From Anadara kagoshimensis (lineage: Eukaryota > Mollusca > Bivalvia > Arcoida > Arcidae): 64,000 nucleotides of DNA. The DNA lies in the NCBI GenBank assembly GCA_021292105.1, contig CM037872.1, positions 11,372,791-11,436,790 of the forward strand. Direction: 5' to 3'. Below the pieces are notes generated by a model. The model saw only the letters and a list, made by a program, of their open reading frames with translations, did not search any database and had not been told where the DNA came from. Below, one piece after another: positions 1 to 64,000 of this stretch. Made by a program: the position numbers and the translations under genes. The stretch's first letter is position 1. The number at the start of each line of letters is the position of its first letter.

Positions 1-239
1 GTGAGGGACAATACATTCATTCATTTGAAATAAGATTTTAAAAAATTTACTATTTTGTTATTAATAATCATTCGTCTAAAAGGAGGCAACAAATTTAAAG
101 CCCTTCAGTTACGCTATGTGACTTAATTATGTAGTTATAATTGTACGTTTGCGTGATTTAGTTAGAGGTAGACCAGCTGAAATGTTTAAAATGCGTTTTA
201 ATGCATCTAATTTTTAAAGAAAACATTTCGACTGAATAA

Positions 240-950
240 GGTAAGGACGCATGAATTATGTAATCAAATAATTATGTACTTACTGGGTGAAACGGGGTTT
301 TGTGTCTTCCACCAGTATATTAATGGAGGTTACAAAATTATTTTTGTAGCAATGTACCCTTTCTTTACTTTGGCTGCCATAGGCCGGTTCGATGGGTTTT
401 ATGTAATGATGTAATTCAAATAATTATATAGCTACCGGATGGAACAGGGTTTTGTGTCTTTTTGCTTATTTTGAGGCGTCACCAGTTTTAAGGGAAGTAA
501 CAAAATTATTTTTGCAGTTGGCTAATAGTAATGTATCTTTTATTTAATACGCCTACCATGGACCGGTTCGATGGGGTTTTATGTAATGGCGTAATTCAAA
601 TAATTACAAATGTATATGTCTTAACAAAGATTATTTCACTTACTTTGAGAGGCCACTAGTATTAAGGGAAGTTATAAAATAATGTATACATTTGTTAATG
701 GCAATGTACTTCAAATAAGTGTTTTTTCTTTACTATGGCTACCATTGACCACGTTCGATGGACTTAAATGTAAAGACGTAACTTAAATAATTATATAGGT
801 AACAGGTGAAACCCGGTTTTACGTTTCAACCACGATTATTTCACTTGTTTTGAGACGTACAAAAAATGTCTAAAATGTAGCGGGTTGATGACAATATACA
901 TACTTAAATTTTCATAACCACGTGTACCATGAACGGTCCAATGTGATTGT
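240..950. repeat. Diverged tandem repeat, about 4 units of 150-186 bp
   Basis: Units begin near 257, 400, 582 and 766 with a taatTCAAATAATTA-like start, a gaaac-gggttttgtgtct centre and a ggttcgatgg end. No coding content is seen. Confidence 0.6.
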
Positions 951-980
951 AAGTTAACTCTTAGAATACGAATGTGTTGT

Positions 981-1195
981 TGTTAATGTTGAATATTGCT
1001 TAACGTCGCATCAGCAATTTTTCAGCTATTCGCGACAAGAACTACTTTATTAATCTATATGCATTTGAAGTGCGAGTGTTTTATGGTCTGCTTTGTAACA
1101 GCGTGTACTCAGGGCGACTTTAATGTGCTAGCTCACCGAGTCAGTACGTCACAGACAAAGTACCACTCCCCCAATCTCATTCCACTACATCGAAT
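981..1195 (-). mobile_element. SINE-A, 3' half only
   Basis: Contains the family's tail (gttgaatattgcttaacgtc, reverse orientation) and centre, but not the tRNA-like head. Confidence 0.7.
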
Positions 1196-1207
1196 GAACA
1201 ACTTTTG

Positions 1208-1365
1208 ATGTGTGTTATTATGCCAGTAACAGGAGGTTCTTACCCTTCGGGAGCACCCGGTCTCAATTAACTGTTGTAAGTTCTCGTGTAAAACGTTATT
1301 TGTGATTTTTTGCTTCGCTTTAGGATTGTGATTCGGATATGGAATGGTATGATTGTGTTTTCCTT
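1208..1365 (+). mobile_element. R3E 3'-UTR fragment
   Basis: Shows ggaggttcttacccttcggg, the agcaccc hairpin arm and the gattgtgattcggatatgga tail typical of R3E. Confidence 0.65.
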
Positions 1366-1419
1366 ATCTAAATTTCTTAAATCTGTACAAGTTCATTTCT
1401 ACTTAATTTTCCAATTGGC

Positions 1420-1785
1420 ATTTTATTTGAACCTGTACATAAAGCCACCTGCCTATAAAGGCCACCCAATGGAACCAGTAATTGTGGCCTTTATGGTCAG
1501 GTGGCTGGTTTCCTTGGGTGGCCTTTGTGAACAGGCTTCGCTGTATTTCAAACAGCAGTCCATACAAAGAGAGCAGAATTAATACTACAACCAAACCTGC
1601 CTTAAAGGCCACCTCACCTCTATACAGTAGAGTAGAATTGCATCCCAATTGTTCTTTATTCATATCATTTGAACCTGTATATAAAGGCTACCTGACGATA
1701 AAAGCCACTTTACTGGTTCCTTTGGGTGGCCTTTATAGACAGGTTTCACTGCATTTAAAACAGTCCATGCAAAGAAATCAGAATT
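1420..1785 (-). mobile_element. MITE-1, two adjacent copies
   Basis: Two partial copies with the tataaaggccacc motif; the second ends gacaggtttcactgca, the MITE-1 terminus. Confidence 0.65.
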
Positions 1786-1810
1786 AAATATCATATAATT
1801 ATTGCTCTAT

Positions 1811-2335
1811 CAATTGTGTAGTAAGGAAATGACCACCAAAGTTGTATGAAATTATATTAACTCTTAAAGCGATGTCACCGCAAGAACAACGCGTCAGGAT
1901 TGGGTAAGTTAAAGTGACAGATACTTTACAGGCCTGTTAAAAGTTTAACACTATACTAACAAATTAGTGCCGAATCGGCAGTTGATCTTGGCTATATCTG
2001 GACAGATATTAATTGTGTAGTAAGGAAATGACCACCAAAGTTGCATGAAATAACTCTTAAAGTGATGTCACCACAAGAACAACGCATCAGGTTTGACAAA
2101 CACTTTACAGGCCTGTTCAAAGTTTAACACCATAATACCGAATAAATGCCGAATCGGCAGCTCATCCTGGCTATATCTGGGCAGATTTTCGGCAGCTGTT
2201 TTCCATCTTTTGACAGCTTTTTCTGTCACTAATTATCCAAATCTGAGCCACTCGACAGACAGCTGAGCTTTGATTTTGGCGCTACTTTTTGTTAAGTTCA
2301 GTGTTAAACTTTCGACAGGTCTGTACTGTACTAGC
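1811..2335. mobile_element. MITE-2 with about 199-bp tandem duplication, just upstream of gene 1
   Basis: The block from aattgtgtagtaaggaaatg to the MITE-2 left end recurs at an offset of 199 bp (1812 and 2011). The right terminus gtgttaaactttcgacaggt ends 190 bp before the gene 1 ATG. Confidence 0.7.
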
Positions 2336-2337
2336 CG

Positions 2338-2350
2338 TTTATATATAATA
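2338..2350 (+). promoter_or_regulatory. TATA-like sequence upstream of gene 1
   Basis: tttatatataata directly follows the MITE-2 copy, about 175 bp before the ATG. Position suits a promoter, but AT-rich DNA gives such matches easily. Confidence 0.25.
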
Positions 2351-2524
2351 CACGGGCGGTAAGTACAACATAAGTTACCCGGTCCAGGATGATGAAAAAT
2401 TCACATCCATATTCATATTCACTGTAATTTGTAATAAGTAATAAAGTTTTGTTTTGTAATCAAATTTGTATACTATATATTACTATACATTTTTGTTGTA
2501 TGATTTAAAGATAAAAAAACCAAT

Positions 2525-2660
2525 ATGGGGAGTGCTAACTCGACAGAGGAATCTGAGAAAGACCGTTTAAAGCAAAAGATTGACGAATCCAGAAGAAAGC
2601 GTATACAGGACGTTATTGACGGAAAGTACAGGGAGAATGGCGCACATTGCTGTGAAGAAG
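2525..2660 (+). CDS. Gene 1 exon 1 (residues 1-45, phase 1 end)
   Basis: Begins ATG in MGSANSTE, followed by a charged, helix-prone segment rich in Lys/Arg/Glu. Donor is gaag|gtatgc. The last part of the exon and its donor recur twice more downstream at about 104-107 bp intervals (to about 2925), giving further potential donors after 2764 and 2871; only the first keeps the joined frame simple. Confidence 0.85.
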
Positions 2661-3076
2661 GTATGCATAACACGTTTGATTCTTCGATATTCCTAGATTT
2701 TATTTCTCAATTTCATTTTTTAATGGAAAGTACAGGGAGAATGGTGTACATTACTGTGAAGAAGGTATGTATAACACGTTTGATTCTTCGATATTCCTAG
2801 ATTTTATTTCTCAAATTTCATTTTTTTAAAGTAAAGTACAGGGAGAATTTTTGTACATTACTGTGAGGAAGGTACGCATTATAACATGTTTGATTCTTCG
2901 ATATTCAAGATTTTATTGTTTTTCTCAACTTTTATTTTTTTTTTAAATTTCTAACGCCAATGCCATCTGTAGCTTTTTAATTAATAATAATAATAATAAT
3001 AACAACAACAACAATAACAATAATAAAAATAATAAAAAACTACAACAAAATATCACTGCCATCTGCAGCTTTTCAA

Positions 3077-3128
<52 letters not shown>

Positions 3129-6100
3129 TAAAAAAAGAAAAACGTACCAGTCCGAGTTATAAGCACAATCCCAAAGCAAAGTAACCACGTAAAAACCTTG
3201 AATAAAACTGGCAAATCAAAAACAAACATACTAATCCATGTCCGAATCATAATCCAGAAGCAAAGTAAAAACTTTGGAACTGAAAAGGTAGGATAGATAC
3301 GTGAACTTCCACCAGGAAAAATTAAGCTAAACATGTGAATGTTCACCAGGGAAGTGAGAGCAGGTGCTCCGAAAGGTTAGCACCTCATGTTTGTTTAGCT
3401 AGATACAAAGACATCACACTTATCAACAATATTGTGATGACGGCCATAAAACTCTCTTAAATACCTTGGAAAATAATGCTTAGTACACCCTAATATATTG
3501 AAAAGAAGGAAAATAATTACAGTCGTTTTATTGATTGTCGGATACCTAGGGTTTTACATCCCAGTAAAGGATACCCACTTATATCGAGACGTCAAGAGAT
3601 ACAGTCCAGGCCTTTCGAAAGTTTAACACTATGCTAACAAATTGGTGCAGAATCGACAATTCATTTCGGTCCCTTGTTAGTGAAATCTTGACGACATAGT
3701 CGCAGCTGTTGGTTGGCTCTCTTTTCGACCATAGCAACCCATATCTCAATACTAGACAGCTAAGCTTTGACTATTATTTGATAGCTCAATGTTAGCTCAA
3801 CTTTCGACAAGCCTGTATTGTATAGATAAATGGTTACAAAATTTTGAGCTAAAAGAACCAAAGGAACCACGGCAAGAGGGAGTCAACTATATCAAGAATA
3901 ATGTTGGACACAGAGACATCACACTTCTTACCAATATTCTGATGACGGTAATTTTTGTCGAGGCGATCAGTTCGGAGATACTTAAGAAAACTGGAGTGTC
4001 TGGTAAAACAAATAATAATACCGACTCTCGGAAAGCGAACTTGCAATCTTTCTAACACTAGGATCTGATTCGAAACTAAGCGGTTACACTCACTGTTATA
4101 GATCACACAGTCATCATCAAGGCCCGCCATTCCTTTCAGGTGTAGCGGTCTGGATAGTTCAGTAGTAGAGCACTCGCGTATAGTGCGGGAGGTCCCGGGT
4201 TCAATCTCCGGTCCGACCCTGCATTTTTCTGTTTCCTGTTACATTAAGGGGGGTCGTCCGACAAACACGTTGATCCCAGGGTAGAATGTTATGGTTTCGA
4301 TTCAAGGGAGTTGAATAAAAATAAGGAAGGGAGGAATGTAGCGGTTTTGGTAGCTCAGTGGTAGACCACTCGCTTATAGTGCGGGAGGTCCCAGGTTCGA
4401 CCCCCCTGTCCGACCCTGCATTTTATGTCTTTTCTGTTACACAGGTAAACAAAAAATCGTGAAATATATATGCAGATAAGGGCATATATATGTATCTTAC
4501 TAATTTTCTGGAACAAATTAGAGTGCATATGTATATATCGTATTTTTAAGTGCAAGTTTGCACTTCATGGTACTGATAACTCTGACAAATGATATTGTTT
4601 GGCCCGGACTTCCCGAAATCGCAAATAAATAATGACGTAATTGTCTTCCGATTAATGCAAATGGCCGTTGTTTAGTCCGGAAAATAAATAATGACGTAAT
4701 CTTGTAACAGGCCCCAGTTTCACAATCATTTCTTAACTTAAGAATTTCCTTAACTTAAATCTGGCAAATTGAAAACCTTTATAATTTTATTAATTGTTAA
4801 GATATTAGGAAATTTAATGTGTCTTTTTAAAGATTATTTCCAGCTTATGGCATCTGCATTTAGTTTTAACAAAAATATTTATTCGTAGTTCCAAAAAGAG
4901 CTTGCCAAAATTTGCTAAATTTAAGTTAAGGAAAATCTTAGTTAAGGAATGATTGTGAAACCGGGGCCAGTTGATGTAACCTTCCGATATATACTCAATA
5001 TGTGACGTAAAACGGGAAACGCCTGAATGTTTTAATTATGGATTTGATTAAGGCAGATGTTCTTACCACGTATTTTTTATACCCGTATATAACCGTACGC
5101 ACGTAACATCATACATCGTTGAATAGGATTAAATTGTCCAATTTTGAATTAAGACAAAATTTTATGATATTTTTCCAAAAAGTTGCCGTCTAAATGATTG
5201 ATAAGAGGTCTTTGATCGTGATGAACTGCAAAAAACGATCCGACCGCATGACCGTAAAACAAAATGGCGGATCTAAAACCGTATTTACTTTTTTATCAAA
5301 ATAATCTATTATTTGACCCAAAATATGGCAAGTTTCTATTAAATATACTTTAATTATCACAAAATTGATGTATTTATAGCCAATCATAAAGTTATAAAGC
5401 CAATGTACATGTATATTATAAAATACGGGTATGAAAATAAGTGGTAATACTGTAGATCATTTATTTTTCGTCAGTAGAAAATTTCGCGTCAAGACCATCT
5501 TGGCCTTATTCGCGAAAATTTGAATTCGCGTTTGGAATCTTATTGAATACAACATATGTATGTCAACATAGAAATATCTCTGTACTGGAAATATTCGCGT
5601 GATATTTGAATTGGCAAATGGGATTAGTCGCGAATTTACGCGAAATAAAAGTGATCTACAGTAAACACATTTGTTATTGACACATACGGGGCAAGAACCA
5701 CTTCGTTTAATTAAACATTTAGTTGTAGGATGTAAAACAGGAAAAATACTCTAAGAGTCCCACTTAGATGCTACTTTAGGTCCCACTTAGGTGTTACTTT
5801 AGGTCCCACTTAGGTGTTACTTTAGGTCCCATTAGATGCTACTTTAGGTCCCACTTAGATGCTACTTTAGGTCCCATTAGATGCTACTTTAGGTCCCACT
5901 TAGGTGTTACTTTAGGTCCCATTAGATGCTACTTTAGGTCCCACTTAGATGCTACTTTAGGTCCCACTTAGGTGTTACTTTAGGTCCCACTTAGGTGGTA
6001 CTTTAGGTCCCACTTAGATGCTACTTTAGGTCCCACTTAGATGCTACTTTAGGTCCCACTTAGGTGTTACTTTAGGTCCCATTAGATGCTACTTTAGGTC

Positions 6101-9100
6101 CCACTTAGATGCTACTTTAGGTCCCACTTAGATGCTACTTTAGGTCCCACTTAGATGCTACTTTAGGTCCCATTATATGCTACTTTAGGTCCCACTTAGG
6201 TGATACTTTAGGTCCCACTTAGATGCTACTTTAGGTCCCACTTAGATGCTACTTTAGGTCCCATTAGATGCTACTTTAGGTCCCACTTAGGTGATACTTT
6301 AGGTCCCACTTAGATGCTACTTTAGGTCCCACTTAGATGCTACTTTAGGTCCCATTAGATGCTACTTTAGGTCCCACTTAGGTGATACTTTAGGTCCCAC
6401 TTAGATGCTACTTTAGGTCCCACTTAGATGCTACTTTAGGTCCCATTAGATGCTACTTTAGGTCCCACTTAGGTGTTACTTTAGGTCCCACTTAGATGCT
6501 ACTTTAGGTCCCACTTAGGTGTTACTTTAGGTCCCATTAGATGCTACTTTAGGTCCCACTTAGGTGATACTTTAGGTCCCACTTAGGTGGTACTTTAGGT
6601 CCCACTTAGATGCTACTTTAGGTCCCATTAGATGCTACTTTAGGTCCCACTTAGGTGATACTTTAGGTCCCACTTAGGTGATACTTTAGGTCCCACTTAG
6701 GTGGTACTTTAGGTCCCATTAGATGCTACTTTAGGTCCCATTAGATGCTACTTTAGGTCCCACTTAGGTGATACTTTAGGTCCCACTTAGGTGATACTTT
6801 AGGTCCCACTTAGGTGGTACTTTAGGTCCCATTAGATGCTACTTTAGGTCCCACTTTGGTGTTACTTTAGGTCCCATTAGATGCTACTTTAGGTCCCACT
6901 TAGGTGTTACTTTAGGTCCCATTAGATGCTACTTTAGGTCCCACTTAGGTGGTACTTTAGGTCCCATTAGATGCTACTTTAGGTCCCACTTAGGTGATAC
7001 TTTAGGTCCCACTTAGGTGGTACTTTAGGTCCCATTAGATGCTACTTTAGGTCCCACTTAGGTGATACTTTAGGTCCCATTAGATGCTACTTTAGGTCCC
7101 ACTTAGGTGATACTTTAGGTCCCACTTAGGTGGTACTTTAGGTCCCATTAGATGCTACTTTAGGTCCCACTTAGATGCTACTTTAGGTCCCACTTAGGTG
7201 TTACTTTAGGTCCCATTAGATGCTACTTTAGGTCCCACTTAGGTGGTACTTTAGGTCCCATTAAATGCTACTTTAGGTCCCACTTAGGTGTTACTTTAGG
7301 TCCCACTTAGGTGTTACTTTAGGTCCCATTAGATGCTACTTTAGGTCCCACTTAGGGTATCTTTAGGTCCCACTTAGGTGGTTACTTTAGGTCCCACTTA
7401 GGTGTTACTTTAGGTCCCATTAGATGCTACTTTAGGTCCCACTTAGGTGATACTTTAGGTCCCACTTAGGTGGTACTTTAGGTCCCACTTAGGTGTTACT
7501 TTAGGTCCCATTAGATGCTACTTTAGGTCCCACTTAGGTGTTACTTTAGGTCCCACTTAGGTGGTACTTTAGGTCCCACTTAGGTGATACTTTAGGTCCC
7601 ACTTAGATGATACTTTAGGTCCCACTTAGGTGGTACTTTTAACAGAACACTCCTTCAAAGAACAAATCTGATAATTACATGTACTTTTAAAAAAACAAAC
7701 ACATACAACATACCTATGCCTGTTCAAATCTCGATCCGAAAAACAAAGTAAAGGATGTCTTCGAAAAATATAAGGAAATGGCCCATAGGAAAATTTCATG
7801 CATGTCAAAATTTATATTGATAAAATATTGGTTAAAAGTACTTCCTATCTATAGAATAAAGTATGTTCTAAAGTGTCATGTCAAAAAAGATATATCTGGT
7901 AACGGATAAGTATTTCTATATGTACATGAAAACGGCGATTCAAAGCAAAAATGGTCATTTTCTTACTTTTGACTGCATATATATTGCAATTTCATACATT
8001 ATCACCGATTAAGTGACAGAAAACACTATTTTATATAACAGTGGCCTCATACAGGTAAAATCTTAAAGCCATACCAGGAATATTCCTGTGGGTCGATCGC
8101 TCGCAAAAACCGAAGACACCCTTTCTGAAAAAAAATAGCGTAAACGTATTTAAGTTCGCGTGTATTTATTTTCGAGTTATATGAAATTTAGATATTTCCG
8201 CGTAGTTATATTTTGGCGTTTCTAAATATGCACTAGCTTAAATAAAAAGAAACGACCGGTTTGTTATGTTCTGATTCATAAACTACACTTATACCTCCGT
8301 TAGGACGCCAACAAAAGGCTACATTTGTTCACGATGCATCTGTTTCACAACTAATACGTGTTACGTAGGTCTTATTCCAACTACGGGAACTTTATACAAC
8401 GAAGCAGCTTGCTTGCAAAAAATTGTTGAAGCAGGTATATTGCCGACCAAGGCATATCAAGGCCTTCAAAAAGTTTTATGGCCGTCATCACGGTATTGAT
8501 GATGTATGATGTCTCTGTATCCAAAATTATCCTGACTATATTTTCCGTCCCATAGTTCCAAGCTTCTTCCATTCTCAATACTGATTAGCTACTGTATTTC
8601 TATAAATTGATGGCACATGGTTTTCATTCTTTACTTCTTTCAATTGAAAATGTTTCCATTAAACTATCAATCAAATGCATTTAAAATTGCAATGGCCTAA
8701 ATAAATTATATTTTTTAATTGAAATATCAGTGTTCAGTTCTCCTGTACATAGAGAACTTTTGGGAAAATTTTTGAAATGTGATCAAATTTATACACCAAT
8801 TGGGCCTCATTCAAAGTTACATCAGGGTATTTAGGGTCAGGTAGGTCATTATTGATCAGTGTTTTACCAGGTGTTATAATCATGAATATTCCAATTATGA
8901 CATAACATTTATAGTTGTTGAGAGTAAGAAGGTACAGAAGGGATAATTTTGATAGAGTTGTAAATTGCTCTTTGTACAGAAATATATTCAGTTTTGGATG
9001 CATGAAAAATATTTTTTCGTATTAGGTCAGTATATTTTATATCAAGTTTTGACAATTTTTTTTAGTTTGTTGGAAAATACGACTTTATTCTTGCATTTTC

Positions 9101-12100
9101 CGTGTGCACTGAAATTGTGGAAATACAGTAGGTAAACAAGAGGTACTAATTTTTCTGAAACATACCTGGTGGAAATTCGCGTGTTAAAAATTTATTAATT
9201 TTGAATTGCGAATTGAACTTTGGTTGGTATGTGTTTTTAATGAAATTATAACTATTTTCAGATCATCACGAGGAGACTGAAGAAGAAATAGATTTCGATG
9301 TCACTAAATATGATTTTCCATTTGAAAATCTTGTGTTTGAGGGAGGTGGAAATAAGGGCATGGCATACTGCGGTTGTATAAAGGTATGAAGGAATAGGGT
9401 CTACCTTTAAAATTAGAGGCCGCGGTGGCCTAATAGATTAGACGTCAGTCTACAAATCCAGGGTCTCTCACCACTGTGAGTTCAAGTCCCGCACAGACCA
9501 CATGTTGGAAAGTGAATTTTCCTTGCCGTTGACCTTTACTGGTTAACCTGGTATCAGTATAATGGACTGTGGGAGTGGTATGCTTGTCTGCGGCGTACTG
9601 ACTCGGCGAGATAGCACCTTTAAAGTCGCCGTAAGTGTGCACTAGTACAAGGCAGAACATACAACACACTCGCACTTCACATGCATAGACAAAACTGTTC
9701 ATAGATTAATCCATAGATATTTATGAAATAGTTCTCGTCACGAATAGCTGAAAAATTGCTGATGCGACGTTAAGCAGCATTCAACCAACCGACCTTTATA
9801 ATTGAAATTATCAATTTCCGTCCTGTCCAAAGTTACGTTGCCTTTGTTGATTACCTGTGATTGTATAAAGGTATGGTGTGAATGAACTAAATATTGGTTT
9901 ACCGTTATAACGTGAACTCAACAATATCCTTGTGGTCCCACTTTTCGTGGACTTTTGTGATACGTTGTTTACCCCTTAGCTTCACGGTATAGGTAAACAA
10001 CTTTGACCCGTCCGCTTGACCTTTCATTTAAATATTTATCACGGACCAAGTATATCTGTGTATAGGGAGCACAAGTGTTTATTTTGTATACATCATGAGA
10101 TATACTCACCTCATAGAGTATACCTGTGTACTGTATATGTATTAACTTGGATCTTAACGCTACCCATTTATTGGTTGGACCCTCCTATATAAATATTTCT
10201 AATGAAAGGTCAAACGGACAGGTCAATGTTGTTTACCTATATATGAACTCATTCTATGGATATCTTACTTACTTTGCTCAGTCTGTCTCAATCGCTTTTT
10301 ACTTTTAAGTGTCCTCTGTAGCGGCCACAGTGGGTCTACAATTCTACAGAGGTGTCTTTAGCGTGCACTGAGACACCGGTACTCGGTTTAGAGTCTCATC
10401 TGAAAGACAATACTAGTATTTAGTTTACAGCACTTGTATGGACAGGAGATGAAAATCATCTCAGAAAATTTTCAAATCAATTTGATGTTTATTATGTCTT
10501 AAAAAAATAATTTCTTTATTTTAATTATAACTAAACATTTTTATCATCAGGTACTTGAAGATGCCGGGATAATGAGAAAAATCAAACGTGTGGCTGGGAC
10601 AAGTGTTGGTTCTTTAGCAGCAACAATGGTTGCCATTGGTTACACATATGAAGAATTGAAGAAAGAATACAGAATAGACCTGACAGACCTTATTTATGGT
10701 AATACAAACAAGCAAACTAATCCATGTCCTAATCATAATCTAGGAGCAAGGTAAAAACGTTCAAACTGACTGGCTAAACACGTAAACTCCCACCAGGGAA
10801 GTGAGACCGGGTGCTTCGGAACCTTATTTATGGTAATCAAAAACAAACATACTTATCTATGTCCGAATCATAATCTAGGATCAAAGTTAAAACTTTGAAA
10901 CTGACAAGTTAGGCTAATCATGTGAACTTTCACATAGTAGGTGAGACTGGGTGCTCCTGAAGGGTAAGCACCTCCAGGTTAGCTAGCTACATCCGCAATA
11001 TGTGTAATCAAAATTGAGCGAAAGAAACATGGGAGAACGGAACGTCAAATATACCCAGAGCAAAATATTTGTAAACTGGCAAACTGTTAAACTGACCAGC
11101 ACCAAAAGAGGCAAAACCTACAGTTTTAGATTACTCAGCTACTTCACCTTACCAACGGCAATCTAGATGGACTTTAGTTGTTAAGTAATGATCGATGTTA
11201 GCTTTTGGTATTAGTGAAATATTCTATACTCTTCTATGTTAATCATTACAAATGCACTTATGCTCTAACAATCGCAATAACTGTGTGATCAAACAAATCA
11301 GATCGTGAAGTTGTGTCGAAATTTCTCTTTGAGACCAATAAAAAACACAACAGTAAAACCTGTGTTAAAGGTCACTTCTATGTAAGGGTAACCCCTTCAA
11401 AGGTCAATAAAATTCGATCCCAATTGCTCTTTATTCATGTTTTTTGAACCTGTATATAAGGGTCACCTACCCATAAAGGTAATCTCTCGTAGTTCCTTTT
11501 AGTGGCCTTATATAGTGTTAGGACTGAACTCGTGTCTTGAAAAGCTTAAACAAAATTCGACAACTTACGTTTTTCTCTTTTCTGTAACATTGGAAGTATA
11601 TATAAAGTATTTCTAGACACACATTAAATTGTTTGGACAATAGTATGCTTAAAATTGATATAAAATTAAGAAGTCTAATGTCCAAAAGCACCCTGGATAT
11701 ATTTGACTTCCCATGGTTCCATGTTCCTTTCATTCTAAATTTTGATTTCACATGCGTGGTGGGTGTAGCTAGCTAAACAACAGTTACTTACCTTTCCGTA
11801 GCACCCGGTCTCACTTTCCTGATGGAAGTCCACATGTAAAACATAATTTGCCAATTTTTTTGCTTTGTCTTAGAATTGTGATTTGGACATGGATTGGTAT
11901 TTTTGTTTTTGCTTTCCTTTGGGATTGGGATTTGGACATGGATTGGTATGTTTGTTTCTGCTTTGCTATGGGATTGTGATTTGGTTATGGATTGGTATGT
12001 TTGTTTTTGATTGGACAACAGTTTGAGTAAAATTGTTTGAATCGCAATAAGTAAGAAATAAAGAATGGCGGGTCTAGCTCACCTGGTAGACAGAAGGTGC

Positions 12101-15100
12101 TTATACTCCCTCGTGTCCTTAGTTGAGTAATGGTGTTTAACGTCCCAGTCAAGAATATTTCACTTATATCGTCGCCAGCTATAGGCGAAGGTGCAGAAAT
12201 TTTGCCTGTGCGTTGCGCTGATGGCATTATACAGCAGGGTTCTTTAGCGTGCCAAGCCCACCGTGACACGGGACCTCGTTTATTTTAAGTTCCCATCCGA
12301 AAGAACCGTGACTTTCATTTCGTAATGGCAAGTGCTTGGCGAAAGAACAGTCACTACCCACTTTCAAGTCTTGGGTCAGACCCGGTGGCGGGGATCGAAG
12401 CCACGACCTTCCACTTACGGAGCGAGCACTCTACCAACTGAGCTACCGCAGAGGTTGGAAGTTTACACGTTTATCTGAATTTGTCAGTTTTCTATTAACA
12501 TTAATATACTGTACAGTTCTGTGAAAGTTTTACAATAAGCGCAAAATTAAAAATTCGTCTTTGCCCTTGTTAGCTAAATCTCTTAAAGAGGCATATTTAC
12601 GATACCTGCTATCTCTCTCTATCACACTTTTCGTCAATCTCGGTCACGCGACGCCCTAGCGTTGACCCTTTCCAGTTAGCCAGGGCTGTACTGTACACAC
12701 ACGCAAAGGAATTAACTACAGTCCAACCTATCTTAAATGCCACCTCTATATAAGGATCACTTGCTTATAAAGGCGAGTAAAATTGTATACCAATTGATCT
12801 TTATTCATATTATTTTAAATCTGTATATAAAGGCCGCCTGTTCATAAAGACCAATTTTACTTGTTCCCTTCGGTGGCATTTATAGACAGGTTTGACTGTA
12901 TATTATTGGCTGTTATACCATTGTATTACCTTTTGACTGTAGAAGGAAGCTACTGGAGTATAATACCAAACCTATTTAAAGCATTCGGGTGGAATCCGGG
13001 AAACAAAATATTTGATTGGATGGGAGAAATAATTTCAGTCAAAACAGGAAACCCGGATATTACATTTTTAGAGGTAACACTGATACTGAAAACGTGTTTA
13101 AGTTCGCGTGTACTGAATAACGAGAAATATTCGCGATGTATTAATATTTGCGCTTTTCACGGTCAAGTCTCAACTGCGAATATAAGTACACCGCTAAGTT
13201 TTCCACATGTGAAACAATAAAAATGGGCCCCACAAACACCGATAATGTCAATCGGCGGTAATTTTACACCCCCCCCCCCCCCGGGCCGGTATCCTCTTTT
13301 ATTGCATTAAACTCACTGTTTAATTTGTATTTATTTTCGTTGTAAAGAAAATTTAAACATATTCGCGAAGTTAAATTTTAGTTTTTTTACATATGCACTA
13401 TATAACACAAAATGCATAATTTTATTTTCGCTTGGTATTAATTTTCGCGCAAGACAAACGAACGCAAAATAATCGAAAATTAGTACACCGCGAAAATTAT
13501 ACGTTTAAATAGAAACGCTTTTTAACATTATATTTGATAAATTTTTAAGCGAGCACTGTCTTATACGTTTAGTCTTGGGTTTGAAAAAATAAACGAATAT
13601 AAGAACGAAGCCATCCATATTTGTTGCATTATTTTCAACTTTGGAAATTACCTATGCGGCTAATATGTTAACACAATAGGCTCACGACTTGTCAATAAAT
13701 GGATAAAAACTCCAAGCTATCTAAACGGTTGCAAAACTTTCATTGGACAATGTAAGTAAAAGAAAATCTGGCTGAAGTTTAACAATAATTCTACATAATT
13801 ACATTTCAGATATATAAAAAGTTTGGAAGAGAGTTATGCATTGTTGTTACCAATTTGAACCAAATGAAAGAGGTTTATTGCCACCCGAAAACAACACCAC
13901 ATATGCCTGTTAGGTCCGCAGTGCGCATGTCAATGTCTATACCAGGTAATACAGCATTACAAAATAAATACACATGGTATTTTCTATCCAATGTTATGCT
14001 GATTTTTATGGTGAAGGTGAATTTCATGGAAACCAAACACGTACTCGTCCCTTCCCCTGTTAGCTAAACCTATTGTCATGTTTTCGGTAGATGCTTTATT
14101 TCTACCAACACCTTTTTTGGTTTTTGACTGTCCATGTATTGGCCTCTCGACAACAGCGATTCGACTCTTTTCCGTTAGCCTGGACAGTACTGTACATATA
14201 TACAAAGGAAATGACAATATTATCTTTTACTCCCGTCATCTAAAATACCATTTCGTCGTACAAAACATAAATATTACGCTAGTTTGTAAATGGATATAAG
14301 AACGAGTGCAATATGACAACAACACAGCGATGACGTGGACAGCAATCATAGGACGTCATAAACGACAGCGTCATGCAACAAAGCGTGCAGTATGAAAAAA
14401 AATGATTCGGGAACGCTCGGACTGGAACAAAGTTAGCGTGCAAATATCGATATTTATTGCACGCTAACACCTCGGGATTTACCGTTTAATTTCTATGCGA
14501 AACATATATTGCTATATAATAATACCTTTTATATCATTCTATTACATATTGACATTGCAGAAGAAAGTAACTTGAGTTTATCAAATTACTTATTCAGACA
14601 CACGTTCTTCTTATGACATCTCAATTAGGATTAACCACTGCGGTAGCTCAGTTGGTAGAGTGCTCGCTCCGTAAGTGGGAGGTCGTGGGTTCAAACCCCG
14701 GCCGGGTCTGACCCAAGACTTAAAAGTGGGTAGTGACTGTTTCTTTGCCAAGCACTCGGTATTACAAAATGATAGTCACGGTTCTTTCGGATGGGAACTC
14801 AAAATAAACGAGGTCTCGTCTCTTGGTAGGCTTGGCACGATAAAGAACCCTGCTGTATAATGCCATCAGCGCAACGCATAGGCAAAATTTCTGCACCTTC
14901 GGCTATAGCTGGCGACGTCTCTATATAAGTGAAATATTCTTGACTGGGACGTGAAACACCATTACTCAACTCAATTGGGATTAATAGTAATTGTTATATA
15001 AGTTTTGGGAAATATTTGATGGACCAAAATCGAAGCAGCCCGAGTGTGTTGTGGCCGTCATCACAAAAAACACAATGGCTTTGTATCCCAAAGTTATCCT

Positions 15101-18100
15101 AAATGTGTTTGACGTCCAAAAACTCCTTTACACTTGTCTCTAGATAAAAAAAATACCCAGGATGTATTTGATATGTCATAGTTCCATTATAGGTCTATTC
15201 TCAATTATAATTTAACACATGACGGGTGTAGCTAGCTAGACTTAAGGTGCCTACCCTTCCGGAGCATCCAATTCCACTTCCCTGACGGAGATTAACTTGC
15301 TAAAATTAATTTGCCAGTTACATTTTTGAACAATTGAAATTTTGTCATGAACCTGTTTATTTTTGTTTGGTTAAACCTTTTGTTCAACTCTAATGGCAAA
15401 GTGTGTCAAGTTTGACTCAATCGTTTGACCTTCAATTTTATTAAAAGCATATCTATTTTATATATAAACTTCACATATAAGGAGAAATGCTAGCAATACC
15501 GAGTACTGGATATTTTTGGTAAGGTAAGGCCGTCTTCCAGAAAATCACACAGACTATTACCCAATCTAATATTAAAATTAAAGGTCAAACAAACAGGTCA
15601 AACTTTTCGCACTTCAGAATTCACACCTCGTGCATAGTGTACTTTGCATAGTTTCATTTCATCATTGTTTTTACAGGTTTATTTCAGGCTTTCACCTTCA
15701 ACATGTTTAATGAAACAGACACTTTTGTTGATGGCGGTGTGATCTGCAATTTTCCATTACATTGCTTCGACGGTAAGTATAGAACAAATTGACCTCTTCT
15801 TAAACTAATCTCAATTTAGAAGTTATCTTACAATTAATAATTTTCATTATTTACAAAATTTCGTCTAATTGATCATTCTTTAGCAATTGAAGTTGGAAGA
15901 TATAAAAAGATATCTAGAGATAGTTGACTTTTATATAACATGCAACACTATTGAGGATGAACTGCACTTTTTTCTATCATGCCAAATTAATGCAGAACCA
16001 AGAGACCATCTCTTTAAACATAATTATAAGTAACTCTTTTTCATGAATTTGATCTTGAAACAATGTATGTAGAGAAGATAAAGTATCTTCTTAATCCTCG
16101 ATTTGAACACATGTCTATTATCGGTTCCTTCTTAAAACAGTCACTCAGATTGAGGGAGGGGTCCAAACTGAGTAACGGTACTTAATCTATGGTAAGAGTA
16201 TCAAACTAACTGGATTGCCATATGTCTTGTATTGCTATGATTCTTCTATGTAATCATTTGATTGTCATATGTCTTGTATTGTTATAAGTTTTCTCTGTAA
16301 TCAGCTCGACCTTGTTTTTGGTGTAAATGCTTCAATTTCACTAGGTACACGAATACTTCATAAATTGTGCTTATCTCACATAAAGGAAAGGGGTGTCTTT
16401 TAATGGTGCTTTAAGTCACTTGCTACTTATAACGTTAACCCTTTTTTAGAGAACATCTAATGTCATTCACACTTTAAAAACAATATACATGTATGTTTCA
16501 AACATTTAAAAGATTTTTAAATAATTTAAAACATGTCATCAATTAATCCCTTAAGAATATTCATATATTCCAGAGCATCTGGTCTCACTTTCTTGGTGGA
16601 AATTCACGTGTTTGAGATGGTTTGCCAGCTTTAAAGTTGTTACTTTGCTTTGTGATTGTAGTTTGGACACGGATCACTTTGTTTGTCTTTGATACGAACT
16701 AAACAGGAGGTGCTTATCCTTCCGGAGCACCCGGCCTCACTTCCCTGGTGGAAGTTCACGTGTGTAACCTAACTTGTCAGTTCCAAAGTTTTTACTTTGC
16801 TTCTGGATTGTGATGCGGATATGGATTAGTATGTTTGTTTTTGATATACAAATATTCATATATCGAGATCTTCTTGTCTTTGTCTGTCATTCGTCTTGCC
16901 GTGTAAAACCGTATTCTCTCCACCACATTTACTCCTCTAAGACTAGAAAAAACTAAAGTATACTAATATGAGATCTATAATAAAATATAATAACGTCTGT
17001 CATTTGTAGATGATGCATATATGCTTGCTGTCATTGATTTTTTTTAGGGAATCGAAATGCATTTCGTACAGTTCGATCTTTAAACACTACAATTTTAAGT
17101 GTTATTATTTTATTCGAATGTTTTGAAAACTAATTGTTTGAAAATCGGTTGTTATATATAGGTTGGTGGTTATCACTCAAACCGGGAGACAGCTTTGTGG
17201 AACGGTTACAGCCACTGAAGGATATCCAAAGACTATCCTCCGACTCCGAACGGTTTGCTGAACACAACGAAAAGACATTGGGTTTTGTTGTTGTAAGTGG
17301 TAGTTCTAATGGCTTATCATGGTCTGATTTAACTTTAGTGCATAATGTATATTTGTAATATAGTCAAACCCGTCTATAAAGGCCACCCAAAGGGTCCAGT
17401 AAAAGTGGCCTTTATAGACAGATTGTCCTTATATATAGGTTTAAAAATATGAATAAAGAGCAGTTGGGATGTAATTTCACTGGCCTTTATAAGCAGGTGG
17501 TCCTTATATAGAGGTGATCCTTAACACAAGTTCGATTGTACTGTAAAATCATTTATTGTCCTGTTGCCCAATTGTCATGGATCGAAGACAAAATACCATT
17601 AGGTTGGATGGTAAATTCATGGTATGCGATTGTCCTTTATAGTAGGTTTGTTATATATACTACTTCGTTGGCAGGTAAATTCGTGGGGAAAGGTGTCCAT
17701 TAAAAGAACAAAAATTCAGACACTACGGAAATTCCACATTACGCTATGTTTTAGCTTGTTCCAACTACGGGAACTTTATACAACGAGCTGCTTTCAAAAT
17801 GAATTATTGGTTCGGAGATATTGCAAGCCTAGGCTTATTATTGTCCTCAAGAATGTTTTCGATGGTCATTTTTGTCAGTATGATGTCCCATAACTGCACG
17901 TTCGTTTCACTCTGTAAGTGGAAGGTCGTGGGTTCGATCCCCGGCCGGGTCTGACCCAAGACTTGAAAGTGGGTAGTGACTGTTCTTTCGCCAAGCATTC
18001 GGCATTACGAAATGAAAGTCACGGTTCTTTCGGATGGGAACTTAAAATAAAACGAGGTCCCGTGTCACGGTGGGCTTGGCACGCTAAAGAACCCTGCTGT

Positions 18101-21100
18101 ATAATGCCATTAGCGCAACGCACAGGCAAAATTTCTGAACCTTCGCTTATAGCTGGCGACGTCTCGATATAAGTGAAATATTCTTGACTGGGACGTTAAA
18201 CACCATTAATCAACTCAGCTCGTTTCATTCTGAAATTTGATTTCACACGTTACGGATACAGCTATGTACACAGGTGGTAATTACCAACCAGATCAATGGA
18301 ACCTAGAAATTGACAAATTATATTAATGTTTTATTTAGCCTAATAATAATCACAATAATGTTAATGAGTATGTTGTCAGAGAAATTGTTGACTCAGGGCT
18401 ATTGCAAACCTAGGCTTATCAAGGCCCTCAAAACGTTTAATGGCCGTCATCACAGTATTGTTGATAAGTTTGATGTCGCTGTGTCCAGCATTGCCCTGGA
18501 TATATTTGACGTCTCATAGTTCCATGTTCCTTTCACACAATTTTGATTACACACGTTGCGGGTGTAGCTAGCTAAACCGGAGGTGCTTACCCTTCCAGGG
18601 CACCCGGCCTCACTTCCCTGGTGGAAGTTCACGTGTCTAACCTAACTTGTATGTTTGTTTTTTATTGTCCCTGCTTCCAAAATTATTCACGATATATCTC
18701 ACGCCATATAGTTTCACGTTTTTCATTCTTAAATTTCATTTCACACATGGTGAATATACTAGCTAAACAGGAGATACTTGTCCATCCATCACACCTGGTA
18801 TTGGCATGGACTGTTATGTTTGACTAAACATGATATGACAAAATGTTTGAGATGCTTGTCCTTCCATAAAACCTGGTTGGGACATGATAAATTGTTTTTA
18901 CATACATATAATTCCTATTGACTGTCAATCTTGACCCAGTTGCACAAGGCCTAACTAAATTTAATCATTGATTAAACCATAATAAGCAAGTCAGATATCA
19001 TTGCACTAGTTATGGTTTAATTAATGGTTAGCTCTAGTTAATTTTTTTTTAACTAGGTCAAAATTAGTAACACCTTCTTAATGAATTCAATCTGATATTC
19101 ATTGAGGTGTTTGAGAAATTACCTGTTTTGTCGTTATTCGCAATTTGAAGTACATGTATTATTCTCAAAAACAAGTCAAAAGAAATTTTGTTTTATATTA
19201 ACAGTATTCAAATTCTGAATTGGATACATACAGATACACATTAAGCTCAAGACCTGGTGCTGAGAAACCTTCAGAATTACCGGACACGACACTCTCAAGG
19301 TATATATTTGACGTCACATAGTTCCATGTTCCTTTAACACAATTTTGATTACACACGTGGCGAGTGAAGCTAGCTAATCAGCAGGTGATTACCTTTCTGG
19401 ACCATCCGGCCTCACTCCCCTGGTTGAAGTTCACGTGTCTAACCTGACTTGACATTTACAAAGTTTTTACTTTGCTTCTCGATTGTGATTCGGATATGGA
19501 TTACATGTACATGTATTTTGTTTGTTTTTGATGATGACACACTTTCTGTAAAATCATATAATTTCAAGGTGATCAAGCTTTGTGGTAAAAAGAAAAAAAA
19601 CATTTTGTTAGGTGGTAAATTCGTGTTTAGTGCTCTCCATATATGGTTAGTATGTAAAACATAGTATTTCGTCGACATGTCAAGTTAGACACATTTCCAC
19701 GTAAAAACACAATTTTGACACAACGAAACTTATAAGATAAGTTGTGTATAGCTTTTACTCTCCAGGTAAAGGTAAACAACATTGACCTGTCTGTTTGACC
19801 TTTCATTAGAATATCCATATAGGAGGGACCATCCAACACATGGGTAGTGTTGAGATCAAAGTTAATTATGGTTTACTCTATGAGGTGAGTATATCTCGTG
19901 ATGTTTACAAAATTAACACATGTGCTACCTATACATAGATGTAATTGGTCTGTGATAAATTTTTAAATGAAAGATCAAGCGAACAGGTCAATGTTGTTTA
20001 CCTTTATTTAATAACACTCTTATTATGATGCCTATTGGCAATAGGAAAAACAAAACACAAAATAAATGGAAGGACTAAAAAAGTATATGAATTAAAATCA
20101 CTGATCCATTGATCCATACGGTGGCAAAATGTTTATATAAAATATTTTTATGACCCAATGAAGGTTCTTTAACATGTATCTGACCGGTCTGTTCTGAAAT
20201 ACTGAAAGAAACCGTATTGTCCGGAGAGAAAAAATCATCTTCCGCAAAAGAACTGAGTAAGTGTTCCCACACAACTAAAATGCACGAGTAAGATTCAAAC
20301 CCAGTTGGTGAGAGGCGTTGCAACCCGTATGAGCACGCTTTAAACCATTGAGCCACCAAGGCGGCTTCTGTAAATTTCGTGATTTATTTATTGTGTTTAA
20401 TTCTGTTTGGTGTTTAATTAAGAACAATTACAATTCTTATTTTGTTGTATTACCAAATACATGAAAAAAGCCATGGATATTTTTTTAATGGTAACTTCCT
20501 GTTTTATTTGAGTTGTTTATCTATTGTGCCTCTTTAAAAGCATTACATGAAAAGTAGTTCAATTTTACAAATTACATATTATACCAGTTTTGAATTGAAT
20601 GCACTAACCGGCCGTTTCAGAATACAATTTCTCATCAGTAGTATGTGAACCAAAATTGTGAAACCAAATATCCAAAGCACGAAATTATATTTTACATAGC
20701 AACGGTACTAGTTTGCAGGAGGGAGTATACCTTAGGTTTGGTGAATTTTAAGATTTTAGCTAGCAGTAAGTTTAAACAATAGTATATTTCTGACAAAACA
20801 AAAGAAATGACTATTGTGTTTGTGATAAGCACGGCTCAGTGGTTAAATTGCATATAATGCCATTCAAATTACATGAATATTATATTCTCTTTTGCTTTCT
20901 TTTTTCAGAGAGAGAAAGGAGCCCACGGAACTTAAAGAAAATCTTGAGCGAGAAAATGAATGTATAAGTAAAGCAGTCAATTGCTTTTTGAAGGTTAGAC
21001 TTTTATTTAACTCTCGCAAACTAGTTTGTATATTTATGTCAGTCCGACCTTGTAAAATCGTGTCCGACCATATCTCTTAGCTGCTTTGGACGATTGTCAT

Positions 21101-24100
21101 AAAACTTCACGTGAATAATCTTCACGGTCCAAAGGTGTGTTATGACCTTGAAAAATTCATATCGGAAAGGTTAAAGTCACTGGAAAACGTAAATGTTTGG
21201 GGTTGGGGAGTATTTGGCTCTCAAGAGACGGTTCTAGATTCAGATACCGATCTTACAGATTTTATTTGTTTAACACGTTTGGATTCCTACGCTACAGCGA
21301 TATTAATTTTGTTTCATTTATTTTGGTCGTTGTTTGTTTGTTACATGTCTTAAATGGGATTATGAGAAATAAAACTATGCAGTATGCTCTACTCTTTCAT
21401 AGTTCCATGACGAAACAAGTTCATTCCATATAAACTAAACTATAATAAGAACTATCAAAGGTAATTCAGAAGATTGAAATGATAAACTTTACATACTGTT
21501 AAAACAACTTTCAGCAAGCGGGTTGGGCGATGCAGAATTCTAGCCCAAGCATGAGAGCCATTATGGTCCATAAACCGGATCATACGACCACATTGACAAC
21601 TTGTTTACCATGTGACCGTGAATACAGTTCCTTGCTACAGTGTCAATTTGTCCTATCCACTTCCTTCGGGAAATTAACTTGTATCATAAAATATAATTGT
21701 TTTATCAGATATAACCCAGTGTTTTATTTATAAATTGTCTGTGATATAACTGGTTTTTATCAGTTTAGCAATAGTTTTATTAAAAATTTATTGTTATTTT
21801 TAATTTTACATTTTAATACTTTGTGTTAAAGATACTATTGTATCGTTTACTTTTTCTAGCCGCGAATAGCTGCAATAATGCTGATGTGGTTTTAAACAAT
21901 AACTCGCTCGCTCGCTTGTCCTATCCTATAGATCAATAGTCTGTAGGTAAATTGAAGGGAACTAATATATAAGAACTAATCTTAAGATTATCCTCTGTCT
22001 ACTAATCACTTTTCAATATTTCTCAAGTTCTGCTTCATATTTAGATTCCCAAATTATGACGAACACGAAAGGCTACATTTGAAACTTTATGACAAACGTG
22101 ATGACTTCAATTTTTCTATTGTCAACTTTCCTTTTCTATGCAGCAGTATACCTGCTTCTCCTGCTTATGGTGTATTGGTTTTCCAATTAATACGCTATGG
22201 TAGAGCTTGTTCCCACTACGGGGACATTGTACAACGAAGTAGGCTGCTTGCAAATAAATTGTTGATATTGCAAGCCTAGGCTTATCAAGGCCCTCAAAAA
22301 AGTTTTATGGCCGTCATCACAGTATTGTTGATAAGTTTGATGTTTCTGTGTCCAGGATTGCCTTGGATATATTTGACGTCTCATAGTTCCATGTTCCTTT
22401 CACACAATTTTGATTTAAAACGTGGCGTGGTGGAAGTTCACGTGTCTAACTTAACTTGTCAGTTCCAAAGTTTTTGCTTTGCTTCTGGATTGTGGTTCGG
22501 ACATGGATTAGTATGTTTTTTTTTATTAATATCATTGCTTTTAATTTCAGGCACTTGGCAAGAGCAATACCGACGGCGACCATTCAATTAGTATGGCAGA
22601 ATTGAAAAATGCATTAACACAGGTGTGTTTCCATATTGGAAGTTATTAGAAATATGTTAAGATTTTTGTTCACTTTGTTAACCTAATTGGCTCCAATCCC
22701 ATTATGAAGGTTTTAAAGTGTTAACCTAAGAAGTAAATTGTATTGTAAATCAAGACCAAACATATCAATCCATGTCCAAACAACAATTCCACAGCAAAGT
22801 GAATTTTTTTAAGGTAGTAAGTTTGGTTAAACCTCGTTAAACTTCATCAGGGTAGTGAGACCGGTTGCTCCGACAAGGTAAGAATCTCCTGCTAGCTAGC
22901 TACACACGTCATGTGTGTAAAAATGTTTGAAAACTGGCAAATTTTAAATAAATACGTAAACTTCCTCCACGTGTGTATTGATGCTTCTGATGGACAAATA
23001 CATTCTCTCTAACCAACTACAAACAAGTTTGAAGAAACTTTCCGGGATATTTGTGAATACAGATGCATTAAAGTTTTCAACTACAGTCAAACCTGTCTCA
23101 AAAGGCCACCGAAGGGAACCAGTAAAAGTGGCCTTTATGGACAGGTGGTCTTTATATACAGGTTCAAATAATATAAATAAAAAACAATTGCGATACAATT
23201 CTACTGGCCTTTATAAGCAGGTGGCCCTTATATAGAGGTGGCCTTTAAGGCAGGTTGAACTGTATATTGTGATGACAGTAATGTTTTAGGTTCTTGGTGG
23301 ACAGTTAAGCATTGCGTTGCTACGTGGGATTTATGCTAAATGCACAGTCTGTATTCAAGTTATTTTTCAATGGACTCAACAAAAATTAAAGTCATGGTTT
23401 ATATTTACATTGCATAAAGAGACAAAAAAGGAACAAGATACTATTCCTAAAAAGTTAATCGAACTTTTTAGACATAGGTGAACAACAATGAAATGTGCTC
23501 GTGAAATTATTATCCGGTAGCCAAATTGTACAATGACAGGTCTATGAGGAAATAACAATAAATTTATAGCCAATCACAATGCGTGTACATGCAGTGGACG
23601 GGTCTTAGTAAAAACGAGTCAATGAAGAATTAACTCTAACATTTAAGCCAATCAGATTTCGTGAAACTGGTAATATGTAACTATATTTTTTATTACTAAT
23701 TATAGGGAGATTTTACAGAAGAGTGCAAAGTTGTTCTTTTTGGAGAAGACGTATCGGTGGAAGAAATAATGCAAGTTCTAGATCTGGACAGTGATGGAAA
23801 GGTACACTTTTTTATAAAAAATTTAGAAAAATTCAAATTAACGTTTGAATATCTCGGTCAAGATTTCACTCACATGTATATAGATTGTGACATCAGTGAC
23901 TGTACTTAACTTTCAATTCAAAACGGAGTTGATTATGCGTGGTTGAAAGAAAGTGTCAATTCACATTGCGAATTAATTTTACGTCATTTGCAATTTGTAA
24001 CCATATGACATCATTAGGTTAAAATAGTTTTAAATCCGAATTTTTTCGTAGCGTACCTGTTTAAAATTGTTATTCAAGAACTAATAGTTTTATACAACGT

Positions 24101-27100
24101 TTTAGAAACGAGACATAACTGACAATGGATATTATATCAAACTTTTTTATAAAGCCCACCAACCGGAACCGGTAAAATTTGCCTTGATGGGCAGATGGCT
24201 TTATATACAGGTTCAGATATATGAATAAAGAGCAATTAGGACACAAATCTACTTAGTAATGTGGAAAATTGTTATTTGAAATCAAGCAGAAATAAAGGAT
24301 CCATGTCCAAAGCATACTGCGCTAATGTAATGTGCTTTTTTGATATTTTGTTAAATAACATACTCTCACTTTCCTAGTGAGAGTTCGCGCGTGTTTAACC
24401 TAATTTTTAAGTTTCAAAGTTTTTAATTTGCTTCTGGATTGTGATTAGGTCATGGATTAGTATGTTTGTTTTTTATTATATAAGATTCGTTAATGGTACA
24501 ATGATAAGTAATGTAATATCTCAGGTATATGGTATTTTTCAAATCAAATGATGTTTAACAAATAAGAAATTTCTCCACAAAATTACGTACTGTCAGCGTA
24601 TGTAAAAACTCCTCTCTTGTCACAGCTATGTAATAGTATTTTGTCACTATGTGACAACCCGGTACAAATGAAATTACTTGTACAAGATTGTGTTGTCGTT
24701 TCAGTATAAAGATATTGACTGTATACGTATGTGTACATCAGGAATTGTCAGCATTCAGAAGGGATGTCGCCCTCGGAGGAGGACCCTTCTGAAAGGTGAA
24801 TTTTGAATGTCCATATACATAAAGGGCAATATTATACAATAATTGCCCTCTAGGTATGTGGACATCCAGAATTGTCACCCGACAGAAGGGTTGTCACCCG
24901 AAACAAAGCTTACCATGTAAAATGACCCAAACAATATATAAATTTTAAATCAAATTAAATGCTGCAACTTTACACTTTCAGCCATCCTTTTCTGGCGCTC
25001 GTCTGCATACTTAAGATTCCACAGAATCTAGGTTTACCTCTCTTTCCGTTTCCATCAAATAAATTTTTTGTATTTTCACTGAAGCTCGGGTGACCCTTAT
25101 TCTGTTTTCTGCATCTTTATCATGCATAATTAACTCCAAGTCCGCTTCCAACGAACTACAAAAAACGACTGGCAGCCATTGTTATTGTTTACAACAATGA
25201 AAACACGGTCCTGTTGTTATTTCCCTCGTACCGGGTTATCACCAGGTGATAATAGTATTATCATATGGCTGTGAGAGGTTGTCACACGCTGACAGTGATT
25301 CTGTGGGAAATATCGCATTTATTACATGTCATGTGATTGGAAAACAACTTATGAAAAGTGTTTTAATATATGTGAGGTATAATAATGTATATTATCACCT
25401 AGCTTAAACTTTTTGATGACAAGAGTGTCATTTTAAATGCTTCATACTACACCCACTTTTGCATTAATGGATTTAGAATTTCTTTTAGAAACCATAACAT
25501 TTAAATCTGTGTAATATAATATTTCCATCTTATTATACCCTCCTCCCACAACAAAGTTTAGAAAGCATATACATGTAGGAATCACCCGATTGTTTTTCTG
25601 ACTCTCCTCCACATATCTTTCATTTTGATTTTGATCAAACTTGGGACAAATTGTCTCACATTTAGGTACAACGCTCAAAGGATATGTAGAATTGAACTTC
25701 ACCGACTTCAGTTGATTCAGAAATCATAAATGCCGTATAAAATCTCCATATCCTTAATTATCCTGGATATAATTCAGGTACCATAGTCTCCTGTTTCTTC
25801 CATTCGCACTTTTATTTCAAAGTTGACTAGCTTAACATAAGGCTCTCTTAACATAAGGCTCTTATTCTTCCGAAACACTCAGTCTCACTTCCATGGTGGA
25901 AGTTTAGATGTTTAACTTAACGTTTTTATTTTCAACGTTTGGAATTTCTTTTTGGAATTGTGGTTTTAGGCATAGACATTTATGTTTGTGTTGAATTTAT
26001 ATAATCATTCAAACAATATTTTTCAGATACAATACTCTGAACTTGTGCAATTTATCGAGCAGACTGGTATATCAATACAGCAAAAATTTACCGGCTTTAA
26101 GCGATTCAATATTAGTGGTATTTTGTCCTTTGCAAATGGCGTATATACAGCAATAACAACGAATCTGTTAAGAGTGTTTGCGAAGGTTTGTAGAGTATTT
26201 ATCTGAGTTAAACAACATGTGTACAGGCAAACAACATTAACTTGGCCGCTTGACCGCTTGACCCTTAATTGACGCATCGCCGGTCATGTCTTTTATGTTC
26301 TGAAACTGGCCGCCATTACGGTACCAAGTACCAAAGCAGCGTCACTAGTATCAGTGACGTCATTAAGTGACATAATTCAGGTCGAGTTTTCATTTTTTTT
26401 ATTCAAATATACCGGGCCTTTGTCGGAGCATTAACATTGTGGGCGTTGCCGGTGATCCGCCAATTAAGACTAAGCATTCCTAAGGAAACAAAAAATTTAG
26501 TAGGCAATAGTTTTGTATCGTCAGAAATATACAATTGTCTAATATTGCTGCTACTTAAAATCTGAGAATCCTCAAAAGTTAAAGTTTACTCTCTTATGCA
26601 AAGAAATTTCCTTAGCTAAATCTGGTTCAATATATTATGGTCTTTTTAATATTTTTGTCAACCCCTTTTGGTTTCAAATTTTTTTTCCAAGCACGGCTGA
26701 TCAGTAGTTGTATTCCGAAACGGCCGTCTAGTGCTGTAAAATTAACATTGCTATAATATGTTAATATGAACTAGTATACATGTATATTCATATTTATGTA
26801 TATATTATAAAAGTGTTCATTTTGTCTACACCACGGGACAGTTATAACAAATGCATATCCGTAGGTAGAATCATTGTTTGAATGTTCAAACGTAAGGGTA
26901 CATTAAGAACATACAAACTGTATTATAAAAGTTTAAATTTTACAGTACTATACGGCCGTTTTGGAATTCAATTCCTCATAAGGAGAGCTAAGACCATAAT
27001 TGTGAAACTAAATTTATCTAAATGAATAATTTGCATAAAAAATTTTAGCTTAGCTTTTTGAGGAATTTCAAACTAGCAGCAAATCTACCCAATATTATAT

Positions 27101-30100
27101 TTCTGACAGTAAACACAATTATAGCCTACATGTTATATCTATCTAAAGTAAGGCATTAAAGTTGGTTGGTTGAATGTTGCTTGACGTCGCATCAGCAATT
27201 TTTCAGCTATTCACGACGAGTACTATTTTATCATTCTCTATGGATTAATCTATAAACAACTTTGTGTATGCATGTGAAGTGCGAGTGTGTTGTATGGTCT
27301 GCCTTCTACTAGCGCACACTCAGGGCAACTTTAACTTGCTAGCTCACAGTCAGTACGCCGCAGACAAGCGTACCACTCCCCAAGTCCATCATACTGATAC
27401 CTGGTGAATCAGTAAAGGCCAACAGCAAGGAAAATTCACTTTTCCACATGTGGTCTGAGCGGGACTCGAACTCACGGCAGTGAGAGAGCCTGGATTTGAA
27501 GACGACTGACGTCTTATCCATTAGACCTGCGGTGGCATAAAAGATAAGACGTCAGTGTAGAAATCCAGACGTTAAGCAACATTTAATCAACCAACCATTG
27601 TACTGGTGATTCATAGAAAATGAAAGTTTAGAAATAGAAACATTAGAGACATTACGTATGTCATTCAGTAAGATAGGATAAGTCCTAAAATGAAGCAACA
27701 CTTAAAGAATCAGTCAAGGATATTGCAAGCTTAGGATTATCAAGGCCCTCAAAGAGTTTTAGGGCCGTCATCACAGTATTGTTGATAAGTTTGATATCTC
27801 TGTGTCCAGCATTGCCCTGGATATATTTGACGTCTCATAGTTCCATGTTCCTTTCACACAAATTTGTTTACACACATGGCGGGTGTAGCTAGCTAAACAG
27901 GAGGTGCTTACCCTTCCGGAGCACCCAGCCTCACTTCCCTGGTGGAAGTTCACTTGTCTTACCTAACTTGTCAGTTCCAAAGTTTTTACTTTGCTTCTGG
28001 ATTTTGATTCGGACATGGATTAGTATGTTTGTTTTTGATCATATCTTTTATTTCAAGCTGACTAGGATAAATGGCATCTACATAATCTCGAAATTTAGGG
28101 TTACCAAGAAATAGAACGTCATCTTCAAGTATGTATCTGTATGTGGAATTAAATCTCTCTAGATTTAAAAAAAGGTTCGGTATAAATTCTGCTTCATACA
28201 ACTTATTCTTTTATTTTGATTCTGTAATTTGCATTTAATTTCATGTTACATCATTTAAGAGGTTCGGACATGGATTTGTATGTTTGTTTTTTATTAAGAC
28301 CTCTGTGCACGGTAGGTTAAGGCACAAGCTTTCAATTCATGCCAGTCGGTATTAATACAAATGCTACTGATTGACCTGTGATATATACCTGCAACAATAT
28401 AAATACTGTAGATCACTTATTTTTCGCGAGTAGAAAATTTCGCGTCAAGACCATCTAGGCCTTATTCACGAATATTTGAATTCGCGTTTGGAATCTTATT
28501 GAATACAACATATGTATATGTCAACATAGAAGTATCTGAAGTGTTCGCGTGATATTTGAATTTGCGAATGGGATGAATCGCGAATTTACGCGAAAATAAA
28601 TCTCTCGCGAAATAAAAGTGATCTACAGTAATGGCCATGTTACGTCATCGCTATTCAATGCAAACAAGTTACCCATCACGTGATTGAACGAAATTGATGA
28701 TATAAAGAACATTAATAGCAATATCCAAGCTTGTCCTAAGTCTAGCTGTCGAAGGTTACATAGTTACGTGATCCTTCCATTGCAAATTTTAATTTCATAC
28801 ACGGCGGGTGAAGTAACTAAAACAGAAAGTAATTACTACTTCCGGAGTACCCGGCCTTACTTGAAGTCTGCAAGCTCATTGGTGAATTATTTATTCACCG
28901 GTGGAAGGTTACGCGTTTATCCTAACTTTTCAGTTCCAAAGTTTTTACTTTGCTTCTGAATTGTGATGCAGAATTGGATTAGTATGTTTGTTTTTGATTA
29001 TGTTTTTCGATATATTACTTGGCTCTATGTGATACCGGTAGTCAAAAACTACTTACCCTTTCGGGACACTCGGCCTACCTTAAAGTCTTGAGGTACGATG
29101 GTGTGCTATTTATTCACTGGTGGAAGTTTACGTGTCTAACCTAATTTGTTAGTTCCAAAGTTTTTACTTTGCTTCTGAATTTTGATTCGGGCATGGATTA
29201 GTGTCTTTGTTTATCTATTTATTTAGGAGATTACATGATTAATAGTTTCCATTATTATCTGGAACATTTGTTTTCAAAATAAACCAATGCAAAACTAAAC
29301 ATTGGATAAAAGCATGTGTAACAATTGCAAATACTATGAAAATGTATTATTGATATATTTCTTAGGCAAAAGATATAGAGAGAACTGTTGGAATCAATAC
29401 ATCATATATACAAACGACTGACTTTAAATTAGAAGAGGCAGATAAAGAATTTATCATAAAGGTAACTGGTTCGTTATTAAAAATAAGAGAATTTATTACA
29501 TTCCGGAGCACCCGGCGTCACTTTCTTGGTGGAAGTTCACGTGTCTAACCTGACTTGTCATTTCCTATGTTTTCACTTCGCTTCTGGATTGTGATACGGA
29601 CATGGATTAGTATGTTTGTTTTTTATTCTAGAAACATGCAGGTTGACATCGGAATTTAATAAAAAGCTTTTTTAAAAGAAAACGAATGATTGAGTGTATA
29701 ATTACAATCAATAAGAGCTTTAGAAAGGTATAATTTATTTCCTGGTGGAAGTTTACGTGTTTAACCTAACTTGTCAATTTCAAAGTTTTTACTTTGCTTC
29801 TTGCTTGTGATTCGGACATAGGTTATTACGAGCGTATGTTTGTTTTTGGTTATATGGGATGTACATTAATTTTTGGAAAGCAAATTTTTGTGGACAATAC
29901 ACGATTTTTCAAAATAATTTTGACTGACGCCATTATTTCGTTTCAATTATAAAACTTGGAATTGTTTATACCCCAAAACTATTAAAAGAATACATTTTAA
30001 GGAATGCTTGTGAAACTGGGACCAGGACTATAATTATTAACATTCTAAAGAATGGTAGAATTTGTTAGCACAAAGCAAGCTGCTTACAAATAAATTGTTG

Positions 30101-30769
30101 ACGGAAAGACATTTCTAGCCTAGGCTTATCAAGGAATTCAAAAAAGTTTAATGGCCGTCATAGCAATACTGTTAATAAGTATGATGTCTATATCTAAAAT
30201 TACCCTTGGCATATTTGACGTCATATAGTTCCATGTTTCTTTCATTACTGATTTTAATTTCAAACTTGACGGGTGTGGCTAACTCAATAGGACCCATCCT
30301 CGCTTACTTTGTGTTAAACCTAAATTGCACGCTTCTCAATTTTTACTTTATTTTGGGATTGAGGTTTGGACATGGATTTGTATGTATATTTTTGATTTAA
30401 AGCATTATGATTTTTTCATTAAGTTATGAAAAATCTATTAAAGTACATAGATGTATAAAATTCCTAAATAATTATACAAATATTCTGACACATATGTTTC
30501 TCTTGTATTTGACCTAAATTATCAGCTTCAAAATTTTCACTTTGCTATGGGATTGAGGTTTGGACATGGATTGGTATGTTTGTTTTTGATGTAAAGCATT
30601 GTTTTCTTTTCATTAAGTTATGAAAAATCTATTTAACTACATACATGTATTAAACGCTTCAATAATATCAAAAATAATCTTACACATACGTTTTTCATTT
30701 TAATTTCAGAGAGGAGAAAATGCAACGCTCGCTTATTTAAGAAGTTACGTCGAGGCAAAAAACTTATAG
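2525..30769 (+). CDS. Gene 1: patatin-like phospholipase with EF-hand pair, 14 coding exons, complete
   Basis: Joined exons 2525-2660, 9262-9383, 10551-10698, 12943-13073, 13810-13945, 15677-15772, 17162-17292, 19205-19299, 20909-20993, 22551-22622, 23706-23801, 26027-26185, 29366-29461 and 30710-30769 give 1563 nt: 520 codons and TAG. Every junction is GT/AG and phase-consistent. Seen: oxyanion loop GGGNKG (73-78), nucleophile elbow GTSVG (102-106, Ser104), DGG with Asp243, and a patatin-type C-terminal stretch TTDFKL in exon 13. Two EF-hand loops lie at 366-377 (NTDGDHSISMAE) and 410-421 (DLDSDGKIQYSE), the second canonical. The N-terminus MGSANS fits the myristoylation pattern MGxxxS. Family knowledge: Ser-Asp dyad acyl hydrolases acting on membrane lipids. 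Inference: a calcium-responsive, membrane-anchored lipase; substrate unknown. No signal peptide or membrane segment is seen. Confidence 0.88.
2621..2925 (+). repeat. Triplicated exon-1 end and donor (104-107 bp units)
   Basis: ggaaagtacagggagaatgg starts at 2621, 2725 and (varied) 2831; each unit carries a gaaggta donor-like site and the ttgattcttcgatattc follow-on. Confidence 0.8.
2979..3126. repeat. (AAT)n microsatellites, two blocks
   Basis: Blocks 2979-3035 and about 3078-3126, separated by a repeat of the flank tgccatctgcagcttttcaa. The tandem flank suggests a duplicated microsatellite unit. Confidence 0.85.
3146..3468 (-). mobile_element. R3E, with an extra 3' terminus in tandem
   Basis: Reverse-strand R3E: two terminal segments, hairpin region and RT-derived part (atcacacttatcaacaatat). 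Ordered 3' to 5' on the + strand. Confidence 0.75.
3600..3823. mobile_element. MITE-2, complete
   Basis: Left end caggcctttcgaaagtttaa and right end caactttcgacaagcctgta are inverted repeats about 220 bp apart. Confidence 0.7.
3895..3965 (-). mobile_element. R3E fragment (RT-coding part)
   Basis: Contains ggacacagagacatcacact followed by caatattctgatgacgg. Confidence 0.55.
4139..4430 (+). repeat. Two tRNA-like heads in tandem (SINE-like)
   Basis: Copies at 4139-4225 and 4335-4425 share an A-box-like ctcagtggtaga, an anticodon arm with loop ending tatagt, and a B-box ggttcgaccc. The acceptor arms do not pair well, so these look like tRNA-derived repeat heads, not functional tRNA genes. Confidence 0.55.
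4709..4968. mobile_element. MITE-5 hairpin element
   Basis: ggccccagtttcacaatcat at the left is the inverted repeat of gattgtgaaaccggggcc at the right; 260 bp, no coding content. Confidence 0.8.
5448..5663. mobile_element. MITE-4 hairpin element
   Basis: tactgtagatcat at the left pairs with gtgatctacagta at the right; 216 bp with several inner cgcgaa motifs. A sister copy lies at 28404-28630. Confidence 0.8.
5755..7640 (+). repeat. 22/23-bp minisatellite in intron 1 of gene 1
   Basis: About 83 units of ctttaggtcccacttaggtg plus a 3-bp tail; variants end gttac, gatac, ggtac or read gatgctac. A 22-bp variant lacks a C and an A (cccattag) and nearly always carries atgctac. Units form short higher-order runs. 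Confidence 0.97.
7641..8371. other. Intron 1 remainder, no feature seen
   Basis: AT-rich; 7660-7750 carries a diverged inverted R3E-like end (acaaacacatacaacatacc). 8130-8240 shares a cgcgtg-rich stretch with 13090-13200. Confidence 0.3.
8372..8580 (+). mobile_element. R3E 5' part (RT C-terminal remnant)
   Basis: Begins ttccaactacgggaacttta and includes ggccgtcatcacggtattga; ends after cccatagttcc, so the 3' UTR is mostly absent. Confidence 0.7.
8581..9261. other. Intron 1 end, no feature seen
   Basis: AT-rich intronic sequence with no repeat family or coding signal I can support. Confidence 0.3.
9262..9383 (+). CDS. Gene 1 exon 2: patatin oxyanion loop
   Basis: Acceptor ttttcag, donor aag|gtatga. 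Codes residues 46-86 and ends with FEGGGNKGMAYCGCIK, the glycine-rich oxyanion-hole loop of patatins. A SINE-A copy begins about 33 nt after the donor. Confidence 0.9.
9416..9790 (+). mobile_element. SINE-A, full length
   Basis: tRNA-like head (gcggtggcctaatagatta, B-box gagttcaagtccc), body, and tail gcgacgttaagcagcattca. Flanks acctttaaaatt and acctttataatt look like target-site duplications. Confidence 0.85.
9989..10240. mobile_element. MITE-3
   Basis: aggtaaacaactttgacccg at the left and acaggtcaatgttgtttacc at the right are inverted repeats. Confidence 0.75.
10551..10698 (+). CDS. Gene 1 exon 3: nucleophile elbow GTSVG
   Basis: Acceptor atcatcag, donor tatg|gtaata. Codes VLEDAGI and then RVAGTSVGSLAA, the Gly-X-Ser-X-Gly nucleophile elbow. 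An inverted R3E copy starts a few bases after the donor. Confidence 0.9.
10704..11020 (-). mobile_element. R3E, two partial inverted copies
   Basis: 3' termini at 10704 and about 10838 (aaaaacaaacatacttatct), then the hairpin and tagctagctac segment near 10975. Confidence 0.7.
11350..11520 (-). mobile_element. MITE-1
   Basis: Starts acagtaaaacctgtgttaaa and contains tgctctttattcatg and cctgtatataagggtcacc. Confidence 0.65.
11640..12015 (+). mobile_element. R3E with three tandem 3' ends
   Basis: Degenerate RT-derived part, gggtgtagctagctaaacaa, hairpin region, then the terminal motif ggacatggattggtat repeated three times at about 45-63 bp spacing (11870-12015). Confidence 0.75.
12119..12455 (-). 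mobile_element. SINE-B, full length
   Basis: Reverse orientation: tail ggtgtttaacgtcccagtca, head ending accaactgagctaccgcag with a B-box. Confidence 0.8.
12716..12902 (-). mobile_element. MITE-1, full length
   Basis: acagtccaacctatcttaaa at the left and gacaggtttgactgta at the right are inverted termini of a 187-bp element. Confidence 0.75.
12943..13073 (+). CDS. Gene 1 exon 4 (residues 136-179)
   Basis: Acceptor gactgtag, donor gag|gtaaca. Codes a Trp-rich stretch (EGSYWSIIPNLFKAFGW and onward) in the variable cap region after the nucleophile elbow. A MITE-1 copy ends about 40 nt upstream. Confidence 0.85.
13086..13510. repeat. TTCGCG-rich hairpin repeat remnant with poly(C)
   Basis: Repeated ttcgcg/cgcgaa motifs resembling the inner part of MITE-4-like elements; a poly(C) run sits at about 13269-13282. 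Confidence 0.45.
13810..13945 (+). CDS. Gene 1 exon 5 (residues 180-224)
   Basis: Acceptor acatttcag, donor accag|gtaata. Codes ELCIVVTNLN and HMPVRSAVRMSMSIPG, the typical patatin segment (strand, then the AVRxSxSIPG stretch) before the catalytic Asp. Confidence 0.9.
14225..14530 (-). repeat. Dispersed repeat paired with 57425-57665
   Basis: Shares, in inverted orientation, ttagcgtgcaaatatcgata, gacgtcat and gcaatatgacaacaacac with the second copy. Confidence 0.6.
14635..14975 (+). mobile_element. SINE-B, full length with target-site duplication
   Basis: Head ccactgcggtagctcagttg and B-box gggttcaaacccc; tail gggacgtgaaacaccattac. Flanks tcaattaggattaa and tcaattgggattaa are near-identical duplications. 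Confidence 0.88.
15040..15345 (+). mobile_element. R3E, diverged copy
   Basis: gtggccgtcatcac, then gggtgtagctagctagactt and a hairpin-region remnant. Confidence 0.6.
15405..15612. mobile_element. MITE-3, diverged
   Basis: Left end with gtttgaccttcaattttatt and right end aaaggtcaaacaaacaggtc are imperfect inverted repeats. Confidence 0.5.
15677..15772 (+). CDS. Gene 1 exon 6: catalytic Asp (DGG)
   Basis: Acceptor ttttacag, donor gacg|gtaagt. Codes TFVDGGVICNFPLHCFDG; Asp243 in DGG is the expected dyad partner of Ser104. Confidence 0.9.
16570..16846 (+). mobile_element. R3E, two tandem 3' fragments
   Basis: Two successive 3'-UTR ends: 16570-16695 and 16705-16846, the latter with ggaggtgcttatccttccgg and ttgcttctggattgtgatgc. 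Confidence 0.75.
17162..17292 (+). CDS. Gene 1 exon 7 (residues 257-300)
   Basis: Acceptor tatatatag, donor gtt|gtaagt. Codes GWWLSLKPGDSF through NEKTLGFVV, a conserved patatin strand. MITE-1 begins about 70 nt after the donor. Confidence 0.88.
17361..17552 (+). mobile_element. MITE-1, full length
   Basis: agtcaaacccgtctataaag at the left, caagttcgattgtactgt at the right, inner tggcctttataagcaggtgg. Confidence 0.75.
17755..17900 (+). mobile_element. R3E 5' part (RT-derived)
   Basis: ttccaactacgggaacttta and gcaagcctaggcttatta; interrupted at its 3' side by a SINE-B copy. Confidence 0.65.
17905..18219 (+). mobile_element. SINE-B, 5'-truncated
   Basis: Starts within the tRNA-like head (ctgtaagtggaaggtcgtgg) and retains body and tail. 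Confidence 0.8.
18372..18665 (+). mobile_element. R3E, well preserved, with RT ORF end
   Basis: Reads KLLTQGYCKPRLIKALKTF then NGRHHSIVDKFDVAVSS and ends IALDIFDVS-stop at 18517-18519, followed by the 3' UTR with ggaggtgcttacccttccag. This copy shows best that R3E is a coding 3' end. Confidence 0.85.
18666..18830 (+). mobile_element. R3E, diverged tandem neighbour
   Basis: cacgccatatagtttcacgt and ctagctaaacaggagatact continue directly after the preceding copy. Confidence 0.55.
19205..19299 (+). CDS. Gene 1 exon 8 (residues 301-332, phase 2 end)
   Basis: Acceptor tattaacag, donor caag|gtatat. Continues the strand with YSNSELDTYRY, then a Ser/Pro-rich linker. The donor coincides with the left boundary of a truncated R3E copy. 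Confidence 0.82.
19300..19540 (+). mobile_element. R3E 3' UTR, abutting exon 8 donor
   Basis: Begins gtatatatttgacgtcacat at the splice donor and ends tttgtttgtttttgat, with acatgt repeats inserted near the end. Confidence 0.8.
19766..20004. mobile_element. MITE-3, full length
   Basis: ggtaaacaacattgacctgt at the left and acaggtcaatgttgtttacc at the right. Confidence 0.8.
20095..20368 (-). mobile_element. tRNA-headed SINE-like element
   Basis: On the minus strand begins gccgccttggtggctcaatg and has a B-box-like ggtttgaatct. A related head lies at 38341 (+). Confidence 0.5.
20909..20993 (+). CDS. Gene 1 exon 9: charged helix linker
   Basis: Acceptor ttttttcag, donor aag|gttaga. Phase 2 entry gives RERKEPTELKENLERENE, a charged helix leading into the EF-hand pair. 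No match to a named domain. Confidence 0.8.
21733..21915 (+). repeat. Dispersed repeat with SINE-A-like tail core
   Basis: From attgtctgtgatataactgg to gccgcgaatagctgcaataa and tgctgatg; an inverted copy is at 51627-51812. Confidence 0.65.
22072..22535 (+). pseudogene. Retroelement RT C-terminal remnant continuing into R3E 3' end
   Basis: Frame LHLKLYDKRDDFNFSIVNF, then CSSIPASPAYGV and LIRYGRACSHYGD is a reverse-transcriptase ORF tail; a frameshift follows, then the RHHSIVDKFDV region and stop at 22384-22386, then an R3E 3' UTR with an internal deletion near 22430. This links R3E to an RT element. It ends about 25 nt before exon 10 of gene 1. Confidence 0.75.
22551..22622 (+). CDS. Gene 1 exon 10: EF-hand 1
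   Basis: Acceptor ttaatttcag, donor cag|gtgtgt; 24 codons. Loop NTDGDHSISMAE has acidic positions 3, 5 and 12 and Ile8, but Asn at 1 and His in place of Gly6, so it may bind calcium weakly. An R3E copy ends about 25 nt before the acceptor. Confidence 0.82.
22755..22975 (-). mobile_element. R3E, inverted
   Basis: catatcaatccatgtccaaa, then ccggttgctccgacaaggta and gctagctagctacac. Confidence 0.65.
23083..23268 (+). mobile_element. MITE-1, full length
   Basis: acagtcaaacctgtctcaaa at the left and ggcaggttgaactgta at the right; inner unit tggcctttataagcaggtgg. Confidence 0.8.
23706..23801 (+). CDS. Gene 1 exon 11: EF-hand 2, first half
   Basis: Acceptor aattatag, donor aag|gtacac; 32 codons. 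Codes the inter-loop helices and the loop start DLDSDGK. Confidence 0.85.
24142..24260 (+). mobile_element. MITE-1, 3'-truncated
   Basis: ataaagcccaccaaccggaa and tacaggttcagatatatgaa match the first two thirds of MITE-1. Confidence 0.6.
24365..24480 (+). mobile_element. R3E 3' terminus
   Basis: cctagtgagagttcgcgcgt through gtgattaggtcatggattag. Confidence 0.65.
24481..25740. other. Intron 11 segment, no coding feature
   Basis: Contains short inverted motifs around tatgtgacaacccggtac (24650) and taccgggttatcaccaggtg (25230) that bound a possible hairpin element of about 600 bp; otherwise featureless. Confidence 0.3.
25741..25998 (+). mobile_element. R3E, diverged, near exon 12
   Basis: Stop region remnant and ttccatggtggaagtttaga; the T-rich end lies about 35 nt upstream of exon 12. 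Confidence 0.6.
26027..26185 (+). CDS. Gene 1 exon 12: EF-hand 2, second half, and helical segment
   Basis: Acceptor tttttcag, donor aag|gtttgt; 53 codons. IQYSELVQFI completes a canonical EF loop split by the intron, followed by a helical segment ending NLLRVFAK. An R3E copy ends about 35 nt upstream. Confidence 0.87.
26222..26275 (+). mobile_element. MITE-3 left end
   Basis: acaggcaaacaacattaact followed by cttgacc; no matching right end nearby. Confidence 0.45.
26700..26985. repeat. Hairpin repeat with cggccgtttcgg termini
   Basis: ttccgaaacggccgtctagt at 26714 and acggccgttttggaattcaa at 26951; related ends at 20610 and 40785. Confidence 0.5.
27162..27538 (-). mobile_element. SINE-A, full length
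   Basis: Tail gttggttgaatgttgcttga at the left, tRNA-like head near 27440-27538 with a B-box in reverse. Confidence 0.82.
27718..28039 (+). mobile_element. R3E, well preserved
   Basis: gcaagcttaggattatcaag, RHHSIVDKF-coding part, stop, 3' UTR with ggaggtgcttacccttccgg and ttagtatgtttgtttttgat. Confidence 0.85.
28040..28201 (-). pseudogene. Reverse-transcriptase palm fragment
   Basis: Minus-strand frame reads STYRYILEDDVLFLGNPKF then RDYVDAIYPSQLEIKD, an RT active-site region (YxDD-type, here with an inserted residue) from the kind of element R3E derives from. No rest of the ORF is seen. It sits between two plus-strand R3E ends. Confidence 0.72.
28257..28300 (+). mobile_element. R3E terminal 40 bp
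   Basis: ggttcggacatggatttgta and the T-rich terminus follow the inverted RT fragment. Confidence 0.65.
28404..28630. mobile_element. MITE-4, second copy
   Basis: tactgtagatcacttatttt at the left, aaaagtgatctacagta at the right; 227 bp and close to the 5448 copy. Confidence 0.85.
28735..29215 (+). mobile_element. R3E, two tandem copies with similar 30-bp inserts
   Basis: Ends at about 29008 and 29215. Both carry an insertion between the hairpin and the ggtggaagtt motif (agtctgcaagctcattggtg in one, a related version in the other), so they are a subfamily or a duplication. Confidence 0.65.
29366..29461 (+). CDS. Gene 1 exon 13: patatin C-terminal strand TTDF
   Basis: Acceptor tttcttag, donor aag|gtaact; 32 codons. 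Codes RTVGINTSYIQTTDFKLEEA, the strand-plus-helix that closes the patatin core, which shows that the EF-hands are internal to the lipase region. Confidence 0.88.
29500..29862 (+). mobile_element. R3E 3' ends, two partial copies
   Basis: 29500-29632 (ttccggagcacccggcgtca onward) and 29735-29862 (cctggtggaagtttacgtgt onward). Confidence 0.7.
30065..30402 (+). mobile_element. R3E, diverged full-length fragment
   Basis: caagctgcttacaaataaat, atggccgtcatagcaatact, stop region catatagttccatg and a degenerate 3' UTR. Confidence 0.7.
30505..30592 (+). mobile_element. R3E terminal fragment
   Basis: gctatgggattgaggtttgg and ttggtatgtttgtttttgat. Confidence 0.65.
30710..30769 (+). CDS. Gene 1 exon 14: C-terminus and stop
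   Basis: Acceptor ttaatttcag, 19 codons then TAG. Codes RGENATLAYLRSYVEAKNL, the usual last helix of patatins. A weak ATTAAA poly(A) signal lies at 30847-30852. Confidence 0.85.
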   Translation, partial: RGENATLAYLRSYVEAKNL

Positions 30770-31159
30770 GGCTTGCTGTTCCATTATTTCATTCAAGACA
30801 TTTAAACAAACAAGATGATATATTTACATGTATGGTGCTTGATTGTATTAAACTCTGTTTTAGACCAAATGAAGTTATAGGACTATAATTACATTTCCTA
30901 ATGTGACGTCACTCATTTTTTGCTGACACCTATGCTCGTGACGTCATTGATAGGCTGTTCCAGGAATTGGAATTGCATGTCGTACATGACAGTGTTTTAA
31001 ATTTATTTCATGATTCAAAAACAAAAATAAGATTTTCAAAAAATGCGAAATGTAAATATAACCATTGAATAGCGCGCGTTATTCGGATTGCTTTGCACGG
31101 CAATGGAAGTTATAGCACTATAAACGCCATTTCTAGACAGTTTAATGGTTAAATAACTT

Positions 31160-31410
31160 TATTGTACTGTATAGCTGTTTAATTCTGCGGAGAAAAAATT
31201 TCACGCTTCAGTCACTGATAATTATTCACGGGTATAAAATTTCGCGGTGAAGTGGCCAGTGTAAACAATTTTCTGTACGGATTATCTATGTCAAACTTTA
31301 ATAAATGCTACATGAAAATATTCACTTGGTATTTAAATTCGCTATAACGTCAATCCGCGAATATAGCGAAATTTTATCTCCAGTGAATAAAAGCAACTAT
31401 ACGGTATCAG
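31160..31410. mobile_element. Hairpin MITE with tactgtatag termini
   Basis: gtactgtatagctgttt at the left and aaaagcaactatacggta at the right; inner ttcgcgg and ccgcgaa motifs. Confidence 0.5.
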
Positions 31411-31579
31411 CTTGTGAGTTTGACTTATTAATAATTTCATCAAAGAATCAATATAAAAATCACCTACATAAACTATAAAGATGAGTTGAAGTATAAACAA
31501 TTATTAATTTATTATTTTTTGCATTTATTGTTGTTCATTGGCAAATTTTGTTTTATCATTATAGTGCAAACAAAGTTTG

Positions 31580-31960
31580 AGGGCGCGGTGGCCTAATGGA
31601 TAAGACGTCAGTCTTCAAATCCAGGGTCTCACACCGCTGTGAGTTCGAGTCCCACTCGGACCACATGTGGGAAAGTGAATTTTCCTTACCGTTGGCCTTT
31701 ACTGATTCACCTGGTATCAGTATAATGGACTGGGGGAGTGGTACGTTTGTCTGCGGCGTACTGACTCTGTGAGCTAGCACGGTAAAGTCGCCCTGAGTGC
31801 GCGCTAGTACAAGGCAGACCATACAAAACACTCGCACTTCACATGCATACACAAAATTGTTCATAGATTAATCCATAGAGATTAATTAAATAGTTCTCGT
31901 CGCGAATAGCTGAAAAATTGCTGATGCGACGTTAAGCAACATTCAACCAACCAACCAACC
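31580..31960 (+). mobile_element. SINE-A, best preserved copy
   Basis: Head ggcgcggtggcctaatggat, B-box gagttcgagtccc, tail gcgacgttaagcaacattca. Flanks aaacaaagttt and aaacgaagttt suggest target-site duplication. Confidence 0.88.
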
Positions 31961-31961
31961 A

Positions 31962-32345
31962 AACGAAGTTTAGTAGTTTATATAAAAATAACCATGTCCA
32001 TTTGTCTGTCCGTCCGAAGTAGATCTGGCCGTTCGTCCATATACGTTTCTAAACTTTGTATTATTATTACAGCTGTATACTTCAAACGAAGTTTAGTAGG
32101 GTATAGAAAAATAATCTTGTCTGTTTATCTGTCCGTGAAAATGCAATTCGTCCCAATATCGTTTCCACTTAATGTTCCATGTCTGTGGATGGATTCTGAT
32201 CAAACTTGACACAATTTTTAACCAATATAAAAAATGTGTCTAATATCGAATTAAGTGTCCGTTCCTCTATATGTCCGTCTAGGCAATGTAGGGAACGTCG
32301 TGATTTGTCTTTAAAGAAACTACTCTAATGATGAAAGATTTAATG
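31962..32345. repeat. Duplicated aacgaagtttagta repeat
   Basis: caaacgaagtttagtag recurs about 115 bp apart (near 31968 and 32084), each followed by tctgtccg-type sequence. No ORF support. Confidence 0.5.
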
Positions 32346-32385
32346 CAGACCATTTTTCTTAAAATTCTGAACAATTTTGAAAGGT

Positions 32386-32704
32386 GTTGAGTCGAGTAAT
32401 AGTGTTAAACGTCCCAGTCAAGAATATTTCACTTATATCGAGACGTCGCCAGAAAAGTTGGTAGTTGCGCGGTTGGCATTATACAGCAGGCTTCTTTATC
32501 GCGCCACGGCTACCGTGACACGGGACCTCGTTCATTATAAGTTCTAATACAAAAGAACCACGATTTCTATTTCGTAATTCCGAGTGTTAAGCGAACGAAC
32601 AGTCAATTCCTACTTTCAAGTCTTGGGCTAGATCCGGTCAAGGTTCGAACCCATGGCCTTCCACTTACAGAGTGAACACTAACAACTGAGCTACCACAGT
32701 GGTT
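32386..32704 (-). mobile_element. SINE-B
   Basis: Tail cgtcccagtcaagaatattt at the left, head with ctgagctaccacagt at the right; diverged. Confidence 0.75.
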
Positions 32705-33520
32705 TTATCTAAAGGTTCAGTTTGTAGGAGATATAAAAAAAACTCCTGAATGTGGGAACACACTGAATATTATTATATCTAATATCTTATAAAACCTATT
32801 TGAATATTTATAACGTTTAGTGGTCGCCTACTTAAACCTATGTTTAGAAAACTTGGTTCATTGAACAATGACTTCAGTTGCTCACGTTATAACGCCAAAA
32901 CGGCGCGTGAAAAAAATGTTTCTGTGAAGTCAAAATATTAAATGATTGTCGACTCAAAATCAGTATCATTGCGGTTTACTGGTAATGTTTTAAATATTGT
33001 TTAACAAAGAATGTGTATCAATGAATTCGTGACGCGCCTTTTTGGGATATGTACAACATTAGGAAGTCTAGGTTCGGTTGATCGGCTGTTCTCGGTGCTG
33101 CATTTTCATGACGATAAACGTAGTTTTCAACCATGAAAAGAGTATATCTTGCGTTTTATTTGAAGGGATTAATTTTTAAATATTGTAAATATAAGAGTAT
33201 AATTGACTCCCCTTTTTCTCCTGGTTTTAAAACTAGCATCTCTAAAATGAATTGCGTTCATTCTAAAAACTCTCTCCCTACTTGGATGAACCTGGTAAAA
33301 TGGGCAATCAGTTCTTAATTGGAAATTTTCAAATCACATATTATGTAATAAATGAGATATTTCCCGAAAAATTGCGATCAATGCGAGACAGCCACTGTCA
33401 TTTCTGCACTTTATTGCAATTTTGTGACATCCCGGCAAAAGAAAGATAACTTGCATGAGACTGTGTTGCAATCATGTAACAATTAAAATTGACAAATATC
33501 TCAATTATGAAAACCATTAA
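32705..33520. other. Intergenic, no feature seen
   Basis: AT-rich, no repeat family or gene recognised. Confidence 0.3.
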
Positions 33521-33522
33521 AG

Positions 33523-33690
33523 TTTGCATTTGAAGCTGTATGACACACGTGATGATTTCAATTCTTTGTTGTCAATTTTCCTTTTCTATGCAGCAATATA
33601 GATGCTTCTTCTGCTTATGGTGTATTTGTTTGACAGATATACGCTATATAGCAGAACGTGAACTTTATACAACGAAGCAAGCTGCCTAAA
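33523..33690 (+). pseudogene. RT C-terminal remnant, second copy
   Basis: gcatttgaagctgtatgaca and cttttctatgcagcaatata match the RT remnant at 22072 with frameshifts; interrupted at its 3' side by SINE-B. Confidence 0.65.
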
Positions 33691-33706
33691 ATTAATTTTA
33701 GAGTTC

Positions 33707-34050
33707 AGTTGAGTAATGGTGTTTAAAGTGTTTAAAGTCTCAGTCAAGAATATTTTACTCATATCGAGACACCACCAGCTATAAGCAAAGGTGCAGGTGT
33801 GTGTTGCGCTAATGACATTATACAGCAGCATTCTTTAAATTATCGTGCCACGCCTTCCGTGACACGGGACCTCGTTTGTTTTAAGTTTTAATCCGAAAGA
33901 ACCATTAATTTCATTTTTGTAATTCCGAATGCTTGGCGAAAGAACAGTCACTACTCACTTTCAAGTTTTCGGTCGGACGCAGTCGAGGTTCGAACACATG
34001 ACCTCCCACTTACAGTCCGAGCACTCTACCAACTGAGCTACCGCAGTGGT
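33707..34050 (-). mobile_element. SINE-B, full length
   Basis: Tail at the left, tRNA-like head ending accaactgagctaccgcag at the right. Confidence 0.8.
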
Positions 34051-34139
34051 GACACATATTAAGCAAATGTAGGCCACAGTGTTGTAGATAATAATTGACG
34101 TCATCATTTGAATACCCCATAAACTTGGTATGGCAATCC

Positions 34140-35390
34140 ATAAGCTTATGAACTAACATTGACTCAGTAGCCCATTACTTCTCTTTGTTAGCTATATATT
34201 TCGACAGCTTATCTAGACAGCTTTTAAGCAGCTGCTATATATCTATCACTGGTCAGCTTTTCGGCATTTATCTATCAATATCTAGGATAAGCAAATGAAT
34301 GAATGTCGACTGAGAACTGATTACTTCCTTTCGTTAGCTTTTTATTTCGACAGCTTATCTCAACAGCTTTTCGGTAGCTGTTATAGACAGTGCAGACCTG
34401 TCGAAAGTTTAACACTACGCTTACGTAAAATTTAACGAGTCGAAGCTCAGCTTCCTAACTTGACCGTGGATTGATAGCCAGTGGCTGAAAAGCCACCGAC
34501 AGAGATATCAACTGCTGCCGAAAATCAGCTAACTAGAGACCAAGATGAGCTGTCGATTCGGTGTGCATAAAGGCTATTTTGAACATGAATATATTGCGAT
34601 TAAATATTTAATTCTAATTTTTTGTTAAAATTTTAATTATATTTCAGCACAGAAAAGAGAGACCTAAGTGGAAAAAAATATGTTTTGTTTTAAATTGGTC
34701 CATGTGAGTGTTTACATACCATAAATTTTGCCATTTTTTCAAGAATACCAAAATGGTTAAGTATAAATACTCCCATTAGGTGCCTCATTATCTTTTGGTT
34801 ATATGTAGGTCGACCAGGTATGAACTTTTTTTACTCAATCACGCAGGAGAAAGGTAAATTTTTACCCAACATTCATTTGTAATTTGAGTCTCAAATGGTT
34901 AGCTGGAATACACATTTTCTGTCAAAAATGTGATTTTTTTTCTATATACAGACGTTAACCAAAACATGCAGCATTGACAACAATATACTTTTTAGTTAGG
35001 TCTCTGAATAATGAATAAATATGCGCTGTTAATTTTTGCAACCACTTCTTTATTAAAACGTAAATTACAATATTCCATGTTCAAAATAGCCTTTATGCAC
35101 AGTAATTCCTTAGGTTAGTGTTAAACTTTTGATAGGTCTCTACTGTATCTATCTCTGGATAGCTTTTCGGCCATTGTCTATGATAAGCTAATGAATAAAT
35201 GTCGAGTCGAAAGCTAATTGAGTCCCTTCGTTAGTTATATTTCGATAAATTTTTAGCAGCTATACATGTCTTTCGTCAGCTTTTCGGCCATTAACTACCA
35301 ATGTGTAGGCTACCCAGAATTTAGCCATTCAGTATCCAATTTTCGATATATGAGTGTTAAACTTTAAACAGGCCTGTGCTGTAAATGCAC
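34140..35390. mobile_element. MITE-2 mosaic containing a nested MITE-6
   Basis: Several MITE-2 ends (gcagacctgtcgaaagttta near 34392, gtgttaaacttttgataggt near 35120, gttaaactttaaacaggcct near 35352) with repeated cagcttttcgg inner motifs. Confidence 0.6.
34561..35102 (+). mobile_element. MITE-6 nested in MITE-2
   Basis: gtgcataaaggctattttga at the left and caaaatagcctttatgcac at the right are inverted repeats of a 540-bp element. Confidence 0.78.
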
Positions 35391-35454
35391 TTAACATAAG
35401 GTTAGTGGGATTGGTAAGAGTAAGAGATTGTTGACACCAAAGATAAGATACGTT

Positions 35455-35678
35455 ATAGTCCAGTCGATAGTTTAACAAAGCGCTTACCAAAAGGAGTCGA
35501 CGATCAGCTGCTGATTGGCCTAAATGCGGCTAGTAAGTGGCTGAACATCTACAAAGAGATAGATAGCAGCTGCCAAAAGCTACCGAGATACAGCTAACAT
35601 GGAATCGACATAAGCTACCGATTATTATTACGCATCGATTTGTTAGCTAAATGATAGACGGTTGACGGGCCTGTACTG
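35455..35678. mobile_element. MITE-2, directly upstream of gene 2
   Basis: tagtccagtcgatagtttaa at the left, gttgacgggcctgtactga at the right; ends about 83 bp before the ATG. Confidence 0.65.
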
Positions 35679-35760
35679 ATATTCCGTTATTATTATTTGA
35701 CCTGGTTGTAGTACAGGTAATGGTTATGGTCAGAGACAAACACAAACTTAGAAAAGGAAT

Positions 35761-35806
35761 ATGAAGTTCTACTTTGCTTTATTACTGGTTATTTATATAT
35801 GTTACT
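35761..35806 (+). CDS. Gene 2 exon 1: signal peptide
   Basis: ATG followed by MKFYFALLLVIYICY, a Lys then a hydrophobic core. Donor ttact|gtaagt is a strong consensus; ends in phase 1. Confidence 0.75.
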
Positions 35807-38800
35807 GTAAGTATGAATTTTTTTTTAAATACACACAACGCCAATATTTCTTTAGGTGGAAAATGAACCTGTAGTCAAATACAAACACCGGTTCATGTCT
35901 TAATTCAAATCGGAAAAGTGAGCCGTCAACATGCCGTTTCATGTCCGAGTTTAAAATTCCAAAAGTCAACCACAAAAATACTAGTCGATGCATGTCCAAA
36001 TCATAACCCCTATAGTCAACCACAAACATACAAGTGCGAATTAAAAATACCAAAGTCAACCACAAACATTCCGGTTCATGTCCAAATCATAATTCTAAAG
36101 TCAACCACAAACATACCGCTCCATGTTCAAATCATAATCCCTAAAGTCAAACACAAACATACCAGTCCGAATTAAAAATCCCAAAATCAACCACAAACAT
36201 ACCAGTCCGAATTAAAAATCCCCAAAATCAACCACAAACATGCCAGTCCGAATTAAAAATCCCCAAAATTAACCACAAACATGCCTTTCCATGCCCAAAT
36301 GGCATTTCCAATTGCAAAAGTCGATCACAAATATGCCGGTCTAGGTGCGAATCAAAATTCCCAAAAGTCAACCGCAAACAAACCGGTTCATCTCCAAATC
36401 ATATTCCAAAAAGCAATGCAAATGCTTTGAAAACTAGAGAATGAAGTTAACACACGAAATTGCACCAGGAAAGTGACACCTGTATACCAAATGGTAAGTA
36501 CTTGTCTTAATAGCTGCATCGATTCATCAAATGTTTCAAATTGAAAATAGAAGGCACATTGACCATTTCAAATACATTCATGATACAATTGACGTATCGC
36601 TTGCCACGCCCACAATATTCCTACAAAGGCATGACATGCTTGAATTACACGCAAAAAAAAAAAAAAAAAAGTCGGCCTGAATTGTGCCGTTTAATTACGT
36701 CACTGACACTAGTACGTCATTAGTTACCGTGAGACTGTTTTGGTACCGTGATGTAGGCCTTTCTCGGAATATTGTGGGCGTGGCCAGCGATCCGTCAATT
36801 ATACGGATACAGAGACGCCATGCCAATTACCAACATTTCAGCGACTGCTATTGCCTCATCCTAACATGGCACCGTCGAGCGAGATTTTGGCAGCTCGTTT
36901 GCCAAAGGCAGAATAATTTTTGTATCATTCCAAAAACAGACAGAGTGAATTAATCTTGATTGTAGTGATGAAACGGTGCTCCGATTGTAGAAGGAAATAC
37001 AGATCAACACTAAGAAACTACTGAAAGCAATTTTACAAAATGGCGGCACGCTTGTATCCAACAAGTCAAAACAATTTAATATTTGCCATCTTATGTATGC
37101 GCCATTAAATATGTAAATACATTCTCTAATTAAAAAGTATGCTAATAATCTTACTTTCTGATTAATCGATTATTAAACAGTTTATGTGTAACGATTATTT
37201 TTTCGATGATCGATTCTGAATTTTTCCGTTTGCTCAACACACCCTGGACGATTGAAATAGAACAAGGACTACAAACCCATTAACGTACAAATGTTAGATT
37301 TATTCAGCATCCAGCTTATGTTGTCTTGTCTTTTTCAGGTTCGGCAGGTGGGTGAGTTTACATAACCAAACTGTAATATGAAAATAGGCATTGCCTATCC
37401 CGGGAAATGTCCAAATTTATTATCGGGTTATTGTGCACACATACACACCAAAAAAAGGGATGGCACACTGTTTTGTCTCACCAAATACTAGTGGGACTGA
37501 CTATAGTTAACTACCGCCGAGTTCTTGCCTCATCTTTCAATCATGTTCTGTCACACAGAACTGAGTTTTGGTATGATCTTATCAGGGACACAAAAGGCTA
37601 TTCAATTACCCAATATAGTGAATATACTAATCCATATCACGACAACATTCTCACGTTGTAATGTCTTCTCATCTTAAATCACTTTTTACCATACCATGTG
37701 AATAATTTAATCTACTGATTTATGGATTACATAAATAACTACTCCTGTTTCCTAAAACAAGATGTGTATCATATCACAGTTCAAGATTGCCCCATTCAAT
37801 TAATGAAGCAGTTATACCAATGAAAAACAAACATACTGATCCATGTCCAAATCACAATCCGGGAGTAAAGTAAGAAAAACTTTGAAACTGACAAGTTAAG
37901 TTAAACACGCGAACTTCCACCAGGGAAGTGAGACCGAGTTTTCTGGAAGGGTAAGCACCTTCTGTTAGCTAGCTACACCGGCCACGTGTGTAATCAATAT
38001 TAAGTGAAGAGAACATGGAACTAAAACATCCAGGTCAATATTGGACACAGAGACATCAAACTTGTCAACAATACAGTGATGATGGTCATAAACCTTTTTG
38101 CCGAAGGCCCTGATAAGCCTAAGCTTGCAATATCCCTTGGCTAGGTTTCCATTCCTGGTAGCCAAAATCGCCATTGGCTACTAATTTCTGAGTAATTCTT
38201 TCAAAAGTAACATATTTTAGCAAATTTGTAGAAAAATACTTTAAAAAGTACTATATTTTCACAAATTTTGGAAATTTGGCTCCTAATTATTTTAAATTTG
38301 TGGAAACCTAGCCTTGGTCAACAATCTATTCTGTTTGTGACCGCCTTGGTTGCTCAATGGTATAGCATCCTCTTGGAGAGTGGAAGGTTTTTGGTTCCAA
38401 CCTGACTTGTGTTATACATGACAATACAGTATTACTTCAAAATTTGAGTTACTGCCTCCTCATTTTGCAAGCCACATTTGGCTTAAAGGATAGATAATCG
38501 ACTGGTTATGGAATTATATTAATTGGGAGTGGAATGCTTGTCTGTGACTCTGTTAGGCAGCACCTTTAACCCACAACCCGATATTCATACAGTGGTATGA
38601 GGGTAAGCTCCTCTTACACCTTCAACATTCACAGGCATATAGTACCATGATGAGAATTTTCTAAAGTACAGACCATTGCAAGTGACAAATGATATGATTA
38701 AAACTTGACAGGCTTGTACCGAAATAATGTTAATTTTAGCCCAGCCCCTTTAAATTTCACTGCATGAAAAGCCCCAGCCCCGGAGAGTTAAAAATGCTTT

Positions 38801-41800
38801 TTCACTTATATCGAGACGGTTAATTCTAGGATGGTGGGTTGGAGTTTTTTTTTACCCCAGTCAAGATTATTCATTCATGATTCACCTAAATTGAAATGAA
38901 ACATTCTGGGATGATATACTAGAAAGATGGTGCTTCAAGATTTATATTGAAATGGTCGCTTATGTGGATGGTGGAGTGGAAATTGGCATTTATTCACTTA
39001 TACCAACTTTTTTTTCGAGAACCAAGTCTGGGATATTGAAGAAGGTAATGTTGATTTTACCCTAGTTAAAATTTTTATATTCATTCCGAAAACTAAATTA
39101 TTGGAATCCCCTGCCAGCATCAGTAGTCCAGTCGCCATCCCTGGAGGTTTTCAAGGAGTCGATTCAGACCTTACCTAAGTGGATCTCAACTACAGTCAGC
39201 TGCTAAACTCAACATGAATGTTTTATTATTGTTATTTTCATCAAAACTTTTTGGGACAGCGGTCCATCTCATTGCACAACATGTACAGTTTCCTCATCAG
39301 TTATGTCCAAGTTAGATTTTTGATGAGTGCAGTCATTGTAGTTGAAGTCAGTTTTAGTCAGCACCTTTAAGTCAAACTGGTCCAGCTCGATCAGCTGATC
39401 ATGATATCCACGTCACATGTAAACAAACAAGAGGATTTGTCAATATTTACATTAAATTCGGAATAAATTCAATAAATTTTATCTGTATTTTCATAAAAAT
39501 GATTATTGGGAAGAACTGTTAATTAATTCTTTCGAAAAACGCATTTTATTATTTTTCTTAAAAATCGATCGTTTGTGAAAACGTCTTTCCCGTCCTGACG
39601 AACGCCATTTTTGTTTACACTGCATTCAGCGAGGGTCACATATGCACTCAAAATTTTGATTCAATTAAGTAATAATATGTGAAAAAGAGTTACCGTAGAA
39701 GTCGTATACTGTGGTTATGTAAACCTCGTAATAGTTTTGTGTCAGGTAACTATGGTTATCGATTTATCTAACTTGAAATCGGCAATTTTTGTATCTTCCC
39801 GCATTGTATACTGTGTGATCATGGTTGATGCACGTGGGAAAGTCGGTCGCTGATTGGCTTAAAGTGGTTATCGATCTGAATTGAACTTTGACCCAATCAA
39901 AAGAAATCACGTCATCGCGAATCTTGAAACGCCACACTTGGAGATCAGCCAGAACGGCGAAAGAAACGTAAATATTTGGTATTCGATCAACCTATTTAAA
40001 TTATTACTTGTTTCAATGAATTATTTTCACGATAATCGTTTCTTGGTTTCATTTCTGATGAACGAGACGGGCGAGATTTTCCCCCATATGGAGCTCACTT
40101 CCTGTCGATTTGACCCCTTCAATGGCCTTGAGAAAAAAAAGTGAAAAGTGGTGCACGCGCGGCGTCAAATGATTTGGACGTACGGTCTATAGAATTTTTA
40201 CACAATTTTCTATGACGTCATAATACATACGTGTTACCTATAGACGGGAAATTCCCGGCGCTTCGCGCCGGGACATTTCCCGTAATAACAAGTTATCAAT
40301 GGTTAAGTATACAATCATGTATACAACAAAACTTCGATTTAGTTTAGTTTAATAAAACATTTTCGACTTTTTACTCCTACCTTATGAGTTATACGTCCAT
40401 TATACGTCTTTGTGTTGATACATAGAGTTGAGTTAAGTAATGAGGTTTAACGTCCCAGTAAAAAATATTTTACTTATATCGAGACGCCTCCAGATATAGG
40501 CTAAAGTTTAGAAATTTTGCTTGTGCGTTGCGCTGATTATATAGCAGGGTTCTTTATCGTGCTACGACTATCGTGACACGGGATCTCGTTTTTTTAAGTT
40601 CCCACTAGGTTTCCATATCTCAAACATGGTCACAGATAATCTTCGACCTTTTTTCGATAGCATTGAGTTCAGGTCAATCAGGTTCAGTTTAGACAACCTC
40701 GACAGGTCTGTATTGTATTTTTCGATTAAAATCATTTGTTAAGCTTTGTAATTACATATTTTACCTATTTTGATTTTACAGCACTAGACGACCGTTTCGG
40801 AAAACAATTCCTAAATTATTCAATAAATACGTGTTTAAATTAGACGCACAGACTCAGAAAGCAAAAAAAAAAGTATGTCCCGTGTAATAACTTTTTTGGC
40901 GCAAGCGACTTTCGATTAAACTGATGACGTAGAACACATTTTTCAGAATCGTGTACAACGTCAGATGACTGCATACAGAAACTTGGTAATGGATGCATGT
41001 TTATTCCACATGGTTCGGGTGTGTTAAAATCTGGAAACTGGAAATGTTTCGACAGCATGGTATTCAATAAAAACAACACTTTAGGTTGGCAATACCTCAC
41101 AGATGGTGTCGAAAAGGGCTTGTGTTACTGTGACTTTGCACAGGTATGCATAGGTAAATAACATTGACCTGTCCACTTGACCTTTCTTTAGGAATATTTT
41201 TATACGATGAACCATCCAGTATATGGATAGTGTTAGCTGGTTGGCTGGTTGGTTGAATATTGCCTAACGTCGCATCAGTATTTTTTCCAGATATTCCCGA
41301 CGAGAACTATTTTATTAACCTCTATGAATTAATCTATGGACAAGTTCCTGTATGCATGTTAAGTGCGAGTGTGTTGTATGGTCTACCTTGTACTAGCGCG
41401 CACTCAGGGTGACTTTAACGTGTTAGTTTACCGAGTCAGTGTGCCGCAGACAAGCGCATCACTCCCCCAGTCACATTGTACTGATACCAGGTGAACTAGT
41501 AAAGGCCAACGGCAAGGAAAATTCACTTTCCCACATGTGTTTTGAGCGGGTTTTGAACTCACAGGGGTGAGATACCCCCTTTTTGTAGACTGACGCCTTT
41601 TATTCATAAGGCCACCGGGGCCTCGGATAGTGTTGGGATTTGCAGTCCATACATAAACAATGTATTTTTCCCATGATATAGACGAAATAAGCACCTGCAT
41701 CACCTATGCATAAATGTACTGTTCCATGATAAATATTTAAATTAAAGGTCAAGCGGACAGGTCAATGTTGTTTGTCTTTATCTTAATTAAGTTCTGTTGT

Positions 41801-44800
41801 TTTATTGTTGTTTATCGTCACATCATCGATTTTTCAGTTATTTGCAAAAAAGTCATATGCAGACTTATTTTGAAATATCCCGCGGATCAATACAATGAAG
41901 CTGCACAGCTATTTGTTATAATTTAGTCGCCATTTTGTTTGCCATATTGGATTTGACGGCCATTTTGAATTGCGAACAATTTTGAAATATATCTATGAGT
42001 AATCACAGACCATAAACAAAATGTTTTCATGCAATACTGAATTAAAAATCGGTACAAAAATGCTTAAATCTACGTTTTTCATTATTTGAGCCACCATTTT
42101 GTCCACCATATTGGAAATGGCAGCCATTTTGAAATCTAAATCATCAGCAGATATATGTAAAACTATTACGCAGTTCAAAAACAAAAACAATTCCTGCATA
42201 TTTGTGAACAAAATGGGTGATAATAAACTTTAAATACAGTTTATGTGATTTTGTCGGCCATTTTGTCCGCCATATTGAAATGGCGGCCATATTGGATTTT
42301 TTGGTTGGTCCCATATCTGAAAATAATCTCCAGGTCATAAACTATAATCATGCCAAATTTCATGCTTTTAACAAAAAAAACCACAATATTTTTACGATTC
42401 TGCTGGACTTTTAGAGGAGCATGTTTAGTTTACTCTTAAGAATAATGCAAAAAAAAAAATGCTCATGCATGCATGAAATGTGCGAATTTACGGTCATCAT
42501 AGTATTGTTGATTGATGTCTCTGTGTCCAGGATGCAAAAAAAAAAAAAGAAAAACGTTCATGTAAACATGAGATGTGCCTATGAGCCGTCATCACAGTGT
42601 TGTTGATAAGTTTGATGTCTCTGTGTCCAGGATGCAAAAATACGTTAATGTATGCAAGAGATGTGCGTATGAGCCGTCATCACAGTATTGTTGATAAGTT
42701 TGATGTCTCTGTGTCTAGGATCCAACAATACGTTAATGTATGCAAGAGATGTGCGTATGAGCCGTCATCACAGTATTGTTGATAAGTTTGATGTCTCTGT
42801 GTCCAGGATGTAAAAACACGTTAATGTATGCAAGAGATGTGCGTATGAGCCGTCATCACAGTATTGTTGATAAGTTTGATGTCTCTGTGTCCAAGATGCA
42901 AAAACACGTTAATGTATGCATGAGATTGCGTATGAGCCGTCATCACAGTATCGTTGATAAGTTTGATGTCTCTGTGTCTAAGATACAAAAACACGTTCAT
43001 GTATACATGTGGTGTGCGTATGAGCCGTCATCACAGTATTGTTGATAAGTTTGATGTCTCTGTGTCTAAGATGCAAAAAACACGTTCATGTATACATGAG
43101 ATGTGCGTATGAGCCGTCATCACAGCATTGTTGATAAGTTTGATGTCTCTGTGTCTAAGATGCAAAAACACGTTCATGTATACATGAGATGTGCGTATGA
43201 GCCGTCATCACAGTATTGTTGATAAGTTTGATGTCTCTGTGTCCAGGATGCAAAAAAACATTCATGTATGCAAGAGATGTGCGTATGAGCCGTCATCACA
43301 GTATTGTTGATAAGTTTGATGTGTCTGTGTCTAAGATGCAAAACACGTTCATGTATACATGAGATGTGCGTATGAGCCTTCATAACAGTATTGTTGATAA
43401 GTTTGATGTCTCTGTGTCTAAGATGCAAAAACACGTTCATGTATACATGAGATGTGCGTATGAGCCGTCATCACAGTACTGTTGATAAGTTTGATGTCTC
43501 TGTGTTCAGGATGCAAAAAACATTCATGTATGCAAGAGATGTGCGTATGAGCCGTCATCACAGTATTGTTGATAAGTTTGATGTCTCTGTGTCCAGGATC
43601 CAAAAATACGTTAATGTATGCAAGAGATGTGCGTATGAGCCGTCATCACAGTATTGTTGATAAGTTTGATGTCTCTGTGTCCAGGATGTAAAAACACGTT
43701 AATGTATGCAAGAGATGTGCGTATGAGCCGTCATCACAGTATTGTTGATAAGTTTGATGTCTCTGTGTCCAAGATGCAAAAACACGTTAATGTATGCATG
43801 AGATTGCGTATGAGCCGTCATCACAGTATCGTTGATAAGTTTGATGTCTCTGTGTCTAAGATACAAAAACACGTTCATGTATACATGTGGTGTGCGTATG
43901 AGCCGTCATCACAGTATTGTTGATAAGTTTGATGTCTCTGTGTCCAGGATGCAAAAACACGTTTATGTATGCTAGAGATGTGCGTATGAGCCGTCATCAC
44001 AGTATTGTTAAGTTTGATGTCTCTGTGTCTAAGATGCAAAAACACGTTCATGTATACATGAGATGTGCGTATGAGCCGTCATCACAGTATTGTTGATAAG
44101 TTTGATGTCTCTGTGTCTAAGATGCAAAAACACGTTCATGTATACATGAGATGTGCGTATGAGCCGTCATCACAGTACTGTTGATAAGTTTGATGTCTCT
44201 GTGTTCAGGATGCAAAAAAACATGCATGTATGCAAGAGATGTGCGTATGAGCCGTCATCACAGTATTGTTGATAAGTTTGATGTCTCTGTGTTCAGGATG
44301 CAAAAAAAATTCATGTATGCAAGAGATGTGCGTATGAGCCGTCATTACAGTATTGTTGATAAGTTTGATGTCTCTGTGTCCAGGATGTAAAAACACGTTA
44401 ATGTATGCATGAGATGTGCGTATGAGCCGTCATCACAGTATTGTTGATAAGTTTGATGTCTCTGTGTCCAAGATGCAAAAACACGTTAATGTATGCATGA
44501 GATTGCGTATGAGCCGTCATCACAGTATCGTTGATAAGTTTGATGTCTCTGTGTCTAAGATACAAAAACACGTTCATGTATACATGTGGTGTGCGTATGA
44601 GCCGTCATCACAGTATCGTTGATAAGTTTGATGTCTCTGTGTCTAGGATGCAAAAACACGTTTATGTATGCAAGAGATGTGCGTATGAGCCGTCATCACA
44701 GTATTGTTGATAAGTTTGATGTATCTGTGTCTAAGATGCAAAAACACGTTTATGTATGCTAAGATGTGCGTATGAGCCGTCATCACAGTATTGTTGATAA

Positions 44801-47563
44801 GTTTGATGTCTCTGTGTCCAAGATGCAAAAACACGTTAGTTTATGCATGTGATGTGAGTATGAGCCGTCATCACAGTATTGTTGATAAGTTTGATGTCTC
44901 TCTGTCCAGGATGCAAAAACACGTTAATGTATGCAAGAGATGTGCGTATGAGCCGTTATCACATTATCGTTGATAAGTTTGTTGTCTCTGTGTCCAGGAC
45001 GCAAAAACACGTTCATGTATACATGAGGTGTGCGTATGAGCCGTCATCACAGTATTGTTGATAAGTTTGATGTCTCTGTGTCCAAGATGCAAAAACACGT
45101 TAAAGTATGCATAAGATGTGCGTTTGAGACGTCATTACAGTATTGTTGATAAGTTTGATGTCTCTGTGTCCAGGATGCAAAAACACGTTAATGTATGCAT
45201 GAGGTGTGCGTATGAGCCGTCATCACAGTATTGTTGATAAGTTTAATGTCTCTGTGTCCAAGATGCAAAACACGTTCATGTATGCATGAGATGTGCGTAT
45301 GAGCCGTCATTACAGTATTGTTGATAAGTTTGATGTCTCTGTGTCCAGGATGTAAAAACACGTTAATGTATGCATAAGGTGTGCGTGTGACCCTCATCAC
45401 AGTACTGTTGATAAGTTTGATGTCTCTGTGTCCAGGATGCAAAAACACGTTAATGTATGCATGAGATGTGCGTATGAATCGTCATTACAGTATTGTTGAT
45501 AAGTTTAATGTCTGTGTGTCCAGGATGCAAAAACACGTTCATGTATACATGAGGTGTGCGTATGAGCCGTCATCACAGTATTGTTGATAAGTTTGATGTC
45601 TCTATGTCCAGGATGCAAAAACACGTTCATGTATGCAAGAGATTGCGTATGAGCCGTCATCACAGTATTGTTTATAAGTTTGATGTCTCTGTGTCCAAGA
45701 TGCAAAAAACACGTTCATGTATACATGAGATGTGCGTATGAGCCGTCATCACAGTATTGTTGATAAGTTTGATGTCTCTGTGTTCAGGATGCAAAAACAC
45801 GTTCATGTATACAAGAGATGTGCGTATGAGCCGTCTTTACAGTTTTGGTAATAAGTTTGATTCCATAGTTCCGTGTTCCATCCACTCAAGTTTGATTTTG
45901 CGCGGGTGCAGTAGCAGTAAGCTAAACAGGAGGTGCTTACTCTTCCGGAGCACCCGGCCTCACTTCCCATTTGAAAATTCACATTTACTTAGCTTCTGGA
46001 TTATAATTCGGACTTTATTAAGTATGTTTGTTTTTGATTTGAACTAGCGCGCAGCAAGGATTGGTCTAAGGTGCTAGTGAGCAATACACGGACCAGCATA
46101 CTATTCCCCAGTCACATTATCCTGGCACTGGGTCGCCAGTCGAGGGAACAGTATTGCATTTTTTAAGGTCTTTTGTATGACCCTGACGAAGTTCGAACCC
46201 AAGACTTCGAGCTCACATCCTCGAGGCGGACAATTTATCACTGATTATTGAGGCGGTTTTGAGTACCAGAGGTTTGTGGGTATGACAATTCTAATAAATT
46301 TTAATGGCATACGGTAAAGACCTGTCAAAAATATAACACTGAGCTAACGAGGAATCGACATTTCGGTCACATAGTGACTGAGATATGAAAAGCTGGTAAT
46401 CGAAAATTTGTCGAGTGATAGCTACTGTGCATAAAGGCTATTTTGAACATGGAATATTGTAAATTACGTTTTAATAAAGAAGTGCTTGCAAAAATTAACA
46501 GCGCATATATATTCATTATTCAGAGACTTAACTAAAAAGTATATTTTTGTCAATGCTGCATGTTTTGGTTAACGTCTGTATATAGACAAAATCACATTTT
46601 TGACAGAAAATATGTATTCCAGCTAACCATTTGTGCCTCAAATTACATATGAATGTTGGGTAAAAATTAACCTTTCACCTGCGTGATTGAGTAAAACAAA
46701 TTTACACCCGGTCGACCTACATATAACCAAAAGATAATGAGGCATCTAATGGGAGTATTTATACTTAACCATTTTGATATTCTTGAAAAAATGGCAAAAT
46801 TGATGGTATGTACACACTCACATAGACCGATTTAAAACAAAACATTTTTTCCACTTAGGTCTCTCTTTTCTGTGCTGAAATATAATTAAAATTTTAACAA
46901 AAATTAATATTAGAATTAAATATTTAATCGCAATATATCCATGTTCAAAATAGTCTTTATGTACAGTAGCAGCTGTTGAAAATCAACATTAATAGGCGAT
47001 GCGCATATATCATTAACGCGAGTTGATTTGCTAATTTTCCTTGGAGTATTGCCCTTTTAGCATAATTGTTAATCACAAAAAGATCATAATATACTGAATT
47101 TACTTGTCATTTGTGCGATTGATGACATCTCTTTTTTTTTTACATTTTTTTATTATCTCGATGACTGCGATTGATTTGGGGCACATTAATATGAAACTTA
47201 TCTGAATTTCTGAAAGAAAACAGTCCCAAGTCCCATGAAAAATGTATCACAATCTACTTTGTATGTCAAACGGCCATGGTGATTATAAAACATCCGACCA
47301 TTTCATATCCTGATTGACATAGAAATTGTAAAACACGCCCACTTTATATCCTGGCAATTGAAACACGCGTAGAATTTTATTCTATAATTCGAAAAATGGT
47401 GTTGTGGCATGTTTCCTGATACCTACCTGCACTTTCCTAAAATTCCTGGGATCGCCACTGCATCCTGCCAAGGAAATTTTAAAGGAATGTTCAAGCTATA
47501 TGCCTAAATACTCCTTTACAAATTAAGAAACTAATATATTTTCTTTAATTGCAGACTCAATGA
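35761..47563 (+). CDS. Gene 2: small secreted six-cysteine protein, 4 coding exons
   Basis: Exons 35761-35806, 37339-37347 (9-nt microexon), 40947-41143 and 47555-47563 join to 261 nt, 86 codons plus TGA. MKFYFALLLVIYICYCSA is a clear signal peptide; cleavage is expected before ESCTTSDDC. The mature part (about 68 residues) has six Cys with spacing C-x5-C-x7-C-x16-C-x25-C-x-C and ends CDFAQTQ. AATAAA at 47601-47606 supports the terminal exon. Without the microexon the junction of exons 1 and 3 creates TAA. I do not recognise the family; the pattern suits an extracellular disulfide-stabilised peptide. A 261-nt coding sequence spread over 11.8 kb is unusual, and an alternative end by read-through after exon 3 (VCIGK, stop) is possible. 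Confidence 0.62.
35920..36420 (-). repeat. About 41-bp tandem array derived from the R3E terminus
   Basis: Units of caaccacaaacataccagtc plus cgaattaaaaatcccaaaat or catgtccaaatcataat; in reverse complement this is the R3E end with its final bases changed. About 11 units. Confidence 0.75.
36421..37338. other. Intron 1 of gene 2, little seen
   Basis: A poly(A) run at about 36652-36669. The 36700-36800 stretch shares tgtgggcgtggccagcgatc with a diverged version near 26440. No coding evidence. Confidence 0.35.
37339..37347 (+). CDS. Gene 2 microexon (9 nt)
   Basis: tctttttcag precedes gttcggcag, which is followed by gtgggt. It codes the rest of Cys16, then Ser, Ala and the first base of Glu. 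A better donor (gtgagt) lies 4 nt downstream but would shift exon 3 into a frame with an early TGA. Confidence 0.5.
37820..38135 (-). mobile_element. R3E, well preserved inverted copy
   Basis: aaaaacaaacatactgatcc at the left, agaccgagttttctggaagg, gctagctacacc, then caatattggacacagagaca and gataagcctaagcttgcaat. Confidence 0.8.
38341..38680 (+). mobile_element. tRNA-headed SINE-like element
   Basis: Head gaccgccttggttgctcaat with B-box-like ggttccaacc, related to the 20095-20368 element. Right boundary uncertain. Confidence 0.5.
38681..40240. other. Intron 2 of gene 2, no feature seen
   Basis: No repeat family or exon I can support. A frame at 39881-40144 lacks domain features and splice logic. 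Confidence 0.3.
40243..40283. other. Strong G+C-rich hairpin
   Basis: acgggaaattcccggcg, loop cttcg, cgccgggacatttcccgt: 17-bp stem with one extra base, in otherwise AT-rich intron. Confidence 0.6.
40426..40716 (-). mobile_element. SINE-B tail fragment followed by a MITE-2 end
   Basis: 40426-40616 matches the SINE-B 3' half; 40617-40716 ends acctcgacaggtctgtattg, a MITE-2 terminus. Confidence 0.6.
40947..41143 (+). CDS. Gene 2 exon 3: cysteine-rich mature domain
   Basis: Acceptor atttttcag, donor cag|gtatgc. Codes ESCTTSDDCIQKLGNGC through GLCYCDFAQ with all six mature cysteines. A MITE-3 copy starts within 10 nt of the donor. Confidence 0.7.
41150..41790. mobile_element. MITE-3 interrupted by SINE-A
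   Basis: Left end ataacattgacctgtccact and right end ggacaggtcaatgttgtttg bracket a 390-bp SINE-A at 41235-41624. Confidence 0.8.
41235..41624 (-). mobile_element. SINE-A nested in MITE-3, 10-bp duplication
   Basis: Exact ggatagtgtt at 41225-41234 and 41625-41634 flanks the element. Confidence 0.88.
41925..42320. repeat. Repeated gccattttgtccgccatatt block
   Basis: About three units spaced about 150 bp apart, each with gccattttg, gccatattgga and ggcggccatttt-like motifs. Confidence 0.6.
42445..45865 (+). repeat. 88-bp satellite, about 39 units, in gene 2 intron 3
   Basis: Unit start gagccgtcatcacag recurs every 88 bp (42671, 42759, 42847). About 48 bp of each unit is the RT-coding part of R3E (RHHSIVDKFDVSVS); the other 40 bp is new and often holds the palindrome catgtatacatg. 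Blocks repeat at offsets of about 878 and 700 bp. Open frames here are not genes. Confidence 0.97.
45858..46040 (+). mobile_element. R3E 3' UTR joined to the satellite
   Basis: ccatagttccgtgttccatc, ggaggtgcttactcttccgg and aagtatgtttgtttttgatt directly follow the last satellite unit. Confidence 0.8.
46050..46262 (-). mobile_element. tRNA-headed SINE-like fragment
   Basis: Reverse-strand head with B-box-like gggttcgaactt and tgataaattgtccgcctcga. Confidence 0.4.
46315..46427. mobile_element. MITE-2 left part
   Basis: agacctgtcaaaaatataac and gctaacgaggaatcgaca; interrupted by MITE-6. Confidence 0.6.
46425..46967 (-). mobile_element. MITE-6, second copy, inverted relative to the first
   Basis: Termini actgtgcataaaggctattt and tagtctttatgtacagt; the inner sequence is the reverse complement of 34561-35102. 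Confidence 0.8.
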
Positions 47564-47606
47564 ACACCACCACCAACAACAAAATGCTAACAGAACTTTA
47601 AATAAA
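47555..47606 (+). CDS. Gene 2 terminal exon (Thr-Gln-stop) and poly(A) signal
   Basis: Acceptor tttaattgcag, then act caa tga (coding to 47563) and a short 3' UTR with AATAAA at 47601-47606. It contributes only two residues. Confidence 0.5.
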
Positions 47607-47664
47607 GGAAAAAAAATATAACATGATTTTATATATCTTGTTCCAATTTTTAAAAATTATTTAT

Positions 47665-47987
47665 CACAGTAGGTAAGTTGGTAAAATATTCATTCCGTAT
47701 GTGGAAGATCGGGCGTTCGAACCCTGGCGGTAGTCTCACCAAGACCGAGAAAGAGAAAAAGGTAGTGTTCTTTCGCTTAGCACTTTGCATTTAGAAATGG
47801 AAGTCACTGGGTCCTTCGAAAATAGCCTTGAAACCGATGCCTCATGTCACGATAAGCGAGGCGTGACAAGTAAAAGGTCCTCCCTGCACATTACTCTCAG
47901 TACACTTCAAAGATGTGATATATAATTGGTGATGCCTCGATATAAGTGAAATAGTTTTGACTGGAACGTAAAATTCCATTCAATCAA
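47665..47987 (+). mobile_element. SINE-B, diverged
   Basis: gttcgaaccctggcggtagt, cctcgatataagtgaaatag and ttgactggaacgtaaaattc match the SINE-B order; it runs into an (aatc)n tract. Confidence 0.6.
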
Positions 47988-48025
47988 TCAATCAATCATT
48001 TATTTATTTATTTAATTAATCAATT

Positions 48026-48079
<54 letters not shown>

Positions 48080-48083
48080 CCAA
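47980..48083. repeat. (AATC)n microsatellite
   Basis: aatcaatcaatc tract with an inner tttatttatttaatt interruption. Confidence 0.9.
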
Positions 48084-48169
48084 TCAACAATTATTCACTT
48101 GTGAACTTAAGATTAACTAATTTTAAAAATGACTAACGATTGAATACAGAGTATGGTTGTGGTATAGTA

Positions 48170-48884
48170 GGTACCGTATATCTGGAAATTTTCGCGGTAA
48201 TCTTATTTTCGCTATGGAAATCAAAACGCGAAAAATAATGGGGTTTTGCATTCGAGAGTATTGGTCAATAACTAGAACGGCCTCCGGTTGTTTGAACATT
48301 TGTGAAAGACTATTCGTATTCATTATTTTGTTACGTTTGAAATCTAAACATGTCGTTTGAATTGCAAATTAAACCTTTAATAAATTTTATTAATATCCCG
48401 ATAAGCGATTGTCGAATCCTGGCACTTTTTACTCAAAACCGAGACACGAAAGCGCCGTATGACCTCTGACATAGGAATATATATTCAGTGTTTGTAATGG
48501 CGGCGCTTTCTTCAGCATCATTATAAACATGGGTACCGGTAATTATGGACGATCACCGTATATCAATGAATAAGGAATCGAAAATGGCTTCAATCATTAA
48601 ATAGACAAGACACACGCGAGATGTTACCTGGAAGACTTGATTAAAGTTGATTACATACAGGTGACCAGGTATTTACACGTTACAGCTTTAAGAAAGACTC
48701 ATACTCATCGACTAATCGTATCAAAAAAAAAAAAAAAAAAAAAAAAAAAAGAATCGGCAGCCTCACCGGTTATATTATATTTACAGTCATTCAATCGCGA
48801 AAATTAAAACGCGAAAATTTTTACATATGTATATTTTCATAAAATCGCGAAAAATTAACACCACAAAAATTTCCAGTTATACGG
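48170..48884. mobile_element. Long hairpin MITE with taccgtat/atacggt termini
   Basis: gtaccgtatatctggaaatt at the left and aaatttccagttatacggtt at the right, with ttttcgcgg and cgcgaaaa inside; poly(A) at about 48723-48750. Confidence 0.6.
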
Positions 48885-49013
48885 TTTTCCAGTTGTCCGT
48901 TTAACCTTTGATTTAACCATTTATAATGAACCAGTTTGTTTATAGAGAACGCAGCCGTTTTTCGTCTGCAGCATAGAAGACACGCATTGATTATATATTA
49001 ACAACGAATCCTA

Positions 49014-49415
49014 TATACATAAACAATATTGACCTGTCCGCTTGACCTTTGATTTGAATAAGTAAATTTAAATGATAGAGACCATGCGTGTATATTTTGT
49101 CTTCCTGATGTGAACACTAATCATGGGCAATGTGTATATGTATTAACTGCGAATCCTAACGCTACCTAATCATGGGCAATGTGTATATGTATTAACTGCG
49201 AATCCTAACGCTACCTATGTGTTGGGTGGGCCCTTCTGTATCAATATTCCTAATGAAAGGTCAAACGGACAGGTCATTGTTATTACCTATACAAGAGTAT
49301 CATCGTTTATGAATATTCCTAATAAAAGGCTAACCTTCAGGTCAATGTTGTTAACCTATATTAATTGATGTAGATGTATATAGGCAAACAACATTGACCT
49401 GTTCGATTCACCTTT
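49014..49415. mobile_element. MITE-3 cluster with internal 52-bp duplication
   Basis: Ends at 49020 (aacaatattgacctgtccgc) and 49275, plus two further ends facing each other. ctaatcatgggcaatgtgta repeats at about 49118 and 49167. Confidence 0.65.
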
Positions 49416-49469
49416 TATTATTAAAATACACCCATGACGTCACCCTTTGTCTTAAGACTCCATTAGTTT

Positions 49470-50905
49470 TCAGGAATATGAATAACTCTCCATTCCTAAA
49501 AATAGAAGTGATTAATTAACAAATGGAAAAATAAAGTAACAACATGTTTTTAGACTAAATTTTAATAATTTTGAACAATGCGTAATGAATAATCCAACTG
49601 AAAAAATTGCCTGTAAAAGTAATAGTTCACTTCCAAGGTACGAATAATCCAATTGATCACAATGAATTTTTTTTATTAAATCCTGGTATCAACAAAACAC
49701 ATTGAACGTAACACGGCAAGTGATAATCCAATTGCACAAAAAACATTTTAAATGTATATAAACAGTTACGGTGATCCTTTGATCGTTTTCAGTTATTGTT
49801 CATATGGCACTGCCATGCGTCTTGTCTGCCCACTGAATTTTATTTAGAGTGATGTCAGAATATCTGAAAAATAATAAATGACATACAGGAGCTCGTTGAA
49901 AATTGTAAAATGAGTTTTAATTTTTTTACAGCTGTGACAAATTCTGAAATCTACCTAGACATATGATAACTGACTTATTTATTAATTTTTTCATCTATTT
50001 GTTTATTTTTTGTATATCCAATACCTTAAATCAACTGTTTAACTTTTAATTTTTTTTTTAAATTAATCAACTGACGTGTACTTTATTAATGAACTGATAG
50101 GCAGACAAGACAGTCTTACACACTTTATGGTGACCTTAAAACTGACTTCTCACTAAGATGGCAGACTTCTCTCTCTCTCTCTCAATATAAAGTAAATATA
50201 CCTTTTAACTGTAAGTTGTTAATTTCAACATCACGTTTTTGAAACATCGAATCTTGAAGGTCTACTTGTTCACAAGATCCAATAAATTGGTCATCACTGA
50301 TGTCTGCGAACGTGCTATCATGGACATAAACTGGTTGTGCCTGTGGAATATTGTCATTTTTTCATCCATATCCAAAATTCCATCAATGGTATCGTCGGTG
50401 TCATTATTATTATCACTGTTTGTACAAAATGTACTCTGTAACAAATACACTGTCCTCATCACTCGGAGACATTTTGAAGAATGAGCCAATATTAACTGAT
50501 TCAACTGATTCAAAAAGAAAGAGCATAACTTGCATGTTTTTCACCTTTGGCTTAATAACTGAAACAATACAAACTGTCCATTCTGTTAAGTTTAAGCCCT
50601 ATTGTACCGGTAATACACTGGCCTATAACTAGGTAAGGAATGGAGAGTTATTATACACAAACTGTCACCCTTATGGTTATTGTATACCAATCAGTTACAT
50701 AAAGTGGGTAGTATTCAATCCATTGTTATAGAACACTGTTCCAAGGAATGGAGAATTCTTGTTTCCTAATTAACTGCTTAAAATTAAGGTGTGTTTTAAG
50801 TAGGTGAAAATCCTCATAACTCTCCATTCATTAAAAACAATGGGCCTCGACCCCTTCGGGGTCTCGGCTCCATTATTTTTAAGGAATGAAGAGTTATTCG
50901 GACTT
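49470..50905 (-). mobile_element. Possible DNA transposon remnant
   Basis: ataactctccattcctaaaa (49482) and aggaatggagagttattata (50636) are inverted ends; a related hairpin pair lies at 50815-50902 with gaccccttcggggtc. The minus strand between 50242 and 50520 has interrupted coding-like frames (for example TDDTIDGILDMDEKM, and ADISDDQFIGSCEQVDLQD in another frame). Class not recognised. Confidence 0.4.
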
Positions 50906-51054
50906 TCCCCTCTACGGAATATTCATATAGGAGAATTCACCCAAAATATGAGAAGTGTTTGGATTCGCAGTTTATACATACATAAATAATAATGGCGTTT
51001 CCCATTATGTACTCGTGTTCGCTATACATTAACGATCTCGTCCATTTTTAATAA

Positions 51055-51105
51055 TATTCAAGTTAAAGGTCAAGCGGACAGATTAATGCTGTGTTCCTAT
51101 ACAAA
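51055..51105 (+). mobile_element. MITE-3 right end
   Basis: aaaggtcaagcggacagatt followed by aatgctgtgttcctata. Confidence 0.45.
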
Positions 51106-51137
51106 TAAACATTGCTAACAGTTCACGTTAGAAATCA

Positions 51138-51400
51138 TGAATTAGCATACCATTCAATGTCCAAATCACAGTCTAGAACAAAATAAAAATTTTGAAACTG
51201 ACAAGGTAGGTTTAAGGCAACTTTTACCTGTGAAGTTAGGTCGTGGGTTCCAGAAGGGTAGGCACTTCCCGTTTAACTAGCTACACCCGTCATGTGTGTA
51301 ATTAAAATTGAGTAAGGAAAGAACATGGAATAAATGAATGTGAAATATATGCAGGGGAATTTTGGAAATCCGGTCATCATGCTTGTCAACAATATTGTGA
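51138..51400 (-). mobile_element. R3E, inverted, diverged
   Basis: gcataccattcaatgtccaa, ccagaagggtaggcacttcc, tagctacacccgtcatgtgt. Confidence 0.65.
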
Positions 51401-51419
51401 TAAGGGCCATTGTGACAAA

Positions 51420-51590
51420 GCCGGTTTGCACTATGTTTGGTAATTTAATGATTACAATCCTAGACTTATCAAAGTCCTATAAAAGTTTTATTGTCGTCAT
51501 CAAAATATTGACAAAAGTTATGATGTCTCCATGATTGTTCTGTATATATTTGAATTCACATAATTCCATGTTGCCTGTGACTCTTGAAGT
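51420..51590 (+). mobile_element. R3E, diverged RT-side fragment
   Basis: acaatcctagacttatcaaa, ttattgtcgtcatcaaaata and ttcacataattccatgtt resemble the R3E coding end and stop region. Confidence 0.4.
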
Positions 51591-51626
51591 ATCCAGAAAA
51601 TATTATTGTATATTAGACAAACTCAT

Positions 51627-51812
51627 TTTGGAGCGAGTGAGTTATTGTTTAAAGCCGCATCAGCATTATTGCAGTTATTCGCGGCTAGAAAAGGTAAAAG
51701 ATACAAAAGTATCAATAACACAATAAAATGTAAAATTAAAAATAACAATAAATAAGTTTTTGTTAAAACCATTGCTACTGATAAAAACCAGTTATATCAC
51801 AGACAATTTATA
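51627..51812 (-). repeat. Inverted copy of the 21733-21915 repeat
   Basis: gagcgagtgagttattgttt through gccgcatcagcattattgca and aaccagttatatcacagaca. Confidence 0.65.
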
Positions 51813-52059
51813 ACAAACTCGTTTTGGATATTAATTAACTAGAAAATATATTTATTGAGTAATTTTCATCTGATAATATCGACTGTAAGTTTGTATTTAT
51901 TCCTAATGTATTTGCAATTTTCGACAGATATTCTCTATTTCACTACGTCGAACAAGTGTATGCAAATATAAACTGAATTATTCGAAGGTCACAAATAGAC
52001 ATCGAAAGTATGACAATTTTCATATGACCTTATATTTGGAAGGCTAGAAACACATCTAA

Positions 52060-52215
52060 TTGAACAAGATATGCTTACCCTTCCAGCCCCTTCGGGGCCT
52101 CACATCTATCGTTGAAGTTCACGTGTTTAACCTAATTTGTCATTTTCAATTTTTTTACTTTGCTTTGGGGTTGTGATATGGACCTGGATTAGTATGCCTG
52201 TTTTTGATGATACCA
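52060..52215 (+). mobile_element. R3E 3' UTR
   Basis: atgcttacccttccagcccc (hairpin altered to ccccttcgggg), gttgaagttcacgtgtttaa, tagtatgcctgtttttgatg. Confidence 0.65.
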
Positions 52216-52583
52216 TTCCATTATGAAGTTTATGAAAAGCTTCGTTAGAAAACATAAAATGTGACGCTATCAAGTTAATATCAAAGTTACATCTAGTCAA
52301 GACAAAAATTTACCGCTTAAATTGCAAATCAAGTCACGCCTTTACCTCTGACCTTGGAATAATATAGGAACACAATATTTAAAAAAATAATATTCAAATA
52401 TTTCAAAGACTGGCTAAAATAGAATTAAAGGCACACAAGTAAAACTACAAACCCATGAATGTGACCTCGATCCGGGTTTCAAGGTTATTTTATCAAGATA
52501 TCAAAACTATAGATCTCATGACAACAGTGACAAATGACCAACTCGCAACTAGTGGTCACAAATATTATGTTGCATAAATATTT

Positions 52584-52696
52584 AATTTGATAGATTAGCC
52601 CTACTGAATATGCGTAAATGTCATTGTTTTGGGTACAGATAATTTGATAGATTAGTCCTGTTGAATATGCGTAAATGTCATTGTATTGGGTACAGA
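52584..52696. repeat. 57-bp direct duplication
   Basis: aatttgatagattag followed by atatgcgtaaatgtcattgt occurs twice in tandem, the second copy running into MITE-2. Confidence 0.8.
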
Positions 52697-52926
52697 CCCG
52701 TCGAAATTATAACACAGAGCTGATAAGAAATAGTCGATGCTTCGCCACTGTATTTTTATAGGCAGTAACTAAAAAGCTATCAATAAGCAGCCAAAAAGCT
52801 GCCAAAGTGGAAGATAAAAAAAGAAAGAAATAAAGCTGCCGATATATGGATAATGAGGGGCCGAGATGAGATGTTGATTTGGTATTCGCTAGCTCAGTGT
52901 TAAACTTACGACAGGTATATACTGTA
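52692..52926. mobile_element. MITE-2, directly upstream of gene 3
   Basis: tacagacccgtcgaaattat at the left and gtgttaaacttacgacaggt at the right; ends 79 bp before the ATG. Confidence 0.75.
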
Positions 52927-53004
52927 ACACAGATTCGACCGTAGCGATGATAGCTTTGTTTCGGCTTCTGTACTAGTGTGGTAAAAAGACTTAAACAAAT
53001 CAGG

Positions 53005-53059
53005 ATGGGATTAATGATAACATTCTTTATATTTGGCATGATTTGGCAGTCTTTTCAAG
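53005..53059 (+). CDS. Gene 3 exon 1: signal peptide
   Basis: ATG, 18 codons, hydrophobic core, donor caag|gtacgt, phase 1. A MITE-2 copy ends 79 bp upstream of the ATG. Confidence 0.78.
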
Positions 53060-56000
53060 GTACGTTATTTATAATAATTAATTTTTTTTACAATTTTGAT
53101 GTCTCTGTGTCCAGGATTGCCCTGGATATATTTGACGTCTCATAGTTCCATGTTACTTTCACACAATTTTGATTACACGCGTGTCGGTGTAGCTAGCTAA
53201 ACAGGAGGTGCTTACCCTCCCGGAGCACTTGGCCTCACTTCCCTGGTGGAAGTTCACGTGTATAACCTAACTTGTCAGTTCCAAAGTTTTTACTTTGCTT
53301 CTGGATTGTGATTCGGATATGGATTGGTATGTTTGTTTTTTGATTACAACTTACTCTTTATTATAATAATAAACAAATTTAATTAAAAAATAATTCAAAG
53401 TATAGTTTTATGTTCCTTTCATTCTCAATTTTGATTACATACGTGACGGGTATAGCTACCTTAAAAAAAGAGGGGGGTATCATTTCCTAGTGGGAGTTCA
53501 CGTGTTTAACTGAATTAGTCAGTATCAAATATTTTATGATTGGAATTGTGATTTCAACATGAATTGGTATGTTTTTTATTTATAAATTCGAATTCTGTGT
53601 ATAATATTGTCATATTACAATTAGCTGTAGACTAAAACAATAATTCTAATAATAATAATAGTAATAAAAATAATAACAAAATTTTTTTTTAAAAAATAAA
53701 GAAAATAAGAAAAGTGAAACTGAGTTTTCAGGATGGCATATCACGCAGAAAATAAATCAAAATTTATTAAAAACAAATATACTGATCCATGTCCAAATTA
53801 AAATTCCAAAGGAAAGTTCGACACATTAAGTTAAACCAGAGAAGTAAGGTCATGTGGTCCGGAAGAAAAAACATGCTAAATGAATAGAAATTAACATGAG
53901 AACTTGTAAACAATCTACCATGGGAAATTAATTTTAAATACATTCAAAATATTTAAATTCATATACATGTTGCGAGAGCTATCGTGACGCACAACAACAC
54001 ACAACACAATATAATTAATTATAGACACAACTCAAAAGACAAGAGCAAATACTGGATAAGACCACTGATTATAAACAATCCTAACTGGCATTGGACTTAT
54101 AATCGCCATAACTATTTTTAATTAAAGAAAATGCAAACCACAAGTATTGTGGTGTCATAAATGTTCGTGGTATGTCCTTTTTAGTTGTTTCGGGAACACA
54201 TGTGTCTACGAATTTACACGTCAACAAAATAATTTATATTACAAACTCACTTGAAATGGTAACTTAAAACCACGAATTTACTTACCAGCGAAATGGCATA
54301 TTTTTTTCTTCAATAACCCCTTCCCCCCTCACACACAAAATAAAATTACACCGCAAAAATACTAGTAAATGATTTTTAAGTATTTTACTTACAAACGTAT
54401 CAGCGTATGTATCTTTGAAAGACGGTCAACATGAAGAGCTGTTATTCAGGATATTTTTTTCTTTTCAGTTAAGGGAAATGTGTCCAGAAACTCAAGTTCA
54501 GAACTGCTGGGTAAGTGTGTTATTCTTTGGCTGATTGTAGTAAGGACTTCACTGATGATCGATAGATATAGCTTTTATCCGCTTAAAAACTGCTTCTTAT
54601 AATTTTACTATGAAAACAGGTAGATATATTAATGTACAAAATCATTTAAAAATTTGCTAAATGTGTAACAAAAAACACAAACACACTAATCCATGTCCAT
54701 GTCATAATCCCAAATTTTAAAATTGAAAACCTAAAAGAGGAACAAAAAATTTAACACGTGAATCTCGATTTAAGATAGATTGCAATCGAAAACGCCAATA
54801 GTGTTTTAAAAGTTAATTAATTTTTGTATCAAACACGTTGATCTATATTCAAATCAATTTTAAAACTACAGAACCGAAAGGATATTTGTAGAACGAAGTA
54901 GGCTGCTTGCAAATAAATTGTTGACTCAGGGATATTGCAAGCCTAGGCTTATCAAGGCCCTCAAAAAGTTTTGGCCGTCATCACAGTAAGTTCAATGCCT
55001 CTGTGTCCAGGATTGCCCTAAATATATTTAACGTCCCATAGCCCCATGTTCCTTTCACACAATTTTGATTACACACGTGGCGGGTGTAGCTAGCTAAACA
55101 GGAGGTGCTTAACCTTCCGGAGCACCTGGCCTCCCTCACTTCCCTGGTGGAACTTCACGTGTCTTACCTAACTTGCCAGTTCCAAAGTTTTTACTTTGCT
55201 TCTGGATTGTGATTCGGACATGGATTAGTATGTTTGTTTTTGATCATGTTAAAGAAGAACTATTTGTGAGCAGTGTAATTGTGAAATATGAGGGCAGGTC
55301 TAGCGACAAAATATCCAGAGTTCATGGATACAAGATGTAACATGGTAGTAACCTCGGCACTTGCTTGGTACTTTTTCAATTTCATGTAAGAGATGATCGT
55401 GGGACCAGTGAGTGCCGAGAATTAGCATCTTTGTGATATGTACGTCCTTAATATTCTACATTGGATATATAGAGCAAAAATTCCTTAATTATAGTAGAAA
55501 ACAAAAACGTAAGCGAGTATTAAGCGGTGCGTTTTCTCGTAAAAACATATATTGAATTTTGTTTAATTAATGCAACAATTTATTTTAAAATGTAATTTAA
55601 GTCTTAAAATTATTCCCATGCTATTTTTTCTACATTTGATTTTTTTAATACATCAATTCAGAATAGATTTTTGATTCACGTGTAATTAGGTATGTGTGAT
55701 GTGACATACTGGCAACAGTTGTTAATGAATTTACACCTTTGAGTATCGGATAGGAAGATGACATTTTAAAAAGTGAACAACTGAAAAAACAAACAAAAAA
55801 ATCCAGTTCTTATCCTTACCAAAGTCCAAAAAGCAAAGTTAGAACTTGGAAAGCTGAAAACTGACACATGCGATCTTCCATGATACTGGGTGCTCCGATA
55901 GGGTAACTACTTCTTGTCTAGCTACCTGCTATGCTAGTCACATGTAAAATCGAAAGAAATGGTGAAAACAACATGGAACTATGTGGCATTAATTATGTCC

Positions 56001-59000
56001 AGGACACATTTGAAAACAGAGGCATGTTGCGTATCAAAAATATTGTGAGGACTGCCATTTAACGTTTTCAGGATCTTAATTAACTAAGATTTACCATATC
56101 CTTGTGTCAACAATTTATGTGTGAGCAGTTCGTTGCGTATAAAATTCCCATAGTTGAAAATAATTCAATTTTCCTTTGTTTCAATGATTTTAATTGGTCA
56201 TATTTTTCTGTAAAGTTTGCATGAATGGATTTGCTCTTAATGGCGTCATCTTATTTTGGATTATCATAGCGATGCTATTTTTTACTTGCTATGGCAATAC
56301 TGTTATTCAAATTATTGATCTGTTGTTGAAAAGTGCTACGCGAATTATTTAGTGTGCAAAATGTCCAATTCTTTGTTACTTTCATAACAAAAAAACCCCC
56401 AACAAATTACTTAATTCCTATAATGAAAACAATTTATATTGTCTATAGTTCCATGTTCCTTTCACACAATTTTGATTACACACGTGGCGGATGTAGCTAG
56501 CTAAACAGGAGGTGCTTACCCTTCCGGAGCATCCGGCCTCACTTTCCTGGTGAAATTTCACGTGTCTCACCTAACTTGTCAGTTTCGAAGTGTTTACTTT
56601 GCTTCTGGATTGTGATTGGGACATGTATGTATGTAGTATGTTTTTGATTTTTGACTAATTGTTCCTACAGATACAACAGATGAAGATAATACTTGTAACT
56701 TGTACATTGCTTCCAAGGAAGACAACTCTATTCTCAAAACTAATGATGATATACAAACATCACCGGTAAGCCTTCAACAACTGCCATTTACAACGTCAGG
56801 ATCCGTTAATTACATCACTGTTGAACCTGTTGAAGGGCGGATCCTGTGGGGTGAAAAAGATGATTTGTGGACTTGGAAGCTTGATGGATCAGGTATGAAA
56901 TATTAAAAAATACATAACAAGACAACCGTTAGTGATAAAAAATAAAATGACAACGGTTATTGATAAAAAAAAACTTGTGTGAGGGAGAAACATGTATTCA
57001 GATTATTATTTGAAACACTATTGTTACTGGCTGTTAATGATATTTAAGTTTTAATGAGTTGAGAAAATTTCTATGGTTCCATATTTATTTAATAATTGCA
57101 AATTGCAACCACTTAGCTGGTATTCCTGCTGGTGGACTAACTAAACATATCCTTGAAAATCTTTAACCCAGAATGCAATATATAGTATTGTCAGAAAAAG
57201 ATTTTTTTATCAAAATAATTTGCTTCTTATATTTTAAAATTCCTATCATGTTGATTGACATAACATCCCCTTGGAAATCGTTAACCCAGAATGCAATATA
57301 TAGTATTGTCACAAAAAGATTTTTTTATCAAAATAATCTGCTTCTTACATTTTAAAATTAGTACCCTGCATGTGGACATAACATCCTCTTGGAAATCGTT
57401 AACCCGGGATGCAATATATAGTATTATTATATAGCAATATATGCTTCGTGTAGAAATTAAACGATAAATCCCGATGTGTTAGCGTGCAATAAATATCGAT
57501 ATTTGCACGATAATTTTGATCAAGTCCGAGGTTTCCCGAATCATGTTTTCATATTGCACGCTTTGTCACATGACCCTGACATTTATGACGTCAAACGATT
57601 GTTGTCGACGTCATGAATGTGTTGTTGTCATATTACACTAGTTCTAATATCGATTTACAAGAACTAATGTAATAATTATGTATTGTACGAAAATAATGGA
57701 ATTTCAGATAAAATACGGAAATAAATTGAAGTTAACGAAATTTATTTTGCTATATAATAAAAGGGTTATTGAACTGATATTGTGAAATATTGTCCCGAGT
57801 TGACTAGCATTTGCACGAGCTTGCGTTTCATATATTGTTAAATAAGCAATGTTAATCAAAATTATATGCTTCGTATATTTTAAGATTCCTAAAAAGCTAA
57901 GCTATGCTTTCATGCTTTATCGTTCAAAGTATTGCCTTAGTCGGATTTGATAAAATACATTTTACCGTCTATGTTTTTTCATTTTAACATAAATATCCTT
58001 TGATAGCTGCAACCTTTGAGTTGAGTTGAGAAATGGTGTTTAACGTCCCAGTCAAAAATATTTCACTTATATCGAGACGTCGCCAGCTTTTAGCGCAGGT
58101 GCAGAAAGTTTGCCTGTGTATTGCGCTGATGGCATTAAACAGCAGGGACTTTTGTCGTGCCAAGCCTACCGTAACACTGGACCTCCTTTGTTTTAAGTTC
58201 CCATCCGAAAGAACCGTGGCTTTCAATTCGTAATGCTGAGTGTTTGGCGGAAGAACAGTCACTACCCACTTTCAAGCCTTGGGTTTGAACCAATGACCTC
58301 CCACTTACACAGCGAGCACTCTACCAATGCTACAGCCTTTGAGTCAATAAGATATATTTTACATGTCGCTTTGGTAAATAACATATATGATACGTTTCTG
58401 GCATTTCCAATATTACAGAGAAATCCAGCAGAAGAATATGGAATTACGGTATTACGTTAAATAACAAATCAATCTTGTTTTTCTATAACTTTAATTGCTA
58501 TACATCGATTTTAATAAATTATATACATATATAATTTAATTCTCCTTTTGTCAAGCATTTTTAGGGTCATATTTTTCTGTTAGCTTTGCATGAATGGATT
58601 GGCTCTCGGTGACGTTATCTGATTATGGATGAAGCGCAGAGGCAATTAAATTCCTTCGCCATAGCGATGCTATTTTTGGTTTGCTACGCCAATATCGTTA
58701 TTTAAATTGTTGATTTGTTGTTGACAAAATTCTATAAATTGAATTATGGTAAATGAATTATTCAGTGTGCCAAATGTCTAGTTCTTTTATACTTCCATAG
58801 CAAAAAGAAACTATAATATTTCAGTTTACATCGCTTTTTTAAAATATATATTATCTACTTAATTATATATTTAAACATGTCTATAAAGGCATCTAAAAAC
58901 CTGTAAAGGTGACCGCAATGGGCTGTTGACATTTTTTACAATATTCAAATAACACAAACAAAAGCATTTGCGATAAAAATATACTGTCCTGTAAAAGCAG

Positions 59001-62000
59001 ATGTCTCTTAAATAGAGGTGACCTTTAAAGCAAGTTTGGCTGTATATCGTAATGTTTTGTAACCTCTTTTTATCCAAGTCTGTAATTTTATAAGTTTTCC
59101 TTGTAAATATTATTTTGAATCAATACAACATGTAAATACAAATATAACTAACAGTTGTCTAAAACTCTATCCTCTTCATGTAAGTCTTTATTCAAAATTT
59201 AATATTCTATGAAGTTCTGTTTGGTCAAATTTTCATTATCGCAACATTGTTACTTCGCCATCGTATCTTCGCTTCGTCGCGTGATAGCATCTTTCTTCCT
59301 TGGCAATATCGCACCATCGTAACTTTGTTCCTTCGCCATGGTTTCTTTGCTTCTTTGCGTTATCGCAAACGTGCTACTTCATCCCTTCGTCATCGTAACT
59401 TCTTCACATTATGGTAACATCGTGCCTCCACCAACGTATGTTTGCTATTTGGCGTTATATCAAAATCGTGACTTCGTTCCTCCGCCATCGTATCATCGCT
59501 CTTTTGCACAATCACAACATCGTATTTTCGCTACTTCGTCGTCGTATCTTCGTTTCACTACTCCTTCGTATCTTGCTCCTTCGCCATTGTGTTTTTCTCC
59601 TTCTCTTCTTCACGGAAGAGCAATTATGCAAATTTGTTCCCAATAGAATACCATAATATTCTTTTCTTGTTGTCTGTGAAAATATATGAATAGAAATTAT
59701 CATATTGAATATGACTCCATGTAACTGTTTTCAAACATTACGTCCGAGTTTACACCCTGTTTCACTTCCCTTGTGGAATTTCACGTGTTTAACCTGACTG
59801 GTCAGTTTCAAAGTTTTTACTTTGCTTCTGAAATGTAATTCAAACATGGATTGGCATGTTTGTTTCTTATTTTCATTTACTTAACGTCTATATGTAGGTT
59901 TATATAGAATGTATATGTCAGTTGAATGTTTATAGCTTTTTTCTTATTTTGTAACTTGTGTGTATGAAAATTGTTTGTAACATCTTTATATATCCAAGTT
60001 GTTTTTTTAATGTTGTAACTTTTCTCCATGTAAAATATTTCTAGGGTTATATAACCATAATTATTACATAATCTCCTGTATGAATTATGGATATTATGGA
60101 TACAGTTCACAAAGGTCAAATCATGTATTGATTATGATTCGGATATGGATTGATATTTTTTTTTTTATATGGATATGAAAGTATGTGGCATTAAGATAAC
60201 ATCCTCGTTCTACAAATGACATTGGGTCACATAAGATACATACATTTTAAACGAACATCTGAGAAATCTGATTGTTCATTATCTCAATACAGTCCAACCT
60301 GCCTTAAAGATCACATTTATGTAAAGGCCACCTGCTTATAAAGGCCAGTAAATTTGTATCCCAAGCGTCCTTTATTCATATTATTTAAACATGTATATAG
60401 AGGCCACTTGCCCATAAAGGCCACTTTTACTGGTTCCCTTGGGTGACCTTTATAGACAAGTTTGACTACACATGTATACCTTTTTCAGTTTTTGAAACTT
60501 CTATGTTTTAAATATTTTTTTTTTAATTCACCAGGATGCGGACTTGGAAAAATTGACCTTGTGTTTATTGTGGATGTTTCAGAAAGCATAGGTACAACAG
60601 AAAATTTCAATAGACTGTTAGAATTCTTAAAAGCAATGTTGAAAAATGCCGACATTGATTCGGGTAGTGTCCGTGTTGGCATTGTGTCATTCAGTACAAC
60701 AGTTTCTGTGGAATTTAAGATGAACGAATACACTACACACGAAGACGTATTTCGGGCCATTTCTAAGATTCCTTGGAAAGGACACAGCACTAATACTCAT
60801 GAGGCATTGCGCATAACTCGTGAACAAATGTTTACAACTGCTGGTGGCGACCGGGATGATGCACCTAATGTTGTTATATTAATAACGGATGGCATGTCTT
60901 CATTTCCTGGAAAGACACTTTCAGAATCTGTTAAAGTAAAACATGAAGGCATCCACATTTACGTCGTCGGGATCGGTGAAATTCAACCCGAATTGTTCAA
61001 CATTGCTTCATCTCCTGCATCAGAAACCTTATTTTTCGTGGCTGACTTTGGTGAACTGAAAAAATTGGATTTACAAAGATTCAGATCTATTTGTTTAGGT
61101 ATAATTCATATCTTTATTACTTACTATAAAGCACAGTTTTTCGCAAAATATTTCATGATATCCCATACTATATGCTATATATGCTATATACTATATGCCT
61201 ACTAATATCTCTTATTTGTAAAAGTACAAGCTTTAATAGCTCTTTGTTTCAATTTCCTATTCATAGCATTAAATATCCTCTGCTTACAAGCAAACGCAAA
61301 AAATATTGCGCAAGTCTAGGACTATCCTTCAAAACATTTTTGCCGTCAAACCAATATTATTGATTGTAAATTGTCAATTATCAAAGTTTCTGCTGTTCTT
61401 TTGGATTGTGATTTATTTTAATATGGATTGAAATGTGTGTGTGTGCGTGTGTGTGTGTGTGTGTGTTATAATAAAATACTTTATTATCAGTTAATCTACT
61501 CTATTTAATAGTTTAATATCAGTTTCACAATTTAGTTAGTCCATTTATGTTTTTTATTTGTGGAGGCCAAGGTGGCATAATGGATAGACATCAGTCTAAA
61601 AATCCAGAGTCTCTCATCGCTGTGAGTTCCAGCCCCCTCAGGCCACATGTGGGAAAGTGAACTTTCCTTCTTGCCGTATGTCTTTACTGGTTCACCTGGT
61701 ATCAGTATACTGTGACTGGGGGTGTGGTACGCTTGTCTGATCATACTGTCTCTGTGAGCTAGCACGTTAAAGTCACCCCGAGAGCGCGCTAGTACATGAC
61801 AGACCATAAAACACACTCGCACTTCACATGCATTCACGACCTTGTTCATAGATTAATCCATAGAGAACAATAAAATAGTTCTCGCCGCGAATAACTAAAA
61901 AATTGCTGATGCGACGTTAAGCAACTTCCAACCAAAACAAACGTTTATGTTATTTGGTATCACCGTTGTTTGTAAAACAGAAGGTAAAACTAAAGGTCGT

Positions 62001-64000
62001 TTGTAAAACAGAAGGTAAAACTAAAGGTCGTTTGTAAAACAGAAGGTAAAACTAAAGACATGTGCTTCAAACTCTTACGTTATTTGCATAGGAGCGTGTC
62101 ATGGTTTCCCTTTTACTAATATATACAATTATTTATGATATTCTCTGTTTTCTTAGCTAATACACTGACAGGAGCTGCTTTAGACTGGACACATGGGATA
62201 CTTTATATTGGTTTAAACCGCATGCGCAGCGTAATAACTCTAAAGCTTCTTAGTAATGGCGACGCTAGACTTCATGAAACTCAAATCGACGTTCAACCAA
62301 ACATCAAAGCAATTGATTCTTTTCATAGGTAGGTGAAAATTCTAAAATACAAATTATCAGCATATGAAAAAGGTACAAAAAACAGTTTATGGAAACAATG
62401 ACTTGTAGGGCTTAAGTTTTGCTTATCTTCTAAGATTTATAATTTTTATTTACATGTACTAAAAGTATTTTTATAGTACGATAAAATAGAAAAAGAACCA
62501 CTCGTTCAAAATCCAAGAAACCAGATACTTCTCATAGTTAAATTATCGATCCATATCTATCGTAATTCGTACTCTCGATGAAAAGTTTTTGATTCGGAGC
62601 CATATTATTTTTTTAATCTATTACTAATACTACGAATAACTATAGATCTTTAAATTAATGTTCTCTTGATTTAGTAAGGTAATTTTGTAAGTTACATATT
62701 TTTGTAACCGTAATTTTCTATATTTTGTTATACCAGGGATTTTGCATGTCTAGGCTAATCAGAGCGCTCAAAACGGTTTATGGCCTTCATCACAGTATTG
62801 TTGATAAGTTTTATGTCTCTGTTTCCAGGATTGTCATGACGTCCCATAGTTCCATGTTTCTTTCACTCAATTTTAATTACACACGTGATGGGTGTAGTTA
62901 GCTAAAAAAGGGAGTGCTTACCTTTCTGGAGCACCCAGCCCCACTTCGCTAGTGGAAGTTCACATGTTTCACCTAATTTGTCAATCCTTTTCTTGCTTCT
63001 GGATTGTGATTTGGACATGGAATAATATGTTTGTTTTTGATATAATCATTCTGTGAACATTTTTTATCAAATGTCTTCTGGTTGTAGAAAGTTATATCAG
63101 GTTCCGGTAATTGCATCCGATATCATAAATGAAATAACATTGGATAAAGATGGTAGAGTGTACGACCGGAGGTTAATCATAGATTTGAATGGAACGCCCA
63201 TATCGTATATAGAAGTTGATTCAAAAGATGGTCGTCTGTATTACGTAACAGCTGTGTCACAACCTATTATATATACATTTAACATCGACGAGGGAAAACC
63301 AAAAAAAATAATTGAAGCAAAAGGACTTGGATTCACCAGCTATGGTAAGAATTTATATAATACATATATCCGATAAAATCAAACCAAATAAATCCAATTA
63401 AAAATGGAGGTCAGAAATACTAGTATTTTATAATACAGTTCCAAGATGGAAAATTAAATATAGCTGTTTTTGAAGAATTCACATTCTTTTTGGGATTCTG
63501 GACAGCACAATAACTGGTAAATGTATGTTTGTTTTAGCAATTAGCATTTTAACAACAGGATAACTGCTGTAATCAAATATGAAAAAGCGTCAGCATATAA
63601 ACGGCACTTGTGTAATATTTTTCTCATGTACACAAAATGAAATAACAAAATTGCAAAACCTGTACGATGGATCGTGTTTAATAGACTCTTTCGCAGTATT
63701 TTTGCAGATTGACAAAATTCGTAATTTTTGTAAAATTGTCTGGAACATAGATATATAAGTTCTTTATTCCATTCATCTAAAATTATATTTCCGGAGCACC
63801 CGGCCTCATTTCCCTGGTGGAAGTTCACGTGTCTAACCTAACTAGTCAGTTCCAAAGTTTTTACCTTGCTTCTGGATTATGATTCGGACATGGATTAGTA
63901 CGTTTTTTTATTATTATATTGATAGGATATGATTTGTATAATCTTATTATTTGTCAGGACATTATTTATATTGGATCGAAAACTCCTTCAATTCGTCTTA
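53005..64000 (+). CDS. Gene 3: secreted YWTD-propeller protein with inserted vWA domain (partial, runs off right edge)
   Basis: Exons 53005-53059, 54469-54510, 56671-56892, 60535-61098, 62157-62328, 63088-63344 and 63958 onward join in one frame. Exon 1 is a signal peptide (MGLMITFFIFGMIWQSFQ). Exons 3, 5, 6 and 7 carry LDL-receptor-type beta-propeller repeats: ITVEPVEGRILWGEKDDLW with KLDGSG, AALDWTHGILYIGL, YIEVDSKDGRLYYV and GHYLYWIENS. Exon 4 is a whole vWA domain (about residues 107-294) with MIDAS motif DVSES (120-124), a Thr in GHSTNTHEAL, LITDGMSS, and flanking Cys108 and a Cys in SICLG. Secreted or membrane ectodomain is likely; the C-terminal part lies beyond the window. Ligand unknown. 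Confidence 0.85.
53095..53344 (+). mobile_element. R3E, well preserved, in gene 3 intron 1
   Basis: gatgtctctgtgtccaggat, stop tag region, ggaggtgcttaccctcccgg and ttggtatgtttgttttttga. Confidence 0.85.
53405..53585 (+). mobile_element. R3E 3' UTR, diverged
   Basis: tatgttcctttcattctcaa, gacgggtatagctacc, gggagttcacgtgtttaact. Confidence 0.6.
53765..53865 (-). mobile_element. R3E terminal fragment, inverted
   Basis: aaaaacaaatatactgatcc followed by atgtccaaattaaaattcca. Confidence 0.6.
54469..54510 (+). CDS. Gene 3 exon 2: short Ser-rich linker
   Basis: Acceptor ttttcag, donor ctgg|gtaagt, 42 nt, phase 1 at both ends. Codes VKGNVSRNSSSELLG, with possible N-glycosylation sites NVS and NSS. 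Confidence 0.7.
54892..55244 (+). mobile_element. R3E, long copy
   Basis: gaacgaagtaggctgcttgc, gcaagcctaggcttatcaag, a 10-nt deletion around the VDK codons, stop region, full 3' UTR ending ttagtatgtttgtttttgat. Confidence 0.85.
55245..55790. other. Gene 3 intron 2 segment, no feature seen
   Basis: AT-rich; no repeat or exon supported. Confidence 0.3.
55795..56090 (-). mobile_element. R3E, inverted, diverged
   Basis: ccaaagtccaaaaagcaaag, actgggtgctccgatagggt and tgtgaggactgccatttaac keep the order of an inverted R3E. Confidence 0.55.
56448..56652 (+). mobile_element. R3E 3' UTR next to gene 3 exon 3
   Basis: agttccatgttcctttcaca, ggaggtgcttacccttccgg, and an end near tgtagtatgtttttgatttt. 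Confidence 0.85.
56671..56892 (+). CDS. Gene 3 exon 3: first beta-propeller blade(s)
   Basis: Acceptor ttcctacag, donor tcag|gtatga, phase 1 both ends. Codes DTTDEDNTCNLYIASKED and an LY repeat ending WTWKLDGSG. An R3E copy ends about 18 nt before the acceptor. Confidence 0.85.
57150..57432 (+). repeat. Three tandem units of about 118 bp
   Basis: cagaatgcaatatatagtat followed by tgtcagaaaaagattttttt; units start near 57168, 57286 and 57405. Confidence 0.8.
57433..57840. repeat. Dispersed repeat paired with 14225-14530
   Basis: gttagcgtgcaataaatatc, gacgtcatgaatgtgttgtt and gaacgataaat-like flank in inverted order relative to the first copy. Confidence 0.55.
58019..58333 (-). mobile_element. 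SINE-B with target-site duplication
   Basis: Tail at the left; head truncated near accaatgctac. Flanks caacctttgagt and cagcctttgagt. Confidence 0.78.
58873..59046 (+). mobile_element. MITE-1, diverged
   Basis: acatgtctataaaggcatct at the left and aagcaagtttggctgtata at the right. Confidence 0.6.
59255..59610. repeat. Degenerate short tandem of cttcgccatcgtaact type
   Basis: About 12-24 bp degenerate units built from ttcgcc, atcgta, acttcg and caacatcg. Frames through it are low complexity. Confidence 0.65.
59745..59870 (+). mobile_element. R3E terminal part
   Basis: cccttgtggaatttcacgtg, caaagtttttactttgcttc, ttggcatgtttgtttcttat. Confidence 0.7.
60289..60475 (-). mobile_element. MITE-1, full length, just upstream of the vWA exon
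   Basis: acagtccaacctgccttaaa at the left and gacaagtttgacta at the right; ends about 60 nt before exon 4. Confidence 0.78.
60535..61098 (+). CDS. Gene 3 exon 4: complete von Willebrand A domain
   Basis: Acceptor ttcaccag, donor ttag|gtataa, 564 nt, phase 1-1. Starts GCGLGKIDLVFIVDVSES and ends LQRFRSICLG. All MIDAS elements are present (DxSxS, Thr loop, TDG). The open frame continues upstream and downstream into intron, so the exon edges rest on splice consensus and homology. Confidence 0.92.
61376..61466 (+). repeat. R3E end fragment and (GT)n
   Basis: ttttggattgtgatttattt and atatggattgaaatg lead into a gtgtgt tract at 61434-61466. Confidence 0.6.
61563..61935 (+). mobile_element. SINE-A
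   Basis: Head ggaggccaaggtggcataat, centre ggtatcagtatactgtgact, tail gcgacgttaagcaacttcca. Confidence 0.82.
61968..62057 (+). repeat. 31-bp tandem, 3 units
   Basis: gtttgtaaaacagaaggtaa followed by aactaaaggtc, three near-perfect copies. Confidence 0.9.
62157..62328 (+). CDS. Gene 3 exon 5: propeller LY repeat
   Basis: Acceptor ttttcttag, donor catag|gtaggt, phase 1 to phase 2. Codes NTLTGAALDWTHGILYIGL, matching the usual segment after LDGS in YWTD propellers. Confidence 0.85.
62740..63042 (+). mobile_element. R3E, upstream of gene 3 exon 6
   Basis: gcatgtctaggctaatcaga, cttcatcacagtattgttga, 3' UTR and ttgtttttgatataatcatt. Confidence 0.8.
63088..63344 (+). CDS. Gene 3 exon 6: propeller LY repeat
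   Basis: Acceptor ctggttgtag, donor tatg|gtaaga. Codes RKLYQVPVIASDIINEI onward with YIEVDSKDGRLYYV. An R3E copy ends about 46 nt upstream. Confidence 0.85.
63788..63912 (+). mobile_element. R3E 3' UTR end, upstream of gene 3 exon 7
   Basis: atttccggagcacccggcct through ggacatggattagtacgttt. Confidence 0.8.
63958..64000 (+). CDS. Gene 3 exon 7, truncated by window end
   Basis: Acceptor atttgtcag; codes GHYLYWIENSFNSS, a YWTD-type strand. An R3E copy ends about 47 nt upstream. Confidence 0.75.

Follow-up and report, generated by a model that had tools for sequence, protein, structure and literature searches.

The 64 kb of the Anadara kagoshimensis genome analysed here (G000:C16:11372791-11436790, in a genome of 1.115 Gb and 36 contigs; hereafter, the window) raise the question of whether an exon encoding a von Willebrand A (vWA) domain lies inside a YWTD-type propeller, as a preliminary description proposed, and to what kind of protein such an arrangement would belong. 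A chain of nine plus-strand exons was modelled. It opens with a probable signal peptide, MGLMITFFIFGMIWQSFQ (exon 1, 53005..53059), which has an ATG, a hydrophobic run and a GT donor and ends in phase 1, followed by a short phase 1-1 linker, KGNVSRNSSSELL (exon 2, 54469..54510), with AG/GT borders and an in-frame join; both were placed from splice signals alone, in the window copy. YWTD-like repeats 1 and 2 are encoded by exon 3 (56671..56892, 222 nt, phase 1-1), the vWA domain by exon 4 (60535..61098), repeat 3 by exon 5 (62157..62328, phase 1 to 2) and repeats 4 and 5 by exon 6 (63088..63344, phase 2 to 1). All four have AG/GT borders, and exons 3, 5 and 6 have counterparts in paralogs. The positions of exons 3 to 5 were as originally claimed, and the length of the vWA exon (564 nt) and its phase 1 on both sides were borne out by exon borders and frames. 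From 58.8 kb of sequence read downstream of the window we obtained exon 7 (63958-64113), which carries repeat 6, runs past the window end at 64000 and ends in phase 1, and, beyond the window but in its numbering, exon 8 (65106-66699), with an LDLa-like module, leucine-rich repeats (LRRs) and transmembrane helices TM1-6, and exon 9 (68170-68320), with TM7 and NPxxY; the placement of the exon 8 donor, the exon 9 acceptor and the C-terminal tail is unsure. The reading frame was open across 9/9 modelled exons, and CWLP and NPxxY were both found in the translated gene.

Several repeats were also recorded in the window. A tandem array at 42550-45861 comprises about 38 copies of an 88-bp unit (92% matches) containing TTTGATGTCTCTGTGTCCAGGAT, which recurs in intron 1 of the window gene, near 53097, and a minisatellite at 5757-7639 is built of about 83 copies of a 23-bp unit and also has units of a higher order, 68 and 91 bp long. 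The dispersed repeat GCTTCTGGATTGTGATTCGGACATGGATTAGTATG was found at 10 places (≤ 3 mismatches; e.g. 55198-55232 and 63868-63902; 0 in 100 shuffles), nine of them on the plus strand and four inside modelled introns of the window gene. Two weak tRNA-like matches, at 4147-4219 (tRNA-Tyr, anticodon ata, according to ARAGORN) and 14641-14704, are perhaps tRNA-derived repeats.

Exon 4 matched PF00092 with 142.7 bits (cut-off 23.8, E = 1.7e-41). Its 187 codons contain no stop, and its frame is the sole stop-to-stop frame of at least 130 aa in the window, among frames closed inside it. The MIDAS motif, which we take to be the set DxSxS, T and D, is intact as had been proposed (DVSES, T and ITD), and these residues are what suggests metal-dependent ligand binding by the domain. 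A vWA profile found its best matches among collagen VI domains, Proximal Thread Matrix Protein 1 and integrin I domains. One cysteine sits close to each end of the domain, likewise in the single member read from a vWA array on contig C14, and the pair could possibly clamp the two ends together. At least 150 vWA matches were present in the genome (150 of 504 candidates scored).

Pfam called no LY repeat (PF00058), nor any other family above cut-off, in the exons flanking the vWA, so the LY reading of these exons rests on other than Pfam. A profile of the joined flanking exons, aligned across four paralogous loci (A1), was compared with PDB at E up to 10; 14 sequences were matched, and 14/14 were of the LDLR family (LRP2, LRP6, LDLR and LRP4). 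The best whole-chain E value, 2.9e-6, belonged to LRP2, a chain with many propellers, and the best single-stretch E value was 0.011, among three PDB matches listed. Alignment of A1 to a propeller piece of LRP6 by hhalign gave a probability of 90%, E = 1.5e-6 and 28% identity over 162 columns, and a control with the vWA profile gave E = 0.48. Six YWTD-like strands were counted by eye (LYIAS, ILWGE, ILYIG, KLYQV, LYYVT and LYWIE), the sixth in exon 7, with the vWA following the second. An LDLR-type propeller of six YWTD/LY repeats is therefore indicated by the profile, its number of repeats by eye. Unlike LDLR-family proteins, the window gene has a propeller that the Pfam LY model does not match, followed by an LDLa-like module, with no EGF in the modelled exons and with a vWA in addition. 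A propeller complete before or after the vWA, which the preliminary description had named as the contrary case, was not found: two repeats precede the domain and four follow it (by eye, from DNA only). Nesting of the vWA inside a YWTD propeller by way of a symmetrical exon was thus confirmed in the predicted gene.

The part downstream of the propeller was called by Pfam as 7tm_1 (E = 1.4e-26) and LRR_8 (E = 3.9e-22), with PF00057 (LDLa) absent among the families called there, and PDB matches of the GPCR part included relaxin receptor 1 (RXFP1, E = 1.6e-60), the thyrotropin receptor (TSHR, 8e-35) and LGR4 (3e-32). An LRR ectodomain joined to a rhodopsin-type 7TM near the relaxin receptors is what characterises a type-C LGR. 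Because the gene continues into an LDLa-like module, LRRs and a rhodopsin-type 7TM, its propeller and vWA would belong to the ectodomain of a GPCR of the type-C LGR class. LDLa modules have a six-cysteine pattern, with cysteine 1 paired to cysteine 3. At 4/4 loci with a nested vWA, cysteines 2, 4, 5 and 6 were present, and 1 and 3 were missing together; all six positions were found in 9/9 group-II genes, and the remaining 7/20 loci vary. With the type-C LGRs RXFP1/2 and GRL101 the window gene shares the LRRs, a rhodopsin-type 7TM closest to RXFP1 and, putatively, the LDLa-like module ahead of the LRRs; it differs in keeping four of six LDLa cysteines and in its head, neither propeller nor vWA being mentioned for theirs in the available portions of the sources. 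Judged by its predicted domains, the window gene is a type-C LGR with a new head, and neither an integrin nor a plain LDLR-family protein.

When the joined propeller exons were compared with their own genome, 19 matches were obtained, 15 of them in four loci of equal exon order, the remainder comprising two on C1 and one each on C10 and C11. Paralogs of exon 3 lie at C16:3836130 (locus C16b), C5:53459581 and C17:222875, with a relative on C10; exon 5 of C17, missing from the genome-wide matches, was recovered by a local look. Since the order exon 3, vWA, exon 5, exon 6, exon 7, GPCR recurs in four loci, the arrangement is more than chance. Between exons 3 and 5 the window gene and C17 have a single vWA exon each (that of C17 being 535 nt long and frame-broken), and C16b and C5 have three each (561, 561 and 558 nt in C16b, 558 nt for every copy in C5); the tripled exons including introns span C16:3837497-3841144 and C5:53461305-53466593. 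MIDAS residues are complete in seven of these eight vWAs, with two changed in C16b copy 2. Values of dS between copies inside a locus were 0.11-0.19 in C5 and 0.11-0.16 in C16b, and 0.36-0.40 between facing copies of the two loci; as copies are closer within than between loci, they were either tripled separately or homogenised. The exon chain, its phases, the domain identities and the equal layout in three paralogous loci can all be read directly from the DNA.

Estimates of dN/dS (Nei-Gojobori, no significance test) for the window gene against C16b, C5 and C17 were 0.48, 0.35 and 0.30 in the propeller and 0.44, 0.37 and 0.30 in the vWA (first copy of each locus), and in the GPCR exon 0.33 and 0.21 against C16b and C17; among the vWA copies inside C16b they reached 0.79-1.07. 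Each of the three paralogs carries a lesion (a TGA in C16b exon 6, and a frame change both in the vWA exon of C17 and in exon 8 of C5), which may mean that some family members are dead or that the assembly is in error. The C10 relative has exon 3 and exon 6, between which neither a vWA nor exon 5 was located; it is probably decayed, because its exon 8 frame is broken. As an empty, pre-insertion site C10 was ruled out by the missing exon 5 and the broken exon 8.

The proposal that exons 3 and 5 read as consecutive parts of one LY series held only in part. They belong to one YWTD-type propeller by A1 and hhalign, but joined without the vWA (LDGS|ANTLTG) they have nine residues fewer than LRP6, the gap being placed by hhalign two residues off the junction, so that the two halves are not seamlessly consecutive. 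Removal of the vWA likewise keeps the frame, as had been stated, but leaves repeat 2 short by these nine residues, and the vWA seems to replace a strand of that repeat rather than being dispensable. A related GPCR gene on C14 (70791869, minus strand; stretch C14:70799000-70808999) has a longer, LRP-like head in the order vWA, two YWTD-like exons, two EGF-like exons, exon-3-like exon, micro-exon, exon-5-like exon and LDLa-LRR-7TM, with the vWA N-terminal and not nested in the second propeller. This gene was read in part (70794752-70798999 left out), and its YWTD-like exons, assigned by eye, had no Pfam LY call and no phmmer match to the exons of the window gene; its EGF-like exons matched FXa_inhibition (1.5e-4 and 8e-6) below the cut-off of that family. 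The candidate micro-exon, SIDSVQLQDK (33 nt, phase 1-1), was placed by splice signals only, between the exon-3-like and exon-5-like exons. Because it stands at the same point, and the window gene is short by about that much, the vWA may have taken the place of a strand, a reading that draws, as regards the micro-exon, on the one gene from C14. In the introns beside the vWA at the four loci there was no convincing micro-exon counterpart or candidate pair, and blastn returned short weak matches only.

The GPCR exon had at least 99 matches at no fewer than 82 places in the genome. A scan of 20 loci, chosen for the best GPCR exons and covering about 1.5 kb upstream, so that misses are not absences, found an exon-7-like YWTD exon in nine, some without an adjacent vWA, which indicates a propeller that predates insertion of the vWA. 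Pairing of vWA with GPCR places used 69 hand-chosen vWA places plus C31:257904; array vWAs, all more than 1.3 Mb from a GPCR match or on a contig without one, were left out. Within 150 kb upstream of the GPCR place, a vWA was present on the same strand in 13/82 cases and on the opposite strand in 0/82, the 13 pairs not being independent (several are near-identical copies, some on short contigs); within 150 kb downstream there were two on the same strand and three on the opposite one, the third being C31:257904. In the 9/13 pairs outside the four loci the vWA lies 17-121 kb from the GPCR exon, a spacing at which, for eight of the nine, membership of a single gene cannot be claimed.

Outside the four loci, the closest vWAs came from the C14 array, whose best members have 53-55% identity to the window vWA over the whole exon. 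Two large vWA clusters, at C14:23.63-23.83 Mb and 24.94-25.16 Mb, hold these nearest kin, and possibly represent the donor family of the nested vWA. In a vWA tree, the seven group-I vWAs other than that of C17 formed a supported clade (99/97), with the C17 vWA outside, beside the C14 array; a single origin of the group-I vWAs appeared in 29% of bootstrap trees, leaving the branching order open. A move of a group-II vWA into group I was considered and is disfavoured by the lower identity of the window vWA to group II (35-40%, versus its best values to the C14 array), with the same openness of the tree as to order.

On this evidence we consider it reasonably probable that the window gene encodes a type-C LGR of the relaxin-receptor/GRL101-like kind, in which a vWA between propeller repeats 2 and 3 provides a metal-dependent recognition head on a constant signalling base. 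From N to C terminus the receptor would consist of a signal peptide, a six-repeat YWTD propeller that the vWA interrupts after its second repeat, then a reduced LDLa, LRRs and seven TM helices. The vWA would have come as a symmetrical 1-1 exon out of a matrix-type vWA gene family and would have replaced the outer strand of propeller repeat 2. Situated at the distal end of the receptor, it would bind a large matrix-like or microbial ligand through a metal ion; the propeller would anchor both vWA ends and carry movement or tension via LDLa and LRRs to the 7TM and a G protein, the whole amounting to an exchanged recognition head placed on an unchanging signalling base. A comparable case is offered by Biomphalaria, where GRL101-like receptors with a C-type lectin head occur in the schistosome-resistance region SudRes2 of the snail, as given in the available text of PMC12297450: they share with the window gene an added recognition domain on an LDLa-LRR-7TM base and clustered paralogs, and differ in having a lectin where the window gene has a propeller and vWA. 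By analogy with these lectin-headed kin, and given the matrix-type kin of the vWA, a role in microbe or matrix recognition is tentatively suggested.

The vWA exon could instead be part of another gene lying within an intron, or a captured exon that has died and is usually skipped, with a receptor working without it. Its symmetry, by which the frame survives skipping, and the C10 relative, with exons 3 and 6 and no vWA or exon 5 found between them, are consistent with this; the decay of C10 weakens the second point, and a dispensable exon sits poorly with 187 stop-free codons, dN/dS of 0.30-0.44 when compared with a single vWA from each of the three paralogs, recurrence at one place and in one phase at four loci, two of which hold three in-phase copies, and the loss of nine residues from repeat 2 on skipping. 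We regard this account as very unlikely. The earlier idea of two isoforms is without support for related reasons, as repeat 2 is short when the exon is skipped and none of the four loci lacks a vWA exon, with three present in two of them; a working isoform with the vWA exon skipped is doubtful. A family that is decaying or damaged in assembly, without present function and with the nested layout as an inherited relic, would account for the lesions in 3/3 paralogs and for the dN/dS of about 1 that C16b shows between its vWA copies. It would not readily account for a window copy open in 9/9 modelled exons or for dN/dS well below 1 on the longer branches, and appears improbable.

The ligand itself could also be of another kind, the gene being a receptor for an insulin/relaxin-like peptide hormone in which vWA and propeller merely stabilise or position the molecule and bind no ligand. 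The GPCR and LRR part is similar to RXFP1, relaxin-type peptides activate starfish RXFP/LGR3-type receptors (available part of PMC11863921) and an insulin-like ligand has been proposed for GRL101 (available part of PMC8286064); GRL101-like receptors have more widely been tied, in the accessible portions of the reports, to chemosensation, pigmentation or insulin-like peptides (PMC4079206, PMC6267866, PMC11863921, PMC8018223, PMC8286064). What makes us hold this hormone-receptor account to be somewhat unlikely is that the base is kept and the heads vary, from the nested vWA of four loci to the N-terminal vWA of C14 (read in part) and the lectin of the snail (PMC12297450, in its available text), and that MIDAS residues are retained in 7/8 vWAs. 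A type-C LGR with a metal-dependent vWA head remains our preferred reading.

Such a receptor invites comparison with integrin alpha chains that carry an I domain. The window gene is not one of these, as its propeller profile matches the LDLR family only and the gene runs into a 7TM. Integrin alpha has a seven-bladed propeller, of the type named FG-GAP, together with a beta chain, whereas the window gene has a six-repeat YWTD propeller on a 7TM. In both, a propeller carries a MIDAS vWA after its second repeat and ahead of its third. The closest working model for the window gene is the integrin alpha I domain, which is located between blades 2 and 3, its relay to the beta chain running through an internal ligand (PMC12422189 and PMC4237329, in the portions available). 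According to the available part of PMC4237329, no integrin I domains have been observed in lineages older than urochordates, so the layout of the window gene would not descend from integrins. The same insertion place in an unrelated propeller makes the likeness to integrin alpha I look convergent. We put forward, as a tentative possibility, that protostomes independently invented the layout of integrin alpha I anew, in a form in which GPCR signalling would replace the beta chain by way of a ligand- or force-driven pull on the propeller, and the three serial vWAs of some paralogs would tune avidity or specificity. No description of a vWA-propeller-GPCR layout was found in a search of titles and abstract starts in a limited literature collection, and among the best literature matches listed for GRL101 in bivalves none contained GRL101.

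If this reading is true, the gene would be a second, independent capture of a vWA at an integrin-like propeller position, so that the same receptor trick may have been made twice, here in a GPCR carrying an adhesion-type, metal-dependent head. It would provide a naturally occurring case to set beside integrins in asking how ligand binding can be passed on by a nested I-like domain. It would also fit a picture in which mollusc LGRs combine an unchanging signalling base with recognition heads that can be exchanged, one such version lying, according to the available text of PMC12297450, in a parasite-resistance region of a snail.
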